Below, in pieces: positions 1 through 64,000 of a stretch of DNA of 64,000 bases. The notes below the pieces were generated by a model that made no database searches, had not been told where the DNA came from, and saw only the letters and a program-made list of their open reading frames with translations. The stretch lies in assembly GCA_021780225.1 (NCBI GenBank), contig JAJXZF010000016.1:1-64000 (forward strand), given 5' to 3'. Position numbers and translations under genes: made by a program. This DNA is from Deltaproteobacteria bacterium (GTDB lineage: Bacteria; Desulfobacterota; Binatia; Binatales; Binataceae). Position 1 is the stretch's first letter. Every line of letters starts with the position of its first letter.

Positions 1-1479
1 ACGATCATGGAGGTGCTCGACACCACGATCGCCAACGTCGCCCTGCTGCATATTCGCGGCAGCCTGTCCGCCGACGTCGATGAAGCCGCGTGGGTGCTCA
101 CCTCGTATATCGTGGCCAACGCGATCGTTATTCCGCTCACCGGATGGTGCGGAGCGTTTTTCGGCCGCAAGCGTTTCTTCACTTTCTCGATTTTGCTGTT
201 CGTGTTCAGCTCGCTGATGGCGGGCGCGGCGCCGAATCTCCCGACGTTGATCGTCTTTCGCGTGCTGCAGGGTCTCGGCGGCGGCGCGATGATGCCGATG
301 TCGCAGGCAATCCTGATGGAGACCTTTCCGCCCGAGGAACAGGCGGTTGCGATGTCGGTTTGGGGACTCGGCATGATGCTTGGTCCGGTCGCCGGGCCGA
401 TACTGGGCGGATGGATTACGGACCATTACAGTTGGCGCTGGATTTTCTATATCAACGTGCCGATCGGCGTGCTCGCCGCGCTGATGGTCGTCACGTTCGT
501 CCATGATCCGGCCTATATCCGCCGCGGAATCAAGCGCATCGACTGGCTCGGCATCGTATTTCTCGCGATCGGCGTCGGATGCGTTCAGGTGATGCTCGAC
601 AAAGGCGAGCGTCTGGACTGGTTCGACTCCGAATTAATCCGCACACTGACAATCCTTGGCGTCGCCGGAATCGCGATGTTCGTTATTCAGGAATTGCGCG
701 CCCGCGAGCCGGTGGTCGATCTCCATGTCCTCAACAACCGCACCTTCGCCGTCGGCACCGTGATCACGACGCTCGTGATGTTCGCGATGTACGGCACGTT
801 TGTGTTGATTCCGCTCTATTGCCAGCAGATCTCGGGTTATACGCCGCTGCTCGCCGGTTTCGTGATGTCGATTCAAAGCGTCGGCACGTTCATCTCGATT
901 GTCCTCGCCGGCCGGCTGTTCAATTTGATCGACGCGCGCTGTCTGGTAGCGGCGGGATGCCTGATCGCCGGCTACGGCACCTGGCAGATGGCCCATTTCT
1001 ATTCCGAGATCGATTTCTGGAATATCGCCATCCCCGGCATCTACCGCGGCATCGGCTCCGGTCTGATTTTTATTCCGCTGACCACCTTGAGCCTCGGCAC
1101 GGTGCCGAAGGAGAACATGGGCACCGCGTCGGGGTTGTTCAATATGGTGCGCACGATGGGCGGCAGCGTGGGAATCGCGATTCTGGTCGCGATGGTCTCC
1201 AGCCACTCGCAGATTCATCAGAGCTACCTGAGCGGCGACTTGAACGTCTTTCGGCTCTACGCCTGGGGTCACGCGCATTCCGCGATCGTCGGCGGCTTCA
1301 CTCGCCACGGCGCTGCGCCATTTTATGGAATGCTCTACGCGGAACTGGAGCGGCAGGCCGCCGTGATGGCCTTCGTGGACGACTTCCGCTTCATCGCATA
1401 CATATTCTTCGTGTTGGCGCCGCTGGTCTTCGTGATGCGCCGCCCGCAATCCTCCTCCGGCTCGATTTCCGCCCATTAA
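1..1479 (+). CDS. DHA2-family MFS drug efflux permease (EmrB/QacA type), 5'-truncated by the window edge
   Basis: This is a proton-driven inner-membrane exporter of the 14-helix DHA2 family, which usually expels drugs or other amphipathic compounds. The reading frame is open to base 1. The first visible methionine lies in 'MEVLDTTIANVAL', which in EmrB proteins is in the first transmembrane helix, so some 10-20 N-terminal residues are missing. The antiporter motif C 'GPVAGPILGG' follows about residue 120, and the hydrophobic helices continue to the C-terminus. The usual partners, an EmrA-type adaptor and a TolC-like channel, would lie to the left, outside the window. The substrate cannot be deduced. 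Confidence 0.9.
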   Translation, partial: TIMEVLDTTIANVALLHIRGSLSADVDEAAWVLTSYIVANAIVIPLTGWCGAFFGRKRFFTFSILLFVFSSLMAGAAPNLPTLIVFRVLQGLGGGAMMPMSQAILMETFPPEEQAVAMSVWGLGMMLGPVAGPILGGWITDHYSWRWIFYINVPIGVLAALMVVTFVHDPAYIRRGIKRIDWLGIVFLAIGVGCVQVMLDKGERLDWFDSELIRTLTILGVAGIAMFVIQELRAREPVVDLHVLNNRTFAVGTVITTLVMFAMYGTFVLIPLYCQQISGYTPLLAGFVMSIQSVGTFISIVLAGRLFNLIDARCLVAAGCLIAGYGTWQMAHFYSEIDFWNIAIPGIYRGIGSGLIFIPLTTLSLGTVPKENMGTASGLFNMVRTMGGSVGIAILVAMVSSHSQIHQSYLSGDLNVFRLYAWGHAHSAIVGGFTRHGAAPFYGMLYAELERQAAVMAFVDDFRFIAYIFFVLAPLVFVMRRPQSSSGSISAH

Positions 1480-1962
1480 CCCCGGATTCCCGTTTTCCAA
1501 GTGGACTACCAACCTGACCTGCACGAAACGCCCTGATGGACGCGCTCGCGGCGAGCGGGTGAAGCATGCGCCCTGCTGTTGGTTGCCGCTCGCCGAGAGC
1601 GATCCCACCCGGCGGCTGTTCGCGGGGATGCCGGGTAAGATCGCGGCGGCGCCCTCGCCGGCAGAATAGCCGGGGTATCTGTGGCCTGCGAAATTGGACG
1701 AGCGGCAGGTGGGAGATGCGAAGGTGTCTCGAAAAAACCCGTCCTGAGCGTGGCCGAAGGCTCCGCTGCGGATGGGCTGGAGCGGGGTTTCGGCCCGCCC
1801 CGGCAATCGGCTGCGCCAGCGGCGGATCGCGCCTGCGCCAGAATTCAGACTCGCAGCCCTTGCGGTACAGGCCGCATCGGAGCTAAAACCAGCCTGAGTC
1901 CAGAAGGTAAAAACGGAAATTCCGGTCTATAAGCCTCTACAGGCTTATACCAGGGGTCGAAT
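1480..1962. other. 483-bp intergenic region, no supported gene
   Basis: Short reading frames here lack homology, a ribosome site or a sensible composition. A long minus-strand frame is antisense to the efflux pump. The only recognisable item is a small dispersed-repeat-like segment around 1741-1795, listed separately. The final 30 bases form the leader of the P450 gene. Confidence 0.5.
1739..1797. repeat. Possible dispersed short repeat with a CCTGAGCGTGGCCGAAGG core
   Basis: The core at about 1743-1760 resembles the small elements that pepper intergenic DNA of many environmental genomes and translate to spurious 'VLS-AEG' peptides; in one frame here it reads PVLSVAEG. Only one copy was seen in this window, so the repeat status rests on general familiarity with the motif. 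Confidence 0.3.
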
Positions 1963-3159
1963 ATGGACACGATTATCGGCGCGGATGAACTCTCGACCCG
2001 GCAAGTGATCAGCGATCCTTATTCAGCATATCGCCAACTGCGCGCACAATCGCCCTTCAACTACGTCGATTTTCCTGCCGGCAAAATCCCCGGCATCGAA
2101 ACGCCGCTGCGGGCGTGGGCGCTCATGAAGTATGGCGATGTCTATGGCGCTTTGCGCGATCACGAGACGTTTTCCTCGGCGGGCAACCCCCTCGTGGGCA
2201 AAGCCTTTCCGCCATTGGTGCTGATTCTGGACGACCCGCCGCGCCATACACGCTTTCGCCGCCTGGTAAACAAGGCGTTTACCCTTAGACGGATCGAGGC
2301 GCTGACGCCATGGATCAGCGGCGTCGCCAACGAGCTTTTGGATGAAGCCGGCCGGGGCGAGACGGACATTGTCCGCCATTACACGATTCCCTTGCCGATC
2401 AAGGTGATCGCGCGTCTGATGGGAATTCCGGGCGAAGACTACGAAACCTTCAAACGCTGGAGCGACGCCTTCCTGTCCCTGGTGACCATGGACAACACGG
2501 AGCGCATGCGCAACATCCAGGAGGCGCTGGAATACTTCGGCAAGATGGCCGTCGCTCGGCGCGCGCATGGTGCGGAGGATTTGATTACCGCTCTCGTGGA
2601 GGCCGAAATCGAGGGTGAAAAACTGGAAGAGTGGGAAATCCTCGGCTTCTGCCTGCTCTTGCTCATCGCCGGGAATGAAACCACTACAAACCTCATTGGC
2701 AACATCCTCAACGTTTTGGCCGCTCGGCCCGAACTCTGGCAAATGCTGCGGGAGAACCGCGGCCTCGTCGAAACGGTCATCGAGGAAACTCTACGCTTTG
2801 AGAGTCCGGTGCAGCGGCTTTCCCGCACGGCCACTCGCGACGTCGAGGTCTCCGGGGTTAAAATTCCCAAGGGCGATCTCGTAACGGTGTTTTTTGGATC
2901 CGCGAACCGCGATCCGAACGAGTTCCCCAATCCTGATGAGTTCCGGCTTGACCGCGACCTGCGCAACCATGTCGCCTTCGGGATGGGAATCCACTATTGT
3001 TTGGGCGCGCCACTGGCGCGGGCCGAAGCGAAAATCACCCTCAACGCGCTTCTTGACCGCTTTTCCGCGATTAAACTCGGCGGCGCGGGCGGTACCCGCC
3101 AAGCCCTGAGTTCGGTAGTTTTCGGTTTCGATCTGCTACCGCTCATTTTCCAGAGATAG
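1963..3159 (+). CDS. Cytochrome P450 (bacterial soluble, class I)
   Basis: This heme-thiolate monooxygenase inserts one oxygen atom from O2 into an organic substrate. At 398 residues it is a normal length for bacterial CYPs. All signature elements are visible: the I-helix oxygen-activation motif AGNETT (236-241), the K-helix ExxR at E275-R278, and the heme loop FGMGIHYCLG with the proximal cysteine at C346. There is no membrane anchor. The ferredoxin gene starts seven bases after the stop codon and is the likely electron donor. No ferredoxin reductase lies nearby, so a housekeeping reductase is probably shared. The substrate is unknown; the sequence alone does not allow a CYP family assignment. 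Confidence 0.95.
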   Translation: MDTIIGADELSTRQVISDPYSAYRQLRAQSPFNYVDFPAGKIPGIETPLRAWALMKYGDVYGALRDHETFSSAGNPLVGKAFPPLVLILDDPPRHTRFRRLVNKAFTLRRIEALTPWISGVANELLDEAGRGETDIVRHYTIPLPIKVIARLMGIPGEDYETFKRWSDAFLSLVTMDNTERMRNIQEALEYFGKMAVARRAHGAEDLITALVEAEIEGEKLEEWEILGFCLLLLIAGNETTTNLIGNILNVLAARPELWQMLRENRGLVETVIEETLRFESPVQRLSRTATRDVEVSGVKIPKGDLVTVFFGSANRDPNEFPNPDEFRLDRDLRNHVAFGMGIHYCLGAPLARAEAKITLNALLDRFSAIKLGGAGGTRQALSSVVFGFDLLPLIFQR

Positions 3160-3166
3160 CGGTTCG

Positions 3167-3364
3167 ATGCGTCTGGTAATCAATTACAAGAAATGCCGCA
3201 GAGCGGCCCAATGCTCTTATCTCCATCCGGAGTTGTTTAAAGTTGGAGAAACGGGCGCTCCTGTGGTTTTGGTCGAGCAGCCGGGCGGAGAGCTGCGGGA
3301 TGCGGCTGAAGAAGCGATCGAGCTCTGCCCGAACGGCGCCATCTCATTCGAAGAAGAGAAATAG
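3167..3364 (+). CDS. 3Fe-4S ferredoxin, redox partner of the P450
   Basis: This 65-residue ferredoxin carries single electrons to the adjacent P450. Cysteines are at C10, C16 and C54, with C54 in the 'ELCPNGAI' turn. The second cysteine of a 4Fe-4S set is replaced, giving the C-x5-C ... C-P pattern typical of single-cluster 3Fe-4S ferredoxins that serve actinobacterial-type P450s. The acidic composition fits an electron carrier. The gene is almost certainly co-transcribed with the P450. Confidence 0.92.
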   Translation: MRLVINYKKCRRAAQCSYLHPELFKVGETGAPVVLVEQPGGELRDAAEEAIELCPNGAISFEEEK

Positions 3365-3403
3365 CGGATCGCGGCTGCCGCGAACGGCCAGCGTTCCAAA
3401 GAT

Positions 3404-3859
3404 TCAAGATTTGAGCGCGATATCGATCGGAACCTTGCGGGTTCGGTTATGCTCGGGAATGCGCGCGCTCAACTCGAGCACGCCGTTACGAAACGACGCT
3501 TTGATCTCTTCGCTCTTGACGCCCTCAGGCAGGCGGATCACCCTCTCAAATCGCCCGTAGCGGACTTCGCGATGGTAAAAATCGCGGGCTTTCTCCTCGG
3601 TGGCCTGTTCGCGTTTGCCGCTGATGCGCAGTTCGTCGCCGATGACCGTTATTTCAACGTCCTGCGGATCGACTCCCGGCAGGTCGGCGCGAATTATCAG
3701 GTTATCGCCCTCGATATAAGACTCCAGCGCGGGAATGTGTTCCGCGTCGCGCCGAGGTTGGCCCCGTCCGCCCCAACATCGATCGAGCAAATCGTCGAAT
3801 TCGCGGCTGAATCGATCCACCCCTCGAAACGGCGTCCACGCCCGAACTTCACGCGCCAT
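3404..3859 (-). CDS. Hsp20/alpha-crystallin small heat shock protein
   Basis: This ATP-independent holdase binds unfolding proteins during stress. The alpha-crystallin beta-sandwich spans roughly residues 45-140 and includes 'IIRADLPGVDPQDVEI' and the 'GVLEL' segment near the C-terminus. The chosen ATG has AGGAG just upstream and a GGAGG 11 bases upstream. An in-frame GTG 12 bases earlier would add four residues but has its purine-rich stretch directly adjacent, so it is less likely. The gene converges with the ferredoxin gene. The polyA-like I-x-I/V tail is weak ('VPIDIALKS'). Confidence 0.9.
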   Translation of the reverse strand: MAREVRAWTPFRGVDRFSREFDDLLDRCWGGRGQPRRDAEHIPALESYIEGDNLIIRADLPGVDPQDVEITVIGDELRISGKREQATEEKARDFYHREVRYGRFERVIRLPEGVKSEEIKASFRNGVLELSARIPEHNRTRKVPIDIALKS

Positions 3860-4012
3860 TGCTCCTGGCACCTCCGCTTAACCACGGGCCAACCAATCAA
3901 TTTTTAACCATCATCTTCGCGCGTGCAAGGAATTGGCGCCGAAAAGCTGCGCTGCCGGCTCGAAGGTGAGATTTGGCGGGAAATTGTCAGCCCGATTTTC
4001 GCGCCGCGGATT

Positions 4013-4687
4013 TTACGGAACGCTCGATCCCGCGGCCGTCGCAAGCTGAGCGCCGCCGTTCGCTGTCGCCGCACCCGACGCCGCGGCCGAATGGAATAGT
4101 TTGCCCGAGGCCGCACCGATGACCGTATGCTGATGCGGCGAAAAATAGAAATAAAGCCCGATGACGATGACCAGAATTGCGAGCGCGACCATAAATACGC
4201 TGGATCGGCGCAAGCGCTTGCGGGTGCGTCCGTCCAGCGGATGGTCCAGCCGCGGCGGCGGATTGCTGTCCGCGCGCTGCACCTCGCGGACAAACCGCAT
4301 CGCAACCTCGTCCTCATCCATTCCAAGGTAGGCGGCATAGCGCCGGACGAAGGGCAGCATGTAGAGCTGATCGGCGATCATCGAGTAATCGTCGCTCTCG
4401 ATCATCCGCACGTAGTTCGCAGGAATATGAGTCTCGCCGGCCACGTCGTCGCGTGTGCGCCCGCGCCGCTCGCGCATGCCGGACATTTCCGCGCCCAGGG
4501 ACGGCGGCTCCTCACGTTGCGCCGATGGTTCGCTCGCGGTCTTTGCGCTCATCTTGCCGCGCCGGTCTGCGGCGTCCACAGGCGGGGCTGGCTGAGCTTC
4601 GCCGCCGGCATCTGATATTTTTGGACTACGCGCGGTATTTTCTGGAGATTTAGACTCTCCCGCCGTATCTGCGTCTTTATCGCTCAC
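4013..4687 (-). CDS. RodZ-like helix-turn-helix membrane protein
   Basis: RodZ proteins link cytoplasmic MreB filaments to the envelope and influence rod shape. This 224-residue protein has a low-complexity acidic N-terminus (1-60), a RodZ-type HTH domain at about 64-135 ('MRERRGRTRDDVAGETHIPANY'-like pattern with a conserved 'YAAYLGMDEDEV' end), a basic stop (RTRKRLRR) and a single transmembrane helix at about 163-182. The periplasmic tail is short, about 40 Ala/Gly-rich residues, and lacks the beta-rich RodZ C-terminal domain. The N-terminal extension ahead of the HTH is longer than usual. No mre genes are nearby. Confidence 0.75.
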   Translation of the reverse strand: MSDKDADTAGESKSPENTARSPKISDAGGEAQPAPPVDAADRRGKMSAKTASEPSAQREEPPSLGAEMSGMRERRGRTRDDVAGETHIPANYVRMIESDDYSMIADQLYMLPFVRRYAAYLGMDEDEVAMRFVREVQRADSNPPPRLDHPLDGRTRKRLRRSSVFMVALAILVIVIGLYFYFSPHQHTVIGAASGKLFHSAAASGAATANGGAQLATAAGSSVP

Positions 4688-4795
4688 CGGATACTCTACG
4701 CGCCTCTTAAATTTGAACGAGCGTTAATTACGCTCGCATCCGAGTTTCCAGCAACCAAGCACATAAATCCATAGATATGATGGCGCGAAGCAGGT

Positions 4796-6625
4796 CTAAT
4801 TGCTCGATTTTCGGCGAATTTGCCCGGTTGAATCCGAACGATCGGAGGATCGCGGGCCAGGCGGCGCGACGGGACTATTAAACAGCGCGAATTTCTTGCC
4901 TTCGCGCCCGATGATCGACGGCGCCGGATTCAGCAGCGTCTCCAAATGCGGCAGATCGCGGCGGTTCGCTATGATTACGACACAAGGCCGCGACGACCAT
5001 GCGGCGGCAAGACGCCGATCGGTCGGAATAAAAGTCGGGGCCGCGTCGGCGCTGTCGCCGAATGAGGCCAGCTCGCCCCGATACCCGACCAGCACTTCGC
5101 GCATCTCAAGATAAAACGGCAACGCTTGCACCTGATGCCGATACGAAGCCAGCACGCATCCGGCGCCCAGATAGGGCGAAACGTCGTACGCGAGCGTGCG
5201 ATAGGACGTGAACGGTTCCGCGTCTTCTCGCGCCTTCGCCATCGCTCCCAGCGCGACCATCATGCCGAGCGCCAACGCTCCGGCGATTGGCCAAACCGTG
5301 GCCGCATCTTTCCTGCGCCACGCGATCGAGAATGCCGCAAGCGCGGCGATCGCAAGTGCGGCCGCTACGACGATCGCGTCGTTCCGGAGCGCCGCGATCG
5401 GAGCGCGGCGAACCTCGACGGCTACAACCATCACTGCCGCGGCTGGCGCAAAATTGATTGCGGCAAGCGCGAGCAAAATCCTGATTCGCCGCTTGCGACC
5501 GAATCGCGCAAGCCGCTTCAGACCCAGGCCGCTCGCGATCGCCAGAGGCGGAAATGCGGGCAGGATGTATTCGCCGAGTTTCGATTCAGGAATCGAAAAA
5601 AAGACGAAAATTACCCCAAACCAAATGGATAAGTACCCGATTGCCGACCGATTTTGCACGCTTTGCGAATCGAGTCTCGAAGATTCCGGCGAAGTCCGAC
5701 CCTTTGGAACCTCGATGCCAGGCGCGGACTCTTGGCGGTTCGCGCCGAATGCGAACGGAGCAAAAAACACCCACGGCCAGCCGCCGCCAATCACGACCGG
5801 GACGAAAAACCACGGCCCCCATTGATGCTCGTTATTGGCGAGGTAGCGATGGAGATGTTCGTGCACAAAGAAGAAATTCAAAAAACCGGGATTGCGATAA
5901 GCCGCCAAAGCGAACCACGGAACAACCAGCGCCAAATACGCCGCCACGCATCCGATCCACGGAATCCGTAACGCTTCCCGGACCCGCCCCTGATGCACCA
6001 GCCAGGCCAGCGCGATCGCTCCGGCAAGCGCCAACGCCACCGGACCCTTCGCCAGCGTGCCCAGCGCCAACATCGCCGCCGCCCCAAGCATCAAGTTGCG
6101 CGATCGGCGCGTGGCGAAGCCCGGCGGATGCGCCGCGCGCCAGAAAATTGCGAGCGCGGCGGTCATGAAGAACGCCAGCGCCGGATCCGGCGTCGCGAAG
6201 CGCGCGAACGCGAAAAACAGCGGACTGAGCATCAACGCGATCGCGCCGAGCAACCCGGCCGGCATGCCGAACATCGCGGCGCCGAGGTCAGCGGTTATCG
6301 CCGCTTCGCCCGCGCTGAAAATCGCGGCTTGCAGCCGCGCGGCGAATTCGTTTCGACCGAAGGCCCGGATCGCCGCGGCGGTGGTCCAATAAACCAGCGG
6401 CGGCTTTTCGAAATAGCGCACGTAATCGTTGCGCGGAGTCACGAAGTCGCCCCGCGCCAGCATCTCGCGCGCGACCTCGGCGTAACGGCCCTCGTCGGGC
6501 TCGAACAATGGCGGGCGGCCCAGTCCGGCAAGAAATATCGCCAACGCGGCGGCGAAGGTTGCGCCGATCAGACCGGCGCGGCGCTTGCGGCTCACAAACT
6601 CCCGAGTCTCCAAGCCGGCGCGCAT
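4796..6625 (-). CDS. arnT: ArnT-like family 39/83 glycosyltransferase (lipid A aminoarabinose transferase candidate)
   Basis: ArnT moves 4-amino-4-deoxy-L-arabinose from undecaprenyl phosphate to lipid A phosphates on the periplasmic face of the inner membrane, masking negative charge. This 609-residue polytopic protein has the first-loop catalytic signature 'LFEPDEGRYAEVAREML' with D44-E45, then 'YFEKPPLVYW' and 'GTLAKGPVAL'. The later segments with 'PGFLNFFFVHEH' and 'GPWFF' match ArnT and related PMT-fold enzymes. It is divergently transcribed from arnC, sharing about 147 bp of upstream DNA, and the flanking arn genes support the specific call. On its own it could be any undecaprenyl-phosphate sugar transferase. 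Confidence 0.8.
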   Translation of the reverse strand: MRAGLETREFVSRKRRAGLIGATFAAALAIFLAGLGRPPLFEPDEGRYAEVAREMLARGDFVTPRNDYVRYFEKPPLVYWTTAAAIRAFGRNEFAARLQAAIFSAGEAAITADLGAAMFGMPAGLLGAIALMLSPLFFAFARFATPDPALAFFMTAALAIFWRAAHPPGFATRRSRNLMLGAAAMLALGTLAKGPVALALAGAIALAWLVHQGRVREALRIPWIGCVAAYLALVVPWFALAAYRNPGFLNFFFVHEHLHRYLANNEHQWGPWFFVPVVIGGGWPWVFFAPFAFGANRQESAPGIEVPKGRTSPESSRLDSQSVQNRSAIGYLSIWFGVIFVFFSIPESKLGEYILPAFPPLAIASGLGLKRLARFGRKRRIRILLALAAINFAPAAAVMVVAVEVRRAPIAALRNDAIVVAAALAIAALAAFSIAWRRKDAATVWPIAGALALGMMVALGAMAKAREDAEPFTSYRTLAYDVSPYLGAGCVLASYRHQVQALPFYLEMREVLVGYRGELASFGDSADAAPTFIPTDRRLAAAWSSRPCVVIIANRRDLPHLETLLNPAPSIIGREGKKFALFNSPVAPPGPRSSDRSDSTGQIRRKSSN

Positions 6626-6772
6626 CCGGTCAACCGCTCCGGCCGATCGCCCTGCGGAATCTTTAGCTGCGGCCCGGCGTCTGACACAATGTCGAACGGC
6701 GCCGACGGCCGGTTGTACGAATTTGCCGGACGCGCCAGAATTGAAGATTCAAGCGGTTTAGCGAAGGCTTAA

Positions 6773-7780
6773 TTGAGCGTTGCAGGGAAAATCACTCGTC
6801 TAAGCGGCGTTGCGCCGGCGCCAGAAATTTCAATCGTCATCCCGGTTTACAACGAGTCGGCCAATCTGCGCGCGCTTTGGTCGCGGCTCGAACCGGTAAT
6901 TTCCGCGCTCGGCCGCGCCAGCGAGGCGGTTTTCGTCGACGACGGATCGGCGGACAACTCGCTCGAAATCCTGCGCGGTTTGGCCGCTAACGACCCCCGT
7001 GTCCGCGTGGTCGAGCTGGCGCGCAATTTCGGCCAGCATTCGGCGATCCTCGCCGGCTTCCGCAACTGCAAGGGCGAAATCGTCGTCACGCTCGACGCCG
7101 ACCTGCAAAATCCGCCCGAGGAAATTCCCAAACTGATCGCCGCAATTGACGCCGGCAACGATGTCGTCGGCGGATGGCGCGAGGAGCGGCAGGACCGCAC
7201 CTACCGCCGGCTCGCGTCGCGCCTGCACAATCGCATCACTTCCGCGATCGTCGGCGTGCCGATGCACGATTACGGATGCATGCTGCGCGCCTACCGCCGC
7301 CATATCATCGACACGGTCGTCGAATGCGACGAGAAGGCCGCCTTCGTTCCCGCGCTCGCCAACACGTTCGCCAAACGCGTCGCCGAAATCCGGGTCGAGC
7401 ACGCCGAGCGCGCGGCCGGCGAGTCGAAATACAATCTTTTCAGCCTCGCGCATCTGAGCCTCAACTTGATTACGGGCTTCTCGATGCTGCCGATGCGTAC
7501 GCTCAGCCTGACCGGAATCGGCATCTTCCTGCTCGATGCGATTTTCGCGATCGTCCTGATGGCCCATCGGTTCATCTACGGTCCGCAGCAGGAAGGCGCG
7601 CTCTGGACTTTGTTCGCGGTACTGTTCTTCTTCGTCGGCTTGATTTTTCTGGCGCTCGGCCTGATCGGCGAATATGTCGGCCGGATTTATATCGAAGTGC
7701 GGCGCCGCCCGAATTATATCGTCCGCGCAATCCATCGCGGCGATTACGAGGAGCCGTCCGCGCCGCGCACCCTCGGATGA
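6773..7780 (+). CDS. arnC: ArnC-like family 2 glycosyltransferase
   Basis: ArnC-type enzymes load 4-deoxy-4-formamido-L-arabinose from UDP onto undecaprenyl phosphate at the cytoplasmic face. The GT-A domain (about 20-230) contains 'SIVIPVYNES', the DDGS motif and the metal-binding 'LDADLQNPPEEIP' stretch. Two C-terminal transmembrane helices follow (about 245-270 and 278-305), ending in a basic tail, as in ArnC, GtrB and DPM1 proteins. The only upstream start is a TTG immediately after an in-frame TAA, so translation starts at this TTG or slightly downstream. Its stop overlaps the next gene as ATGA, implying coupling. The neighbours favour ArnC over a generic GtrB. Confidence 0.87.
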   Translation: MSVAGKITRLSGVAPAPEISIVIPVYNESANLRALWSRLEPVISALGRASEAVFVDDGSADNSLEILRGLAANDPRVRVVELARNFGQHSAILAGFRNCKGEIVVTLDADLQNPPEEIPKLIAAIDAGNDVVGGWREERQDRTYRRLASRLHNRITSAIVGVPMHDYGCMLRAYRRHIIDTVVECDEKAAFVPALANTFAKRVAEIRVEHAERAAGESKYNLFSLAHLSLNLITGFSMLPMRTLSLTGIGIFLLDAIFAIVLMAHRFIYGPQQEGALWTLFAVLFFFVGLIFLALGLIGEYVGRIYIEVRRRPNYIVRAIHRGDYEEPSAPRTLG

Positions 7781-8745
7781 CTTCGACTGACGCATCGAGC
7801 GCCGCGGCGGCGGCCGGCCGTGCGCGATGCGTGATCTTCGCGTACCACGAGATGGGCTGGGCCTGCATGGCGGAACTGCTCGCGCTCGGCGCTCCGATCG
7901 CCGCGCTCTATACCCATCGCGACGCCGCCGGCGAGGAAATCTGGTGGCGTTCATGCGCGGAGCTGGCCGCAGCGCATCGAATACCGGCGTTTACGCCGGA
8001 ACGAATCGACGCCGCCGCGGCCGCGCACATCCGCGCGCTCGCGCCCGCCGTGATTTACTCCTTTTACTATCGCAATCTGATCGACGAGGCCGTGCTGCGG
8101 GTCGCGCCGCTGGGCGCATACAATATGCACGGCTCGATGCTGCCCAAATATCGCGGCCGCGCGCCCGTGAACTGGATGCTGGTCAACGGCGAGCGCGAGG
8201 CCGGCGTCACGCTGCATCATATGGTCGCACGCGCCGACGCCGGCGATATCGTTGCGCAGCGCGCGGTCGAAATCGGCGACGACGACACGGCGCTGACGCT
8301 CTATCGCAAGATTGTTCCCGTCGGCGCGGCCCTGATTCGCGAATTCCACCCCCTGATCGCCGCTGGAATCGCGCCGCGCCGGCCGCAGAATCTGGCCGCG
8401 GGCGGCTACTTCGGCCGGCGGCGTCCCGAAGACGGCCGCATCGATTGGAATTGGCCGGCGCGCCGCATCTTCAATCTGGTTCGCGCCGTTACGCATCCGT
8501 ATCCCGGCGCTTTCTGTTTTGCGGGCGGGCGCAAACTTTATATCTGGCGCGCGACGATCGCCCATGAAACGGAAGTACGCGGAACGCCCGGCGCGATGGT
8601 CGGCGAAAGCCCCGGCGGCGCGCTCGAAATCGCGGCTGGAACAGGCAGCGTGCTGGTTGCGAGCGTACAATTTGAAGGCGGCGCGGAAGACCGCGCCGCC
8701 GCGGTGCTGGCCGGCGCCGAATCGCACGCGCCGCGGCTGGAATAA
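7777..8745 (+). CDS. arnA: Methionyl-tRNA formyltransferase-fold enzyme, ArnA N-terminal-type UDP-Ara4N formyltransferase
   Basis: This 322-residue enzyme should transfer a formyl group from N10-formyl-tetrahydrofolate to the amino group of UDP-4-amino-4-deoxy-L-arabinose. The catalytic triad of the fold is present: N116 and H118 in 'NMHGSMLPKYRGRAPVNW' and D154 in 'ARADAGDIV', with the same 36-residue H-to-D spacing as in ArnA. In most Proteobacteria this domain is fused to the UDP-glucuronate decarboxylase; here it stands alone and the decarboxylase is the next gene. The ATG overlaps the arnC stop. The gene is not fmt: no tRNA-modification neighbours are present and the context is entirely arn. 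Confidence 0.83.
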   Translation: MTSTDASSAAAAAGRARCVIFAYHEMGWACMAELLALGAPIAALYTHRDAAGEEIWWRSCAELAAAHRIPAFTPERIDAAAAAHIRALAPAVIYSFYYRNLIDEAVLRVAPLGAYNMHGSMLPKYRGRAPVNWMLVNGEREAGVTLHHMVARADAGDIVAQRAVEIGDDDTALTLYRKIVPVGAALIREFHPLIAAGIAPRRPQNLAAGGYFGRRRPEDGRIDWNWPARRIFNLVRAVTHPYPGAFCFAGGRKLYIWRATIAHETEVRGTPGAMVGESPGGALEIAAGTGSVLVASVQFEGGAEDRAAAVLAGAESHAPRLE

Positions 8746-8757
8746 TCTGGAGGAATC

Positions 8758-9723
8758 ATGCGGGTTTTAATCACTGGCGGCGCGGGCTTTCTCGGCTCCC
8801 ATTTGTCGGACGCGTTTATCGCGCGCGGCGACGAAGTCTTCGTGCTCGACACCGGCGCGATCGCCAAGGTGCGCCATCTGCTCGATCAGCCGCGCTTCCA
8901 TTACGTGCACGACTCGATTTTCAACCTTGAGTTGATCGACAGTCTCGCCGCCAAATGCGACCTGATTTACCATCTTGCGGCGGTCGTCGGCGTCGAGCAT
9001 TACGTCGCCGATCCCTACGAGACGCTCAACGTCAACGTCAACGGCACGCAGAACGTGCTCAAGGCGGCCTACAAGTACGGCAAGAAGGTCGTTTTCAGTT
9101 CGACGTCCGAAGTTTACGGCCGCAATCCCAAGGTGCCGTGGAGCGAAGACGACGATCGCGTGCTCGGCGCCACGACGATCGATCGCTGGTGCTACTCGAC
9201 CTCGAAGGCGGTCGGCGAGCACTTCTGTTTCGCCTATCACAAGCTCGGCCTGCCGGTCGCCGTGGTGCGTTTTTTCAACGTGTACGGGCCGCGGCTGGAT
9301 CGGGTCGATGTCGGCCGGCTCTTCACGATCTTCATGGGCCAGTTGCTGCGCGGCGCCGATCTGACCGTAATCGGCGACGGTTCGCAGACGCGATGCTTCA
9401 CCTACGTCACCGACGCGGTCGCGGCGACGGTCGCCGCCGGTCTTAATCCCGCCGCCGACGGTCAGGCGATCAATATCGGCGTTGACGTCGAAACCTCGGT
9501 GCTTGAATTCGCCAAACTGATGCTCGAATTATTCGGGCCAACCGCTTCCAAAATCAAGTTCGTGACCCAGGAATCGGTGTACGGCAACAGCTACGAGGAT
9601 ATTCCGCGCCGCGTTCCGGACAACGCCAAGATGCGCAAGCTGCTCGGAATCGAGCCTAAAGTCTCGTTGCGCGAAGGCACGAAGATGTCGATGGACTGGT
9701 TCCGGCGCGAAGCCCGGGCGTGA
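8758..9723 (+). CDS. NAD-dependent epimerase/decarboxylase of the ArnA C-terminal / UDP-glucuronate decarboxylase class
   Basis: This extended short-chain dehydrogenase of 321 residues probably oxidises and decarboxylates UDP-glucuronate to UDP-4-keto-pentose, the first committed step to aminoarabinose. It has the Rossmann motif 'GGAGFLGSHL' at the N-terminus, the 'STSEVYG' stretch containing the Ser-Glu pair important in ArnA, the YxxxK pair in 'YSTSKAVGEH', and 'RFFNVYGPR'. A GGAGG site sits five bases before the ATG, and the gene lies 12 bases after the formyltransferase. A plain UDP-xylose synthase or another sugar epimerase is the main alternative; position in the arn locus decides for the ArnA-type role. 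Confidence 0.8.
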   Translation: MRVLITGGAGFLGSHLSDAFIARGDEVFVLDTGAIAKVRHLLDQPRFHYVHDSIFNLELIDSLAAKCDLIYHLAAVVGVEHYVADPYETLNVNVNGTQNVLKAAYKYGKKVVFSSTSEVYGRNPKVPWSEDDDRVLGATTIDRWCYSTSKAVGEHFCFAYHKLGLPVAVVRFFNVYGPRLDRVDVGRLFTIFMGQLLRGADLTVIGDGSQTRCFTYVTDAVAATVAAGLNPAADGQAINIGVDVETSVLEFAKLMLELFGPTASKIKFVTQESVYGNSYEDIPRRVPDNAKMRKLLGIEPKVSLREGTKMSMDWFRREARA

Positions 9724-9739
9724 CGGCGGCGCCGCCGCG

Positions 9740-10681
9740 ATGGCCGATCGAGCGATGCGCGTAGCGCTAAAGGTTGATGTCGACACCCATCAGGGACTCG
9801 GACAAGGCGTTCCGCGCCTGATGCGGGCGCTCGCCGCCGAAAGCGTGACGGCTACGTTTTTTATCGCGATGGGGCCGGACAATTCCGGACGGGCGATCGT
9901 GCGCGTGCTGAAAAATCCGGGGTTTATCGCCAAAATGCGCCGCACGGGCGCGGTCTCGATGTACGGCTGGCGGACGGTGCTCTCGGGCACGCTGCTGCCC
10001 GCCCGTCCGATCGCCCTTTCCTTTCCGCAAGTGATTCGCGCGCTCGACGCCTCCGGCTTCGAGCTCGGCGTGCATGGCTACGACCACGTCCGCTGGCAGG
10101 ACCGGCTCGACGCGCTTGGCGACGCCGGCGTCCGCGCTGAATTGACCGAAGCGTTCGAGGCGTTTCGCGCGGTCACGGGCCGGCCCGCACGCGCGTTCGC
10201 CGCGCCCGGATGGCGCACCTCGGCGGCGGCCTTGCGCGCGCTCGACGAAATGAAGCTCGCTTATCGCAGCGACACGCGGGGACGCGCGCCCTACCGATGC
10301 GCGATCGGCGGCGAAATTTTCGCCACGCCCGAAATTCCAACCACGTTGCCGACGCTGGACGAAGTGATGGGCGGGCCTGGCCTTGCCGATCGCGACGCGG
10401 TCGTGCGCTTTTATCTCGACCGCTTTCGCGACGGCGAGCTGAACGTCCATACGATTCACGCCGAGACCGAAGGGATGGGCGAACTCGACACGTTCCTCGC
10501 GATCGTGCGCGGCCTGAAAGGGCGCGGCGCGCGGTTCGTCCGCTTGCGCGACGCGGCCGCGGATTTCGACGCCGCGGCGCTGCCGGTATGCGAAGTCGCG
10601 CGCGCCACGCTTGACGGACGCGCTGGATGGATCTCCGCGCAGAGCGAACCTCAAACACCAGCAGCGGCTCTGTCCGCCTGA
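9740..10681 (+). CDS. arnD: ArnD-like polysaccharide deacetylase (undecaprenyl-P-Ara4FN deformylase)
   Basis: ArnD removes the formyl group from the undecaprenyl-linked sugar so that ArnT can use it. The 313-residue protein opens with 'VALKVDVDTHQGLGQGVPRL', closely matching ArnD. It continues with 'ATFFIAMGPDNSGRA', a 'SMYGWRTVLSGT' segment, the metal-binding 'ELGVHGYDH', and 'FAAPGWRTS'. These are NodB-fold motifs in the specific ArnD arrangement, which also supports the identities of the upstream genes. The start could be six codons later at the second methionine. No signal peptide is present, consistent with a peripheral cytoplasmic or membrane-associated enzyme. Confidence 0.88.
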   Translation: MADRAMRVALKVDVDTHQGLGQGVPRLMRALAAESVTATFFIAMGPDNSGRAIVRVLKNPGFIAKMRRTGAVSMYGWRTVLSGTLLPARPIALSFPQVIRALDASGFELGVHGYDHVRWQDRLDALGDAGVRAELTEAFEAFRAVTGRPARAFAAPGWRTSAAALRALDEMKLAYRSDTRGRAPYRCAIGGEIFATPEIPTTLPTLDEVMGGPGLADRDAVVRFYLDRFRDGELNVHTIHAETEGMGELDTFLAIVRGLKGRGARFVRLRDAAADFDAAALPVCEVARATLDGRAGWISAQSEPQTPAAALSA

Positions 10682-10730
10682 AACGATTTCGTGTTATCAC
10701 TTGAAAAATTCCGCACGAGGAGACGCCGTG

Positions 10731-11924
10731 ATGCCGGCAGCGAACCAGATCGCCGATAATCCCCGCGAGGTCGGACTCGACCCCGCCAAGGTCGCGGAGT
10801 TGTTCCGCCGCGCCGAGCGCGAAGTCGCCGAGGGCCTGCTGCCGTCGTGCCAAATCGCGATCGCCCGCAACGGAAAAATCGGCGCGATGAAGGCGTTCGG
10901 CCGCGCGCTTCAGGGCGGCGCCGAAAAACCCGCGGACAACGACACGCTTTACTGCCTCTTTTCCTGCACCAAGGCGATTGTCTCTTCCGCAATCTGGATT
11001 CTGATCGGCGAAGGCAAACTCGATCCCTCGGAGCGCGCCGCCGCGATCGTTCCGGAGTTCGGCACGAACGGCAAAGAGACGATCACGGTCGAACAGTTGC
11101 TGTTGCATACCGGCGGTTTTCCCAACGCCCCCTACCCCCAGTACGACTGGAACAGCCGCGAAAAACGGCTCGAACGCTTCAAATCGTGGCGGCTCGAATT
11201 TCCGGTCGGCCAGCGCTTCGTATATCACCCGACTTCGGGCTTCTGGGTGCTGGGCGAAATAATCGAGCGGCGTACGGGCCAGGATTTCCGCGATTTCGTG
11301 GCCGAGCGTATCGCCGGGCCGCTCGGCATCCCGGGGCTGCGGCTGGGGTTGCCGCGCGCGGAGCACGGACGAGTCGCCGACTTGAAGTGGGTCGGCGAGG
11401 CGTTGACGCCCGAAGATTTTAAAAAGATGGGACTGCCGGTCCCGCCCGAAACCGAGGTCACCGAAGCGGCGATTCTCGGCTTCAACGCTCCGGTCGTGCG
11501 CGAATCGGGCGTGCCGGGCGGCGGCGCGGTCACAACCGCGGCGAATATCGCGCTCTTCTATCAGGGACTGCTCCACAATCCCGCGGTCGCCGACGGCCGG
11601 CCGATCTGGAAGCCGGAGACGCTCAAAGAAGCGTTGCGCGTCCGCTCCGGCGACTACTTCGATCCAATTTTCAAATACAAGTGCAATCGCGCGCTGGGCG
11701 TGGCGATCGCCGGCGACGACGGCTTCGCCAACTATCGCGGCTTCGGCAAGACCAACTCGCCGATGACGTTTGGACACGGCGGGGCGGGCGGTCAAATCGG
11801 ATGGGGCGATCCGGCGACGGGAATTTCGCTCGGCTATTGCACCAACGGCTTCGACCGCAACGATATCCGGCAGGGCCGGCGGGGAGTGGCGATTTCCAGC
11901 CTCGCCGCCGTCTGCGCCGCGTAG
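10731..11924 (+). CDS. Beta-lactamase-family (class C / serine hydrolase) protein
   Basis: This is a penicillin-binding-protein-fold serine hydrolase of 397 residues; members include esterases, D-aminopeptidases and EstB-like enzymes. The nucleophile motif SxxK is at S78-K81 ('FSCTK'), a YxxxS-type second motif lies in 'FVYHPTSGFWVLGEIIE', and the third motif is the HGG of 'FGHGGAGGQ'. No signal peptide is evident, so a cytoplasmic esterase-like role is more likely than antibiotic hydrolysis. The ATG is chosen because GAGGAG lies eight bases upstream; longer in-frame extensions overlap arnD and read as noise. It follows arnD by 49 bases but has no obvious link to that pathway. Confidence 0.87.
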   Translation: MPAANQIADNPREVGLDPAKVAELFRRAEREVAEGLLPSCQIAIARNGKIGAMKAFGRALQGGAEKPADNDTLYCLFSCTKAIVSSAIWILIGEGKLDPSERAAAIVPEFGTNGKETITVEQLLLHTGGFPNAPYPQYDWNSREKRLERFKSWRLEFPVGQRFVYHPTSGFWVLGEIIERRTGQDFRDFVAERIAGPLGIPGLRLGLPRAEHGRVADLKWVGEALTPEDFKKMGLPVPPETEVTEAAILGFNAPVVRESGVPGGGAVTTAANIALFYQGLLHNPAVADGRPIWKPETLKEALRVRSGDYFDPIFKYKCNRALGVAIAGDDGFANYRGFGKTNSPMTFGHGGAGGQIGWGDPATGISLGYCTNGFDRNDIRQGRRGVAISSLAAVCAA

Positions 11925-11981
11925 CGCGTTGCGGGCCGCGTCCCGTCGCGGCTTCGATTCGCGAACGGAGGGAGTTCGACG

Positions 11982-12203
11982 ATGAAATTCCTGGTTACGC
12001 TCGAAACGGACGAGGACGGATGGATCGTCGCGGAATGCCCCGCTCTACCGGGCTGCGTCTCGCAGGGCCGAACGACCGCGGAAGCGCTCGCCAATATCCG
12101 CGAAGCGATTGAATTATGTATCGAGACCCGTCGCGCCGAAGGCTTGCCGCTCAGCATCGAAGTCGCGGAAGTCGAGGTTGATGCACCGCTTACAAAAGGC
12201 TGA
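11982..12203 (+). CDS. hicB: HicB-family antitoxin-like protein
   Basis: This 73-residue protein has the HicB RNase-H-like fold signature: an N-terminal strand, 'DGWIVAECPALPGCVSQG', then 'TAEALANIREAIELCIE'. HicB neutralises the HicA mRNA interferase. It lacks the C-terminal ribbon-helix-helix or HTH DNA-binding domain of longer HicB proteins, so autoregulation by this protein alone is doubtful. A GGAGG lies upstream of the ATG. The toxin gene follows after a 92-bp gap. Confidence 0.88.
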   Translation: MKFLVTLETDEDGWIVAECPALPGCVSQGRTTAEALANIREAIELCIETRRAEGLPLSIEVAEVEVDAPLTKG

Positions 12204-12295
12204 GCACGACAACCATCAACTGTCAACCCCTGAAATAGTTCATCTTTCCGCCTCAAGCCGCGCTTCCGATAGATTCCGGCAAGAGGTTGCATGGA

Positions 12296-12523
12296 ATGGC
12301 TAATCTGCCGGTTTGCTCGGGTCGGGACGCGGTTGCGGCATTTGAACTTGCGGGATGGGTCCGCGCGCGGCAACGCGGAAGTCATCTTACGCTGATAAAG
12401 CCGGGGGCAATTAACATCCTCTCTGTTCCGCTGCATCAGGAACTCAAACGGGGCATTTTACGATCCCTGATTCGCAAAGCGGGTCTGACGGTCGAAGAAT
12501 TTTGCTCTTTTCTGAGCCGCTAA
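12296..12523 (+). CDS. hicA: HicA-family mRNA interferase toxin
   Basis: HicA is a small double-stranded-RNA-binding-fold ribonuclease that stops translation by cleaving mRNA. The 75 residues include the family core 'GWVRARQRGSHLTL' with the catalytic histidine of 'GSH', then the 'VPLHQELKRGILRSLIRKAGL' region. The ATG has AAGAGG nine bases upstream; an in-frame TTG three codons earlier overlaps that ribosome site and is unlikely. The antitoxin-first order is the reverse of classic hicAB. Confidence 0.9.
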   Translation: MANLPVCSGRDAVAAFELAGWVRARQRGSHLTLIKPGAINILSVPLHQELKRGILRSLIRKAGLTVEEFCSFLSR

Positions 12524-12563
12524 CTTCGAGGATGCGAGTCCGAACCTTTGGTTTGGAAAGACT

Positions 12564-13859
12564 TTATTCCGCGAAGGGATTGCGCAGGACGATCGTCGCT
12601 TCGCGCGCCGCGCCGACGCCGACCATCGCCAGCGGCACGCCCGTCGCCGCTTCGATTCGTTCGAGATAGCGCCGCGCCGCCTCGGGCAGATCGGCCATCG
12701 CGCGCGCACCGCTGATATCGCCGCTCCATCCGGGAAGCTCTTCGTAAACCGGCTTGACCTTGTCGAGCATCCGCCGGTTCGCCGGAATCTCCGCTAACGA
12801 CTTGCCGCGGATTTCATAACCGACGCAAATTTTCACCGGATCGATTCCGGTCAGCACGTCGAGCTTGGTCAGCGCCAGCCCCCACATCCCGTTGAGCCGG
12901 GCGGCGTGCCGGACCAGCACCGCGTCGAACCATCCGATGCGCCGCGGACGGCCGGTGGCGCTGCCGAATTCGTCGCCCTCGGCGCGCAGCGCGTCGCCCA
13001 GCTTGCCTTTGATTTCGGTCGGGAACGGGCCGCCGCCGACGCGGGTGGTGTAGGCCTTGCTAATACCGAGGACGCCGTCGAGCCGGCCCGGCGCGATTCC
13101 GGCGCCGCCGAACACGGCGCTGGCGCCGCAGTTCGAGGAAGTCACGTAGGGATAGGTGCCGTGGTCGATATCGAGCATCACGCCGTGCGCGCCCTCGAAC
13201 AGGATGCGCTTGTTCGCGGCGATCGCGTCGGCGAGATAAATCGACGTGTCGCAGAGGTAACGGCGCAGCCGCGGCCGCACGGCTTTCATCTTCGCGATTA
13301 TCTCCGCCGCCGAAACCGGCTTGGCCTTGAGCACCGCGCGCAGGTAAAGATTCTTTTCCTTGATATTGAATTCGAGCTTTTCGCTGAAGGCGGCGAAATT
13401 CTCCAACTCGTCGAAGCGCAGCCCGACCCGCGCCATCTTGTCTTCGTAGGCCGGTCCGATGCCGAAGCCGGTGGTGCCGATCGCGCGTTTGCCGAGCCGC
13501 GCCTCGCGCGCGCGATCGATCGCGCGATGGTACGGCATCACCATGTGCGCGTCGTAGCTCAGTTTTAGCGCGTTGTCCGCGCGCATCCGGTTGCGGCTGC
13601 GCAAGCTGTCCAACTCCTCGACCAGCGCGATCGGATCGACCACCGCGCCATTGCCGATCACGCAGGTTTTGCCGTCATGCAGGGCGCCGGCGGGCACCAG
13701 GCGCAAGATGAATTTTTCGCCGTTGACGACCAGCGTATGCGCCGCATTGTTGCCGCCCTGAAAGCGCACGACGACGTCGGCGTCAGCCGCCAGCAGGTCC
13801 ACGATTTTGCCTTTGCCTTCGTCGCCCCATTGCGAGCCGACCACTGCGACAGTCTTCAT
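12564..13859 (-). CDS. purA: Adenylosuccinate synthetase
   Basis: PurA joins IMP and aspartate using GTP, the first committed step to AMP. At 431 residues it is full length. The N-terminal P-loop-like 'VGSQWGDEGKGKIVDLL', 'RFQGGNNAAHTL', 'GTTGFGIGPAYEDKMAR' and the GTP-specific 'TKLDVLTG' are all present. It is the last gene of a minus-strand run after serA, with a 76-bp gap, so it may have its own promoter. Purine and serine biosynthesis are linked through one-carbon supply, which makes this order sensible. Confidence 0.97.
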   Translation of the reverse strand: MKTVAVVGSQWGDEGKGKIVDLLAADADVVVRFQGGNNAAHTLVVNGEKFILRLVPAGALHDGKTCVIGNGAVVDPIALVEELDSLRSRNRMRADNALKLSYDAHMVMPYHRAIDRAREARLGKRAIGTTGFGIGPAYEDKMARVGLRFDELENFAAFSEKLEFNIKEKNLYLRAVLKAKPVSAAEIIAKMKAVRPRLRRYLCDTSIYLADAIAANKRILFEGAHGVMLDIDHGTYPYVTSSNCGASAVFGGAGIAPGRLDGVLGISKAYTTRVGGGPFPTEIKGKLGDALRAEGDEFGSATGRPRRIGWFDAVLVRHAARLNGMWGLALTKLDVLTGIDPVKICVGYEIRGKSLAEIPANRRMLDKVKPVYEELPGWSGDISGARAMADLPEAARRYLERIEAATGVPLAMVGVGAAREATIVLRNPFAE

Positions 13860-13935
13860 AAAAGTTTCCTGGTTGGCGCGAAGCCGGCGCTGGCGCGCGC
13901 TTGCGTGCGGCGCATCCGAATGCTGGCGCGCGATG

Positions 13936-15531
13936 TCAAAGCCGGATCAAGGAAGCGGCGGTAATCGCCGGAATCGTCTTGAGCTGATCGATTACGCTTT
14001 GCGGCGGCGGTCCGTCGATTTCGACCAGACTGAGCGCGGTCCCGCCCGCGCGGTCGCGCCCCAGTTCGAGGCCGGCGATATTGACGCCCGCCTGGCCGAG
14101 CATCGATCCGACCGCGCCGACCACGCCCGGCACGTCGCGATTATGCAGCATCAGGAAATAGCCCTCGAGCGCCGCTTCGACGCGATAGCTGTCGATCCGC
14201 ACGACGCGCAGCGCGCGATTGCCGAACACCGCGCCGGTGACCTCATGATTCGCCGCCCCCGCGCGCACGACAATCGTCAGCATGTTGCGATAGTCGGTGG
14301 TCTCGCTGCTGCGGGTCTCGGTAATCGTGATGCCGCGTTCGCGCGCGATAAACGGCGCGTTGACCACGTTCAGATGCTGATCGAGGAAATTGCTGAGCAA
14401 ACCCTTGAGCGCGGCCGCGACGATCGGCTCGGGATTGAGCTGCGCCGATTCGCCGGCGAACGCGACGCCCACCTGGCTCGGCGCCTCGTCGATTAGCTGC
14501 GCGGCGAGCTGGCCAAGCTTCTCCGCCAGCTTCATGTGCGGCTCGATCGCCTTCAGCTCCTTGACCGAGAGCGCCGGGATATTCACGGAGTGGCGAATCG
14601 TGCCCTCGAGCAAAAAATCCGCGATCTGATGCGCAATATCGATTGCGACTTGCACTTGCGCTTCGTCGGTCGCGGCGCCCAGATGCGGCACCGCGATTAC
14701 GTTCTCGTGATGGATCAGCGGATGGCCAGGCGGGGGCGGTTCCTGCTCGAACACGTCGAGCGCGGCGCCCGCGACCTTTCCGGAATTGAGCGCGTCAAGC
14801 AGCGCACGCTCGTCCACGATGCCGCCGCGCGCGCAATTGATTACGCGCACGCCCTTTTTCATCAGCGCGAACGCCGCGGGCCCAACGATGCCGCGGGTTT
14901 CGTCGGTCAGCGGCGCGTGCACGGTAATAAAATCGGCCCGCCGGAACAGATCCTCCAACCCAACCAGCTCGATTCCGGCCTTGGCCGCGGCTTCGGCAGT
15001 CAATATCGGATCGAAGCCGACAACCTTCATCTTCAGGCCGAGCGCGCGGTCTGCAACGATTCGGCCGATATTGCCGAGGCCGACGATTCCGAGCGTTTTG
15101 TTGCAGACCTCGACGCCGGTGAATTTGCCCCGCTCCCACCGGCCCGCGCGCAAGGCGGCGTTGGCGGCGGGAATATGCCGCGCCAGCGACATCAGCAGGG
15201 AAATCGTATGCTCGGCCGTGGTCACGCTGTTGCCCAGCGGACTGTTCATCACGACGATTCCGCGCCGCGTCGCCGCGTCGAGATCGACGTTGTCGACGCC
15301 CACGCCGGCGCGCCCGATCACGCGGAGCGATTCCGCGGCGTCGATCACCTCCTGCGTGACCCGCGTCGCGCTGCGGATTACGAGCGCGTGGTAGGGCGCG
15401 ATAATCTTCGCTAGTTCAGCCGGTTTAAGGCCCGTCTTCACATCGACGGCAAGACCGGAAAGGCGCTGGAAAACTTCCAGGCCCTGCGGCGCCAGCGAGT
15501 CGCTCAAGAGAACGCGGAGTTGCTCGGCCAT
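13936..15531 (-). CDS. serA: D-3-phosphoglycerate dehydrogenase (long, ACT-domain form)
   Basis: SerA oxidises 3-phosphoglycerate to 3-phosphohydroxypyruvate, starting serine synthesis. The 531 residues comprise the split substrate-binding domain (1-100 and 285-315), the NAD domain with 'GLGNIGRIVA', the catalytic His in 'VPHLGAAT', an ASB domain (about 320-450) and a C-terminal ACT domain from about 455 ('HNRDVPGVVGAVGSMLG'). This is the Mycobacterium/Bacillus-type architecture, usually inhibited by serine through the ACT domain. The start lies six bases after the stop of the upstream aminotransferase, so the two genes are co-transcribed. Confidence 0.97.
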   Translation of the reverse strand: MAEQLRVLLSDSLAPQGLEVFQRLSGLAVDVKTGLKPAELAKIIAPYHALVIRSATRVTQEVIDAAESLRVIGRAGVGVDNVDLDAATRRGIVVMNSPLGNSVTTAEHTISLLMSLARHIPAANAALRAGRWERGKFTGVEVCNKTLGIVGLGNIGRIVADRALGLKMKVVGFDPILTAEAAAKAGIELVGLEDLFRRADFITVHAPLTDETRGIVGPAAFALMKKGVRVINCARGGIVDERALLDALNSGKVAGAALDVFEQEPPPPGHPLIHHENVIAVPHLGAATDEAQVQVAIDIAHQIADFLLEGTIRHSVNIPALSVKELKAIEPHMKLAEKLGQLAAQLIDEAPSQVGVAFAGESAQLNPEPIVAAALKGLLSNFLDQHLNVVNAPFIARERGITITETRSSETTDYRNMLTIVVRAGAANHEVTGAVFGNRALRVVRIDSYRVEAALEGYFLMLHNRDVPGVVGAVGSMLGQAGVNIAGLELGRDRAGGTALSLVEIDGPPPQSVIDQLKTIPAITAASLIRL

Positions 15532-15537
15532 GGCTTT

Positions 15538-16689
15538 TCAGACGCTCCGCGCGATTCGTTCCTGGACGGCGGCGACGCCCGCGCCGGCCGCGAACCGATG
15601 ACCCATCCGCGCCAGCGCGATTTCCAGCGCGCTCACCGCGGTCAGCATATCGAACGGCCCCAGATAACCCATGTGGCCGATTCGCACCAGCCGGCCCTTC
15701 ATCTGGTCCTGGCCGCCCTGCACTGATACGCCCAGCTCGTCGCGCATCATCCGGACGATTTTGCCGCTGTCGATTCCCTCCGGAACCAGCAACCCGGTGA
15801 CGCCGGGCGCGGGCGAAGCGGGCGCGATCGGTTTCAAGCCCAGCGCCGGCGCGGCCGCGCGCGTCGCCTCGGCCATCACGCGATGGCGCTCATAGACGCG
15901 CGGGAGGGTTTCGCCATGAATCAGTTCGAGGCTCTTGTTCAATCCGAAAATCAGCGAAACCGCCGGCGTCCAGGCCGTCGTATGCTCGTCGCGCTGCGCC
16001 TTCAGTTCGCGATTCAAATCGAAATAAAAACGCGGCGTGCGATTGCGCGCGGTCCGCTGCAAAGCGCGATCCGACAGCGCGATCATCGCCAGTCCCGGCG
16101 GCAGCATCAGCGCCTTCTGACTTCCGGTCAGGAAAGCGTCGACGCCCCACTCGTCCATCTTCTGCTCAAATACGCCGACCGAAGTGATGCCGTCGACCAC
16201 CAACAGCGCCTCGCCGCGGCGGGTGATCGCGGCGATTTCGTTCACCGGATGAATCGCGCAGGTCGAGGTTTCGCTCGCCTGCATGAACACGGCGCGGCTC
16301 TCAGGATGCGCCCGAAGGGCCTCATGGATTTGTTCGGGCCGTACCGCCCGGCCCCACTCGACCTTGACCTCGTGGCCGGTCATGCCATGGGCGGCGAGCA
16401 GTTTGCCCCAGCGTTCGCCGAACTTGCCGCCGTTGACAAAAATCGCCGCTTCTCCCGGCGCCAGCAGATTCGTTACCGCAGCCTCCATCGCGCCGCTGCC
16501 GCTGGCGGCGAGCAGCAAAACCTCCTGCCGCGTACCGAACAGCGGCCGCATCCGTTCGCGTGCGCTGTCGAGCACGGCGCTGAACTCGGGCGTGCGATGA
16601 TGGATGATCGGCCGCGCCATCTCCAGCAAAACCTCTGGCGGCACGGAAACTGGTCCCGGCGTGTACAAATATTTCTTGAAGACTGGCAC
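15538..16689 (-). CDS. Class V aminotransferase (serine-glyoxylate / alanine-glyoxylate type; possible phosphoserine aminotransferase)
   Basis: This PLP enzyme belongs to the family of serine-pyruvate, alanine-glyoxylate and PucG-like transaminases. Features are 'YTPGPVSVPPEVL' at the N-terminus, the substrate-loop 'IIHHRTPEF', the PLP-binding 'GSQKALMLPPGL' with the Schiff-base lysine, and a C-terminal 'GHMGYLG'. Tight coupling to serA suggests it makes phosphoserine from 3-phosphohydroxypyruvate, as reported for non-orthologous partners of serA in several lineages; serine-glyoxylate activity is the alternative. The chosen GTG gives 383 residues and the expected family N-terminus. An upstream TTG would add 16 residues rich in Gln and Arg and is less convincing. 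Confidence 0.85.
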   Translation of the reverse strand: MPVFKKYLYTPGPVSVPPEVLLEMARPIIHHRTPEFSAVLDSARERMRPLFGTRQEVLLLAASGSGAMEAAVTNLLAPGEAAIFVNGGKFGERWGKLLAAHGMTGHEVKVEWGRAVRPEQIHEALRAHPESRAVFMQASETSTCAIHPVNEIAAITRRGEALLVVDGITSVGVFEQKMDEWGVDAFLTGSQKALMLPPGLAMIALSDRALQRTARNRTPRFYFDLNRELKAQRDEHTTAWTPAVSLIFGLNKSLELIHGETLPRVYERHRVMAEATRAAAPALGLKPIAPASPAPGVTGLLVPEGIDSGKIVRMMRDELGVSVQGGQDQMKGRLVRIGHMGYLGPFDMLTAVSALEIALARMGHRFAAGAGVAAVQERIARSV

Positions 16690-16764
16690 GATTATGCGAA
16701 CACGATCCTGCTTTTGATTACGGCGCGATTGCTCCAACAGTCCACTATTGCGATCGGGCGGGCC

Positions 16765-16801
16765 AAAAAAAAGCCTGGTGTCCGCTTTCGCGGAACGCCA
16801 G
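16765..16801 (-). terminator. Intrinsic terminator inside the leader of the class V aminotransferase gene (possible attenuator)
   Basis: Read on the minus strand, an 11-bp stem with one bulged base is capped by a GAAA tetraloop and followed by GC and eight consecutive T residues. The stem halves are 16790-16801 and 16775-16785 and the T-run is 16772-16765. No minus-strand gene ends upstream of it; the next gene on that strand starts about 75 bases further on. It therefore sits where a leader attenuator, or the end of a small RNA, would be. Confidence 0.75.
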
Positions 16802-16840
16802 ACCCCGTATGCAAATTCACGCGCCTTTAAGCCGCGTCCC

Positions 16841-16876
16841 TTTATAGAGGCTAACGAAGCCGATTAGTCTAGTCAA
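16841..16876 (-). promoter_or_regulatory. Promoter-like sequence upstream of the leader terminator
   Basis: On the minus strand TATAAA (16846-16841) resembles a -10 box. TTGACT (16876-16871) and the overlapping TAGACT (16871-16866) are -35 candidates, with spacers of 24 and 19 bases. Neither spacing is ideal. Transcription from here would give a leader of about 70 nt before the terminator. Confidence 0.35.
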
Positions 16877-16990
16877 GGCGCTTTTCCGGTTTCACCGCCG
16901 CCCCAACACTATAACGAATGGATTTTATGATTCCACGCGCAGGCGCGTTGAAAGCTCGCTTGCGCCCGTGCTTAAAGATCATCAACCGCC

Positions 16991-18022
16991 ATGACTTTGG
17001 AATACGAATTGCGCGATAGCGCCCTGGTCTGGATCAAAAATCCCGTCACCGGGGTGATTTCATACGTGGTTGACGTTCGCGGCAAGAGTTTCGCCTTCAC
17101 TCTGGGCGGGCGCGACGAACTCAAGCCCGACCCGCCGCCGCCGGACCCGGAGCTATTGCGAAACGCGGTTCGCGCCTGTCCCTTTTGCCCCGGCAACGAG
17201 CATCAAGCGCCGCCCGAAGCGCTGCGCCTGACTCCCGGGGATTTCCCCGAATGGACGGGAGCCGGCGCGGTCGAGGGCGCGGAGTGGGTAATCCGCGCTT
17301 TCAACAATCTCTTTCCGCGCATCCCGGAAGCGCTCACCGGCGGCCGCAACGAATCATGGGTGGTGGTCGAAGATCCGCGCCACTTCCTCAACCGTCCGCG
17401 ATCGGCCAATGATCTCACCTTCACCGCGACGCTCGGCGAAAAGCATTTTTTCGAGTTGATCAAAGCCGACGTCCGCTTGATGAATCAGATTCTCGCGAAT
17501 CCCACGGTTCATTCAGTGGTCGTGCGCAAGAACCAGGGTCGCGAGTCGGGAGCGTCGCAGCCCCATCCGCATCAGCAGTTGATCGGATCGCCCTCCCCAT
17601 TGCCGGCCGTCGAAGCCGAAGTCAGAGCGCAGCGGGAACATCCGGGCTGGTGGCCCGAATTGCTTGAGCTGGTCGAGCGCCTCGGCTTGCTGATCGAGCG
17701 CGACGGTCCGGTGGTGAGCTATTCCAGCCCAATCGGCGCTTTTCCGCGGAGCTACGATGTCATGCTGCCGGAATATAAGGGCTTGCTGGTCGATTTGCCT
17801 GACGACGACCTGCGGCGGTTCGCGCGCGCGCTGTTCCGAATCCTGCGCATCCTCGGCCCGCTGCCGCTCGATTATGAAATCCATCAGGATCCGGCGCTGC
17901 CGCTGCACGCGCACGTGAACGGCCGGCTCTATCCATATTCCAATGTGGCGGGCACGCTGAATCTGCCGAGCGTGCTGCCGCAGAACGTCGCGGCGCTGCG
18001 CAAGGCGCTCGCGCGCGGCTAA
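16991..18022 (+). CDS. GalT-like HIT-superfamily nucleotidyltransferase (galactose-1-phosphate uridylyltransferase family)
   Basis: Family members exchange a nucleoside monophosphate between a sugar phosphate and a nucleotide sugar, or phosphorolyse dinucleotides. The 343 residues show the zinc-binding CxxC pair C63-C66 in 'CPFCPGNE', 'IRAFNNLFPR' and the active-site histidine triad 'QPHPHQQLIG' with H192 and H194. A second zinc-type histidine lies in 'LHAHVNGR'. No galactose genes are adjacent, so true GalT activity is not assured; ADP-sulfurylase or generic GalT-like activity is possible. A bidirectional terminator follows the stop. Confidence 0.82.
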   Translation: MTLEYELRDSALVWIKNPVTGVISYVVDVRGKSFAFTLGGRDELKPDPPPPDPELLRNAVRACPFCPGNEHQAPPEALRLTPGDFPEWTGAGAVEGAEWVIRAFNNLFPRIPEALTGGRNESWVVVEDPRHFLNRPRSANDLTFTATLGEKHFFELIKADVRLMNQILANPTVHSVVVRKNQGRESGASQPHPHQQLIGSPSPLPAVEAEVRAQREHPGWWPELLELVERLGLLIERDGPVVSYSSPIGAFPRSYDVMLPEYKGLLVDLPDDDLRRFARALFRILRILGPLPLDYEIHQDPALPLHAHVNGRLYPYSNVAGTLNLPSVLPQNVAALRKALARG

Positions 18023-18051
18023 ACCGCTCGGCGCGCGGCGCGTCCGAAACA

Positions 18052-18085
18052 AAACGGCCCACCGGATCGCTCCGATGGGCCGTTT
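18052..18085. terminator. Bidirectional intrinsic terminator between convergent genes
   Basis: A 15-bp inverted repeat beginning AAACGGCCCACCGGA with one mismatch encloses a four-base loop. The A residues on the left and T residues on the right supply short U-tracts in both directions. It lies between the convergent GalT-like and crotonase genes and probably ends both transcripts. Confidence 0.8.
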
Positions 18086-18109
18086 AATCGTTCGCGAATC
18101 CGGAAAAAA

Positions 18110-18880
18110 CTATTCGGCCTTCCAAACCGGCTTGCGCTTTTCGAGGAACGCGCGGATTCCCTCCTTGGCGTCCTTGCTCGCCCGCACCATCCGCGCCATC
18201 TCCACGATGTCGTCGTGCCAGGCGTCGTTGGAATCGTCGAGCGAGCGGCGCATGCTCTTCTTCATCGTGCGCAGCGACAACGGCGCGTTGCTCGCGACCT
18301 TCTCCGCCCATTTGACCGCGGCGGCGTCCAGCTCCGCGGCGGGCACGACCTCGTGCACCATCCCCATCTGCAACGCGCGATTCGCGTCAACCGGCTCGGC
18401 GGTGTAGAGAATCTGCGCGGTGTTGGCGGAGCCGATAACCTCGATCAGCTTGCGGATGAAGTTGTAAGGCACGACCAGTCCGACCCGCGCGACCGTCATG
18501 CCCATCCGCAAATCGTCGGCGGCGACGCGCAGATCGCAATGCAGCGCCAGCTCGCATCCGCCCGCCAGCGCGGCGCCCTGCACCGCCGCAATCACGGGAA
18601 CCGGCATATGCTCGAGCCGCTTGAATATCCGCTCCAGGCTGACCGGATTGTGTCCGCCTTCAAGACGCTCCGCTTCCGCCAAATCGATTCCTGAGCAGAA
18701 GGCGCGGCCGTTGCCGCGCAGGATCACGGCGCGCACGCTTTTGTCGTTTTCGACCGACGCGAGCGCTTCATCAAGATGCTTGAGCAGCGGTTCGTTGAGC
18801 GAATTGCGTTTCTCCGGACGATTCATGGTGAAGGTCACGTAGCTGTCGTGACGCGCCACCTGGAACAATTGATCGGACAT
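18110..18880 (-). CDS. Enoyl-CoA hydratase/isomerase (crotonase) family protein, copy 1
   Basis: Crotonases stabilise acyl-CoA enolates in an oxyanion hole and catalyse hydration, isomerisation or related steps. Over 256 residues the two oxyanion loops are visible: 'RAFCSGIDLAEA' and 'GAALAGGCELALHCD'. In rat-type hydratase, Glu144 lies in the second loop and is present here (GGCE), but the position of Glu164 reads Val in 'MGMTVARVGLVV'. Classical syn-hydration is therefore questionable, and an isomerase or other crotonase reaction is more likely. GGAGC precedes the ATG. A divergent paralogue lies directly upstream on the same strand. Confidence 0.9.
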   Translation of the reverse strand: MSDQLFQVARHDSYVTFTMNRPEKRNSLNEPLLKHLDEALASVENDKSVRAVILRGNGRAFCSGIDLAEAERLEGGHNPVSLERIFKRLEHMPVPVIAAVQGAALAGGCELALHCDLRVAADDLRMGMTVARVGLVVPYNFIRKLIEVIGSANTAQILYTAEPVDANRALQMGMVHEVVPAAELDAAAVKWAEKVASNAPLSLRTMKKSMRRSLDDSNDAWHDDIVEMARMVRASKDAKEGIRAFLEKRKPVWKAE

Positions 18881-18966
18881 TTCGGTAGCTCCTTAAACGG
18901 ACGCGATTATCGCGAATTCGGCCCCGAGCATCGCATGCGCCCGCCAAACGCTTCAAGCGCGGCGGC

Positions 18967-19734
18967 TCATTCGCCGCGCCAGACCGGCTTGCGCTTTTCG
19001 AGGAACGCGCGCACGCCCTCTTTGGCGTCGTTGCTGGTGCGCACCTTGTTGCCCAACTCGTCGATATCCTTGTGCTCGACGTCGAACGCCTTGCTGATCA
19101 CGCGCCGGATACTCTGTTTCATCGCGCGCACGGAAAGAGGAGCGTTGCCGGCGATCTTCGCGGCCCATGCGTCGGCGGCGGACGCAAGTTCGGCGTCGGC
19201 GACGACTTTATGCACAAGGCCGATTTCGCGCGATCGCGCGGCGTCGAGCGGATCGGCCAGATACATGATTTCGGCGGTGTTGGCCGGTCCGACGGTCTCG
19301 ACGAAGCGGCGGAAAATCTGGAAGGTCGGCAGATAGCCGATCCGCGCCGGCGTCATCCCGAGCCGCGCGCCCGCGCCCGCGACTCGCAAATCGCAGGTCA
19401 GGGCCAGCACCAGACCGCCCGTGAGCGTATCGCCCTGCACGGCGGCGATCGTCGGCATGGGCAGCTTTTCGATGCGGCTGAAGACCTTTTCCGGCGTAAC
19501 GCCGCCGGCCCCGCCAATCTGTCCGATCTCTCGCAGATCGATTCCCGAGCAGAACGCGCGGCCCTCGCCGCGCAGCACCACGGCGCGCACCTCGGGCGAT
19601 TTTTCGATCGCGTCGAGTGCGCGATCGAGCGCCTCGAACAGGACCTGATTGATCGCGTTGCGCTTCTCGGGACGATTAAGAATCAGCGTAATGTAATTCG
19701 GATGACGCTCGACCTTGAGCACGTCGTCGGCCAT
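18967..19734 (-). CDS. Crotonase-family protein, copy 2, lacking both hydratase glutamates
   Basis: This is a 255-residue paralogue of the downstream gene, with 'RAFCSGIDLREI' and 'GDTLTGGLVLALTCD' as oxyanion loops. The Glu of the second loop is replaced (GGLV), and the second catalytic Glu position reads Pro in 'LGMTPARIGY', so neither acid/base of enoyl-CoA hydratase is present. The fold and CoA pocket look intact, including the C-terminal 'FLEKRKPVW' shared with copy 1. It probably performs another crotonase reaction or partners copy 1 in a hetero-oligomer. AGGAGG eight bases before the ATG fixes the start. Confidence 0.88.
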   Translation of the reverse strand: MADDVLKVERHPNYITLILNRPEKRNAINQVLFEALDRALDAIEKSPEVRAVVLRGEGRAFCSGIDLREIGQIGGAGGVTPEKVFSRIEKLPMPTIAAVQGDTLTGGLVLALTCDLRVAGAGARLGMTPARIGYLPTFQIFRRFVETVGPANTAEIMYLADPLDAARSREIGLVHKVVADAELASAADAWAAKIAGNAPLSVRAMKQSIRRVISKAFDVEHKDIDELGNKVRTSNDAKEGVRAFLEKRKPVWRGE

Positions 19735-19853
19735 GACGGAAGCCTCCTGGATCGCCGGATTTTTTCGACCATCGCACGCCCACGCCCGCCGCATCAAGCG
19801 CGCGCCCGCCGCGATCGCTTGCTCGCGATACCCGGAGCAAACACGGCGCGGTA

Positions 19854-22289
19854 TCAGACGACGATGCTCACCAGCTTGTTCGGCACGTAGATAACTTTCT
19901 TCGGCGCCTTGCCGTCGAGATTGCGCCGCACCGCCTCGCTCGCGAGCGCAAGTGCGCGAACGTCCGCTTCGGCGGCGTCGGCCTCGATTTCCAATCGGTC
20001 GCGCACCTTGCCGTTGATCTGCACGACCACCGTCACTGTTTCATCGACGGTCAGCGCCGAATCGAATTTCGGCCACGGCTCCAGATGGATCGAATCTTTA
20101 TGGCCGAGTTCGCGCCAGAATTCCTCGCCGACGAACGGCGCCATCGGCGCCAGCATCAGAACGTAGGTTTCAATCGTATGCCGCCCCAACCGCTCCGGCT
20201 CCAGCTTCGCCAGATAGTTGAGCTGATCCATCAGGACGGCCAGAGCGGTATTGAAACGCATCCGTTCGACATGATCGGTCACGATTTTGATCGTCTTGTG
20301 CGCACGCTTGACGGTCTCGGCCGACGGCGCGCCGTCCGGGCATCCGGCTTCGACATAGCGCCGCATCAGCGCCCACACCCGTTGCAGATAGCGCGCGGTT
20401 CCGGCTACTCCGGTTTCGTTCCAGTTGGTCGCCTCCTCGAACGGCCCCATGAAGAGTTCCCAGAGCCGCAGCGCGTCGGCGCCGTACTTTTCGACCATCG
20501 CGTCGGGCGTGACGACGTTGCCCTTGCTCTTGGACATCTTCTGGCCATCGGCGGCCCAGATCATTCCCTGATTGCGCAGGGCCGGAAACGGCTCTTTAAA
20601 CTTGATCAGCCCGGCGTCGAACATCACCTTGGTCCACATCCGCGCGTACAGCAGATGCATCACAGCGTGCTCGGCGCCGCCGACGTAGAGATCGACCGGC
20701 AGCCAGTAATCTCCCGCCTTCGGCTCGAACGGCGCCTTGTCGTAATGCGGCGCGGCGAAACGCAGGAAATACCACGACGAGCAGGCGAACCCGTCAAGCG
20801 TGTCGGTTTCGCGCTCAGCCGGCCCGCCGCACTTCGGACAGGCCGTATTGACGAACTCGGGCACGTTGGCGAGCGGCGATCGCCCGGTGCCTGACGGCTG
20901 GTAGTCCTTCATGTCGGGCAGCACGACCGGCAATTGATCGTCCGGCACGGGCACGATTCCGTCTTTCGCGCAGTAAACGATCGGAATTGGACAGCCCCAG
21001 TAGCGCTGGCGCGAAATCAGCCAGTCGCGCATCCGGTAGCTGATGGTGGCGCGGCCGAATCCGCATTCCTCGGCGTGCTTGCAGACGGCGCGAATCGCGT
21101 CGTCGGTCTTCATCCCGTTGAGAAAGCCCGAATTGATCGCGATTCCGCGCTCGGTGAACGCCTGATTGGCCGGCGCCGACGAACCGTCGGCCGGGGCGGT
21201 CACGACCGGAATTTCCAGTCCGTATTTCTTCGCGAAAGCGAAGTCGCGCTCGTCCTCGCCCGGCGCCGCCATGATCGCGCCGGTCCCGTAGCCCATCAGC
21301 ACGTAATCGGCGATCCAGATCGGCACGTCCTTGCCGCTAAAGAGATTGCGCGCGTATGCGCCGGTAAAAACGCCGCTCTTCTCCTTGACCGTCGAAAGCC
21401 GCTCGATTTCGCTCTGCCGCCGCGCCTGCGCGACGTATTCGTCAACCGCGCCGCGATTCTCCGCCGTTACGATTTCGGCGACCAGCGGATGCTCGGGCGC
21501 GAGCACCATGAACGATACGCCGAAGACGGTGTCGGGCCGGGTGGTGAAAAAGCGCACCTCTTTGCCCGGATGGCCCATCACCGGAAACGCCAGCTCGGCG
21601 CCCTCCGATCGGCCGATCCAGTTGCGCTGCATCAGCTTGATCGGCTCGGGCCAGTCGATTCCGTCAAGGTCGGCCAGCAGCCGGTCGGCATAGTCGGTGA
21701 TCTTGAAGTACCACTGCTCGAGGTCTTTTTTGCTGACCGGCGTTTCCATATGCCGCCAGCAGCAGCCGTTGACCACCTGTTCGTTGGCCAGGATGGTCCG
21801 GCACTTCTCGCACCACCATTGCGAACCCAGCGCGCGATAGGCCAAACCACGCTTGTACAGCAGCAAAAAGAACCACTGGGTCCAGCGATAATAGTCCGGC
21901 GACGACGAATTGATCTCGCGCGTCCAGTCGTAGGCGCATCCGGCCAACTTCAACTGACGCTTGAAGTTTGCGGCGTAGCGCGGAACGGTCTCCTTGGGAT
22001 GCAGCCGCTTGAGCAGGGCGTCGTTTTCCGCCGGCAGTCCGAATGCGTCCCAGCCCATCGCATGCAGCACGTTGAAGCCGGCCATCCGTTTGTAGCGACC
22101 GATTACGTCGCACGGCACGTAGTTGTGCAGATGGCCGACCGAAAGGCCGTCGCCCGACGGATAGGGAAACATCTCAAGACCGTAGAACTTCGGCCGTCCG
22201 GGCGTCTCGCGCGTCAGGTAAAGGTTGGTCCGCTCCCATTCTTCGCGCCAGAAAGGTTCGATTTTGCTCGGCTCGTAACGTTCGTCCAT
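19854..22289 (-). CDS. leuS: Leucyl-tRNA synthetase
   Basis: LeuS charges tRNA-Leu with leucine. The 811-residue protein has the class I signature region 'PYPSGDGLSVGHLHNY', where the first His of the usual HxGH reads Ser, as seen in one clade of bacterial LeuRS. It also has the CP1 editing domain, and 'GQKMSKSKGNVV' as the KMSKS loop. An inserted zinc-ribbon-like Cys pair appears in 'CPKCGG'. The ATG five codons downstream of a TTG is preferred because the TTG sits directly on its only purine-rich upstream stretch. It is somewhat shorter than the 860-residue E. coli enzyme. Confidence 0.97.
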   Translation of the reverse strand: MDERYEPSKIEPFWREEWERTNLYLTRETPGRPKFYGLEMFPYPSGDGLSVGHLHNYVPCDVIGRYKRMAGFNVLHAMGWDAFGLPAENDALLKRLHPKETVPRYAANFKRQLKLAGCAYDWTREINSSSPDYYRWTQWFFLLLYKRGLAYRALGSQWWCEKCRTILANEQVVNGCCWRHMETPVSKKDLEQWYFKITDYADRLLADLDGIDWPEPIKLMQRNWIGRSEGAELAFPVMGHPGKEVRFFTTRPDTVFGVSFMVLAPEHPLVAEIVTAENRGAVDEYVAQARRQSEIERLSTVKEKSGVFTGAYARNLFSGKDVPIWIADYVLMGYGTGAIMAAPGEDERDFAFAKKYGLEIPVVTAPADGSSAPANQAFTERGIAINSGFLNGMKTDDAIRAVCKHAEECGFGRATISYRMRDWLISRQRYWGCPIPIVYCAKDGIVPVPDDQLPVVLPDMKDYQPSGTGRSPLANVPEFVNTACPKCGGPAERETDTLDGFACSSWYFLRFAAPHYDKAPFEPKAGDYWLPVDLYVGGAEHAVMHLLYARMWTKVMFDAGLIKFKEPFPALRNQGMIWAADGQKMSKSKGNVVTPDAMVEKYGADALRLWELFMGPFEEATNWNETGVAGTARYLQRVWALMRRYVEAGCPDGAPSAETVKRAHKTIKIVTDHVERMRFNTALAVLMDQLNYLAKLEPERLGRHTIETYVLMLAPMAPFVGEEFWRELGHKDSIHLEPWPKFDSALTVDETVTVVVQINGKVRDRLEIEADAAEADVRALALASEAVRRNLDGKAPKKVIYVPNKLVSIVV

Positions 22290-22380
22290 CGCGCTTATCG
22301 GCAACTCCAGAGCATCAAGGGAGCAATAAGTTTATCCCGCGCGGCAGCGCCGCTCCAACTCCGCAGCCGTTTCCCGGCGG

Positions 22381-23244
22381 CTATCGCTCCGCCAGAAAAT
22401 GCAGCAACGCCGCGTTGAACATCGCCGGATCCTGGATAAACGCGAAGTGGCTGACTTCCGGCAGGATCAACTCGCCGGCGCCGGGTATCGAAGCCGCCAT
22501 GTAGTCGGTGTTTTCGCGCTTGATCGCCTCGTCATGGTCGGCATCGACGATCCAGGTCGGCGTCTTTATGCCGCGCAACTGCGCTGCGCTGAAATGCGGC
22601 TGAATCGCCCACATCTTTTCGATTTGCGTCAGGAATTCCTGATATTGCGCCGGCGTGGGCGAAAGCTCGCTGTACTGATGCGCCGCCCGCGCGATAAACG
22701 CGGTAAATACCGGACTCTGGTTTACGTCTTTCACGCCCGACGGGTCTGAATTCGCCGCGAACGCGAACAGCCGTGTCAGGCGCTCGGGATGATGGATGGC
22801 AAGATCGAGGCCGACGATCGCGCCGTCGCTCCAGCCCACGATCGCGGCCTTGCGGATATGCAGATAATCCATCAGGCCGATTACGTCCGACGCCATCAAG
22901 TCGTAGCCGAACGGCGCGGCGTCGCGCGAGCTGCGGCCATGCCCGCGGCTGTCCATCACGATTACTTCGTAGCGCGGCTCGAGCGCCCGCACCTGCAAGC
23001 CCCAATAGTTCGCGTTGGCGAGACCGCCGTGGAGCAAAATCACCGGCTCGCCGTGGCCGAAGGCCGCGTACCAGATGCGAATTCCGTTGACCGGCGCAAG
23101 GCCGCTGCGCGCCGCCCGCGGCAGCGTCGGCGTCGGCGGCAGGCGCATCCACGGATACTCCGCGCGCGCCGGCGCGGGGGCGCAAGCGAGCAGGATGGTC
23201 ATCGCGACAATGACGGAACGAATCGGCGATTGGCGAGCGTTCAT
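22381..23244 (-). CDS. Exported alpha/beta-hydrolase
   Basis: This 287-residue protein begins with a signal peptide (basic start, hydrophobic 10-22, cleavage near 'APARA' 24-28), so it acts in the periplasm or outside. The hydrolase fold shows the oxyanion 'LHGG' at 71-74, the nucleophile elbow 'GWSDG' with S139, an aspartate in 'VDADHD' and the final histidine in 'EVSHF'. The substrate may be an ester, epoxide or C-C bond; nothing nearby specifies it. It lies upstream of leuS on the same strand with a 91-bp gap. Confidence 0.87.
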   Translation of the reverse strand: MNARQSPIRSVIVAMTILLACAPAPARAEYPWMRLPPTPTLPRAARSGLAPVNGIRIWYAAFGHGEPVILLHGGLANANYWGLQVRALEPRYEVIVMDSRGHGRSSRDAAPFGYDLMASDVIGLMDYLHIRKAAIVGWSDGAIVGLDLAIHHPERLTRLFAFAANSDPSGVKDVNQSPVFTAFIARAAHQYSELSPTPAQYQEFLTQIEKMWAIQPHFSAAQLRGIKTPTWIVDADHDEAIKRENTDYMAASIPGAGELILPEVSHFAFIQDPAMFNAALLHFLAER

Positions 23245-23450
23245 TTGGTCTCCGCGCAGGGAAGCTCGCAGATAGCCGTCGCGACGGTCAAGGCGCGGCC
23301 CTTCGATCCGCCCTCGCCTCGGGCGAAACTTGTAATGAATCCTAATTCTTTGTATTAGCAGCGTTGCAGGCTCTGCGCCGCTACTCTTGCGGCTTGAAGC
23401 ACACGGCGCGCGCCCGCGGCCAACGCTATCACGTCAAAGGAGGCCCTTCG

Positions 23451-24554
23451 ATGAAGGTCGGAGCGACGTTCTTTTTCCAGAATTTTTTCCGCGAAGAAAA
23501 AGCCGATTCGGAAATCTACCGCGAGGATCTGGCGCTCGCCGAGATGGTCGAGCCGCTCGGGTTCGATTCGATCTGGGGCGTCGAGCATCATTTCTCGCCC
23601 TACACGATGATCCCCGACGTCCTGCAATTTCTGACTTACATGGCCGGGCGCACGAAGAAAATCGGGATGGGCTCGATGGTCGTGGTGCTGCCGTGGCACG
23701 ATCCGGTCCGCGTCGCGGAGCAGATCTCGATGCTCGATCTGTACATGGGCGATCGCGAACTGACGCTCGGCTTCGGCCGCGGCTCCGGCCGTATCGAATA
23801 TGACGGCTTCCGCGTCTCGATGAGCGAATCGCGCGAACGCTTCACCGAAGCCGCCGAGATCGTGCGCCTCGCGCTGACCCAGAAGCGCTTTTCCTACAAA
23901 GGCAAATTCAACCAGATCCCTCAGATGAGCATCCGGCCGCAGCCGCATCGCAACCTGACCGACAATTTCTACGGCGCGATCGTCTCGCCCGAAACCGGCG
24001 ACATCATGGCGAAGCAGGGAATGGGGATGCTGGTGATTCCGCAGAAGCCATGGGCGGAGCATCGCAAGGACTACGACAATTTCGGCGAATCGTGCGCGAA
24101 GTTCGGCCAGCCCTTCAAAAAACCGATCGTCGTATGCTTCGTCTATTGCGCGGAGAGCGAGAAGGAAGCCGCGCAGGGCGCGGTGCGCTGGATGGGCAAT
24201 TACGCCGATACCGCCATCCATCATTACGAGTACGACGATCCCGAACATTTCCGCGCGGTCAAAGGCTACGAGTATCATGTGAAGATGGCCGAGGCGGGCA
24301 AGGACGCGCCGCAGGATTTCCGCGGCATGTTCACCAAGACGCAATGCTACGGCACACCCCAGCAGTGCGTCGAAACCCTGCGCACCATCGCCTCCACGAT
24401 GGATGCGGCCGAGTTCGTCGGCGTCTTCAAGTACGGCGGGATGCCGCTGGAGCTGGCGCAGCGCAACATGAAGCTGTTCGCGCGCGAGGTGCTGCCGCAT
24501 ATCCAGAGCGGCACGTCGCCGGCGCAGCAGAGCGCGGCGGCCGGCGGCCGTTAA
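23451..24554 (+). CDS. LLM-class flavin-dependent oxidoreductase (bacterial luciferase-like monooxygenase)
   Basis: This TIM-barrel enzyme of 367 residues uses reduced flavin (FMN or F420) to oxidise an organic substrate. Typical elements are the N-terminal 'FGFDSIWGVEHHF'-like strand, 'LPWHDPVRVAEQISMLDLY' and 'LTLGFGRGSGRIEYDGF'. The start is fixed by a strong AAAGGAGG eight bases upstream; a longer frame exists but is unsupported. It is longer and more divergent than the three LLM paralogues at 38.5-41.2 kb. A clear terminator follows, so it is probably monocistronic. Confidence 0.88.
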   Translation: MKVGATFFFQNFFREEKADSEIYREDLALAEMVEPLGFDSIWGVEHHFSPYTMIPDVLQFLTYMAGRTKKIGMGSMVVVLPWHDPVRVAEQISMLDLYMGDRELTLGFGRGSGRIEYDGFRVSMSESRERFTEAAEIVRLALTQKRFSYKGKFNQIPQMSIRPQPHRNLTDNFYGAIVSPETGDIMAKQGMGMLVIPQKPWAEHRKDYDNFGESCAKFGQPFKKPIVVCFVYCAESEKEAAQGAVRWMGNYADTAIHHYEYDDPEHFRAVKGYEYHVKMAEAGKDAPQDFRGMFTKTQCYGTPQQCVETLRTIASTMDAAEFVGVFKYGGMPLELAQRNMKLFAREVLPHIQSGTSPAQQSAAAGGR

Positions 24555-24597
24555 GCGATCGAATCGCGATTTAAACGGTCGATTCAGTCTGAAAATC

Positions 24598-24631
24598 GCG
24601 GGCCGGATGGAGATTCCATCCGGCCCGCTTT
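24598..24631 (+). terminator. Intrinsic terminator after the LLM monooxygenase gene
   Basis: A perfect 13-bp inverted repeat (GCGGGCCGGATGG and its complement) with loop AGATT is followed by TTT on the plus strand. It stands 44 bases after the stop codon and also separates this gene from the convergent pilin gene. Confidence 0.88.
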
Positions 24632-24665
24632 ATCCCGGCAGCTCAATCAATTTCCGACGCGGCGA

Positions 24666-24851
24666 TTATTGGAATAGCGCCGAGACTTTCGCGAAGACGT
24701 CCATGATCGCATCGTCCGTAAAGTTGTATCCGGCCGTGGCGGTCATACCGTACCCCGCAAGCGCCACGGCCGCGAGCAACAACGCGTACTCGGTCATCGT
24801 CTGACCGGATCCATATCGCAGCCATATAGCGGCCAATCTTCCCGAATTCAT
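24666..24851 (-). CDS. Flp-type (type IVb) pilin-like small protein
   Basis: Flp pilins are short prepilins assembled by Tad machinery into adhesive fibres. This 61-residue product has the diagnostic cleavage and assembly motif 'GQTMTEYALLLA': a prepilin peptidase site after Gly, Glu at mature position 5, Tyr at position 6, then a hydrophobic helix. The mature protein is about 45 residues. No tad or cpa genes occur in the window, so this is a solitary pilin gene. It follows the acyl-CoA dehydrogenase gene by 48 bases on the same strand. Confidence 0.85.
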   Translation of the reverse strand: MNSGRLAAIWLRYGSGQTMTEYALLLAAVALAGYGMTATAGYNFTDDAIMDVFAKVSALFQ

Positions 24852-24899
24852 AATCGATTACGCGTTGGCGCGGCGCCGTCGCACAAATCGCATACGGCT

Positions 24900-26081
24900 C
24901 TACTTCGCCCTGCCCAGAATTGAACGCGCGATTGCGAAGCGATGCACCTCGGACGGGCCGTCGTAAATCCGGAACGGACGGATATCGCGATAGATCCGCT
25001 CGACCACGGTATCATCCGTGATTCCCATCCCGCCGAGTATTTGCAGCGAACGATCGACCACCCGTCCCAGCGCTTCCGAGCAATAAACCTTGTACATGCT
25101 GGTTTCGAGCCGCGCCTGATTGCCCTGATCGAGCATCCACGCCGCATGCCAAATCGCGAGCCGGCACAGCCCGATATCGGTCTCGTTGTCGGCCAGCATG
25201 AAGCCCACCCCCTGATGCTCGCCGATCGCGCGGCCGAAGGCCTGCCGTTTGCGCGCGTAGTCGGTCGCGATCGCGTGGCAGCGCCGCGCCGCTCCCAGCC
25301 AGCGCATGCAATGGGTCAGCCGCGCCGGCGCGAGCCGCACCTGCGCGTAGCGAAAGCCCTTCCCCACCTCGCCGAGAATCCGCTCGGGAGCGACGCGCAC
25401 GTCGTTAAATTCGACTTCGGCGTGGCCGCCCGGCGAATTGCTGTCGAGCGTGTTCAGGATGCGTTTGATTGAAAAGCCGGGCGCGTCCATATCGACCAGG
25501 AACATCGTTGCGCCCAGGTCTTTGCCGGCGGCGTCCTCCGTGCGCGCCATCACGATATTGATGCTCGCGCCGGGCGCGCCGGTAATCAGCCACTTGCGCC
25601 CGTTGATCACGTAGTCGTCGCCGACCCGGCGCGCGGTCGTGCGCATCAGGCTGGGATCGGAACCGGCGCCGCCGTCCGGTTCGGTCATCGAAAAGACCGT
25701 GCGGATTTCGCCGCGCACCAGCGGTTTCAGCCATTCTTCCTTTTGCGCCGGCGACGCGACCTTTTCGAGCAAATTGGTGTTGCCCTCGTCCGGCGCCTGG
25801 ATATTCAACGCCAGCGGCCCGAGCGGCGACCATCCCGCAGCCTCGAATACGACGGCCATCCCGCGCAGGTCCAGTCCGAGTCCGCCGTATTCCTTCGGCC
25901 CGTGGGGCGAAAGCAAGCCCGCATCGCGCGCCTTTTCGACCATCTCGCGCCGCAATACTTCCTCCGGACCGTGCGGACCCTGGCGCGGATCGCGTTCGAG
26001 CGGAACAATCTCCTCGCGGATAAACTCTTCGACCTTCTTTACCAGTGCGGATTGTTCGTCAGTCAGTGAAAAATCGATCAT
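24900..26081 (-). CDS. Acyl-CoA dehydrogenase family protein
   Basis: This FAD flavoenzyme oxidises acyl-CoA thioesters at the alpha-beta bond. The 393 residues carry the N-terminal helical domain, the FAD-binding 'FSMTEPDGGAGSDP' and 'KWLITGAPGA', and a C-terminal helical domain ending in 'IYDGPSEVHRFAIAR'. That arrangement is closest to the ACAD10/11 or medium/long-chain type rather than butyryl-CoA dehydrogenase. No ETF genes are adjacent. With the amidohydrolase and crotonases in the window it fits catabolism of carboxylic acids via CoA esters, but its chain-length preference cannot be read. Confidence 0.92.
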   Translation of the reverse strand: MIDFSLTDEQSALVKKVEEFIREEIVPLERDPRQGPHGPEEVLRREMVEKARDAGLLSPHGPKEYGGLGLDLRGMAVVFEAAGWSPLGPLALNIQAPDEGNTNLLEKVASPAQKEEWLKPLVRGEIRTVFSMTEPDGGAGSDPSLMRTTARRVGDDYVINGRKWLITGAPGASINIVMARTEDAAGKDLGATMFLVDMDAPGFSIKRILNTLDSNSPGGHAEVEFNDVRVAPERILGEVGKGFRYAQVRLAPARLTHCMRWLGAARRCHAIATDYARKRQAFGRAIGEHQGVGFMLADNETDIGLCRLAIWHAAWMLDQGNQARLETSMYKVYCSEALGRVVDRSLQILGGMGITDDTVVERIYRDIRPFRIYDGPSEVHRFAIARSILGRAK

Positions 26082-26230
26082 CGGCCTAGTCTCCCAAAAT
26101 CGCCCCAGACGCTATCCGCAACCTCCTCGATAGTCCAGCAGGCGCCGCGCGGCCAGATAAACGGATCGATCGCGGCCATGCTATAAACGCATCGATCGAA
26201 GAATTTCGCACCTGGAAAGGAATCCAACCG

Positions 26231-27268
26231 ATGGCGGCGCAGACGCAAACTCCCTCAAATCCCAAGGACGAATGGCTCGCGCAGGTGGTCGAGGAACCGC
26301 TCAAGCCCGATCTGCCGATCATCGATCCGCATCACCATCTGTGGGACAACCCGGCGAGCCGCTATCTGCTCGACGAAGTTTTGCAGGACACCGGTTCGGG
26401 CCATCGCGTGGTCGCGACCGTGTTCGTCGAATGCACGTCGATGTATCGCGCGGACGGCCCGGCCGCGATGCGCCCGGTCGGCGAGACCGAGTTCGTCAAC
26501 GGCATCGCGGCGCAAAGCGCGAGCGGCAATTACGGTCCGACCCGTATCGCCGCCGGAATCGTGGGCTTCGCCGATCTGACTCTCGGCGCCGCCGTCGAAC
26601 CGGTTCTGCACGCGCATCTCGCCGCGGCGCCGCATCGCTTCCGCGGCATCCGTCACGCGGCCGGCTTCGATCCGTCGCCCGAGGTCAGAAATTCGCACAC
26701 CAATCCGCCCGCCGATCTTTACGACCTTAAATCCTTCCGCGCGGGGATGGCGAAACTGGCTGAATTGAAGCTCAGCTTCGAGGCCTGGCAGTACCATCCG
26801 CAGTTGCCGCAGGTCACCCGGCTGGCGCAGGCCTTTCCGGCAACGACGATCATCCTGAATCACTGCGGCGGGATCATCGGAATCGGCCCATACGAAGGAA
26901 AGCGTGCGGAAATCTTCCAGCAGTGGAAAGCGGATATCGCGGAACTGGCGAAATGTCCGAACGTCGTCGTCAAGCTCGGCGGAATCAACATGCCGCTGAA
27001 CGGTTTCGGATGGCATCGCCGGCCCAAGCCGCCGTCCTCGGACGATCTGGCCGCGGCGACGCGCGATTACTATCTGCATCTGATCGATCGCTTCGGCCCC
27101 TCGCGATGCATGTTCGAGAGCAACTTTCCGGTCGATCGGACTTCATGTTCGTACCTGGTGCTGTGGAACGCGTTCAAGAAAATTGCCGCGCCGTTCACCG
27201 CGGACGAACAGGCCTGGATGTTCCATCGGACAGCCGCGACCGCGTATCGGCTGCCGGAATTCGCGTGA
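26231..27268 (+). CDS. Amidohydrolase-2 family metal-dependent hydrolase
   Basis: This 345-residue TIM-barrel hydrolase belongs to the group containing aminocarboxymuconate-semialdehyde decarboxylase and lactonases such as LigI. The metal-binding start 'IIDPHHHLWDNP' contains the HxH pair in the segment 32-36. Further ligands are likely in 'ILNHCGG' and 'FESNFPVD' (terminal aspartate). AAAGGA lies nine bases before the ATG. Family members hydrolyse lactones or decarboxylate ring-cleavage products; which applies here is unknown. It is divergent from the acyl-CoA dehydrogenase gene, sharing about 150 bp. Confidence 0.9.
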   Translation: MAAQTQTPSNPKDEWLAQVVEEPLKPDLPIIDPHHHLWDNPASRYLLDEVLQDTGSGHRVVATVFVECTSMYRADGPAAMRPVGETEFVNGIAAQSASGNYGPTRIAAGIVGFADLTLGAAVEPVLHAHLAAAPHRFRGIRHAAGFDPSPEVRNSHTNPPADLYDLKSFRAGMAKLAELKLSFEAWQYHPQLPQVTRLAQAFPATTIILNHCGGIIGIGPYEGKRAEIFQQWKADIAELAKCPNVVVKLGGINMPLNGFGWHRRPKPPSSDDLAAATRDYYLHLIDRFGPSRCMFESNFPVDRTSCSYLVLWNAFKKIAAPFTADEQAWMFHRTAATAYRLPEFA

Positions 27269-27323
27269 TCGTCGGGTATTGAGACTACGCGTACCGCCAC
27301 GCACGCTGTCGCATAATTCGTCT

Positions 27324-28565
27324 TCAAGCTTCCGCTGCCGCAGGTGCGCCGAACGCAAGCTCGCGCTCAAGCGAATACGGGCGGCAGGCCCATGACGCGA
27401 TCGCGCCGAGAATATAAATGGCGATATAGGCCTCGAACGCGATCGTGTAGCTGTGCGCGAAGTCGAAAATCCAGCCCGAAACGATCGGTCCGAGCGCCGC
27501 GCCAATCGTATTCGCCACCGCCGTGATTCCCGAAATCGAACCGTAGCGCTTGAGACCCATCGATTCCGCGATCAGCAGCGGTATCAGCATCAGCGGCGCC
27601 GCGAAGGTCGCGCCGAAAGTCAGCACGAACAAGGCCATCAGCCACGGATGGGCCGCGCCGAGCGCCAGCACCAACGCGATCGCCTGAATCGCGAAGCTGA
27701 CCGCCAGCGCGATCCGTGCGGTGATGCGATCGGCGAACAGCCCCATTATCACCTTGCCTGCCGTCGTGATGCCGAAACTCACGCTGACCGCGGCGGCCGC
27801 GAGCGCCGCCGAATAATGCAGATCGATCAAATATTGGTTGAAATGAATCAGCACGCCGGTCGCGGCCAGAGCGAAGCAGAACTGCGCGATTACGATCATC
27901 CAGAACGAGCGCGTGCGGAAAGCCGCCGCGGTTTCAAAGCCTTCGAGCGCGGCGCCTGCCTCCGCGACCGTCATCCGATGCGTGCCGGGCGGGCGGCTGC
28001 GCACGGTCAGCGCCACCAGCGGAATGACGATCGCGAAAATCGGCACGGCTAGGACGAAGTAGGCCGCGCGCAAACCGTGCGCGCCAATCACTTTCGCCGC
28101 GACCGGATTCATCAGCATCCCGCCCGTGGTCGTGCCGGCGCTGGTAATTCCCATCGCCAAACCCCGGCGGGCGCCGAACCAATTGGCGACGACGAACGCC
28201 GCCGGCATCACCGTGCCGGCCGCAATCCCGACTCCGAGCAGTAGATACGCCGCCGCCATCGCGGCGAACGAGTGGGCATGGCTGGCGAGCAAAAAGGCGC
28301 CGCCAGCCGCGACCGTCCCCGCCAGCATCACGAATTTCGCCTCGACCCGATCGAGCAGCCATCCGACCGGTATGACGCAAACGCCGAGCGATAGCGCGAG
28401 CAAACTCGGTATGAACGAGGTCTTGGCGCGGCTCCATCCGAAGGTCTTGAGCAGCGCGGGCAGAAAGGTTGGCGTGGTGTCGTAACCCGACCCGAACACC
28501 AGCAGCATCGCGACAAACAGGCAGCCGACGATAAACCAGCCCTGACGTTCCTGCGGCGTCATCAC
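27324..28565 (-). CDS. MFS transporter (oxalate/formate antiporter or monocarboxylate-like)
   Basis: This is a 12-helix major facilitator permease of 413 residues. The sequence has a helix-rich pattern throughout, 'GWLLDRVEAKFVM' as the motif A loop between helices 2 and 3, and 'GLFADRITARIAL' as its repeat in the second half. The overall pattern resembles the OFA / monocarboxylate porter branch that moves small organic acids. It converges with the amidohydrolase gene, 55 bp apart, so co-function in uptake of a carboxylate is possible but unproven. Confidence 0.88.
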   Translation of the reverse strand: MMTPQERQGWFIVGCLFVAMLLVFGSGYDTTPTFLPALLKTFGWSRAKTSFIPSLLALSLGVCVIPVGWLLDRVEAKFVMLAGTVAAGGAFLLASHAHSFAAMAAAYLLLGVGIAAGTVMPAAFVVANWFGARRGLAMGITSAGTTTGGMLMNPVAAKVIGAHGLRAAYFVLAVPIFAIVIPLVALTVRSRPPGTHRMTVAEAGAALEGFETAAAFRTRSFWMIVIAQFCFALAATGVLIHFNQYLIDLHYSAALAAAAVSVSFGITTAGKVIMGLFADRITARIALAVSFAIQAIALVLALGAAHPWLMALFVLTFGATFAAPLMLIPLLIAESMGLKRYGSISGITAVANTIGAALGPIVSGWIFDFAHSYTIAFEAYIAIYILGAIASWACRPYSLERELAFGAPAAAEA

Positions 28566-28655
28566 GCCTTCCCCCGGCCGAAAACGCCAACCCGGCCTGT
28601 GAATTTTCAGATGCGCGCGCCGCCATCCCCAACGCCGGCAGGCGCCGCGAGGCGA

Positions 28656-29387
28656 CTATTCCAGAGCCGCGGTGGGAATGAAACCTTCGAGGCCGTCCCG
28701 CATGCGGATTTTCATGTAATCCAGCGCCACGCCGACCACGTGAACATCGTGGCCGATGTGGACTTCCGCGAGCTTTTTCGCCGCATGATTCGGCGCCGAC
28801 AGCACGGAGGCGTTCGCGGTGAGATGGAAGATCCGGTCCGTCGGCGTAAGGTAATCGACGGCGTCGTAAGGCACATAGCCGGTTTTGCCGCTCTTGAGCC
28901 GCACCTGGAGGAAAAAGCGCGTGGTTCCGGTGACGTTCACGTACTTGCCGGCCTGCATCGCTTCGAGCTGGGCGCTGCGCTTGTCGGGCAGTGAATAAGC
29001 CCATGAATCGGCGACTACCCGCAGATGGCCTTTGGCCGGCTCGACCACGCTCGACAAAGCCTGTTGGTCAGCGGCTAGGTCTGGCCCCGCCGCAGTCTTA
29101 ATCCGCGCCGGAGCTGCCGGACGCGAGCTCGCCGCACGCCGACGGACCGGTTGCGGCTTGGCTTTGCTTTCGCCCGAGACGGACGGCTCGATTGGCGCCT
29201 CGGACACGCCCGAACCGGCCGGTGCGATCGTCGTGTTGGGAAGAGTGTCGGGCGGCCCCGAATTGGTCTGCGCAGATGCGGCGCTCGCGCAGCCCAATAC
29301 GATCGTCAGAACAATTAAACCGACACCCGCCATCCGGCCGCTCGAGATGGCCCGCCCGCGCTTCGCTTTCCGCCGCATTGGTTCCAT
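28656..29387 (-). CDS. Secreted bacterial SH3-domain protein
   Basis: The product of about 243 residues starts with a basic stretch and a signal or anchor helix ('MAGVGLIVLTIVLGCASAASA'), with either type I cleavage or a lipobox-like LGCA. A Pro/Ser/Ala-rich linker follows. The C-terminal 110 residues contain two SH3-like repeats: 'LRVVADSWAYSLPDKRSAQLEAM' and 'FHLTANASVLSAPNHAAKKLAEV' patterns, each followed by a glycine-rich strand. Such domains usually bind peptidoglycan. The start is uncertain; an earlier in-frame codon overlaps the upstream radical SAM gene and was not used. Confidence 0.75.
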   Translation of the reverse strand: MEPMRRKAKRGRAISSGRMAGVGLIVLTIVLGCASAASAQTNSGPPDTLPNTTIAPAGSGVSEAPIEPSVSGESKAKPQPVRRRAASSRPAAPARIKTAAGPDLAADQQALSSVVEPAKGHLRVVADSWAYSLPDKRSAQLEAMQAGKYVNVTGTTRFFLQVRLKSGKTGYVPYDAVDYLTPTDRIFHLTANASVLSAPNHAAKKLAEVHIGHDVHVVGVALDYMKIRMRDGLEGFIPTAALE

Positions 29388-29419
29388 CGCCGCCACCGGA
29401 ACCGTCCTTCCCCCACCGC

Positions 29420-31189
29420 TCAGCACGCGCCGCATACGGTGCAGCGGGTGACGTCGCAGGGCTTTGATTGATGCTCATAATGAGCTTTTTTTCGTTCGGA
29501 AAGTAGAAACCATTTGTGGATGTGATGGTCGATAAAATCCCACGGCAGCACTTCATCATGGGTATATTGCCGCGTGACGTAAAAATCTGGATCGGGCAGC
29601 GTTGCGCCATCCGCGCCGCGCTCCCGCCGAATCGCGCGCAGTTCCTGCCAGATAGCGCCGGGTTCGACGCATCGGCGGGCGTCGAGGCGTTCGAGGATGG
29701 CTCCGACGCGCCGGTCGCCGCGCGAAACGAGCGTCTGAAAATAGGCTTCGCGCGGCGATTCGGCGTCGAGCGCGATCGCCGCGCCGCCGATTTTTCCAAG
29801 CGCGCTCCGCAACAGGGCGATTTTGCGTTTGATCGCCGCCGCATCCGCCATCGGATCCCACTGGAACGGCGTCCAGGGTTTCGGCACGAACGGATTCAGC
29901 GACACGGTCACGCGCCCGACGGCGCGTTTCGTCGCGCGCGCCCGTTGCAGGATCGTTCCGGTCAGCCGGGCGATTTCGAGCACGTCCTCGTCGTGTTCTT
30001 CCGGCAGAGCCAACATAAAGTAAAACTTTAAATTTTCGACGCCGCCGCCGATGAGCATCTCGGCCGCCCGCAAAATCTCCGCTTCGGAAAGATTTTTATT
30101 GATAACCTTGCGCATCCGCTCGCTGCCGGCCTCGGGCGCGACGGTGACGCTGCGATTGCCGTTGCGGGCCAACGCCGCCGCCAGATTGGGCGTGATGCAA
30201 TCGGCTTTGAGCGACGACGGCGAAAGGCGTCCGCCCCGGTCCGCGATCGCGGTGGCGATATCGGCCACGCCCGGCACGCTCGCCATCTCGGCGCCGACGA
30301 GGCCGATCACCTTGCGTTCTTGAAGGCCGCGCGCCGCCTCTTCAAGAATCCGCTCGGGGCTGCGATAGCGGATTGGACGATACATGAACCCGGCCGCGCA
30401 AAATCGGCATCCCCACTGGCATCCCCGGCTGGCTTCGACCAAATACATGTCGCCGAAAACCGACTCTTCGGTAAGAATCCGCGACGCGGTCGAAAAGCGA
30501 TTGAGATCCCGAATCAGGCGGCGCTTGACGTGCGGCGCGCCGGGCCCGTCGTATTCGACGGTCGCGATTCGCCCGGATTCGTCGTAAACCGGTGTGAAGC
30601 GCTCGGGAATATACGCGCCTTCGATTCCCGCGAACGCGGCCGGCTCTGGATTGGCGCGCCCCGCGACGCGCGCGGCGGCGAAGGTTGCGATAAATTCGGG
30701 CGCCATTTCTTCGCCTTCGCCAATGAGAAAAAGATCGACGAAATCGGCAATCGGCTCCGGATTCAGGAAGATTGCGGAACCGCCCGCGACGATCAGCGGA
30801 TAACCACGGCCGCGGCGCAATTCGCGGCTGCGCGGAATCCCCGCCATGCGCAAAATCGAAAGAACATTCAGGTAGTCGGTTTCAAAAGCGACGGAGAACG
30901 CCAGAATATCGAAATCGGTCAAAGGGTCGGCGCGCTCGAAAGATTGCATCGGCGCGGCGCCGGCGTCGATCGCCGCACGCTCGTCGGAATCGGGCAGAAA
31001 GGCGCGATCCGCCGCCACCCGCGGATCGGACTCGAAGATGCGAAAAATCGACTGGAAGCCAAGATTCGCCATCGCCAGCCGGTAGACATTCGGATAAACC
31101 ACGCAAACCCGGATATCGCCGCCGCGATCGCGCTCGTAGAGCGAGGTTTCGCGAGCGATTCGTTCGAGTGCGCGTTTACGGAAATACAT
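29420..31189 (-). CDS. B12-binding-fold radical SAM protein (TIGR03960-like)
   Basis: This 589-residue radical SAM enzyme has an N-terminal cobalamin-binding-like Rossmann domain (about 25-190) and then the cluster motif CxxxCxxC at C257, C261 and C264 in 'SRGCQWGCRFC'. 'VAPEAGSERMRKVINK' marks the SAM barrel. A cysteine-rich tail ends the protein ('CDVTRCTVCGAC') and could hold an auxiliary cluster. Family members are widespread, often fused or adjacent to a DUF2344 protein, which is absent here; their substrate is not established. The SH3 gene starts 32 bases after its stop. Confidence 0.88.
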   Translation of the reverse strand: MYFRKRALERIARETSLYERDRGGDIRVCVVYPNVYRLAMANLGFQSIFRIFESDPRVAADRAFLPDSDERAAIDAGAAPMQSFERADPLTDFDILAFSVAFETDYLNVLSILRMAGIPRSRELRRGRGYPLIVAGGSAIFLNPEPIADFVDLFLIGEGEEMAPEFIATFAAARVAGRANPEPAAFAGIEGAYIPERFTPVYDESGRIATVEYDGPGAPHVKRRLIRDLNRFSTASRILTEESVFGDMYLVEASRGCQWGCRFCAAGFMYRPIRYRSPERILEEAARGLQERKVIGLVGAEMASVPGVADIATAIADRGGRLSPSSLKADCITPNLAAALARNGNRSVTVAPEAGSERMRKVINKNLSEAEILRAAEMLIGGGVENLKFYFMLALPEEHDEDVLEIARLTGTILQRARATKRAVGRVTVSLNPFVPKPWTPFQWDPMADAAAIKRKIALLRSALGKIGGAAIALDAESPREAYFQTLVSRGDRRVGAILERLDARRCVEPGAIWQELRAIRRERGADGATLPDPDFYVTRQYTHDEVLPWDFIDHHIHKWFLLSERKKAHYEHQSKPCDVTRCTVCGAC

Positions 31190-31265
31190 CAGGCGATTGC
31201 CTTATACGCTGACCCTTAAGCTTAACTTCGCGCCAATATGCGGCTCAAGTGCCCTATGGCGCCGC

Positions 31266-31766
31266 TCAGCGCATCCGCGCAAGCTGCCGCCGCGTCATCA
31301 TCCAGTGCAATTCGCCGGCGCGCGGCGCGATTCTGCCGACCGGCAGGTCCAGGGCGACGCAGCCGAGTTTTCTCATCCGCAGATGCATCGCGCTGGAATC
31401 GCCGCAGAGCATCAGCGCCGTCATCGTGCTCAGTTGCGGCTCGTGCCCGACCACCATCACCTCGTCGTGGCGGCAATGCGGTCCGATTGCGGCAATTGCC
31501 TGCGCCGGCGGAATTCCGGCCGACAAATCGGCCAGCGTGCGGACCGGCGGATGCGCGACAAAGGCCTCGGCCAAAATCCGCGCCGTTTCGGCGGCGCGCG
31601 GCAGCGGACTGGAAAGAATCAAGTTGGGCGCGAGGCCAAGCGCGGACATGCCCGCGCCCACCCGCCGCGCGTGCTCACGGCCTTTGTCGGCCAAGCGGCG
31701 GTCGTCGTCCTCGCCGGAAGCGCTCGCGTCCTCAGCAAGGGCGTGACGCACCAGATAAAGCATCAT
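31266..31766 (-). CDS. sixA: SixA-type histidine phosphatase
   Basis: This 166-residue member of the phosphoglycerate-mutase-like superfamily has the phosphohistidine motif at its N-terminus ('LYLVRHALAED', RHA form) and the second catalytic histidine in 'VVGHEPQLS'. SixA removes phosphate from histidines of phosphorelay or PTS proteins. Its start overlaps the CHAD gene's stop by four bases, so the two are translationally coupled. Together with CHAD and Ppx it suggests a role around polyphosphate or a phosphate relay. Confidence 0.87.
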   Translation of the reverse strand: MMLYLVRHALAEDASASGEDDDRRLADKGREHARRVGAGMSALGLAPNLILSSPLPRAAETARILAEAFVAHPPVRTLADLSAGIPPAQAIAAIGPHCRHDEVMVVGHEPQLSTMTALMLCGDSSAMHLRMRKLGCVALDLPVGRIAPRAGELHWMMTRRQLARMR

Positions 31767-32977
31767 GCGGATTCATCCGTTCTTTTCGTTAGTGGCTCTT
31801 GGCCTGCATCGGCAGGGAGGGCGCTGGCTTCAACTGCTTGAACGGCGCCGTTGGAATCAGGAACGGTCTCCGCCGCAGGCGCTTTGCTCGGCTCGCCAGC
31901 GGCGCGCTTCGCGACCGGAAGTTCCGTCTCATCTCTTTTTTGCCGAGCGCCGCGGGCCTCGCGCACGATTTCGCGCAGCGCGCCGTTCAAAATCTCCTTC
32001 CGCGCCATTCGCCGCGCGCGTTTCGCCACCCGTTCGGCAATTTTGGCGCGCCGCAGCGCCAAATCATGGATCAGCGACCCTGCGGCGATCAACGCGGCCG
32101 GCGGAAAGCCGATCGCGCCGCTTTCATTAGCGAACCCGCGCAGAAATTCGCACGCGGCGACCATATCCTGATGGCGTCCCAGCAGTTCCTGCATCTCTTC
32201 GAGGTAGTCGAGCGCGCGGCGCGTGCGCCTTCCGCCAATCCCGACCAGGATTTCCAGCGCATAACGGACTCGTTTGAAACGAATTCGCAAGCGATGAATC
32301 AGCACGGGGGCGGAATCGGCGCGCACGCGGCGGATGGCTTTGCGCGCTTTCCGGACAATCGGCTCAAGCATCGCGGGCGCTGCTTCGGCCACCCACGTAT
32401 TGGCGGCGGCGGCGCGCAAGAGCGGCGCGGTCAACCGTTGATGCATCCGGCGATAGCGCGGCGAGGCTACGTCCTGGAGAAAATTGCGATGGGCGAGCGC
32501 GCGCGACCGGGCGAGCGCGTCCACGAGCGGCTGCGCGGGCGCGCTCAATGGCGGATCGATAACGGAGGCGCGTTCGCGCAGCAATTCGCCAATGACGTCA
32601 AATTCTCTCACCGCCCCAGCCGAACGTCCCAACCATTGCAAATCATTATGGAGCGAGCGGGCGCGCGCGCCGTGGATCGCGGGGCGAAAAAGATCGATAC
32701 GCGCGCGCAGACGCCGCGCCGCGACGCGCACCTGATGGATCGCCTCCGCTTCGCCTTCGACGGCGCCTGGCAAATTGCGGTCGAGCATCGCCAGGCCGAG
32801 ATCAAAAACCGCGCGCACCGCGGCCGCAAGCGTGGTTTCGCCGACAATCGCGGCCGGCTCGGTCGCAGATGGCGATGCGGACGGCGTGGCGGCGGCCACT
32901 GGATTTAAATCGTCCGGACCTTCAGACGGCGCGGGCGCCGGGGCCACCGCGCGCGCGTTTGCGGGCGCGTGCTCCAC
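31763..32977 (-). CDS. CHAD-domain protein (polyphosphate-binding)
   Basis: CHAD domains are alpha-helical bundles with basic faces that bind inorganic polyphosphate. The 404 residues hold a Pro/Ala-rich N-terminus and then two helical repeats with the conserved basic patterns 'IHQVRVAARRLRARIDLF' and 'IHRLRIRFKRVRYALEIL'. The C-terminus is a low-complexity, charged Glu/Lys/Ala tail. Neighbours are a Ppx/GppA phosphatase 69 bases upstream and SixA downstream, a common CHAD context. Confidence 0.9.
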   Translation of the reverse strand: MEHAPANARAVAPAPAPSEGPDDLNPVAAATPSASPSATEPAAIVGETTLAAAVRAVFDLGLAMLDRNLPGAVEGEAEAIHQVRVAARRLRARIDLFRPAIHGARARSLHNDLQWLGRSAGAVREFDVIGELLRERASVIDPPLSAPAQPLVDALARSRALAHRNFLQDVASPRYRRMHQRLTAPLLRAAAANTWVAEAAPAMLEPIVRKARKAIRRVRADSAPVLIHRLRIRFKRVRYALEILVGIGGRRTRRALDYLEEMQELLGRHQDMVAACEFLRGFANESGAIGFPPAALIAAGSLIHDLALRRAKIAERVAKRARRMARKEILNGALREIVREARGARQKRDETELPVAKRAAGEPSKAPAAETVPDSNGAVQAVEASALPADAGQEPLTKRTDESA

Positions 32978-33046
32978 TTGAGGAATCGTAAAGCAACCGG
33001 GGCGTGATGCAAAGCAGAAGACCAGCGGGAGCCGCGGCGAACCCGC

Positions 33047-34567
33047 TCAGTTCCGCAAAATGATCCGGCGATCGAGCAGTTTAGCCAGCAGATCGGCGCG
33101 GCGTTCGCCCGTCCACAGTTCGAGGTCCGCTTGATGGCCGTCGCGCGACGCCACTTCAAAGATAATCCGTCCGGGGGTGTAGCGCACGTCGAGTTTGCGG
33201 ACAACGCCGAAATGGCTGCGGTCCAAAGCGTCGGCAAGCCGCAGGATCGCGGAGAGTCCGCGAACCGTTCTGCGATCCGCGGACGAAAGCGCGCGCAGTT
33301 CAGGCGCATCGAGACTCGGCGCCTGCTTGCGATGGCCCCGCGCGGCGAGCGCGATCACTTCGATCTCAGTGGGATCGAAACCCAGCAACTCGGCGTTTTT
33401 GATCAAGTAGTACGAATGCCGATTGTGCCGATCGTGATCGATGGCATGGCCCACGTCATGCAGCAGCGCGCCATATTCCAAAAGCTCGCGCGCGGATTCG
33501 GGCAGCCGGAGCAATGCCGCGGTTTCGTCGAAAATTTTGAGCGCGAGGCGCGCGACCTGTTTGCCATGCTGATTCGCGCCGCAGAAACGCCGCGCGAGTT
33601 TGTTAACCGAGCGGCGGCGCGCGTCGCCGACCGCGGCGACCGCGGCGTCGCGCTGCGCCAGCCCGAGCAGCACCCCCTCGCGCAAAGCCCAGGTGCAGGC
33701 GATCAATTCCTCGGCCCCCGAATTGCGCATGACGAAATCGACCAGCACGCCCGCGGCCGGCATCAGGTCAGAGCGTTTCGCGTCCATGCCGGGCAGCTCG
33801 GCGCGCATCGCCGCGTTCGCTTCGACCAGGTCGCGCGCGAGCCGGGCGATTTCGGCGGCGGCCGCACGGGCGCCGTGGAGCCGGCCCAGCTCTTCTCCGC
33901 GGGCGGCACGGGCCATCGCGACAATCGTGTTAATCGTGCCGGAGGTGCCGATCGCGTTGACCACGCCGGCTTTCCGGGCGGAGCGCATCAGCTCGCCGAT
34001 TTCGGCGTCCAGATGCTTTTCCAGCCGCTTGCGCTGCGCGGCAGTGGGCGGATCGTCGGTCAGAAAACGTTCGCTCAGGCGCGCGACTCCAAGTTTGACG
34101 GATTGCATCCAGAGCGCCTTGCCGTCTTTCACCAGGACCAATTCGACGCTGCCGCCGCCGATATCGACCAGCAGATGGGGACCGCCTTCGAGACCGAATG
34201 CGTGGCGCGCGGCGCGAAAAATCAACTGCGCCTCTTGATGGCCGGAGATTACCTCGACCGGGATTCCGGCTTCTTCCCTGATGCGGCGGATGAACGCGGC
34301 GCGATTTCGCGCCTCGCGCACCGCGCTGGTCGCGACGGCGCGCATCCGGTGGACGCCGCGCACCCGCATCAGGCGGCGAAAATTGGCGAGCGCGCGCACC
34401 GTCAAATCCATCGATTCGTCGGTGAGCAAGCCGGTGGTGAAAGATTTGCGGCCGAGCCGGACCATCTCTTTGACCCGGTCGACAACTTCGATATGACCAT
34501 CGCGGCCCACGTCGGCAATCAGCATGTGCACCGAGTTCGAACCGACGTCGATCGCGGCAAGCCGCAT
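33047..34567 (-). CDS. ppx: Ppx/GppA family exopolyphosphatase / pppGpp phosphatase
   Basis: The enzyme releases phosphate from polyphosphate ends or hydrolyses pppGpp. Its 506 residues contain the actin-like ASKHA domain with 'AIDVGSNSVHMLI' at the start, 'VDIGGGSVELVLV' as the second phosphate loop, and a C-terminal HD-like domain ('YGALLHDVGHAIDH' with 'NRHSYYLI'). This is the E. coli Ppx-like long form. CHAD and polyphosphate glucokinase genes nearby favour polyphosphate as substrate. Confidence 0.92.
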   Translation of the reverse strand: MRLAAIDVGSNSVHMLIADVGRDGHIEVVDRVKEMVRLGRKSFTTGLLTDESMDLTVRALANFRRLMRVRGVHRMRAVATSAVREARNRAAFIRRIREEAGIPVEVISGHQEAQLIFRAARHAFGLEGGPHLLVDIGGGSVELVLVKDGKALWMQSVKLGVARLSERFLTDDPPTAAQRKRLEKHLDAEIGELMRSARKAGVVNAIGTSGTINTIVAMARAARGEELGRLHGARAAAAEIARLARDLVEANAAMRAELPGMDAKRSDLMPAAGVLVDFVMRNSGAEELIACTWALREGVLLGLAQRDAAVAAVGDARRRSVNKLARRFCGANQHGKQVARLALKIFDETAALLRLPESARELLEYGALLHDVGHAIDHDRHNRHSYYLIKNAELLGFDPTEIEVIALAARGHRKQAPSLDAPELRALSSADRRTVRGLSAILRLADALDRSHFGVVRKLDVRYTPGRIIFEVASRDGHQADLELWTGERRADLLAKLLDRRIILRN

Positions 34568-34618
34568 GTTTAAAGCTTAACCATCGCGTGCGCCCAAGTC
34601 ACTGTCCGGAGCGCAAGG

Positions 34619-35911
34619 TTATTCCACGCGGAGCAGGGCAATCAGTCCGAGCGTTCCGGCCACCAGCATCGCCAGCGACGCGATCATGAATCGCGCGCCA
34701 AACTTGCGGCCGCCCACGGCGATGGCCAGCGTCGGTTTGAGCAGAGTATTGGACGCCGCCGCGATTAGAATCGCGCCGATCGCGGTCAATCGGCTGGCGC
34801 CGCCATGAACGAAAATTGTCGCGACGGAAAGGCTGATCGCGTCAACGTCGATCAGGCCGGACAGCGCGGCGACGGCGAACAGTCCGGACCTGCCGGCGTA
34901 AATGCTCGCGACGCGCGCCGCGATTAAGATTGCGGTAAGCACCAGGCCGAAGCGAATCGCCATCCCGAGGTCGAGCGGATTTTGCGTGGCGAGCGCCTGC
35001 GCGCCGGCGGCCGGCCGCTCATTCTCGCCGCCCCACGCGAACCACGCCGTCGCAATCAGAGCGGCGGCGGTCGCGGCGCTCAGCGGCCAGGCCAGATCGA
35101 GCGCCAGCGCCGGACTGACGGCGGCGACGATCATCAGCATCCGCGGACCCATCACGGCGCTCGCCACGGTCGCGCCCGCCGCCAGCAGGCGCGGTATCGC
35201 GGCGTCGGCAGCCGCTTGATGCGCCATCGCCAGCGCCACGGCCGTCGATGAGGCAAGGCCGCCGAAGACGCCGGTCGCAATCACTCCGCGTTCCGGGCCG
35301 GCGATTTTCGTCGCGAAATAGCCGACGTAGGAAATGCCCGCCACCAGCACCACCATCCACCACAATCCATACGGATTGATTGCGCGCCACGGACCTACTT
35401 CGTAATTCGGCAGCACAGGCAGCATCACGACGGAAATCAGCAGCAGCCGAAAAGTCGCGAGCAGTTCCGCGCGATCGATCCGCCGCACCATCTCGTGCAA
35501 TTCCGGGCGGAAGCCGAGCAGCGCCGCCAGGACCACGCCCGAAGACGACGCGACGAGCAATTCGCCGCGGCCGGCGAGCGCGCCGAGCATGTAGGTCGCC
35601 AAGGCGCTGACCGAAGTGATTAGACTTACGTCACGGTCGAATTCCGATTCGCGCCAATAACCCGCCGCGACCATGACGGCGAGCGCGAATCCGATCGCCG
35701 CGATCAGCGCCGCCCCATTCGCGCCGGCGACATGGGCCACCACGCCGCCAAGCAGGCCGATCGCGCCAAAAGTGCGCAGACCCGCGATTCGCTGCACCGT
35801 ATGGCGTTCGCGCTGTTCCCATCCCCGTTCGAGTCCGATCATCAGGCCGATCGCCAGCGCGACCGCGAGCCGGCCGAGCGTAAGGAGCGTAGCGGCTTGA
35901 TCGGCTGGCAT
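34619..35911 (-). CDS. MgtC/SapB and DUF4010 membrane protein
   Basis: The 430-residue membrane protein has an N-terminal MgtC-like domain ('IGLMIGLERGWEQR' and 'GLRTFGAIGLLGGVV') of about four helices, followed by a longer DUF4010 helical region to the C-terminus. The function of this fused family is unknown; MgtC itself affects Mg2+ starvation survival and ATP synthase. It lies between the ppx and RMD1-like genes on the same strand, with short gaps, so it may belong to one transcription unit. Confidence 0.85.
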   Translation of the reverse strand: MPADQAATLLTLGRLAVALAIGLMIGLERGWEQRERHTVQRIAGLRTFGAIGLLGGVVAHVAGANGAALIAAIGFALAVMVAAGYWRESEFDRDVSLITSVSALATYMLGALAGRGELLVASSSGVVLAALLGFRPELHEMVRRIDRAELLATFRLLLISVVMLPVLPNYEVGPWRAINPYGLWWMVVLVAGISYVGYFATKIAGPERGVIATGVFGGLASSTAVALAMAHQAAADAAIPRLLAAGATVASAVMGPRMLMIVAAVSPALALDLAWPLSAATAAALIATAWFAWGGENERPAAGAQALATQNPLDLGMAIRFGLVLTAILIAARVASIYAGRSGLFAVAALSGLIDVDAISLSVATIFVHGGASRLTAIGAILIAAASNTLLKPTLAIAVGGRKFGARFMIASLAMLVAGTLGLIALLRVE

Positions 35912-35924
35912 CGCGCAAATCTTC

Positions 35925-36710
35925 TTAATGCACCAGCGGCAGCAACATCACGAGCAGTTCCAGAACGATCAGCGCCACGATCGTGCCTTCGAGCAGAAGC
36001 AGCCGCCGATCGCGCGCGATATCGACCAACAACTCGAGCGATTCCTGGATCGAGCGAAGCTTCATCTCGAGCGCCGCGTACCGATCGCTCAGATCGAATT
36101 CCGCGCGCAAATCATTGTAGATGCGATCCATCGCGGGGTCTTCCCATGCTTCGTCCGGCTTGTCGAGCAGATGAAGCACCGAAATGACTTCCGTGCGGGT
36201 GACGATCGCGGCGCCGATAAAGCGATGGAGCGGGCGGGTGCGCATCGATACCGTGCCGCGCCTTTCCATCAATTCAATCTCTTTCGCGATGCGTTCGAAG
36301 AGTTGTTCGACGAGTTGCTCGTAGTATTCCATCGCGGCGCTTTGCGCGACCGTGAGCGCCACGATCCCTGCACGAGCCGGCGTGAAGCTGTCGACGCGCA
36401 GCACGCCGTCGACGATTCCGGTGCGGAACGACGGATCCTCGGCGACCGTGTAATCCTCGCGCACGACCTTGGCGGTGAGCTTGGGAATCGACGCGCGCAG
36501 GCGGGCCAGCTCCGCTTCGCGCCGGTCCGCCGAAATATCGTGAGTGACGATCGCGCCGAACGGGAAGATGTACATCCCGCCCGCCTGATCGAGCGTCGAG
36601 CGCAGTTCGCGCGAAGTAACGCGGCTGTGCGGAAACACCGCCGCGAGCTGCTTGAGATTGAGGTTTTCCTCGAACGCGATGGCGTTGAACTGATGGTTGC
36701 GCGCGGCCAC
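35925..36710 (-). CDS. RMD1/DUF155 family membrane-anchored protein
   Basis: This 261-residue protein matches the RMD1 (yeast 'required for meiotic division') family: 'MYIFPFGAIVTHDIS' near the N-terminus, 'LLDKPDEAWEDPAMDRIYNDL' and 'FDLSDRYAALEMKLRSIQESL' in the C-terminal half, then a basic turn and one transmembrane helix (about 242-260). Eukaryotic relatives are mitochondrial inner-membrane proteins linked to mitoribosome placement; the bacterial function is not known. It is 13 bases upstream of the MgtC-like gene, suggesting co-expression. Confidence 0.85.
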   Translation of the reverse strand: MAARNHQFNAIAFEENLNLKQLAAVFPHSRVTSRELRSTLDQAGGMYIFPFGAIVTHDISADRREAELARLRASIPKLTAKVVREDYTVAEDPSFRTGIVDGVLRVDSFTPARAGIVALTVAQSAAMEYYEQLVEQLFERIAKEIELMERRGTVSMRTRPLHRFIGAAIVTRTEVISVLHLLDKPDEAWEDPAMDRIYNDLRAEFDLSDRYAALEMKLRSIQESLELLVDIARDRRLLLLEGTIVALIVLELLVMLLPLVH

Positions 36711-36775
36711 GAGCGAAGCCTAATCGATCGCGGGCCGAGGCCCAAGCAACCGCGCCGGGATGGCCGCTATCGCGA

Positions 36776-37606
36776 TCAAGCGCTCGCCGGCGGTGCGGGC
36801 GGAGTGGCCGGCGGGGTTGCGGGACGCCGCGCGGGTTTGGCCGATCGCGCGGCGGGCCTGGCGCCGGCGGCGTCGCGCCACAACGCGATTCCGCCCAGCA
36901 AGCCGTTCTCGTTGCTGATGATCGCGACTCCGGCCGGCAACTTGAGATCGATCAGGCGGGCGTTGCCGCCGCCGATGTAGAGCGAATCAAAATTGAAAGT
37001 CCGGCTCAGATCGCCAATCGCTTCGGCCAGCAGCTTGTTCCATTTCTTGCGGCCTTTCTTCTTGAGCGCGCGCACGCCAAGTTCGTCTTCGTAGGTTTTG
37101 CCGTTGTGAAACGGATGGTGTCCCAACTCCAGATGGACGCGCGCGCCGTTGGCGAACAGTACCGAGCCGAAGCCGGTGCCGAGCGTGACCACGAGCTCGA
37201 GCCCGCGCCCCGTGACGCTGCCAAGGCCCTGGATATCGGCGTCGTTGGCGACGCGCACCGGCTTTTTCAGCTTCCGGGCGAGCGCTTTTCCAAGATCGAA
37301 ACCAGTCCAACCCTTGCCGAGATTCGCCGCGGTATAAACGATCCCATCCTTGACGACGCCGGGAAAGCCGGCCGAAACCCGCTCGAATCCGGGCCGGGCC
37401 GCGGCCAACTTTTCGATGATTCTGATTACGGCTTTTGGCGTGGCGCGTTTGGGAGTCGCGATTTTCTGGCGGTCGTTGATCGGCTTGCCCTGCGGATCGA
37501 GCGTGAGCGCCTTGATTCCCGTGCCGCCGATATCGATCGCAAGCGTGCGCGGAGCGGCGACGCCGTTGAGGTTGGAGGTCTTTGCGCTTGCGGACTGCTT
37601 TTTCAT
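36776..37606 (-). CDS. ppgK: Polyphosphate glucokinase (ROK family)
   Basis: PPGK phosphorylates glucose using polyphosphate, often also ATP. The 276 residues show the phosphate-binding 'LAIDIGGTGIKA' (D25-G30), 'PGVVKDGIVYTAANLGKGW', 'VANDADIQGLG' with the sugar-binding aspartate, the PPGK-type 'TLGTGFGSVLF' and the 'LELGHHPF' motif. A Pro/Ala-rich basic tail (about 245-276) is unusual and may contact polyphosphate. The ATG has GGAGAAG seven bases upstream; a longer in-frame extension of 114 arginine-rich residues is spurious. It fits the nearby CHAD and Ppx genes. Confidence 0.9.
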   Translation of the reverse strand: MKKQSASAKTSNLNGVAAPRTLAIDIGGTGIKALTLDPQGKPINDRQKIATPKRATPKAVIRIIEKLAAARPGFERVSAGFPGVVKDGIVYTAANLGKGWTGFDLGKALARKLKKPVRVANDADIQGLGSVTGRGLELVVTLGTGFGSVLFANGARVHLELGHHPFHNGKTYEDELGVRALKKKGRKKWNKLLAEAIGDLSRTFNFDSLYIGGGNARLIDLKLPAGVAIISNENGLLGGIALWRDAAGARPAARSAKPARRPATPPATPPAPPASA

Positions 37607-37710
37607 CGCCGGGCTTCTCCGTGCCGGACGCGGCGGCCGTCGCCGCCGGTTTGCGCCCTGTACGCGCTTATATCGTAACGGCGCGCATGACGCACGAGGA
37701 TCGCCCCGCC

Positions 37711-38538
37711 TCAGCCGGCGATTCGATCGGGGTGCGCATAGACGTTGAAGCCGCCGTCGCGCACGAAGCCGACCAGCGTGATGCCGGCCTCTTCGGCCAA
37801 TTCCACGGCGAGCGACGACGGCGCCGACACGGCGCATAAAATCGGTATTCCGGCGACCGCCGCCTTTTGCACGATTTCGAAACTCAGCCTTCCGCTGACC
37901 ATCATCACGTGGCCGGCGAGCGGCGTAATCCCGGCTCGGAGCGCCCATCCCACGACCTTGTCGACGGCGTTATGCCGCCCGACGTCTTCGCGCAGCGCCA
38001 GCAGCCGCGGCTCGCCCGCGCCGCGCTCGAACAGCGCCGCCGCGTGCAGTCCGCCGGTCGCGGCGAACACCGCCTGCGCCGCGCGCATCCGCTCGGGCAG
38101 CGCGAAAATTTCGCCGGGCGCGATCGCGAGCGTCGCGGCGAGCGGCTCAATCCGCCGCGTGATCGCGTCGATGCTGGTCTTGCCGCATACGCCGCAGCTC
38201 GACGAAACGGCGAAGTTGCGCTTCAAGCGTGCGCGCAGGCCGTCCGCGGGCACATTCAGTAGCACGTCGATCGCGTTCGCTTCGGGCGCGCCCTTGCGAT
38301 CGCGGACGCGCCGTATTTCGCCCAACTCCTCGCGCGACTTGACGAACCCTTCAGCGAACAGGAAGCCCGCCGCCAGTTCATCGTCGTGGCCCGGCGTGCG
38401 CATCGTGAGCGTAAAGCGCCGGCCGCCGAGCCGGATCTCGAGCGGTTCCTCGACCGCGAGCCGTTCGGGTTCAGCGCGCGCCGCGCCGCCCCGCCATCTG
38501 CGCGCGATAACCTCCCTGACGGAATCGCCGTTGCTCAT
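37711..38538 (-). CDS. fdhD: FdhD, sulfur carrier for formate dehydrogenase
   Basis: FdhD transfers sulfur from IscS to the molybdenum cofactor of formate dehydrogenase, without which that enzyme is inactive. The 275 residues contain the conserved cysteine loop 'SSSCGVCGKTS' (C115, C118), 'RTPGHDDELAAGFLFAEG' and 'DVGRHNAVDKVVGWAL'. No formate dehydrogenase gene is in the window, so the target is elsewhere in the genome. It precedes the ppgK gene on the same strand with a 104-bp gap. Confidence 0.93.
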   Translation of the reverse strand: MSNGDSVREVIARRWRGGAARAEPERLAVEEPLEIRLGGRRFTLTMRTPGHDDELAAGFLFAEGFVKSREELGEIRRVRDRKGAPEANAIDVLLNVPADGLRARLKRNFAVSSSCGVCGKTSIDAITRRIEPLAATLAIAPGEIFALPERMRAAQAVFAATGGLHAAALFERGAGEPRLLALREDVGRHNAVDKVVGWALRAGITPLAGHVMMVSGRLSFEIVQKAAVAGIPILCAVSAPSSLAVELAEEAGITLVGFVRDGGFNVYAHPDRIAG

Positions 38539-38571
38539 GACATTGGCCGGCCGGAACCCGCCGGCGCCGGG

Positions 38572-39420
38572 TCACTCGATCCAGTCGCGCGCGAAGTTCT
38601 CGATCTCGCTTTCATACCGATCCCGCGCCAGCGTCGCGTTCATCAGGACCAGACGATGCGCTCCCGCGGCCCGATAGTCCTCGATCGCACGATGCGGGTC
38701 GGGGCCTTGCGGATTATAAATCGTAATCTCCATCCGCGAAAAATCGCGCCCCGCCGCATCGCACATCCGGCGCAGCTTGTCCAATTCGCCGCGGACTTGA
38801 TCCGGGGTCAGGGCGATCGGCGCCCATCCATCGCCAAACGCGACCGTATTGCTGAGCGCGCGTTCGCCGCCCGCGCCGATATGGACCGGCGGATGCGGCT
38901 TTTGCACCGGCTTGGGATTGGACCGAATCGCCGGAAACCGCACATATTCGCCGGCGAACGACGCCGCTTCTTTCGTCCACAATTCTTTCATCGCGCGGAT
39001 GCATTCGCCCGTCATTTCCCATCGATGGCGAAACTTCACGCCCATCACGCGGCTCTCTTCGATCAGCCAGCCTGCGCCCACGCCGAAGATAAAACGTCCG
39101 CGCGAAATCAGATCGATCGTCGCGACCTCTTTCGCCAGCACCTTCGGATCGCGTTCGGGAACGAGGCACACTCCGGTGCCCAACCGTATCCGGTTGGTCG
39201 CCGCCGCGACCGCGCCGAGACTGACGAACGGGTCCATCATGTGCGCGTAAATGGGCGGAATCTTCCCGTCGCCGCGCGGCAGCCGCGTCTTTATTTCGAC
39301 CGGCATGACAGGATGCTCGGCCATGAAAAACGACTCGAAACCCGCCGCCTCGCAGGCGCGCGCGACCGTCACCACGTCGGCGGTCGCGGCGGTCGTCCAG
39401 GCCAGAATTCCGATTTTCAT
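38572..39420 (-). CDS. LLM-class F420-dependent oxidoreductase, paralogue 1
   Basis: This 282-residue luciferase-like TIM-barrel enzyme is of the Rv3093c-like probable F420 group. Markers are 'FESFFMAEHPVMPVEIKT', 'LGTGVCLVPERDPKVLAKE', 'FGVGAGWLIEESRVMG' and 'HPPVHIGAGGERALSN'. It is the last of three tandem paralogues sharing the motif order and the EHP-[VI]-[ML]-PV signature. F420 dependence is a family-based inference; FMN cannot be excluded. It starts 33 bases upstream of the fdhD start region, on the same strand. Confidence 0.9.
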   Translation of the reverse strand: MKIGILAWTTAATADVVTVARACEAAGFESFFMAEHPVMPVEIKTRLPRGDGKIPPIYAHMMDPFVSLGAVAAATNRIRLGTGVCLVPERDPKVLAKEVATIDLISRGRFIFGVGAGWLIEESRVMGVKFRHRWEMTGECIRAMKELWTKEAASFAGEYVRFPAIRSNPKPVQKPHPPVHIGAGGERALSNTVAFGDGWAPIALTPDQVRGELDKLRRMCDAAGRDFSRMEITIYNPQGPDPHRAIEDYRAAGAHRLVLMNATLARDRYESEIENFARDWIE

Positions 39421-39440
39421 GTACGCACTTCCTCGCGCCC

Positions 39441-40310
39441 TCAGCGAATCCAGGCTTTGGCGATCGACTCCAGTTCGCTTTCGTACTGACCCGCGCCCAG
39501 CTTTTCGGTGATCATGATCAACCGATGCGCCCCCGCCTCGCGATAGCGCGCGATCGTCGTCTGCGGATCGCCCTGCATCGGCGGCGCATAGACGGTGATT
39601 TCAAGCCGGCTGAAATCGCGCCCCGCATCGGCGCACAGCTTTTTCAGCTTCGCCAGCTCGGCGGCGAGCGCGTCCGGCGCGACGCCGAGCGGCGCCCAGC
39701 CGTCGCCGACCGCGACCGTATCATGCAGCGCGCGTTCCATGCTCGGTCCGACGCCGCCGGCGCCGATATGCACGGGCGGATGCGGCTTGCGGGCCGGCTT
39801 CGGATTCGCCCGCACGGGGGGAAACGCAACGTATTCGCCGGCGAATGACGCGGGTTCGGCCGTCCACAGCGCCTTCATCGCATTGATATATTCCCGCGTG
39901 ATCGCCCAGCGCTGTTTGAAATCGACGCCCATGATCTCGCTCTCGTCGCGCAGCCATCCGGCGCCGATTCCGAAAATGAACCGCCCGCCGCAATAGAAAT
40001 CGAGCGTCGCCACCGCCTTGGCGGTCACGATCGGATTGCGCTCCGGCACCAGGCAGATGCCCGTGCCGAGGCCGATTTTGCTGGTCGCCCCGGCGGCCAG
40101 CGCCAGCCCCACAAAGGGATCCGGCATGTTCGCGTATGGTTCGGGAATCCGGCCGTCGGGAGAAAGCGGATACTTCGTCTTGTGATTGACGGGAAGGATT
40201 GGATGCTCCGGCAAATAGAACGACTCGAAGCCCAGCGCTTCGCACTTGCGGGCGACCGCGGCGGGATTCGCGGTGGCGGGACCCACAAAGGCCAATAATC
40301 CGATTTTCAT
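39441..40310 (-). CDS. LLM-class F420-dependent oxidoreductase, paralogue 2
   Basis: The second tandem LLM enzyme has 289 residues, beginning 'MKIGLLAFVGPATANPAAVA'. It shares 'FESFYLPEHPILPVNHKT', 'LGTGICLVPERNPIVTAK', 'FGIGAGWLRDESEIMG' and 'HPPVHIGAGG' with its neighbours and is closest to paralogue 1. The gap to paralogue 1 is only 20 bases, so both are probably on one mRNA. An AT-rich 65-bp stretch separates it from paralogue 3 and may contain a promoter. Confidence 0.9.
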   Translation of the reverse strand: MKIGLLAFVGPATANPAAVARKCEALGFESFYLPEHPILPVNHKTKYPLSPDGRIPEPYANMPDPFVGLALAAGATSKIGLGTGICLVPERNPIVTAKAVATLDFYCGGRFIFGIGAGWLRDESEIMGVDFKQRWAITREYINAMKALWTAEPASFAGEYVAFPPVRANPKPARKPHPPVHIGAGGVGPSMERALHDTVAVGDGWAPLGVAPDALAAELAKLKKLCADAGRDFSRLEITVYAPPMQGDPQTTIARYREAGAHRLIMITEKLGAGQYESELESIAKAWIR

Positions 40311-40375
40311 TGCGCGCCCCTCTGAATTACTTTCAACTTGCTATTTAAATTGATATTCAACGCTCGTGTTAAATA

Positions 40376-41230
40376 TTAACTGATATACAGCGAAGCGATC
40401 TGAGCGAGCCGCTCGCGATAGTCTTTTGGACCGAGCGTCCCCAGCGCCAGCACGAAACGGCCGGCGCCGGCCTCCGCGAACCGCCCCAATTCGGCCTGCA
40501 CCGCCGCGCGATCGCCCGCGATTCCGCCCATCACCGTGATATCGAGCGCGCCGAAGTCGCGCCCGGCCGCGCGGCATTCCTCGCGCAGCGTCGCCAGGTC
40601 GCGCTTCATCTCGTCGGGCGTGACGCGGTTCGGAAACCATCCGTCGCCCCACTTCGCGACCCGCTTGAGCGCGTTGCGGTCGCGGCTGCCAAGCAGCACC
40701 GGCGGGCCGTTGGGACGAACGGGTTTCGGATAGGAGCGAACCGGCGGAAATTTTACGTACCTGCCGTCGAAGGAGGCCTCGGGATGGCTCCACAGCGCGC
40801 GCATCGCGGCCACATACTCGGCCGTCTGCGTCCATCGCCGCGGGAAATCAACGCCCAGCAGCTCCGACTCTTCGCGCAGCCATCCCGCGCCGATTCCGTA
40901 AATCACCCGTCCCCCGGAAAAACTGTCGAGCGTCGCGATCTGTTTGGCCGCGACGATCGGGTTGTGCTCGGGCACGAGCGTGATTCCGGTCGCGAGCTTG
41001 AGCCGTTTGGTCGTCGCCGCGGCCATCGCCAGGCATACGAACTGGTCGCTCATGTGGCTGTAAACGTCGGGAATCGGCCCGCCCTGCGGAAACGGCGTCT
41101 TGGGATTCACGGGCATCACCGGATGCTCCGGGACCCACAGCGAATCGAAGCCAAGCTCCTCCGCGGCCGGCGCGAATTCGGCCGGCCGCGCGGTCGCCTC
41201 ATGAAACACCATCAACAGTCCGATCTTCAT
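40376..41230 (-). CDS. LLM-class F420-dependent oxidoreductase, paralogue 3
   Basis: This 284-residue enzyme is the most diverged of the three: 'FDSLWVPEHPVMPVNPKT', 'LATGITLVPEHNPIVAAKQ' and 'YGIGAGWLREESELLG' are kept, but the C-terminal half reads 'GPPVLLGSRDRNALKRVA' instead of the HIGAGG form. The ATG matches the start of the paralogues; an in-frame upstream codon would add nine basic residues. Such clusters often degrade or modify several related substrates, or reflect expansion of F420 enzymes in the genome. Confidence 0.9.
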   Translation of the reverse strand: MKIGLLMVFHEATARPAEFAPAAEELGFDSLWVPEHPVMPVNPKTPFPQGGPIPDVYSHMSDQFVCLAMAAATTKRLKLATGITLVPEHNPIVAAKQIATLDSFSGGRVIYGIGAGWLREESELLGVDFPRRWTQTAEYVAAMRALWSHPEASFDGRYVKFPPVRSYPKPVRPNGPPVLLGSRDRNALKRVAKWGDGWFPNRVTPDEMKRDLATLREECRAAGRDFGALDITVMGGIAGDRAAVQAELGRFAEAGAGRFVLALGTLGPKDYRERLAQIASLYIS

Positions 41231-41388
41231 CGACAAGCGCCTCCATCCGCGCCGCACGCGGCGCGGCGGCTAACCGACTTGTCGCAAAATCGCGCGCCGA
41301 TTTCCAGCGCCGCGCCGATTGCGGATCGAATCGCGAACGGCGCCCGCGCGCGCCGGGGATTTGGACCGGCGTATCCTGCGCGCGAGCG

Positions 41389-43062
41389 CTACGGCTGCGC
41401 GTGAGCGATCGCGGTGCCCCAGTACGAGCCCAGGAACGGAATGCTCGTGGCGTACTCGGCGCCGAGCCACACGCTCGCGTCATCCGGATCGACGCCCGCT
41501 CCCGAGTAGTCGCCCCATCGCGGCGGCGAAATCGTGTAGGGAGAATCGCCGGCCTGGAAAATTGAAAGATTGGTCAGCACATTCGCGCTTCCCGCGGTTT
41601 GCACCGCCGCGTACGCCGATGCGTACAAGCTGGTTGACGAACCGGTAAACGCTGAGAACAAATCACCGTAGCTGTCGCTGCGGACGGACGGATAGTAGTA
41701 GTAGGTTCCAACGTCTCCGTAATCGAAATCCTGATCCACGGCCATGCTCGAACCAATCGACACATGGATGAAGCGCGCGCACGAGCGCGTCGCGCTGTCG
41801 CCCGCCGGCGTGCAGGCGTCGTTGCCCGCAACCCACAGCGAGCCGGGAGAGCCGTCGCGATAAGCCGCGTCGAGCAGGCTGTCGTCGTTGGTGTCGATCG
41901 TCGCGGGCGCGCCCTCCTGCTGCGCGTTCGGCGGATATGAGATCGTGTCGATCGGTAAAGCGCTCTTGATCGTCGTCAGCGTCGAAACGCCCGGCACGCC
42001 GCTGATTGTCCACACGTCGAGATTGGCGGTGGACGAAACATCCGAATTCACCGCCGCCATGAATAACGCGTCATTAGTGGAACTTTGGGTGAGTTCTTGC
42101 GCCGGCTCGATCGCGAAATCGCCCTGGTTCGGCGCATAGAACGCGGCGCGCGGATTCGCCGCGAGCGTCACCAGATCGCTTTTGTTGATTACGACGAACT
42201 CGGCGCCTTGCAATTTATAGCTGACCGAACCGTGCCGGCCGGTGGTCTGCGAGTATGCGTCGCCGGTCAGAACCACCTTGTCGTAATTGATTCCCAGCTT
42301 CGGAAAATCAGGGAAATTACCCGTCGAGCCGTCGGGATTCTTGACGCCGCTGGTGGAAATTATCAGGCAATACCATGTCGCCGTGGCCGGATCGTTGGAG
42401 GACGAGAAGAGCAGGTCCCAGCTTGCGTCGCCGATCGGTGAAAAGGTCGTGCTCGAAATGAACCAGCGGCCGGAGAGCGAATCGAACTCGACCCGCGGGT
42501 CGCTTACCGAATCGAGCGAGGAATTGGTCGTGCAGGCGGTGGTGGCGAGATTGACGAGAAGGTTACCGGAAGTGTCGTATGCCGCGCCCATCGCATTGAC
42601 AGCTTCAAGAATGAAACTCCCGCCGGCGCCGAGCGTGGTGTCGGGCGGAACGTAGCCGCCGCCGTCGTAAAGGTTCATCGCCTGGAAACTAACCGCGAAC
42701 GGCACGGGATTGACGACTCCCGACGATATCGGCGCCGGCGAAGCGGTCGGAGTCGGCGTTGCGGTGGGAGTTGGCGTTGGCTTGCCGCTCCGCTGGCTTT
42801 TCACCGGCGATGCGGATTCCGTCTCCGCCGCCAATTCGGCCTTGACCTTGCCGAGCAGAGCCGGATTCGCGAAGCGATGCGGGAGGGCTTTCGGATTGCC
42901 GTGGCTCTTTGTCGTCCGCCTCACCGATAAATCGATCGGCACAGCGTTCAACACAATCGCTTGCGGTGCGGGACTGACGCTTTGCGCTGAAAACGCGGCG
43001 AGCGCGTACAGGGAAACGGCCGCCGAAAGAACGACGGGAACAATGTAACGAAGCTTCGACAT
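41389..43062 (-). CDS. Large secreted protein of unknown function with Thr-Pro linker
   Basis: I do not recognise the family. The 557 residues start with a signal peptide (about 1-26). A basic segment of 70 residues follows, then a Thr-Pro-rich linker ('PTPTPTATPTPTASPAP') at about 95-112 and a 440-residue Ser/Asn/Asp/Tyr-rich domain without cysteine clusters. Motifs such as 'GGYVPPDTTLGAGGSFILEAVN', 'DPRVEFDSLSGRW', 'FPDFPKLGINYDKVVLT' and 'PPRWGDYSGAGVDPDD' recur in exported proteins with beta-propeller-like repeats. It is probably an extracellular or surface protein. Its stop is about 160 bases downstream of the LLM gene start, separated by an uninformative gap. Confidence 0.8.
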   Translation of the reverse strand: MSKLRYIVPVVLSAAVSLYALAAFSAQSVSPAPQAIVLNAVPIDLSVRRTTKSHGNPKALPHRFANPALLGKVKAELAAETESASPVKSQRSGKPTPTPTATPTPTASPAPISSGVVNPVPFAVSFQAMNLYDGGGYVPPDTTLGAGGSFILEAVNAMGAAYDTSGNLLVNLATTACTTNSSLDSVSDPRVEFDSLSGRWFISSTTFSPIGDASWDLLFSSSNDPATATWYCLIISTSGVKNPDGSTGNFPDFPKLGINYDKVVLTGDAYSQTTGRHGSVSYKLQGAEFVVINKSDLVTLAANPRAAFYAPNQGDFAIEPAQELTQSSTNDALFMAAVNSDVSSTANLDVWTISGVPGVSTLTTIKSALPIDTISYPPNAQQEGAPATIDTNDDSLLDAAYRDGSPGSLWVAGNDACTPAGDSATRSCARFIHVSIGSSMAVDQDFDYGDVGTYYYYPSVRSDSYGDLFSAFTGSSTSLYASAYAAVQTAGSANVLTNLSIFQAGDSPYTISPPRWGDYSGAGVDPDDASVWLGAEYATSIPFLGSYWGTAIAHAQP

Positions 43063-43572
43063 TGTTCATACCTCCGCCAAGGCGATGTATATCAACTTAC
43101 AAGCCAGTCTGGGATGCACAATATAAAAATAATCCAAAAATTCGGGTTTTCGATGCTCTTTTTGGATTTAAAGCTGAATGTTTATGATTGTCAGCGTAAT
43201 CTCTCGGATTGGCGCCAGTCTGCGCGCGCATTGCGACCGGCGCGAAGTCGTTCCGGATGAGGGAATCGGCGGAAAAGCCCATCAAAGCCAAAATTGACGC
43301 GCCGTAGCACGAACGAATCTAGTGTGGTGTCCCGCAAATAACTTCCACCTGATGCCTTATCAGTTCGGCGCGCAGGTGCAGGTCGCCCACCGCGGGGCGA
43401 CCAGGGATGGATTGCCGGGTCTGGGCCAGGCAATGACGAACAGAGCTGGTCATGCCCGGACTTGATCGGGGCATCCACGCGGAGTGCATGGTAAACGCAG
43501 AGCGCAAACTTATTTGCGGGGCGCCACACTATCGCGACTCGCGGCTCGTCAGCCGAATGTCAGGCGGGAGGG
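43063..43572. other. 510-bp intergenic region containing a MITE
   Basis: An AT-richer left part (43063-43190) is the upstream region of the secreted-protein gene and likely holds its promoter. The right part is occupied by the 212-bp inverted-repeat element listed separately. Short reading frames through it are not credible genes. Confidence 0.7.
43320..43531. mobile_element. Miniature inverted-repeat transposable element (MITE), IS630/Tc1-like
   Basis: The 212-bp element is bounded by 25-bp terminal inverted repeats. The left begins TAGTGTGGTGTCCCGCAAAT; the right, read as complement, differs at three of 25 positions. Both ends carry TA, the target dinucleotide duplicated by IS630/Tc1/mariner elements. 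No transposase is encoded. The interior folds further: an 8-bp hairpin at 43381-43402 (GGTCGCCC arms) and an ATGCCCGGA-type hairpin at 43452-43474. Confidence 0.75.
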
Positions 43573-43971
43573 TTAAGCGAGAAAAATTTCGCGCACCAGA
43601 TTGGTGTCGTTGTATTCGCGCCCTTCGGCGATAAGGTCGCCGTCGAAGCGCAGGAAGAAGCAGTAGCGCTGACAGTAACGGCGACCGTTCATCGCGATCG
43701 AATCGGCTTTCGCCGTCGCGGCGACGAGCGGTCCGTCGCACATCACGTGCTCAAGCGCTAAATTCAGTCCGTGCGGAAAGAGGCGGCGCAGAGTGGCGGC
43801 TTCGGTCGCGGCAAAGTTGTCGCGCCCGGCAATCGGGGGAAATTCGCCGAGTCCCGAGACTATCTCGAAACGAAAATCGATCGTGACCAACTCCGCGAAT
43901 ACCGCCGGATCGGCGTGATTGAAATTTTCCAGAAAACGAATCGCGCGAGCCTTCTGTTCCGCCTGCGTCAT
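43573..43971 (-). CDS. SnoaL-like / NTF2-fold small protein
   Basis: This 132-residue product has the compact cone fold signature of SnoaL and related proteins: a helical N-terminus ('AIRFLENFNHADPAVFAELV'), 'FPPIAGRDNFAATEAATLRRLFP' and a beta-rich C-terminus ('RRYCQRYCFFLRFDGDLIAEGREYNDTNLV'). Members are isomerases, hydrolases or have no known activity. The ATG has GAGG nine bases upstream. It sits at the far end of the candidate headgroup cluster and beside the MITE, so its relation to either is unclear. Confidence 0.8.
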   Translation of the reverse strand: MTQAEQKARAIRFLENFNHADPAVFAELVTIDFRFEIVSGLGEFPPIAGRDNFAATEAATLRRLFPHGLNLALEHVMCDGPLVAATAKADSIAMNGRRYCQRYCFFLRFDGDLIAEGREYNDTNLVREIFLA

Positions 43972-44101
43972 CGGCAATGCCTCGAATCAACCAGAATGCC
44001 GGGAAAAACGTCCGCCGCCTTCGCAATCAAAAAGCGTTCGCGCCGGGTTTCATCCATGATGCCGAATTGAACGCGGCGATCGCGCCGCCCGCATTCCGGC
44101 G

Positions 44102-44578
44102 CTACTTCCAGCCGAAGAAATCGGCGGCGTAAATGAACCGGCCGACGCCGCCGGCTTCCGCGGCCATCGCGTCGAGATCCTGATCGCCAATCATGGTCGA
44201 GCCGGCCAGATCGACGCCGTGCGTCGCCGCCAGTTCCGCGATCATACCGCCTTTCGGCTTTCGGCATGCGCAGCGATCGGCGTCGTCGTGCGGGCAGATC
44301 ATCCATCCGGTGAGAATTCCGTCGAGCTGGCGGTCGAGCTCGGCGATCGCGGCTTCAACCTGCGCCAGCGAGAAGCGCCCGCGCTTCACTCCGGCCTGAT
44401 TCGTGACCACGAAAATCAGATGGTCCCGCATCGGCAAAAGCGTCTCGCGCACGTTCGGCAGCAGGCGAATAGCGATATTGCCGTGCGCGTCGATCGGCAG
44501 TTGACGGCTTTCGTCCATCGCCGCGAGCGTACCCGCCAAATCGCAAAACAGAGCGATATTTCCGGCGTCCGGCTCCAT
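44102..44578 (-). CDS. GmhB-like HAD phosphatase with altered DxD motif
   Basis: GmhB removes the C7 phosphate from heptose bisphosphates. This 158-residue protein has the HAD-IIIA layout: nucleophile D13, motif II 'VVTNQAGVKRG', the GmhB-type zinc ligands C95, H97, C103 and C105, and 'GDQDLDAM' as the last acidic motif. However, the general acid/base Asp two residues after D13 is Ala ('CDLAGTL'), encoded by GCG. Hydrolysis should be impaired, so it may act as a phosphotransferase, work slowly or bind a ligand. It begins three bases after the aminotransferase stop, which implies a shared pathway. Confidence 0.82.
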   Translation of the reverse strand: MEPDAGNIALFCDLAGTLAAMDESRQLPIDAHGNIAIRLLPNVRETLLPMRDHLIFVVTNQAGVKRGRFSLAQVEAAIAELDRQLDGILTGWMICPHDDADRCACRKPKGGMIAELAATHGVDLAGSTMIGDQDLDAMAAEAGGVGRFIYAADFFGWK

Positions 44579-44581
44579 CTT

Positions 44582-45991
44582 TCAATCCGCCTCGCGCCAG
44601 TTGAGATGGTCGCGCACGTAAGCAAATACCTCATCGAGAATCGCGACGCCGGCCGCGGCCTGCCGCTCCGTGATCACCAGCGGCGGATTGATCCGGACGC
44701 GCGGGAAATAACTCATCATCAGAAGCCCGCGCTTGAGCGCTTCGGTGAAGATCGTCTCCATCACGCCGCGGCCAAGCGGCTGTTTCGAATCACGGTCGCG
44801 CACGAGATCAAGCCCGATCATCAGGCCGCGGCCGCGCACGTCGCCGAGAAATTCATATTTCTCTTGCAGCGCGAGCAGCCGCTCCAGCATCAGCGCGCCG
44901 ACCCGGCGCGAATTTTCCACCAGATGATCGGTCTGGATCGTCTTGATCGTCTCGGCAAGCGCCGCGGCCGCGAGCGGATTTCCGCCGTAGCTCGAAGACG
45001 ACGCGCTGGGTTTGCTGAACGGCTCGGCCTGCGACAGCCGCTCGCCCATCAGCACGCCCGAAATCGGAAACCCCGAGCCCATCCCTTTGCCAACGGTGAC
45101 GATTTCAGGCTCGACGCCGCTATGCTCCACGCCCCACCATTTTCCGGTGCGGCCAAAGCCGGTGATCATCTCGTCGGCGATCAGAAGCGCGTCGAAGCGT
45201 CGCGCCATCTCCCGCACCGCGGGCATGAAGTCGTCGGGCGGAATCACGTTGCCGGCGGTGCCCTGCATCGGTTCGACGACGATCGCGGCGACCGCGCCGG
45301 CGCTCGAATTGCGCACCTGCTTTTCGCCAAACTCGACGCAATACATGCCGCATTCGGGATGCTTCAATTTGAATGGGCAGCGATAACAATCGGCATAAGG
45401 AATCGAATAACGGCCGCCTTCGAGCGGCCCGTAACCCTGCTTTGATTCGTCGCCAATCAGCCCCATCACGCCGGCGGTCTTGCCGTGAAAACCGCCCCAA
45501 AACGCCACCACCTCGTGCTTCCTGGTGGCCGACCGCGCCAGTCTGAGCGCGGCTTCAACCGCCTCGGCGCCGCCGCTGTAGAGATGTGCGCGCCTGAGGC
45601 CGGCCGGCGCGACTTCGGACAGCAGCCGAAACGCTTCCGCGCGCTCTTTGGTCGCGAACGTGCCGACCATCAGCCGAGCGGCTTGACGCGCGATCGCGCC
45701 GGCGAGTCCCGGATGGCCGTGGCCGAGACTGGCGACCGCCACTCCGGCAAAAAAATCGAGATAAACGTTGCCGTCGGCGTCGGTCAGCGTGGCGCCGGCG
45801 CCGTGGTCGAAAGCAACTCCGGCCAGCAATGAAATTCGCTGGCGTCCCGGCGCGATATGGCTCTGCTCGTCCGCGAAGATCGCACGCGACTTCGGTCCCG
45901 GTATCGCAGTCGTGATTTTCGGCAGATCGGCGGTGGCCGCGCGCCGCGCGGTTACTTGGGCGGTCCTCATCTCCTCATCATCCGAATCCAC
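44582..45991 (-). CDS. Class III PLP-dependent aminotransferase
   Basis: This 469-residue enzyme transfers amino groups to a ketone or aldehyde, typically at a terminal carbon. It has 'YLDFFAGVAVASLGHGHP', the PLP-contacting 'SGGAEAVEAALRLAR', 'ADEMITGFGRTGKWW' with the cofactor-binding Asp, the Schiff-base lysine in 'VGKGMGSGFPISG' and the four-cysteine insert C-YR-C-(8)-C-(3)-C seen in several members of this class. The GTG start is used; an ATG seven codons later follows GAGGAG too closely to be certain. It lies between the ATP-grasp and GmhB-like genes in a minus-strand series. Confidence 0.9.
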   Translation of the reverse strand: MDSDDEEMRTAQVTARRAATADLPKITTAIPGPKSRAIFADEQSHIAPGRQRISLLAGVAFDHGAGATLTDADGNVYLDFFAGVAVASLGHGHPGLAGAIARQAARLMVGTFATKERAEAFRLLSEVAPAGLRRAHLYSGGAEAVEAALRLARSATRKHEVVAFWGGFHGKTAGVMGLIGDESKQGYGPLEGGRYSIPYADCYRCPFKLKHPECGMYCVEFGEKQVRNSSAGAVAAIVVEPMQGTAGNVIPPDDFMPAVREMARRFDALLIADEMITGFGRTGKWWGVEHSGVEPEIVTVGKGMGSGFPISGVLMGERLSQAEPFSKPSASSSSYGGNPLAAAALAETIKTIQTDHLVENSRRVGALMLERLLALQEKYEFLGDVRGRGLMIGLDLVRDRDSKQPLGRGVMETIFTEALKRGLLMMSYFPRVRINPPLVITERQAAAGVAILDEVFAYVRDHLNWREAD

Positions 45992-46153
45992 TGTTCAGAT
46001 TCGCCGGCGCACGATAGGCCGGCGGCTTGATAGGACTGGCGCGACGATTTAGCCAAGTCAAGACAATTGCATCGGACGCATCGGCGCTCTTCAGCGGATT
46101 TGGTCCGATGCAAGTTTAAGAAACCGGATTGGAGTTACAAACGTCTTTAATTA

Positions 46154-46996
46154 TCAGACACTGGCGCCGACGGTCAGACCCTGCTGACGCACCAATCGCA
46201 TCGCGCGGCGGGCGATCGCCTTGGCGGCCTCGGCGCGAACCCGGCTGAAACTCGGCCAATCGTTGAAATCTATAATCGAAAAGTCCGCGCCTTTGACCAC
46301 CGCGTCGCCGCCCCAAACCTCGAGTCCGAGCGCCTCAGCCGCCTCTGTCGCGGCGTGACCCAAGGCGCGCTTGGCGCCGTCGGTAACGTAACCGCCGGCT
46401 TCGGACACCGCGGCGAAGTATTCGCCACCGACCCCGTAAAATTTCACCACGTCGCCGATCGCCTCCTGCTGCACGTAGACCAGCGCCACGTTGCGCCGCG
46501 CGAACCGCAGCAGCGTGGCTTCGAGTTGTTCGAGGCCCTCGACCCGTTGCACGTCGTGCGGACCAAGGGCGTGAAGATCGCCTCGTTTGACGTACATCGG
46601 CGCGCTCAGGTCCAATGCGCGCAACGGTTTCAAATCAAACGGCCGCGCGGTGCGCACAACCGCGCCTTCGGGCGTCGGAACGCCGGCGTGATTCAAGCCG
46701 GCGCCGAGCAGGTCGCGATAGCAGTTGCGAATGGCGAGCGCGGAATTGATCGCCAATGCGCCGCTTTTCTCAGCCGCGGCAAGCCGGCTCAACGCGCGCT
46801 CGCTCTGGCACATCGCAAGCACCAGCGCAGGCTCGGAAAGCCCCTCGGAGATGAAACGCGCGGCGTCGATCGCGATAATCCGCATCCCGGCGGCGCGCAA
46901 TTCGGCCAGCGACGCGTCGATTATCGCCGCGTCGGCTTCGACTTTGCCGGGCGAAAACTCCGGCTCCCGATAGATCCCCACCGCATGAATAGCCAT
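46154..46996 (-). CDS. ATP-grasp family protein of unknown substrate
   Basis: ATP-grasp enzymes join a carboxylate to an amine or thiol, or phosphorylate it, through an acyl-phosphate. The 280 residues include a central substrate/ATP lobe ('APMYVKRGDLHALG', 'LVYVQQEAIGDVVKFYGVG') and the Mg2+-binding C-terminus 'SIIDFNDWPSFSRVRAEAAKAI', where D and N follow the ITPK/RimK-type pattern. I do not recognise a named subfamily. It lies 37 bases downstream of the nucleotidyltransferase gene and may use its product, or form an amide on the aminated moiety. Confidence 0.7.
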   Translation of the reverse strand: MAIHAVGIYREPEFSPGKVEADAAIIDASLAELRAAGMRIIAIDAARFISEGLSEPALVLAMCQSERALSRLAAAEKSGALAINSALAIRNCYRDLLGAGLNHAGVPTPEGAVVRTARPFDLKPLRALDLSAPMYVKRGDLHALGPHDVQRVEGLEQLEATLLRFARRNVALVYVQQEAIGDVVKFYGVGGEYFAAVSEAGGYVTDGAKRALGHAATEAAEALGLEVWGGDAVVKGADFSIIDFNDWPSFSRVRAEAAKAIARRAMRLVRQQGLTVGASV

Positions 46997-47033
46997 TGGT
47001 CGCTACTCCGCCCGCCGCGCCGCGGATGCGCGA

Positions 47034-47765
47034 TCAGAGCGCGTTGCTCCGATCTTTCAGCATCGCCCGCGCCGCGTCCAAATCCTCCGCTTGATCGACG
47101 TCGATCACGTCCGCGACCGGGAACGCCCTGAACTTCATCCCGGACTCGATAAGAAGCGCCAGATAGCGCCTCATCGCGTCGAGACCGCGCTCGCGCGCCG
47201 CCTTCGCGAAGGAAAAAATCCGTGTGTTGAAAAGATAAACGCCGGCCGTTACCCAAGCGGCCCGTGTTTCCCCCAGCGCCTCGATTATTCCATCCGGCGC
47301 GACTTGAGCGAAGAGCGGACGCTCGTCGCCGCGCCATTTCACCACCGCAAGAGCGCCATCGAAGGATGGCGCCGCGCCCGCCTCGGTAAACGATCGCGCA
47401 CTCTCCGCGAAGCGCACGAACTCGTCCGGCCGCATCACCGCATCGACCGTGGTCATCACGAACCATCCGGGCGGAATAACCTCGCCCAACGCCAGCAATG
47501 AGGCCAGCGAGTTGGGCGTATCGCGCACCATCAAGCTCAGGTCCTTCGGCAATTTGATTTGGCGCGCGCGGATTATCGCATCGGTCTCGTGGTTGACGAT
47601 CGCGTGGATCGGTTTCGCGCCAACCGCGGCGAGCATCCGCGCCTGACGCAGCAGCAGCGGCTCGCCGCCGACCTCGACGACCGGCTTGGGCAGTCCGCCG
47701 GCGCCGCTACGCAACCGGTCGCCGCGGCCGGCCGCAATTATCGCTCCGCTGATTCGCGACGCCAT
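47034..47765 (-). CDS. MobA-like / sugar-phosphate nucleotidyltransferase
   Basis: This 243-residue GT-A-fold enzyme should couple a phosphate ester to NTP, giving an NDP- or CDP-activated group. The N-terminus has 'SGAIIAAGRGDRLRSGAGGLPKPVVEVGG', the loop that binds the nucleotide; 'VMTTVDAVM' contains the metal-binding Asp, and 'VIDVDQAEDL' near the C-terminus the second. Its first 28 bases overlap the 3' end of the HAD gene, implying coupling. The base and substrate are unknown. Confidence 0.85.
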   Translation of the reverse strand: MASRISGAIIAAGRGDRLRSGAGGLPKPVVEVGGEPLLLRQARMLAAVGAKPIHAIVNHETDAIIRARQIKLPKDLSLMVRDTPNSLASLLALGEVIPPGWFVMTTVDAVMRPDEFVRFAESARSFTEAGAAPSFDGALAVVKWRGDERPLFAQVAPDGIIEALGETRAAWVTAGVYLFNTRIFSFAKAARERGLDAMRRYLALLIESGMKFRAFPVADVIDVDQAEDLDAARAMLKDRSNAL

Positions 47766-48496
47766 TGCAGATTCTCTAACTCCGCAAGTCCCCGAATCGT
47801 GAAATCGACCTCGGATGCGGGATGCGCGTCATCGCTGGGGTTCGCGCGATCGATCCCCGGCATCCAGATCGTGGTCATGCCGAGCCGCCGCGCCGGCGCG
47901 CAATCTTTGTCGATCGAATCGCCGACCATCGCGACGGATTGCGCGGAGACGCCGATTTTTTCGAGCGCGTAGGCGAAGATTCCCGCGTCGGGCTTGAAAC
48001 TCCCGACCTGCGACGAATCCGCCACGACGGCGAAAAACCGATCGAGTCCGGCTTCAGCCAGAACGCGATCGAGATTGCCATAAAAATTCGACACCACGCC
48101 CATCCGGTAACGCGGCGCAAGCACGGCAAGAATCGCGCGGCTCTCAGCCATTCCGGCTCGGGATTCGGCGACAAATCCAGCCACAATACGCGCCATCGCA
48201 TCGGATAATCTCCCCGTTCGGCGCGCGTTGGCAATTATGTCACGGGTAACTGAATCGCCCTCTTCACCAAGACAGGCGACTTGCGCGTTCACGAGATAAT
48301 CGACGATTTCGGCCAGGCCAAAGCGACGCAGATCCGCACTGGCGCGATAGGCCAGGCGGGTCGCATGGGAGAACCCACGGTCAAGCTGAGCGCGAGAGAG
48401 ATTTAGGCTGGCCGCATGATAATGCGCGAGAAAACGGTCGAGCCAATGGCGCGGGAAATCAAGCGTGCCGCCATAATCGAACAAGATCGCGCACAT
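47738..48496 (-). CDS. HAD-superfamily hydrolase (subfamily IA-like)
   Basis: This 252-residue phosphatase candidate has motif I 'LFDYGGTLDFP' (D-x-G-G-T, nucleophile Asp followed by Gly where many HADs have Asp), motif II 'GVVSNFYGNLD' and motif III/IV 'MVGDSIDKDCAPARRLGM'. An alpha-helical cap lies between residues 20 and 100. It is the first gene of the minus-strand headgroup series and overlaps the nucleotidyltransferase gene by 28 bases. It diverges from the CDP-alcohol phosphotransferase gene, sharing 234 bp that probably hold both promoters. Confidence 0.85.
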   Translation of the reverse strand: MCAILFDYGGTLDFPRHWLDRFLAHYHAASLNLSRAQLDRGFSHATRLAYRASADLRRFGLAEIVDYLVNAQVACLGEEGDSVTRDIIANARRTGRLSDAMARIVAGFVAESRAGMAESRAILAVLAPRYRMGVVSNFYGNLDRVLAEAGLDRFFAVVADSSQVGSFKPDAGIFAYALEKIGVSAQSVAMVGDSIDKDCAPARRLGMTTIWMPGIDRANPSDDAHPASEVDFTIRGLAELENLQWRRESAER

Positions 48497-48730
48497 CGTG
48501 CGTTGAATTTTACCAGCCCGATCGGCGGGTCTCGACGGCCTGCCGCGATAATTTCAACCAGCCGTCATCAACCTTGTGGAGCAAACCGCCCAAAGGCTCG
48601 CGCTTGCGATTGCAATATGCTTCGATTGTTCACCATGGTGATGGGAATCGGGCCGTGCGCGATGACCCAAATGTTTCGATCTGATTACATTGACTCCGCT
48701 GCCTGTTTCGTTTAAAAACCTAGTTTTAAT

Positions 48731-49915
48731 TTGGCTACTTTGATAGAAACAGCGCTCATTAGCGTCCCATCGCGAGCGTCCGACATGATTTTCGGACGCC
48801 CGCTTCTCGAACGACTGCTCTTACTCTGTACGCGCGAAGGCGTCCGCCGTTTCATTATCGAAACGCACGACGCTCCGCCAAGCGAAATTAATCGTGCGCT
48901 TGGTTCGTTCGCCGGCAAGCCGGAAATCACGCTGGTTGAAGATTTCCGTCAGATAATCCCGCGCGGCGACGGGCCTTTAGCCGCAACTCCGGCCATCGCA
49001 TTCTGCGGAAATCTGGTGCTGGCGCGGTCGCAATTGCGCCGCGCGCTCGACGCGTACGCCGAGGCTCCCGGGCAACGGATGCATGTTGACAGCACGGACG
49101 CCGACCGGGGCGGCGCGATCGAACTCGGGCCGATCGCGACTCTGCTGAGCGATCCGGCCAGCGGCGCCCGCTCGATCCTGACCGAACGGGGCTTTCTGCC
49201 TTTCGCGCTTAATGGACGTCCAGAGGATCGGCAGGAAGGGGAATTGCGGCTTGCACGGTCGGTGCGGGCCGAGAGCGTTTCCACCGACGCGCCGCTTGCC
49301 CAAATGATCGATCGGCGGCTGTCATGGCGAATCAGCTACCGGCTCGCGCGGCTGGGCGTAACGCCAAATCTCGTGACGCTCGCGAATACCGCATTGGGCG
49401 TCTTTTGCGCGATTTTGTTCGCTTCGCCGGGATATTGGAGTCATCTGGCCGGCGGAATCCTGTTTCTCGTTTCAATCACGATCGACGGGGTGGACGGCGA
49501 ATTGGCGCGGCTCAGGATGGTCGAATCGGAAGCGGGCGCGCGCCTCGACGTATTTACCGATAATTTGGTGCATGTCGCCATCTTTATTGGACTGCTGGTC
49601 GGATGTTATCGTGTCAGCCATGATCGCGCGTATTTTTGGCTGCTGGGCCTGCTTCTGAGCGGCTTTGGGGTATGCGCGATCGCGGTCAACCGGGCGCTGG
49701 GCTCCGCCGGCGACGAAACCGAACGGTGGATCCGGACGATCGAACAAGCGACGGGACGGGATTTCGCCTACCTGTTGGTGGTTCTGGCGATTTTTGGGAA
49801 ACTGTCGTGGTTCGCATGGGGCGCCGCCTTCGGCGTGTGGATTTTCGCCGGCGCGCTTTGGTTGCTGACGAACCGGCGCGGGCGGAGCCGCGCGAGAGCC
49901 GATACGGCCGGTTAG
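48731..49915 (+). CDS. Nucleotidyltransferase-like domain fused to CDP-alcohol phosphatidyltransferase
   Basis: This 394-residue protein has two parts. The C-terminal half (about 195-375) is a multi-helix CDP-alcohol phosphotransferase whose signature DG(x2)AR(x8)G(x3)D(x3)D is perfect, from 'DGELAR' to 'GARLDVFTD'. The N-terminal 190 residues resemble a degenerate sugar nucleotidyltransferase ('FGRPLLERLLLLCTREGV'), lacking the GxGxR loop. The order matches the IPCT/DIPP-synthase fusion of hyperthermophiles, which condenses CDP-inositol with an alcohol. Here it probably displaces CMP from an activated headgroup at the membrane. The TTG start lacks a ribosome site; an ATG 18 codons in is the alternative. 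Confidence 0.87.
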   Translation: MATLIETALISVPSRASDMIFGRPLLERLLLLCTREGVRRFIIETHDAPPSEINRALGSFAGKPEITLVEDFRQIIPRGDGPLAATPAIAFCGNLVLARSQLRRALDAYAEAPGQRMHVDSTDADRGGAIELGPIATLLSDPASGARSILTERGFLPFALNGRPEDRQEGELRLARSVRAESVSTDAPLAQMIDRRLSWRISYRLARLGVTPNLVTLANTALGVFCAILFASPGYWSHLAGGILFLVSITIDGVDGELARLRMVESEAGARLDVFTDNLVHVAIFIGLLVGCYRVSHDRAYFWLLGLLLSGFGVCAIAVNRALGSAGDETERWIRTIEQATGRDFAYLLVVLAIFGKLSWFAWGAAFGVWIFAGALWLLTNRRGRSRARADTAG

Positions 49916-49937
49916 GAGTTGGAAGTAAGGAGGATTT

Positions 49938-51263
49938 GTGAAGAAACCGCGATTGCTGTTGATACAACCCACCACCATCCATCTCGACGGCACGCCGCAC
50001 AAGACCCGGTGGCGCTTGATCATGGGTCTGATGATTCCGCTGATCGCGGGTTTCACGCCTTCCGATTTCGACGTGACGCTTTGCGACGAACGCCTGGAAG
50101 ATCTCGATTTCAATGGCGGATGGGATCTCGTCGGCATGACGACGACGATCGGCGCGTCGCTGCGCGCCTACCAGCTTGCCGACGAATTCCGCCGCCGCGG
50201 CGTACCCGTCGTGATGGGCGGCTTTCACGCCACGTTGCAGACTGAAGAGGCGCTCAAGCACGCCGACGCGGTGGTGCAGGGCGAGGCCGATCTGGTGTGG
50301 GAGCCGCTGCTGCGCGATTGGCAGGACGGCAAGCTCAAACAGATCTACAAATCCGACAAGCTCCACGATCTGAAAAAGCTGCCGCGGCCGCGCCACGAAC
50401 TGCTCAAGCTGAATCGCTACCTGTTCAAGGCCGTTCCGGTGCAGGCGAGCCGCGGATGCCCCTACCGGTGCTCGTTCTGCGAGATTCCGGTCTTCTACGG
50501 CGGCAGCTATCGTACCCGGCCGATCGAGGACATCGTCGAAGAAATCAAGCAGGTGATCGCGGTCACGGGCTTCCGCCGCTTCCAGTTTATCGACGACCAA
50601 ATCACGGGCAAACACAAGTTCGCGAAGGAACTTTTCAAGGCGCTGGCCCCGCTCAACATCCGTTTTTCGTGTCTCTGGACGGTCAATTCCAACCACGACG
50701 AGGAATTGCTCGAACTGGCCGCGAAAGCCGGCGTATTTCACGTCAACATCGGCGTCGAATCGATCAGCCAGGACAGCCTGCTGTCGATGAACAAGATTCA
50801 GAATCACGCCAAGGATTACAAAAAACTGCTCAAGCGGCTCGAACACCACGGCATCTATTATTCGCTGAATTTCCTGTTCGGCCTCGAAGACGACCATCCG
50901 CGGATCTTCGAGGACACGCTCAAGTTCCTGCACGAGGTCAAGGCGCCCGAGGCGTTTTTCAACACGGTCACGCCGCGCAAGGGCACGCCGATGCGCACGC
51001 AGCTTGAAGCCGAGGACCGCGTGCTGATCCCGGACGCCGACATGTACACGAACAACTTCCGCTGCATGTTCGTGCCCAAAAACCTTTCGCCGCAGCAGGT
51101 CGAAGAGGGCGTTTGGAAATGCACGAAGGAGTTCTACTCCTTCAAGTCGATGTTCAAGCGGCTGCTGATGCCGCCCGGAAAATTCACCTGGCAGGGGCTG
51201 ACCGAGAACATGCTGTTCTGGTACGGCGCCAAGCGCCAGATCGACCCCGTCGACTATTATTGA
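49938..51263 (+). CDS. B12-dependent radical SAM enzyme (class B type)
   Basis: This 441-residue enzyme has an N-terminal cobalamin-binding domain (about 1-140, 'PVVMGGFHATLQTEEAL') and a radical SAM barrel with C174, C178 and C181 in 'SRGCPYRCSFC'. 'NIGVESISQDSLLSMNKI' follows as the SAM-binding strand. Class B relatives methylate unactivated carbons or phosphinate, or rearrange skeletons. The GTG start has AAGGAGG six bases upstream. It follows the CDP-alcohol phosphotransferase by 22 bases and is likely co-transcribed, suggesting it modifies the same lipid or headgroup. Confidence 0.9.
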   Translation: MKKPRLLLIQPTTIHLDGTPHKTRWRLIMGLMIPLIAGFTPSDFDVTLCDERLEDLDFNGGWDLVGMTTTIGASLRAYQLADEFRRRGVPVVMGGFHATLQTEEALKHADAVVQGEADLVWEPLLRDWQDGKLKQIYKSDKLHDLKKLPRPRHELLKLNRYLFKAVPVQASRGCPYRCSFCEIPVFYGGSYRTRPIEDIVEEIKQVIAVTGFRRFQFIDDQITGKHKFAKELFKALAPLNIRFSCLWTVNSNHDEELLELAAKAGVFHVNIGVESISQDSLLSMNKIQNHAKDYKKLLKRLEHHGIYYSLNFLFGLEDDHPRIFEDTLKFLHEVKAPEAFFNTVTPRKGTPMRTQLEAEDRVLIPDADMYTNNFRCMFVPKNLSPQQVEEGVWKCTKEFYSFKSMFKRLLMPPGKFTWQGLTENMLFWYGAKRQIDPVDYY

Positions 51264-51302
51264 TCGGCGCTTCCGTCCGAGCGCAAAACGCCGGCCAGCG
51301 CG

Positions 51303-51971
51303 ATGATCGTCAACTGGAATTTCGAGTTAACGAATCTCGCGTTGGCCGGCGTCGCTTTATGGGCGCTACTGTTCGCGCGCCGACAGGTCGGCGAGATGCG
51401 CGCGAGCAATCGCAAGCTGGCCGAAAGCGCGGCCAGTCAAGAGCGCCAGATGCGCGCGAACGTCCTCCTTGCGCTTGACCAGCGTTGGGAAAGCGAGCCG
51501 TTGATTTCGCAACGGGCTGAGATGCAGCGCGTGATGGACGAGGTCTTCGTACAGATCCGGGCAGGCGCGCCTGACGCCGACATGGCCCAAATACGACGGC
51601 TAAGCGCCGGCGTATTCGTCGAGATGCTGGAACTATGGATGCGGACGGCGCCCGGAGAATATCTGCGCCTGTTTCAGATTTGCGGTTTCTTCGAGACCGT
51701 CGGATACTCGGTCAGAGCCGGCTACATCACGATTGGCGACATTCACCAGCTTTTCGGAGTTTCCATCATCGCCGCCGCCACGGTATTTCGGCCTTTCATT
51801 CAAAAACTTCTGCGCGAAGGCGCAGACCGATCTCTTTACGAGAACTTTCTGTGGCTCGTGTCAGAAGTCGAGAAGCGCGAAGCTACTTGTCTGGCTCCTT
51901 CGGCTTGCGGGGCGGAGGGACCGAATCGTGCGGAAACAGTGGAATTGCGTTCTTCATTGATAAAATTATAG
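51303..51971 (+). CDS. Hypothetical membrane-anchored protein (DUF4760-like)
   Basis: The 222-residue product has one N-terminal transmembrane helix (about 10-26) followed by a coiled-coil-prone segment ('VGEMRASNRKLAESAASQERQ'). A helical domain with 'LRLFQICGFFETVGYSVRAGYI' in the middle follows. The arrangement resembles DUF4760 proteins, for which no activity is known. The last 30 residues are low-complexity and may be non-native to the family. It lies 39 bases after the radical SAM gene and converges with panD. Confidence 0.6.
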   Translation: MIVNWNFELTNLALAGVALWALLFARRQVGEMRASNRKLAESAASQERQMRANVLLALDQRWESEPLISQRAEMQRVMDEVFVQIRAGAPDADMAQIRRLSAGVFVEMLELWMRTAPGEYLRLFQICGFFETVGYSVRAGYITIGDIHQLFGVSIIAAATVFRPFIQKLLREGADRSLYENFLWLVSEVEKREATCLAPSACGAEGPNRAETVELRSSLIKL

Positions 51972-52018
51972 CGACTGGCCGCATTTTTAGCATCAATTCG
52001 GTTCGCTCTTACCGGTGG

Positions 52019-52387
52019 TCAACCAGCCGCGGAGAGCGTCCGTTCGCGGATGCGATTGCGCTCGTCCACATGCACGATTCGCGGGACGTGCCGGCGCGCC
52101 CCCGCCTCGTCCATCGGCGCGAACGCCGCGACGATAATAATGTCGCCGGGTTTGCCGCGCAGCGCCGCCGCGCCGTTGAGCGCGACTTCGCCCGAGCCGG
52201 CCGGCGCGGTAATCGCGTAGGTCTCGAGCCGCTCGCCGTTGCTCACGTTCCAGACGTGAACCATTTCGTTCTCGAGAATATCCGCGGCGCGCAGCAGATT
52301 CGTATCGATCGCGATCGAACCCTCGTAGTCGGGATCGGCGCCGGTCAGGCGGAGACGATGCAGTTTTGCGCGAAGCATGATGCGCAT
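52019..52387 (-). CDS. panD: Aspartate 1-decarboxylase
   Basis: PanD makes beta-alanine from aspartate and matures by self-cleavage to a pyruvoyl enzyme. The 122 residues contain the cleavage site G23-S24 in 'DPDYEGSIAID', 'RAADILENEMVHVWNVSNGERLETY' and 'LNGAAALRGKPGDIIIV'. An in-frame extension of 13 residues exists, but the ATG before 'LRAKLHRL' matches the family start; GAGGGAG lies 11 bases upstream. It is the last gene of the panB-panC-panD run. Confidence 0.95.
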   Translation of the reverse strand: MRIMLRAKLHRLRLTGADPDYEGSIAIDTNLLRAADILENEMVHVWNVSNGERLETYAITAPAGSGEVALNGAAALRGKPGDIIIVAAFAPMDEAGARRHVPRIVHVDERNRIRERTLSAAG

Positions 52388-52426
52388 GGGCCTTAAAACT
52401 CCCTCGTAATCGGAATCAGGCCGCAC

Positions 52427-53284
52427 TCAGGCGTGCGGAACCAGCACCAGGTTGTCGATCAAGCGGGTCGCGCCGACCCGCGCCGCGATCGCGACCACCA
52501 CCGGCCGCTCGACTCGGTCGATCGGCTTGAGCGTTTCGGAATCCACCGCCTCGACGTATTCGATGTCAACGCCGGGCGTTCGTTCCAGCACGTGGCGGGC
52601 GGCGCAAGCCAGTTGCGCCGCGCTGCGCGTCCCCTCGGAGAGGCATCGGCCAGCCGCTTCGAGCGCGCGGCTGAGCGCCAGCGCCCGTTCGCGTTCCACC
52701 GGCGACAGATAGGCGTTGCGCGAACTCATCGCCAGCCCGTCGCGCTCGCGCACGGTTGGAACCGGCACGATTTCGAGATCGAAATTCAAATCGGCGACCA
52801 TCCGCTGAATCGCGCGCAATTGCTGAAAATCTTTCTCCCCGAATAAAGCGGCGTGCGGCTTGACGATATTGAACAATTTTGCGACGACGGTCGTCACGCC
52901 GCGAAAATGGCCCGGCCGATGGGCGCCGCAGAGTCCTTGCGTGATCTCGGTCGCTTCAACCCAGGTTTGCGAACCCGGCGGATACATCGCTTCCGGCGCG
53001 GGAGCGAAGAGCACATCGACCGGAACGCCGCGCATCATCTCGCAATCGCGCTCGAAATTGCGCGGATAGCGGCTGAAATCCTCGTTCGGTCCGAACTGCG
53101 TCGGATTGACGAACAGCGAGCTGGCGAGGCGCGAAGCGCGTTTGCGGCCTTCGCGCATCAGCGTCAGATGGCCCTCATGCAGGAAGCCCATCGTGGGCAC
53201 GAACGCGATCGTCTCGCCGCGCCTGCGCGCCGCTTCGCTCCAGCGCTGCATCGCCGCCGGCGTTTCGATAATTTCCATGGCCAT
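52427..53284 (-). CDS. panC: Pantothenate synthetase
   Basis: PanC condenses pantoate and beta-alanine using ATP. The 285-residue protein shows 'FVPTMGFLHEGHLTLM' with the HxGH motif, 'VNPTQFGPNEDFSRYPR', 'LFGEKDFQQL' and the KMSKS-like 'GLAMSSRNAYL'. Its ATG overlaps the panB stop as TGATG, preceded by AAGGGAG, so the two are translationally coupled. A second in-frame ATG lies two codons later. Reading further upstream enters panB in another frame and is spurious. Confidence 0.96.
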   Translation of the reverse strand: MAMEIIETPAAMQRWSEAARRRGETIAFVPTMGFLHEGHLTLMREGRKRASRLASSLFVNPTQFGPNEDFSRYPRNFERDCEMMRGVPVDVLFAPAPEAMYPPGSQTWVEATEITQGLCGAHRPGHFRGVTTVVAKLFNIVKPHAALFGEKDFQQLRAIQRMVADLNFDLEIVPVPTVRERDGLAMSSRNAYLSPVERERALALSRALEAAGRCLSEGTRSAAQLACAARHVLERTPGVDIEYVEAVDSETLKPIDRVERPVVVAIAARVGATRLIDNLVLVPHA

Positions 53285-54114
53285 CAAGCTCCCTTGAGAT
53301 GAAAGGTATGCTCTTCGGTGGGAAACGCGCGGTCGCGAACGTCGCGGATGTACGCGGTGGCGGCGTCGGTCGCCTCGCGCCACAGGTTCGCGTAAGCCTT
53401 CGCGAAGCGCGGCCGAAAGCCGTCGGTCAGGCCGAGCACGTCGTGCATCACCAGCACCTGGCCGTCGCACTCGGCGCCAGCGCCGATGCCGATCGTCGGA
53501 ATCGCAACGCGGGAAGTGATTTCGCGCGCAAGCTCGGCCGGGATTCCCTCCAACACAACGGCGAACGCGCCCGCCTGCTCGACCGCGAGCGCGTCTTCGA
53601 GCAGCCGCTCGCGGCATCCGGGACCGCTGCCGGACTGGCGGCCCTGCACGCGATGGCCGCCCATCCGATGGATTGACTGGGGCGTCAGGCCGATATGCCC
53701 CATCACGGGAATGTCAACGTCGACCAGCCGGCGGATGGTGTCCGCCATGGTCACGCCGCCTTCGAGCTTGACCGCTTCGGCGCCGCCTTCCTTGACCAGC
53801 CGTCCGGCGTTGCGCAGCGCCTGTTCGACGCTCACCTGGTAGCTCATAAAAGGCAAATCGCCAACCAGCAGCGCGCGTTCGCGGGCGCGCGCGACGAGCT
53901 TCAGGTGGTAGAGCACGTCGGCCATCGTGACCGGCAAGGTGCTGTCGGCGCCTTGGACGACCATGCCAAGGCTGTCGCCGACCAGCAGAATATCGACGCC
54001 GGCGCGGTCGAAGATGCGAGCGAAAGGGAAGTCGTAAGCCGTCAGCATCGCGATCGGCGTCCGTTCGGCCTTCATCTTGGCAAGATCGGTAACGCGAATT
54101 TTTTGCTTGGCCAT
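53284..54114 (-). CDS. panB: 3-methyl-2-oxobutanoate hydroxymethyltransferase
   Basis: PanB adds a one-carbon unit from methylene-tetrahydrofolate to ketoisovalerate, the first pantothenate step. The 276 residues include '[28 protein letters not shown]' with the metal-binding Asp, '[14 protein letters not shown]', '[15 protein letters not shown]' and '[22 protein letters not shown]' with the catalytic Glu region. It is first in the pan run, and 320 bp of non-coding DNA precede it. Confidence 0.96.
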
Positions 54115-54434
54115 CTGCTTTTCCCGCCGGCTTCTTCAGCCGCGACAATTCGTTACTCCTGAAAGCGAAAAAGCGGAGCCGCCCTCGTACCGGCAACCCC
54201 GCATCAACTCGCGCGTCCATACGCGCGCTGTAGTTCCGCTCGGGGTCCCGGTCCGCAACTGGATCCAGGCTCGGAGCCCAACTTATGTCGCTTCCGCAGG
54301 CCGCGTGCGGCCCTGTTCTACCTCATTCGGATCTCACCGGGAAACCCTTCCTCGGCGGACGAACCCTTGTATCGCGATCGGGGCCTGAGGTAAAGCCCGA
54401 AGTTCTCGATTGGATGGGATAGCGCCGCCGAGCT
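54115..54434. other. 320-bp non-coding region upstream of panB with long-range complementarity
   Basis: No convincing gene is present. The region contains a split inverted repeat: GGGT-(4)-GTCCGC near 54244-54257 pairs with GCGGAC-(2)-ACCC near 54355-54366. A compact hairpin CAGGCCGC-GT-GCGGCCCTG near 54298-54316 lies inside. It could be a structured leader of the pan run on the minus strand or an independent RNA. I could not match it to 6S, tmRNA, RNase P or a known riboswitch. Confidence 0.4.
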
Positions 54435-55397
54435 TTAAAAGCCCGGCGGTTTGAGCGGATTCGGCACCGAAACCGGCAACTGCACGCGCCGGCCGTTGCG
54501 CACCACGCTCAAATAGACGATTTCGCCCGGCTGCACGTCGCGCATCCGATCGTCGAAGTCGAGGAAGTTGGCCACACGAACGCCGTCCACCCCGATAATC
54601 AGATCGTAGCTTTCGTGGAAATTGACGCTTTCGATAATCGGCACGACGGCTACCGCCGGCGGAAAAACCAACGCGGCCGCGATCGCTGTTCCTTCAATAA
54701 TGTTGCGCGCGGTGCGATGAAAAGCGTGCAAACCGGCAGCGGCGGCGGGACTTCCGGGAACCACGCCGACGACCAGCAGGCCGTTCGCAATCTCGCCGTC
54801 GTCGAGTTTGCGCTGATCTTCCTGCATTTCGATGCCGAGAGGTGAAGATTCGGAGCCTTCTTCCTCCATGAATTCCTGCATCGAATGGAGCTGCGGATCG
54901 ATCAGTTGCGGGTTCTGCTGCGCCTCGTAATTGATGATTTGGTTCTGATCGGCGGCATCTCCGGGCAGCGTGCCCGAAGTTCCGGGAATCACGGTCGTGG
55001 AGGGCGGAATCGCGCCCGCCTGATTGACGAATGGCGGCGCCGGCATCGAATCGGGCACGATGATCGTCGCGGCGTCGCCGCCGCCCGCCCCCATCGTTTC
55101 AACCGCCGGTTCGGCTGAGGATGGAACCGGGGCCGGCGCGGCGGCATCAGGCGCCGTCGCCGCGGCCGGAGCGAGGCTTGCGGCTGCCGCGGTAGGCGCG
55201 GCGCTGTCAACCGGAGTCGTCGCATCGCCGGAAGAGGCTGGCGCGCGTTCGTAGAGCGTGTCGGGATTCGGCGGGACGGAACCGTCGGCGGCGCGCGCGA
55301 CGGCGCTCAGGCCGAACCATCCGGCGATTATGAAGCCCGCGGCGGCGGCCAGTGAAAATCGCGCCGTCCGGCTAATTGAGCCTCCACAGGTTTTCAT
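54435..55397 (-). CDS. Exported PDZ-domain protein with Pro/Ala-rich region
   Basis: The 320 residues start with a signal or anchor helix (about 14-36, 'FSLAAAAGFIIAGWFGLSAVARA'), then 100 Pro/Ala/Ser/Thr-rich residues and an acidic segment. The PDZ domain lies at about 185-315: 'LGIEMQED', 'GLLVVGVVPGSPAAAAGL' and 'DLIIGVDGVRVANFLDF'. A hydrophobic insert ('GTAIAAALVFPPAVAVVPII') splits the domain between its second and third strands, which is unusual. It probably binds C-termini of envelope proteins; no protease domain is present. Its start overlaps the MBL-fold gene's 3' end by 26 bases. Confidence 0.78.
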   Translation of the reverse strand: MKTCGGSISRTARFSLAAAAGFIIAGWFGLSAVARAADGSVPPNPDTLYERAPASSGDATTPVDSAAPTAAAASLAPAAATAPDAAAPAPVPSSAEPAVETMGAGGGDAATIIVPDSMPAPPFVNQAGAIPPSTTVIPGTSGTLPGDAADQNQIINYEAQQNPQLIDPQLHSMQEFMEEEGSESSPLGIEMQEDQRKLDDGEIANGLLVVGVVPGSPAAAAGLHAFHRTARNIIEGTAIAAALVFPPAVAVVPIIESVNFHESYDLIIGVDGVRVANFLDFDDRMRDVQPGEIVYLSVVRNGRRVQLPVSVPNPLKPPGF

Positions 55398-56250
55398 CTT
55401 CCGCGACCCGGCCCTCGTTGCGCAGCTTTTTCAAATGGGACCGCACCGACTGTGCGGCGGCTGGATGCAGGAATACGGGCACGTCGGTGTAGATCAATTT
55501 CACGATCGCTGGAATCTCAAGCGGACCGCCGGCCAAGGCGCCGACGATCTGCCGCTCGCGCAGCTCGCGATGGGCGATATATTCGCGCAGCTTGCGCTTC
55601 GCATCGTTAATCACCGGCCCGTGCGCCGGATAGATTTTTTCAACGTCGATCTCGAGCAACCGGCGCAGCGAATCCATATATTGGCCAAGATCGCCGGTTT
55701 CGTCGGGAATAATCGTGGTGCCGGCGCCGAGCACCACGTCGCCGGTGAAGAGCGCTTTTTCCTCGACGAGGTAGTAGCACAAATGATCCGGCGCGTGGCC
55801 GGGAGTGAAAACCGCCCGCAACGTCGCGCCTTCGACGGCGACCTCATTGCGATCGTCAATCGCGGTGATCGGCGCGCCCGCCGGCTCATCATGTCCCGGC
55901 CACGGCCGTTTGAGCACAGGCGCCGGACCAAGCAGCCGATGAGCGTCCTTGACCCCGCCGATATGGTCCGTATGGGCGTGCGTGAGCACGATTCGATCGA
56001 GCTCGTCAGCGCCGCTCATCTCACGCAATCCGATCGGAAAATTTTCGGCCCACTTCGGCACGCCGACTCCGGTGTCGAGCAGCAGCGGACGACGGCCCGT
56101 GCCGACGATGTAGGTATTCGTGCCGGGGCCTGTGAACGGCCCCGGATTGTGGCCCAGCACCGTCGCCACCCGCGGCGACAGCCGCGCCCAATCTGGCAGC
56201 CGAAGCCCCAGCATCGAATCGGTTACCACGCGGCGCGGCTGCTCTGCCAT
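55372..56250 (-). CDS. Metallo-beta-lactamase-fold hydrolase (LACTB2-like)
   Basis: This 292-residue zinc hydrolase has 'VLTHAHTDHIGG' (HxHxDH), a downstream His in 'TPGHAPDH', the Asp in 'FTGDVVLGAG' and the last ligand in 'PAHGPV'. A C-terminal winged-helix-like tail ('VFLHPAAAQSVRSHLKKLRNEG') matches LACTB2, a proposed endoribonuclease; glyoxalase-II-like activity is another option. The ATG follows GGGGACTTGAAA, a weak site. An earlier codon overlaps coaX and adds an Arg/Lys-rich lead. Confidence 0.87.
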   Translation of the reverse strand: MAEQPRRVVTDSMLGLRLPDWARLSPRVATVLGHNPGPFTGPGTNTYIVGTGRRPLLLDTGVGVPKWAENFPIGLREMSGADELDRIVLTHAHTDHIGGVKDAHRLLGPAPVLKRPWPGHDEPAGAPITAIDDRNEVAVEGATLRAVFTPGHAPDHLCYYLVEEKALFTGDVVLGAGTTIIPDETGDLGQYMDSLRRLLEIDVEKIYPAHGPVINDAKRKLREYIAHRELRERQIVGALAGGPLEIPAIVKLIYTDVPVFLHPAAAQSVRSHLKKLRNEGRVAEDENLWRLN

Positions 56251-56278
56251 TTTCAAGTCCCCAACTTTCCAACGCCGT

Positions 56279-57052
56279 TTAAAGCCGGCGATTTCGCTCA
56301 AAGATAAGTCTAAGGCCCTTCAACGTCAGGAATTCGTCTACATCTTCGATCGTATCCGATTCTGGCGCAATCAATTCCGCCATCCCGCCGGTCGCGATTA
56401 CGCGGGTTTTTTCGCCGCGCTCGCGCACGATGCGCTCGACCAGGCCGTCAACCAGCGCGGTGTAGCCGAAGACCAATCCCGATTGAATGGCGCCCACCGT
56501 GGTGCGTCCGACCACGTCTCGCGGACGGGCCAGCTCGACCCGGTAGAGCTTGGCGGCATGCTCTACCAGCGCATTCATCGAGATACCCAGCCCCGGCGCG
56601 ATCGCGCCGCCAACGTATTCGCCGCGGCCGGTGACGTAATCGAACGTCGTGGCCGTGCCAAAGTCCACGACGATGCAGGCGGTTCCGTAGCGCTCGAACG
56701 CGGCGACCGCATTGACGATCCGATCCGCGCCAACCTCTTTGGGATTTTCGTAGAGAATCGGCATCCCGGTTTTAATTCCGGGGCCGACGATCAGGGGCGC
56801 GCAATGGAAGTAGCGCTCCGCGAGCATCTCGATCGTCGGATTGAGCGGCGGCACCACGCAGGCGACCGCCACCCCTTCGGGCTTCAACGGAGTTTGCATC
56901 CCGGCGGCCTGCAGCAACGCGTTAAGCATCACTCCGTGTTCGTCAGTGGTGCGTTCGGGGTTGGTCGAAATTCGCCAGTGATGATTCAGCCGGTCGCCCT
57001 CGTAGAGGCCGATAACGGTATGACTGTTGCCAACGTCGATCGTCACCAGCAT
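56279..57052 (-). CDS. coaX: Type III pantothenate kinase
   Basis: CoaX phosphorylates pantothenate with ATP and a monovalent cation, the first step to CoA. The 257 residues show 'VTIDVGNSHTVIGLYEG', 'WRISTNPERTTDEHG', 'ACVVPPLNPT', 'ADRIVNAVAAFERYG' and 'VVDFGTATTFDYV'. This matches type III enzymes, not CoaA. GAGG nine bases upstream supports the second in-frame methionine as start. Together with panBCD it puts most of the pantothenate-to-CoA entry in 5 kb. Confidence 0.95.
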   Translation of the reverse strand: MLVTIDVGNSHTVIGLYEGDRLNHHWRISTNPERTTDEHGVMLNALLQAAGMQTPLKPEGVAVACVVPPLNPTIEMLAERYFHCAPLIVGPGIKTGMPILYENPKEVGADRIVNAVAAFERYGTACIVVDFGTATTFDYVTGRGEYVGGAIAPGLGISMNALVEHAAKLYRVELARPRDVVGRTTVGAIQSGLVFGYTALVDGLVERIVRERGEKTRVIATGGMAELIAPESDTIEDVDEFLTLKGLRLIFERNRRL

Positions 57053-57174
57053 CGCGCAACCTCGCCGCGAGCGCATTTCTTCTGCCGTCGGTTCATGAGA
57101 ATCGCCGAAAATTCCTTTTTGTCTGTATGACTGGAGATTGCTTTATCACTAAGGCGGATGGCGGCCCGGCGCGA

Positions 57175-58110
57175 TTAGCGCCGCCCACCCACCCTGAAGC
57201 CGCCGAACCGCGCGAATCCTCCCGCCCGGCCGTAACCTCCGGGACGCGCATAGGCGCCGCGCGCGCCCGCCAGCATCGGGCTGTTGGACAACACCGCCGA
57301 TCGCATCGTGTTCATCCCCGGCGGAATAATGAAAGGTCCGGGCGGCAGCGCATTGCCATAAGCTGAACGCGGCATTATTCCGCCCAGCGGAGGCGGAAAA
57401 GCAGGATACCCGTAGCGCGGCGCGCCAGGGTATGCGCCGTTCATCATCGGATTGACTATCACGGGCCCCATCGGCAGCGGCAGCGGATACATGCCGGCCA
57501 TATCGACCTGGTCCTGGTAATCGTCGATGCTTCCGACCTGAGGATTCGAATCCGCGCCGTCGTCTTGACCCGAATCGGCGCTCTGCTGATCCGCCGTCCC
57601 GGCCTGGGGCGGCTGATTGGCGTCCATCACTTTCGGCAGTTCGAGAACCTGGCTGGAGCCTGCATCCGCGCTGGATGAATCGCCGCTATCGTCATCTTCG
57701 CTGTCGCCCACGCGCGTCCAATGCGAGTGTCGAGCGGCCTCGTCGCTCGAGGGAGCGGATTCAGCGGAATCCGCGCTCGAGCTCCCTGTCAGCGTGACCG
57801 TGATCGACGAACCGGCGCCGCTCGCAACGGGCGCCGCGGACGGAACCGGGGCTTCGGGCGCGGTCGCGGCGGCAGGGAGATCTCCGTCGTAGGCTGGCGC
57901 GGGCGGCGGAGCCAAGCCGTCGTCAGGCGGCGGCTTGGCGAGATCGGCGCGCGGCGCGGGGACCAACGCGGAGCCGTCTCCCGCGCCCGCAAGCACCTCA
58001 CCGCGCGGCAACAGCAAGAGCATCAAACCAACCGCCGCGGTCACTGCCCACGCTTTGGCATAGAGATGCCACCTGCGCGCGCCGGGCGTTTCATGGCTGA
58101 TCGGCTTCAT
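57175..58110 (-). CDS. Secreted low-complexity protein of unknown function
   Basis: I do not recognise this gene. The 311 residues have a hydrophobic N-terminal segment (about 20-38, cleavage near 'VLAGAG') and a Pro/Ala/Ser/Asp-rich central half with long Ser/Asp runs. The C-terminus is Gly/Arg/Tyr/Pro-rich ('PGGYGRAGGFARFGGFRVGG'). No folded domain is evident. Such proteins are often secreted surface or RNA/cell-wall-binding polypeptides. It lies upstream of coaX on the same strand with a 122-bp gap. Confidence 0.6.
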   Translation of the reverse strand: MKPISHETPGARRWHLYAKAWAVTAAVGLMLLLLPRGEVLAGAGDGSALVPAPRADLAKPPPDDGLAPPPAPAYDGDLPAAATAPEAPVPSAAPVASGAGSSITVTLTGSSSADSAESAPSSDEAARHSHWTRVGDSEDDDSGDSSSADAGSSQVLELPKVMDANQPPQAGTADQQSADSGQDDGADSNPQVGSIDDYQDQVDMAGMYPLPLPMGPVIVNPMMNGAYPGAPRYGYPAFPPPLGGIMPRSAYGNALPPGPFIIPPGMNTMRSAVLSNSPMLAGARGAYARPGGYGRAGGFARFGGFRVGGRR

Positions 58111-58222
58111 CGGACTTCAATCCGCCCAAGACCCACGCTAACACCCCCCGTCGGCGTCGCCAAGGGCATTTGTCGGATAATAAAAACAGCGCCGGTTTGC
58201 AGAAAAATCACAGCGGGCTAAG

Positions 58223-58975
58223 ATGCGCCCCATGTCCGATTCCAAAGTCGCATTGATAACCGGCGCGGGCCGTGGCATCGGCCGCGATATCGCTCTCAGG
58301 ATGGCGCGCGAAGGCTACGCCTGCGGCCTGATCGCCCGCACCAAATCGCAACTGGACGAAACCGCCGAGATGATTCGCGCCTCCGGAGGCAAAGCGCTGG
58401 TGACGCCTACGGACGTGGCGCGGCGCGATCAGGTGGCGGCGTCGGTCGCGGCCGTCGAACGCGAATTGGGACCTATCAGCGTCCTTATAAACAATGCCGG
58501 CGCCTATTTGCGGAAACCGTTCGTCGATATCTCGGAAGAGGATTTCGACTTTCAACTCAAAGTCAATTGCTACGGACCGTTCTTCTGCACCCAGGCGGTC
58601 GTCGGCGCAATGGCGGAGCGCGGCGCGGGAACGGTGATCTTTGTTCTCGGTTCTGAAACGCGGGGCGGACCGGCGCAATACGCCGCATACAACGCCTCGA
58701 AGGTCGCTCAGCGCGCACTCGCCGAATCGGTGGCTTATGAATTCATGCATCGCGGCGTGCACGCGATCGCGCTGGACGTGGACGGCGCGGTCGGACTGCC
58801 GCGAGTCACCGAGGCCGCGCACGACGAGGAGCCGGACCATTTCGTCTCGACCGAGGCAATCTGCAACGAACTCGTTCATCTGATAAATCAGCCGCGCAAC
58901 GCCTGGACGTTCGCCGTCGATTTGCGCTCGTTCTGGCAATGGCGTCCGCGGGTGACGCCGAAGAAAAAAGCCTGA
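58223..58975 (+). CDS. Short-chain dehydrogenase/reductase
   Basis: This 250-residue NAD(P)H-dependent oxidoreductase has TGxxxGIG near residues 13-20 ('ITGAGRGIG'), 'LINNAG', the catalytic Ser in 'VLGSETRGG' and YxxxK in 'YNASK'. Arg at the end of the second strand ('IARTKSQL') suggests NADP preference. The substrate is unknown. A second ATG three codons later is an alternative start. The tRNA-Pro gene follows 109 bases downstream. Confidence 0.9.
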   Translation: MRPMSDSKVALITGAGRGIGRDIALRMAREGYACGLIARTKSQLDETAEMIRASGGKALVTPTDVARRDQVAASVAAVERELGPISVLINNAGAYLRKPFVDISEEDFDFQLKVNCYGPFFCTQAVVGAMAERGAGTVIFVLGSETRGGPAQYAAYNASKVAQRALAESVAYEFMHRGVHAIALDVDGAVGLPRVTEAAHDEEPDHFVSTEAICNELVHLINQPRNAWTFAVDLRSFWQWRPRVTPKKKA

Positions 58976-59084
58976 TGCTTGAGCGGCGAGGGCCGCTCCG
59001 GATTCGCCGCCGCCCGTGATCGTTATGGCCTTGGCGGCCGGCGTCCGGCTATACTCGATATCCGTGCGAGCTCGACGCAACGGT

Positions 59085-59161
59085 CGGGGTGTGGCGCAGC
59101 CTGGTAGCGCACACGCTTGGGGTGCGTGTGGTCGCCGGTTCAAATCCGGCCACCCCGACCA
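59085..59161 (+). tRNA. tRNA-Pro (anticodon GGG)
   Basis: The 77-nt gene folds as a standard cloverleaf with a CGGGGTG acceptor arm, D-loop 'GCGCAGCCTGGTAGCGC', anticodon loop TTGGGGT (anticodon GGG at 59119-59121), T-arm 'CCGGTTCAAATCCGG' and an encoded CCA end. It is very similar in layout to E. coli tRNA-Pro. A TATACT at 59050-59055 is a possible -10 element. The adjacent integrase makes the 3' half the likely attachment site. Confidence 0.97.
59127..59161 (+). other. Probable attachment site of the integrated element (tRNA-Pro 3' end)
   Basis: A tyrosine integrase gene ends 39 bases beyond the tRNA, pointing toward it, the classic arrangement for elements inserted into tRNA 3' ends. The integrated element restores the tRNA, so the repeated core should lie in the T-arm to CCA segment. 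The second copy would be outside this window. Confidence 0.5.
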
Positions 59162-59200
59162 ATCAAAATCCCGCGTAAAATCAAGCATTTATACCGATTC

Positions 59201-59764
59201 CTAGTTGACGACTGGCTTACCCCGATCCGCCAACTGTGGGGGGTTTTGTGGGGAGTCTCCCTCAATACCGAACGTCACGGGCGTTTCCGGCCGCTCCAGC
59301 GCCGCGATGGCGGCGCGCCGCGCTTGCGCGCGGATATGGGCATAGCGGGCGAGCATTCGCGGACTCACGTGCCCGGCCAACTGGCGGATCGTCTCTTCGG
59401 AGATTCTCGGATTCTCGGCAAGGCGCGTGATGAAGGTATGGCGCGCATCGTACAGCCGATAATCAACCCCGGCTTTTACCCGCGCAGTGTCATAGGCCCG
59501 TTTGTAGCTGTAGGTTCCCATCGCACGGGCAAGGTCGATTCCCCAAAGATGCGGCTTGCGGCCGTTCCCCGCAAAACCGACGCGATGGAACGGGAAGACG
59601 TAGGAATCCAGAGCGGCTTCGGGAAAGCGCGCCAGCCAGAGGGTCAGCGCGGCGGCCGCCCGCCGGGTAAGCGGGACGACGCGGCCCGTCCCCGCTTCCG
59701 TTTTCGAGCGCCCGACGATGATTTCCCCTTCGCCGATCACGCCGTCGCGCCACGTAAGGTTCAA
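59201..59764 (-). CDS. int: Tyrosine integrase, C-terminal catalytic part (split gene)
   Basis: This 187-residue segment carries most catalytic residues: 'SKTEAGTGRVVPL', the RHxF box 'ARHTFITRL', 'QLAGHVSP' and the nucleophile in 'ARYAHI'. The N-terminal arm and core-binding domains and the first catalytic Arg ('GLRPSETRAL') lie in the neighbouring frame. The frame shift is at the sequence CATCGCGTTTGAACC: 'VNLTWRDGV' continues the preceding 'TRALRHR' only if the frame changes there. Either a disabling mutation, an assembly error or recoding explains it. Integrases of this length class run to about 390 residues. Confidence 0.85.
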   Translation of the reverse strand: MNLTWRDGVIGEGEIIVGRSKTEAGTGRVVPLTRRAAAALTLWLARFPEAALDSYVFPFHRVGFAGNGRKPHLWGIDLARAMGTYSYKRAYDTARVKAGVDYRLYDARHTFITRLAENPRISEETIRQLAGHVSPRMLARYAHIRAQARRAAIAALERPETPVTFGIEGDSPQNPPQLADRGKPVVN

Positions 59765-60381
59765 ACGCGATGGCGGAGCGCGCGAGTCTCGGACGGCCGG
59801 AGTCCGGCATCGAGCGTGAGAATGAAGAATGGATAAAGCGCCGGCGACGCGCTCCGTCCGACCGCATCGAGCAGCTTGCTTTCATCTTCGAGCGAAAGCG
59901 CGCGACCGGTATCCGTCCGCTCGCGGAGCATCTTCACGCGATGCGCTATTCCCGCCCAAAGCCCGTAATGCTTCAGGATCGCGCGGAGCGTAGCGACTTC
60001 GCAATTGGCTTGGCGGCTGGATAGCCCCGCGCCCAAGCGCATCCGCTGAAGCGCCGCGATGTCGTCGGCCGTAATATCGGAAACCAGCCGGTTGCCCAAC
60101 TCCCGAACCAGCTTGCCGACGTACTGCGCATAATATGCGCGGCCAAGGCGGGTAAGCGCGGTTTTCGATTCAAGCCACGCCTTCGCCGCAATCGGGAAAA
60201 GCGGCGGCCGCTCCCGCTTCACGATTCCATTGATCGCAAGCTCAAGCTCGCGCCGCCGATGGCGCTCCGCCTCCTTCGCGAGGGTCTTACTTGTGGTTTT
60301 CGCCGACTCCCGGATGCGCGCGCCGTTGAAGTTGAATTCGTACCAGTAAATTCCACCGCGCTTGTAGACGCCCACAGTCAT
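59761..60381 (-). CDS. int: Tyrosine integrase, N-terminal part (split gene)
   Basis: The 206 residues include the arm-type domain ('KRGGIYWYEFNFNGARIRES'), the SAM-like core-binding domain ('ADDIAALQRMRLGAGLSS') and the first catalytic box 'DAGLRPSETRALRHR', where the conserved Arg sits. It then stops at TGA four bases inside the C-terminal frame. The ATG overlaps the stop of the upstream zinc-finger gene by four bases. The combined span is not a multiple of three, so one frame change is needed to give a full-length integrase. Confidence 0.85.
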   Translation of the reverse strand: MTVGVYKRGGIYWYEFNFNGARIRESAKTTSKTLAKEAERHRRRELELAINGIVKRERPPLFPIAAKAWLESKTALTRLGRAYYAQYVGKLVRELGNRLVSDITADDIAALQRMRLGAGLSSRQANCEVATLRAILKHYGLWAGIAHRVKMLRERTDTGRALSLEDESKLLDAVGRSASPALYPFFILTLDAGLRPSETRALRHRV

Positions 60382-61217
60382 TCCCCTTCCGGCCGGACCC
60401 CTGCCCGTTTGAATTTGCGGTTCAGCTCGTACTTTTCTTGTTTCTCCCGATGTTTGCGCACCCGAAACGCATTGGCGCATCGCTTCGAGCACGCCTTCGT
60501 GCCCGCGTCCGCGCCGCGTTCCGGCCTGGCCGCCCGCAACGCGTAAAAGAGGGCGCCGCAGATCGGGCATTTCCGAAACCGCGAGATTTCCGCCCCTTCC
60601 GCCGCCTTGAAGAAATCGCGCATCAGCGGATCAGGTTCGAAATGAAGCCGCCGTCCTTCACCCGCGTCGCTCCCGGCGACATACCCAACCTGAAAATCGA
60701 AAAACTCGCCGCTCGGTTGGAAATCAAAGGGCTTGTCATCCGGAACACCCCTCTGCTCACCCCGCTCACCCCGCTCACCCCGCTCATCCTGCTCACCTAA
60801 GCTCGGTTGGGAATCAAGGGGCTCGGCAGCCGGAACCGGCGAAACCAGTTGCGGCGCGCGCGCCAAAATGGCGCGAATCGTCTGATATGCATCGTGTAAC
60901 TGGCGGCGGGCGCGCGTCTGGCCGCGCTTGCGGCCGAGCCTCATCGCCAACCCTGAAAGCGATCGCGGACCAGCGCCGCCGGCATCGGCGAAACGCTCGA
61001 TAAAGGCCGGCTCAAGGGCCGTCATCCAATCGGGCGCAGCGCACGGCTCTGAATCGGGCAGGCCGCTTTCCAGCAAGTTCACGAAATCGATCCACGGCTT
61101 CAGCTCCCCGGAACGCTTGCTCGGCGAATCGAGGGCTTCGACCGTTTCGCTCTCGCCTTGGAGCCGCCGTAGCGCCCGAGCATCGGTAATGCTTGTTGAG
61201 AGTTTTTTGCGCCGCAT
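60378..61217 (-). CDS. Mobile-element protein with C-terminal CGNR-like zinc finger
   Basis: The 279-residue protein ends in a zinc-finger-like module, 'CPICGALF' followed after 20 residues by 'CSKRCANAFRVRKHREK', similar to CGNR-type fingers of DNA-binding regulators. A middle Glu-Arg-Gly repeat corresponds to the 9-bp tandem repeat in the DNA. The rest is not recognised. It is translationally coupled to the integrase gene and divergent from the excisionase-like gene, so it may regulate integration. Confidence 0.65.
   Translation of the reverse strand: MRRKKLSTSITDARALRRLQGESETVEALDSPSKRSGELKPWIDFVNLLESGLPDSEPCAAPDWMTALEPAFIERFADAGGAGPRSLSGLAMRLGRKRGQTRARRQLHDAYQTIRAILARAPQLVSPVPAAEPLDSQPSLGEQDERGERGERGEQRGVPDDKPFDFQPSGEFFDFQVGYVAGSDAGEGRRLHFEPDPLMRDFFKAAEGAEISRFRKCPICGALFYALRAARPERGADAGTKACSKRCANAFRVRKHREKQEKYELNRKFKRAGVRPEGE
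60755..60799. repeat. 9-bp tandem repeat (GCTCACCCC, five units)
   Basis: Three perfect and two degenerate copies of GCTCACCCC run head to tail inside the zinc-finger gene. They encode a repeated Glu-Arg-Gly on the minus strand. Such minisatellites change length by slippage. Confidence 0.85.
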
Positions 61218-61329
61218 ATGTTTGGAAGTAAGCCGAGCAAACCTCTTGTAAGAATTCGGCTAAACGCTCACATTACTGATCGGAAATAGCATGGCTTAAG
61301 ATTACTAGCAAGCATTACGGAGGCACGCA

Positions 61330-61521
61330 ATGGAAAAACTTCTGTCTTTTGAAGAGGCGCAGAGTCTGACCGGCATTCGAGTGCCAACCTGGCGGGCGTG
61401 GGCGGCCTCGCGAAAAATCCCCATTGTCCGGCTCGGACGAAGGGTCAAGATTCGCGAAACCGATTTAGAAAGACTCATCGAGGGCGGTTTGGTCCCGGCG
61501 CGCCCGGAGCACCCCCGATGA
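61330..61521 (+). CDS. Excisionase / AlpA-like helix-turn-helix protein
   Basis: This 63-residue protein has the MerR-like winged HTH of excisionases: 'LLSFEEAQSLTGIRVPTWRAWAASRKIPIVRLGRRVKI' with the following strand and 'RETDLERLIEGG'. It would bind the attachment site to favour excision. GGAGG lies six bases upstream. Its stop overlaps the next start as ATGA. It faces away from the integrase and zinc-finger genes, with 112 bp of regulatory DNA between. Confidence 0.88.
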   Translation: MEKLLSFEEAQSLTGIRVPTWRAWAASRKIPIVRLGRRVKIRETDLERLIEGGLVPARPEHPR

Positions 61522-61826
61522 ACGCCGAGGACCTGACGCTCCTTGACCAGCACAGGAAATTTCTGCGCGCTCGCGCGGTTGCCGATGACGTTGCGCGCGA
61601 ACGCGGCTATCAAAGCGCGGGGCGAAAATCCGAGCTTGAGCGCTTGGGCTTCGGGCGAACGCAACAGCTAATTCCAGCGCTAACCATTCCGATATGGAGC
61701 GTGCGCGGCGCAATCGAATCCTATCAACTCCGACCCGATCAACCCCGGATGGACAAGAAGGCTAAACCCCGCAAATACGAACTAAAGGCGGGGGGAAAAA
61801 TGCTGTGGATGTTCATCGGCGCCTGA
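61518..61826 (+). CDS. DUF3854 primase-helicase, N-terminal part (frame 1 of a split gene)
   Basis: This 102-residue reading frame matches the N-terminal portion of mobile-element DUF3854/primase proteins ('IPIWSVRGAIESYQLRPDQP' then 'KPRKYELKAGG'). It then runs out of similarity in its last dozen residues and stops. The next frame, which begins in the overlap, continues the family exactly. The two frames join in a G6A5 run at 61790-61800. It may be the short product of a frameshifting gene or half of a mutated one. Its start overlaps the excisionase stop. Confidence 0.75.
   Translation: MNAEDLTLLDQHRKFLRARAVADDVARERGYQSAGRKSELERLGFGRTQQLIPALTIPIWSVRGAIESYQLRPDQPRMDKKAKPRKYELKAGGKMLWMFIGA
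61793..61799 (+). promoter_or_regulatory. Candidate -1 ribosomal frameshift heptamer G GGA AAA
   Basis: In the upstream gene's frame the codons are GGG GGA AAA ATG, so the heptamer fits X XXY YYZ (lambda gpG-T uses the similar GGGAAAG). A -1 slip joins the frame to the downstream one, giving a fused product of about 791 residues. A GCGCCTG/CAGGCGC hairpin with a 3-nt loop begins about 20 bases downstream. A real or artefactual one-base indel in this homopolymer run is equally possible. Confidence 0.5.
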
Positions 61827-63892
61827 CCCAGGCGCGCGACGGTCGCAAAGTTTCGCTCATCGGCGATCCGCACGTGCCTTTGATCATCACGGAGGGCATT
61901 CCCAAAGGTGACGCGGCCGTCTCTATCGAATTGTGTTGCATCGCTTTGCTCGGCGTCTGGAACTGGCGAGGCTCCAACCAAGTCGGGGGTAGGACGGCCT
62001 TGGCGGACTGGGACTCGATCGCGCTGAACGAACGAACCGTCTATGTCGCATTCGATTACGACGTGATGGAAAAGCGCGGAGTATATGATGCGCTGGTCCG
62101 GCTCAAGTCGTTTCTTGAATCGAAAAAGGCGACGGTCAAGATTATCTATTTGCCGGTCGGCCAGCACGGCGAAAAAACCGGACTTGACGACTATATCGCA
62201 CGTGAGCAAGCAGCCGGCCGGAGTAAAGACGAAATCCGCGGCGCGCTGCTCGGGTTGGCGACCGATGAACTGCGCAAACCCGCGACGCAAAAGGCGGACC
62301 GTCCCGAGATAATGATCTCGGCCGGCCGCCACCCGGAGATGGTCGATCAAGCCGAAGCCGCGCTGGTCCCGCACGCGGCGCGGCTCAAGATATTCCAGCG
62401 CGCGAATGAAATCGTGCGGATTGTCGTGCTCGATCGGGAGTCCGGGAATGGCGCGCTCCAGCGTCGGCGCGGCGCTGTTCAGCTCGCCGCCATGTCGCCC
62501 CTCATGCTTCGAGATATATTTGAACAGCTGATCTTGTGGAGCAGGCCGGGGCAAAACGGCCCGGAACCCGCCGATTGTCCGTCGCGTTTGCCCGCAACCT
62601 ACCTGGAGCGACTCGGGAATTGGAAACTTCCTATGTTGCAGGGCGTGATCGAAGCGCCGATTATGCGGCCGGACGGTTCGATTCTGAGCGCGTCCGGCTA
62701 CGACGAATCGAGCCGCCTTTTCCTGTATGCGGATAGTGACTGGGCCGCCGTCCCGGAGAGTCCGACGCGGGCGCACGCGGAAGCCGCGCTGCGGGAATTG
62801 AGCGCGCCGTTCGCGGAGTTTCCGTTTGTCGAGGACGCGGCCCGCTCGGCGCTGCTCGCGGCGATTATCACGGCAATCCAGCGTCGCCTGCTCGAATCCG
62901 CCCCGCTTTTCGGTTTCGACGCGCCGAGCCAACGAAGCGGAAAATCTTTGCTTGCTGAATCGGTGGGAATCATCGCGACCGGACGAAAGCCGCCCTCAAC
63001 CGGCGTGGCTCGCACTGACGATGAATTGCGCAAAGCGATAACATCCGCGCTTCGCGAAGGTCAACTAATCGTTAATCTCGATAACATCACCCGGCCGCTC
63101 GACTCTCCCGACCTAGCGCGGGCCATTACTCAGTCCGAATATTCCGATCGCGTGCTTGGCGCGAACAAAATGCTACGGTTGAGAACCAACCTGCTTTGGA
63201 CCGCGACTGGCAACAACCTGACGTTTAAGGGCGATATGGCGAGCCGCGCGCTTCTCTGTCGAATCGACGCGAAGGTGGAACACCCGGAAAAACGCGACTT
63301 TGAAATTTCCGATCTGGCCGCTCATTTGAGCGCGCATAGAAAACAATTGGCGATTGCGGCGCTGACGATTTTACGCGCTTACCATGTTGCCGGGCGTCCG
63401 CGCCAAAACCTGCCGCGGTGGGGCGGATTCGATCAATGGTCCCGCGAAATTCGCGAGCCGCTGGTTTGGCTTGGAGTTGCCGATCCCTGCCGCACGCGCG
63501 AGCGGATTATCGTCAACAATCCAGAGCGTGATTCAGCTTTGAGCATCTTATCAACATGGCATGACCTGTCCCAGGATCGTGCCGTGACGGTCGCGGAAGT
63601 GATCCGCGATGGCGCAAATTTGAAGGAGTTGTTGCTTACGGTCGCGGCCGATCGAACCGAACCGGCAAAAATCAACCCCCGGCGGCTTGGCGTGTGGCTC
63701 CGATCCATCGAAGACCGGATTTTCGGCGATTTCCAGTTATCCCGTCATGGCTCGACGCAGGGCGTGGCGAGATGGCGTGTGGGTTTGGTGGGTTTGGTGG
63801 GTTCCAGGAGCGCCGGTCCAAATGGGGCGACACACACACAACACAACCCGGACTCGCACGCGGCGGCCGATGATGGGGGGATCGAGGTATGA
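61805..63892 (+). CDS. DUF3854 / AAA+ primase-helicase-like protein, main part (frame 2)
   Basis: The 695-residue product probably primes or unwinds element DNA. The N-terminal TOPRIM-like DUF3854 domain has 'PLIITEGIPKGDAAVS', 'VYVAFDYDVMEK' (acidic metal site) and 'KTGLDDYIA'. The second half has a P-loop variant 'APSQRSGKSLLAE' and 'LIVNLDNI' as a Walker-B-like segment. This is typical of integrated elements and prophages of GC-rich bacteria. The GTG at 61805 is only the first possible start; the true N-terminus is probably supplied by the preceding frame. Confidence 0.85.
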   Translation: MDVHRRLTQARDGRKVSLIGDPHVPLIITEGIPKGDAAVSIELCCIALLGVWNWRGSNQVGGRTALADWDSIALNERTVYVAFDYDVMEKRGVYDALVRLKSFLESKKATVKIIYLPVGQHGEKTGLDDYIAREQAAGRSKDEIRGALLGLATDELRKPATQKADRPEIMISAGRHPEMVDQAEAALVPHAARLKIFQRANEIVRIVVLDRESGNGALQRRRGAVQLAAMSPLMLRDIFEQLILWSRPGQNGPEPADCPSRLPATYLERLGNWKLPMLQGVIEAPIMRPDGSILSASGYDESSRLFLYADSDWAAVPESPTRAHAEAALRELSAPFAEFPFVEDAARSALLAAIITAIQRRLLESAPLFGFDAPSQRSGKSLLAESVGIIATGRKPPSTGVARTDDELRKAITSALREGQLIVNLDNITRPLDSPDLARAITQSEYSDRVLGANKMLRLRTNLLWTATGNNLTFKGDMASRALLCRIDAKVEHPEKRDFEISDLAAHLSAHRKQLAIAALTILRAYHVAGRPRQNLPRWGGFDQWSREIREPLVWLGVADPCRTRERIIVNNPERDSALSILSTWHDLSQDRAVTVAEVIRDGANLKELLLTVAADRTEPAKINPRRLGVWLRSIEDRIFGDFQLSRHGSTQGVARWRVGLVGLVGSRSAGPNGATHTQHNPDSHAAADDGGIEV

Positions 63893-64000
63893 ACATCGCA
63901 GCCGAAATTCTTGCCGAGCTTCGCGAGCGTGGCATACGGATCGAGCCACGGCCGGAAGGCCGGTTGCGGTTGACGCCGGCCAAAGCCGCCGATCCCGATC
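63889..64000 (+). CDS. Start of a TubC-N-like or mobile-element protein, cut by the window edge
   Basis: An ATG overlapping the stop of the primase gene (ATGA) opens a frame that runs to the end of the window: 'MNIAAEILAELRERGIRIEP' then 'RPEGRLRLTPAKAADPD'. This is the common N-terminal module of small element proteins in GC-rich hosts. Length and function cannot be judged. Confidence 0.6.
   Translation, partial: MNIAAEILAELRERGIRIEPRPEGRLRLTPAKAADPD

Follow-up and report, generated by a model that had tools for sequence, protein, structure and literature searches.

The stretch of DNA analysed here, referred to as the window, is 64,000 nucleotides long and carries seven genes of interest in two transcription units. 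They lie where a preliminary description had placed them, according to the list of open reading frames (ORFs), to Pfam and NCBIfam matches and, for the ATP-grasp gene, to a structural model. The minus strand encodes a HAD hydrolase (47738..48496; Pfam Hydrolase/HAD_2), a MobA/IPCT-like nucleotidyltransferase (47034..47765; Pfam NTP_transf_3), an ATP-grasp enzyme (46154..46996; assigned by predicted fold), a class III aminotransferase (44582..45991; PF00202, 320 bits), and an accessory GmhB-like HAD-IIIA protein (44102..44578; NCBIfam). On the plus strand, a nucleotidyltransferase-like domain (approximately residues 1-163) is fused to a CDP-alcohol phosphotransferase (48731..49915; PF01066), followed by an accessory B12-binding radical SAM enzyme (49938..51263; PF04055, PF02310).

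The divergent pair was previously said to overlap or abut. It does neither, because 234 bases (48497..48730 by the ORF coordinates) lie between the HAD gene and the fusion gene and separate the two transcription units. By the same coordinates, the only overlap on the minus strand is one of 28 bases, between the HAD and nucleotidyltransferase genes.

Relatives were collected by a contig scan, of which the best 80 of 561 loci were kept (L numbers below). A gene is called absent from a neighbourhood when none was found within the contig piece examined at the thresholds applied. A SnoaL-like gene at 43573-43977 also lies inside the interval and was missing from the earlier list; among the best 80 of 561 loci, it occurs in one further genome (L018 and L029, which are the same genome).

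Properties of the encoded proteins

HAD phosphatases usually carry an aspartate at the +2 position. In the window's HAD hydrolase, with the motif D-x-G-G-T, this position is glycine, as it is in 86 of 86 aligned HADs from the clusters (two genomes counted twice). The GmhB-like protein has alanine (4 genomes), glycine (1) or valine (1) there, and aspartate in none of the six. The first HAD is proposed to strip phosphate from inositol phosphate; the lack of the +2 aspartate in both proteins counts against the pathway proposed below.

The nucleotidyltransferase is proposed to be a CTP:(amino)inositol-phosphate cytidylyltransferase. Its AxAGxGxR and Lys27 positions are kept in 83-84 of the 84 rows with letters there, and it weakly matches the inositol-1-phosphate cytidylyltransferase model NF041135 (30 of 580 bits). 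In the aminotransferase, a proposed inosose aminotransferase, Asp273 and Lys302 are invariant across the 25 rows that have residues there; one more row is gapped. No HpnO model is found among the 25 of 69 NCBIfam matches listed for the window's proteins.

The ATP-grasp protein has no match in Pfam or NCBIfam, and a sequence search of solved structures returned nothing useful. Its model (mean pLDDT 91.6) has the ATP-grasp fold, and the solved folds it resembles include RimK (Z 22.3), PPIP5K2 (Z 19.3) and ITPK1 (Z 19.1). Residues invariant in 11 sequences include K137, R138, K185, D231, D243 and N245. The protein is a proposed (amino)inositol kinase. Against this proposal, the fold match is better with RimK, an amide ligase (Z 22), than with inositol kinases (Z 19).

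The fusion protein is a proposed headgroup transferase, with the motif DGxDGx2ARx8Gx3Dx3D invariant in 14 sequences. Its model resembles archaeal IPCT-DIPPS (4mnd; Z 25.1 over 342 residues, 16% identity), in which a nucleotidyltransferase-like domain is likewise fused to a CDP-alcohol transferase. Unlike IPCT-DIPPS, the fusion has an N-domain in which no nucleotide signature was seen (approximately residues 1-163), and a separate nucleotidyltransferase gene exists in the window. The N-domain also resembles the cytidylyltransferase of PntC-AEPT (Z 16.4).

The B12 enzyme is inferred to be an accessory, methylating or rearranging the lipid or the head. Its identification as HpnJ or HpnR was rejected: it scores 78 bits for HpnJ (cut-off 578) and 55 bits for HpnR (cut-off 650), and the genome has a separate HpnJ. 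The enzyme is 88-98% identical to its counterparts in five other genomes of the lineage and 42% identical to that of L039; a second B12 subfamily is found in L037, L038, L041 and L049.

Conservation of the core and its partners

In a phylum sample of 148 genomes, 11 have the ATP-grasp gene, counting the window's own. An aminotransferase gene adjoins one ATP-grasp copy in all 11, and HAD and nucleotidyltransferase genes also lie beside it in 10; the contig of the eleventh stops within the gene. Across the other ten genomes, the four core proteins are 28-94% identical to those of the window. The core of HAD, nucleotidyltransferase, ATP-grasp enzyme and class III aminotransferase is thus kept in distant families, beyond chance. 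The check proposed earlier, whether all seven genes travel together, is borne out in part. A single unit of seven was rejected, since among the best 80 of 561 loci the GmhB-like HAD is confined to the lineage of the window, where the B12 enzyme also has orthologues, with one more in L039. The ATP-grasp tree omits L029 and L036, which duplicate the genomes of L018 and L019, as well as rows of fewer than 200 residues, and its label “without aminotransferase” means none on the contig piece examined.

Genes for a Gfo/Idh-type dehydrogenase and for MIPS adjoin the cassette in relatives, and both are encoded in the window's genome. All 11 cassette genomes have the Gfo/Idh subfamily, compared with 2 of 137 others (search at E 1e-30, with a line at 1e-60 set after the gap was seen); its alignment holds sequences from 8 of the 11, which therefore match by construction. 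The best named match of the dehydrogenase is inositol dehydrogenase (IolG), weakly: the partner stays far below the curated IolG cut-off TIGR04380 (71.4 of 355 bits), and for the window genome's copy the IolG score ties with that of a generic oxidoreductase model.

In loci of Bacteroidota, genes related to those for the HAD, the nucleotidyltransferase and the ATP-grasp enzyme also adjoin a CDP-alcohol transferase gene, and often MIPS. Profiles seeded with the window's proteins recover the nucleotidyltransferase and the HAD there (HAD motif DxGG in 86 of 86). These loci correspond, by gene order and names and not by the paper's sequences, to a putative “alternative” inositol-lipid cluster of Bacteroides vulgatus and Prevotella, the function of which is itself unconfirmed (Heaver et al. 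2022, PMC9246714). The earlier statement that no named pathway is known with this combination is not supported, since HAD, nucleotidyltransferase and ATP-grasp enzyme with CDP-alcohol transferase and MIPS match that cluster; the aminotransferase is not part of it. Besides the related nucleotidyltransferase and HAD, the CDP-alcohol transferase and MIPS, the likeness includes a lysylphosphatidylglycerol-synthase-like neighbour in the published cluster; the Bacteroidota loci found here hold ATP-grasp and LPG_synthase_TM genes. The terms “ATP-grasp” and “aminotransferase” are absent from PMC9246714. The Bacteroidota loci differ in that no aminotransferase or Gfo/Idh gene was found there (loci examined, best 80 of 561), and their CDP-alcohol transferase, an enzyme present in both, has the motif DSADGQLAR. 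To the Bacteroidota set, the window's relatives add the aminotransferase and the Gfo/Idh enzyme.

Links to inositol and to hopanoids

MIPS lies within or beside the cassette in seven loci (L020, L021, L024, L034, L056, L063 and L104). In the window's genome it is on another contig (C51), outside the cassette neighbourhood. Co-occurrence with MIPS was rejected as proof of inositol: it is not significant (p=0.12), because MIPS is widespread in the phylum (86 of 148 genomes). IMPase (PF00459) gives little information: of the 9 cassette genomes tried 8 have it, and so do all 14 controls. The presence of MIPS and of a dehydrogenase with weak likeness to IolG among the partners points to inositol as the starting alcohol. 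In the Caulobacter ceramide diphosphoglycerate pathway, a CTP-dependent phosphoglycerate cytidylyltransferase (CpgD) likewise serves a lipid headgroup; the available portion of the source (PMC12275187) describes glycerate instead of inositol, and no amination.

The window's cluster itself is not physically linked to hpn genes; the Gfo/Idh partner alone is, in the hopanoid locus on contig C9, where its place is one gene upstream of hpnH. Every genome of the lineage with coverage (5 of 5) has Gfo/Idh upstream of HpnH, and in a sixth the contig end interrupts the locus. In L019 HpnH stands next to the HAD, and it also neighbours the cassette in L036, which is the same genome as L019, and in L035. 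HpnH is found in 9 of 11 cassette genomes and 16 of 137 others; the 16 genomes with HpnH and no cassette count against the link. Partners in relatives include lipid-type membrane proteins (LPG_synthase_TM/HpnL-like and MMPL/HpnN-like), and an LPG_synthase_TM gene adjoins SHC and HpnH in L126.

As in the known hopanoid pathway (HpnH, SHC, HpnI/J/K, HpnO), the window's genome has SHC and HpnH over the cut-off as well as HpnJ. Given HpnJ, its hopanoid genes may serve to make ordinary complex hopanoids, which counts against the link. Among 21 chosen genomes, HpnJ is over the cut-off in 13 of 19 with the cassette and 2 of 2 without. The known pathway differs in that the available text of a 2025 survey (PMC12583986) describes no CDP-based head attachment; the word “inositol” is absent from that survey.

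SHC was compared in 34 of the 80 loci, 17 picked as aminotransferase-type and 17 as controls, a comparison confounded by phylum because the hand-picked controls are nearly all Bacteroidota. The aminotransferase gene is seen in 15 of the 17 picks, the exceptions being L041, where the contig ends, and L108, both SHC-positive; the contig of L042 ends shortly past its ATP-grasp gene. Both the cassette and SHC are present in the cultured Desulfoferrobacter suflitae DRH4 (L038). Amination does not imply hopanoids, since L037, L056, L063 and L104 bear the aminotransferase without SHC. Nor does the CDP-alcohol motif type track SHC. Verrucomicrobiota L060 and L083 are SHC-positive with a DSADGQLAR-type enzyme adjoining the cassette, L037 has the canonical fusion transferase without SHC, and L019 and L108 combine SHC with a third type of motif. 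Nor are the types sharply separated, as the L056 and L060 enzymes start with DSADGQLAR and retain the canonical Gx3Dx3D end.

A candidate pathway and its alternatives

The cluster probably builds an aminated inositol, activates it with CDP and hands it on to a membrane lipid as amino-inositol phosphate. This is the best explanation of the observed gene content, conservation, co-occurrence and predicted folds, from which we infer all of the reactions. MIPS, encoded elsewhere in the genome, would supply inositol phosphate, and a phosphatase (the HAD or an IMPase) would release free inositol. The Gfo/Idh enzyme of the hopanoid locus may then convert inositol to inosose, and the class III aminotransferase inosose to inosamine. 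The ATP-grasp enzyme would phosphorylate inosamine, the nucleotidyltransferase would form CDP-inosamine, and the membrane fusion protein would pass inosamine phosphate to a lipid alcohol, with the B12 enzyme and the GmhB-like HAD as putative tailoring enzymes. A free-inositol step between HAD and ATP-grasp enzyme would explain why both genes occur with and without amination. The earlier proposal, a polar headgroup that is aminated, phosphorylated and activated with a nucleotide before a CDP-alcohol transferase attaches it, gains support at this level, with the starting alcohol refined to inositol.

In this lineage the acceptor is possibly a hopanoid polyol, the leading candidate, with diacylglycerol as the main alternative. 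That the CDP-alcohol phosphotransferase puts inosamine phosphate on a hopanoid polyol, giving a phosphodiester-linked amino-inositol hopanoid, is a tentative and rather doubtful proposal. The literature searched yielded neither a phospho-hopanoid of this type nor any lipid with an aminated inositol headgroup. By calculation, a bacteriohopanetetrol-phospho-inosamine would be C41H74NO11P ([M+H]+ about 788.51), and the negative-mode head fragment of inositol lipids, mentioned in PMC9246714 at m/z 241, would move to about m/z 240.03 with inosamine. Alternatively, an ordinary lipid such as diacylglycerol may carry the aminated head, and the hopanoid link would reflect shared ecology or regulation and not chemistry. 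This is plausible, if short of an even chance; it concerns the acceptor only and overlaps the best explanation, which fixes none. The four aminotransferase-bearing clusters without SHC favour it, as does the Bacteroidota-type CDP-alcohol motif in L063 and L104. Moreover, inositol dihydroceramide is made by two Bacteroidota that lack the B. thetaiotaomicron genes, B. vulgatus and P. veroralis (PMC9246714). Opposed to an ordinary lipid are the position of Gfo/Idh within the hopanoid locus in all five covered genomes, the HpnH gene adjoining the cassette in L019, and the canonical-motif fusion transferase in most SHC-bearing cassette relatives.

Other readings change the chemistry. The aminotransferase could be HpnO-like and aminate ribosylhopane, the remaining genes making an ordinary inositol lipid. 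Its association with hopanoid genes fits, and the available text of PMC12583986 describes HpnO as an aminotransferase-family protein hard to distinguish from others; this is unlikely, however, as the gene is the neighbour of the ATP-grasp gene in each of the 11 genomes, accompanies the Gfo/Idh gene, and is present in clusters of genomes showing no SHC (L056, L063 and L104). It is quite improbable that another amino alcohol is used, such as an aminoethylphosphonate-like compound, with MIPS there for other reasons. The PntC-AEPT-like N-domain and the frequency of MIPS in the phylum speak for it, and the seven loci with MIPS in or beside the cassette and the best named match of the Gfo/Idh enzyme, weak as it is, speak against. 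Least probable is a soluble product, made by coupling CDP-(amino)inositol with inositol phosphate in the way that IPCT-DIPPS forms di-inositol phosphate solutes: IPCT-DIPPS is the best structural match of the fusion protein, but the relatives' partners are lipid-type membrane proteins and the Bacteroidota relatives match a lipid cluster (PMC9246714).

The amino-inositol lipid pathway proposed here offers a concrete gene set for aminated bacterial inositol lipids, tied to hopanoid producers, and it suggests what the ATP-grasp gene found with the uncharacterised inositol-lipid cluster in gut Bacteroidota may do. With a hopanoid as acceptor, the product would be a zwitterionic class of phospho-hopanoids that lipid and biomarker surveys may have missed.

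Genes of the cassette and their predicted folds

All seven genes named in the preliminary description are present where it placed them, on open reading frame, Pfam and NCBIfam evidence. The minus strand carries genes for a HAD protein, a nucleotidyltransferase, an ATP-grasp protein, a class III aminotransferase and a GmhB-like HAD protein. The plus strand carries a CDP-alcohol phosphotransferase fusion (48731-49915, +) and a B12 radical SAM enzyme. The two units diverge as described, but they neither overlap nor abut, being separated by 234 bases.

The ATP-grasp protein has no match in Pfam or NCBIfam. Its predicted model (mean pLDDT 91.6) has the ATP-grasp fold. It matches RimK (Z 22.3, 254 residues, rmsd 3.1) and, at lower scores, the inositol kinases PPIP5K2 (Z 19.3) and ITPK1 (Z 19.1). 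In the model of the fusion protein (mean pLDDT 83.1), both domains are covered by a match to an archaeal IPCT-DIPPS (4mnd, Z 25.1, 342 residues, rmsd 3.9). The CDP-alcohol motif residues of the fusion are invariant in 14 sequences, and no nucleotide-binding signature was seen on inspection of its N-terminal domain. In the aminotransferase, the PLP aspartate and lysine are conserved in all 25 aligned rows with letters at those positions.

Other features of the window, named by sequence, are three tandem luciferase-like (F420-type) oxidoreductase genes at 38572-41257 (-) and a run at 4796-10681 resembling Ara4N/lipid A modification genes (ArnT-, ArnC-, ArnA- and ArnD-like). Near the B12 gene lie panC and panB (52427-54114), with the same neighbours in loci L030, L032 and L033.

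Conservation and the aminotransferase-bearing branch

The ATP-grasp gene is present in 11 of the 148 phylum genomes sampled, the window's own counted. The aminotransferase gene adjoins one ATP-grasp copy in all 11, and the HAD and nucleotidyltransferase genes complete the cassette in 10; the eleventh contig ends within a gene. Other neighbours in relatives encode a Gfo/Idh oxidoreductase, an LPG_synthase_TM protein, myo-inositol-phosphate synthase (MIPS), HpnH, an MMPL transporter and an outer-membrane efflux protein. The GmhB-like gene and the fusion-B12 pair occur in all five other genomes of the window's lineage (G121 and those of L030-L033), the pair lying apart from the cassette in one.

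In genome G035 the main cassette is in L022, and another copy of the ATP-grasp gene lies apart from it in a Gfo/Idh-MIPS-ATP-grasp run (L024:3379-6735). Some related cassettes have near them B12 radical SAM enzymes of a second subfamily (L037:7057-8568, L038:7088-8548, L041:7072-8547 and L049:14507-16003), which share about 25% identity with the enzyme of the window.

Cyclitol amination usually proceeds by oxidation, then transamination. A Gfo/Idh subfamily (alignment A4) is found at E <1e-60 in 11/11 cassette genomes versus 2/137 others (Fisher p=6e-15), with the threshold set after the gap was seen and with A4 including sequences from 8 of the 11. The two others belong to one genus, which also has a cassette-bearing member, and nine further genomes match only at about 1e-34 to 6e-31. 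Among named NCBIfam models, inositol 2-dehydrogenase scores highest for the subfamily; its 71-74 bits fall far short of the cut-off, 355, and for the window's copy a generic oxidoreductase model scores equally.

In a tree of 89 ATP-grasp proteins, the midpoint split (support 99/92) places 22 rows with the aminotransferase and three unknown on one side. On the other are 61 without it and three with it (L056, L063 and L104).

Bacteroidota relatives and the proposed pathway

Searching species genomes with the ATP-grasp alignment yielded at least 561 relatives. The best 80 of these are mostly from Bacteroidota, where the genes typically run nucleotidyltransferase, ATP-grasp, CDP-alcohol transferase, in many cases LPG_synthase_TM, and HAD, with MIPS before or after the cluster in many loci. 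The putative alternative inositol-lipid cluster that PMC9246714 describes for B. vulgatus and Prevotella agrees with this order. According to that paper, B. vulgatus and P. veroralis lack BT_1522/23/25 of B. thetaiotaomicron and make inositol dihydroceramide. CDP-inositol is proposed there as intermediate, the gene functions being unconfirmed, and the words "ATP-grasp" and "aminotransferase" are absent from the paper. The numbering of its B. vulgatus locus tags, RS13095 (nucleotidyltransferase), RS13105 (transferase) and RS13115 (HAD), would allow a single gene between each neighbouring pair. In the loci compared here, the two corresponding positions hold ATP-grasp and LPG_synthase_TM genes, and we infer the same for B. 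vulgatus.

In the proposed mechanism, inositol phosphate would be converted to inositol, inositol to an inosose and the inosose to an inosamine. The inosamine would then become inosamine phosphate, CDP-inosamine and finally a lipid-phospho-inosamine. A HAD/ATP-grasp pair that removes and replaces a phosphate would explain the presence of both genes in both cluster types. The mechanism has two weak points. Neither HAD has the +2 aspartate (Gly in 86/86 of the main cluster family; Ala, Gly or Val in 6/6 of the GmhB-like proteins), and the ATP-grasp fold scores nearer amide ligases.

Association with hopanoid genes

In the window's genome, MIPS is located on contig C51 and Gfo/Idh on contig C9. 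The order on C9 is Gfo/Idh, TetR-like, HpnH, polyprenyl-synthase-like, zinc-dehydrogenase-like, SHC, and Dxr- and HpnC/D-like; the names HpnH, SHC and Gfo/Idh come from model scans, the others from reading the sequence. Gfo/Idh precedes HpnH by about 0.8-1 kb in all five covered lineage genomes, the window's counted (the sixth contig ends first), with one gene between them in 3/3 inspected. A region of contig C3 (L140:5224-11191) contains HpnJ; upstream of it are LPG_synthase_TM-like and ArnT-like genes, and downstream is one resembling a glycosyltransferase, these three being named by sequence.

Elsewhere, HpnH adjoins HAD in the cassette run of G026 (L019) and, by profile match, in L035, and in G105 (L126) SHC and HpnH have an LPG_synthase_TM gene next to them. 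HpnH exceeds its cut-off in 9/11 cassette genomes versus 16/137 others (p=1.2e-6), and SHC in 9/11 versus 15/137 (p=8e-7). The two cassette genomes without them have completeness values of 85% (G041) and 62% (G078). All seven cassette families fall within the 15 of 64 families with HpnH (p=1e-5). The difference for MIPS, 9/11 versus 77/137, is not significant. Beyond the sample, 10 of 15 genomes with the aminotransferase have SHC over its cut-off, and one more has a fragment. None of 17 genomes without the aminotransferase, chosen by hand, has it; phylum confounds this comparison.

Most clusters of the main aminotransferase clade carry the canonical CDP-alcohol motif. Among 61 CDP-alcohol matches from loci that lack the aminotransferase and for which no SHC is known, 59 belong to the DSADGQLAR type. 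A clean link between motif and SHC is broken by Verrucomicrobiota, L019 and L037.

In the open-licence literature, no title was found describing an amino-inositol or inositol-hopanoid lipid of this kind, and the available part of PMC12583986 does not contain the word "inositol". Of 21 chosen genomes, 15 have HpnJ over its cut-off, among them that of the window and both that lack the cassette, so cyclitol-ether hopanoids are probably also produced.
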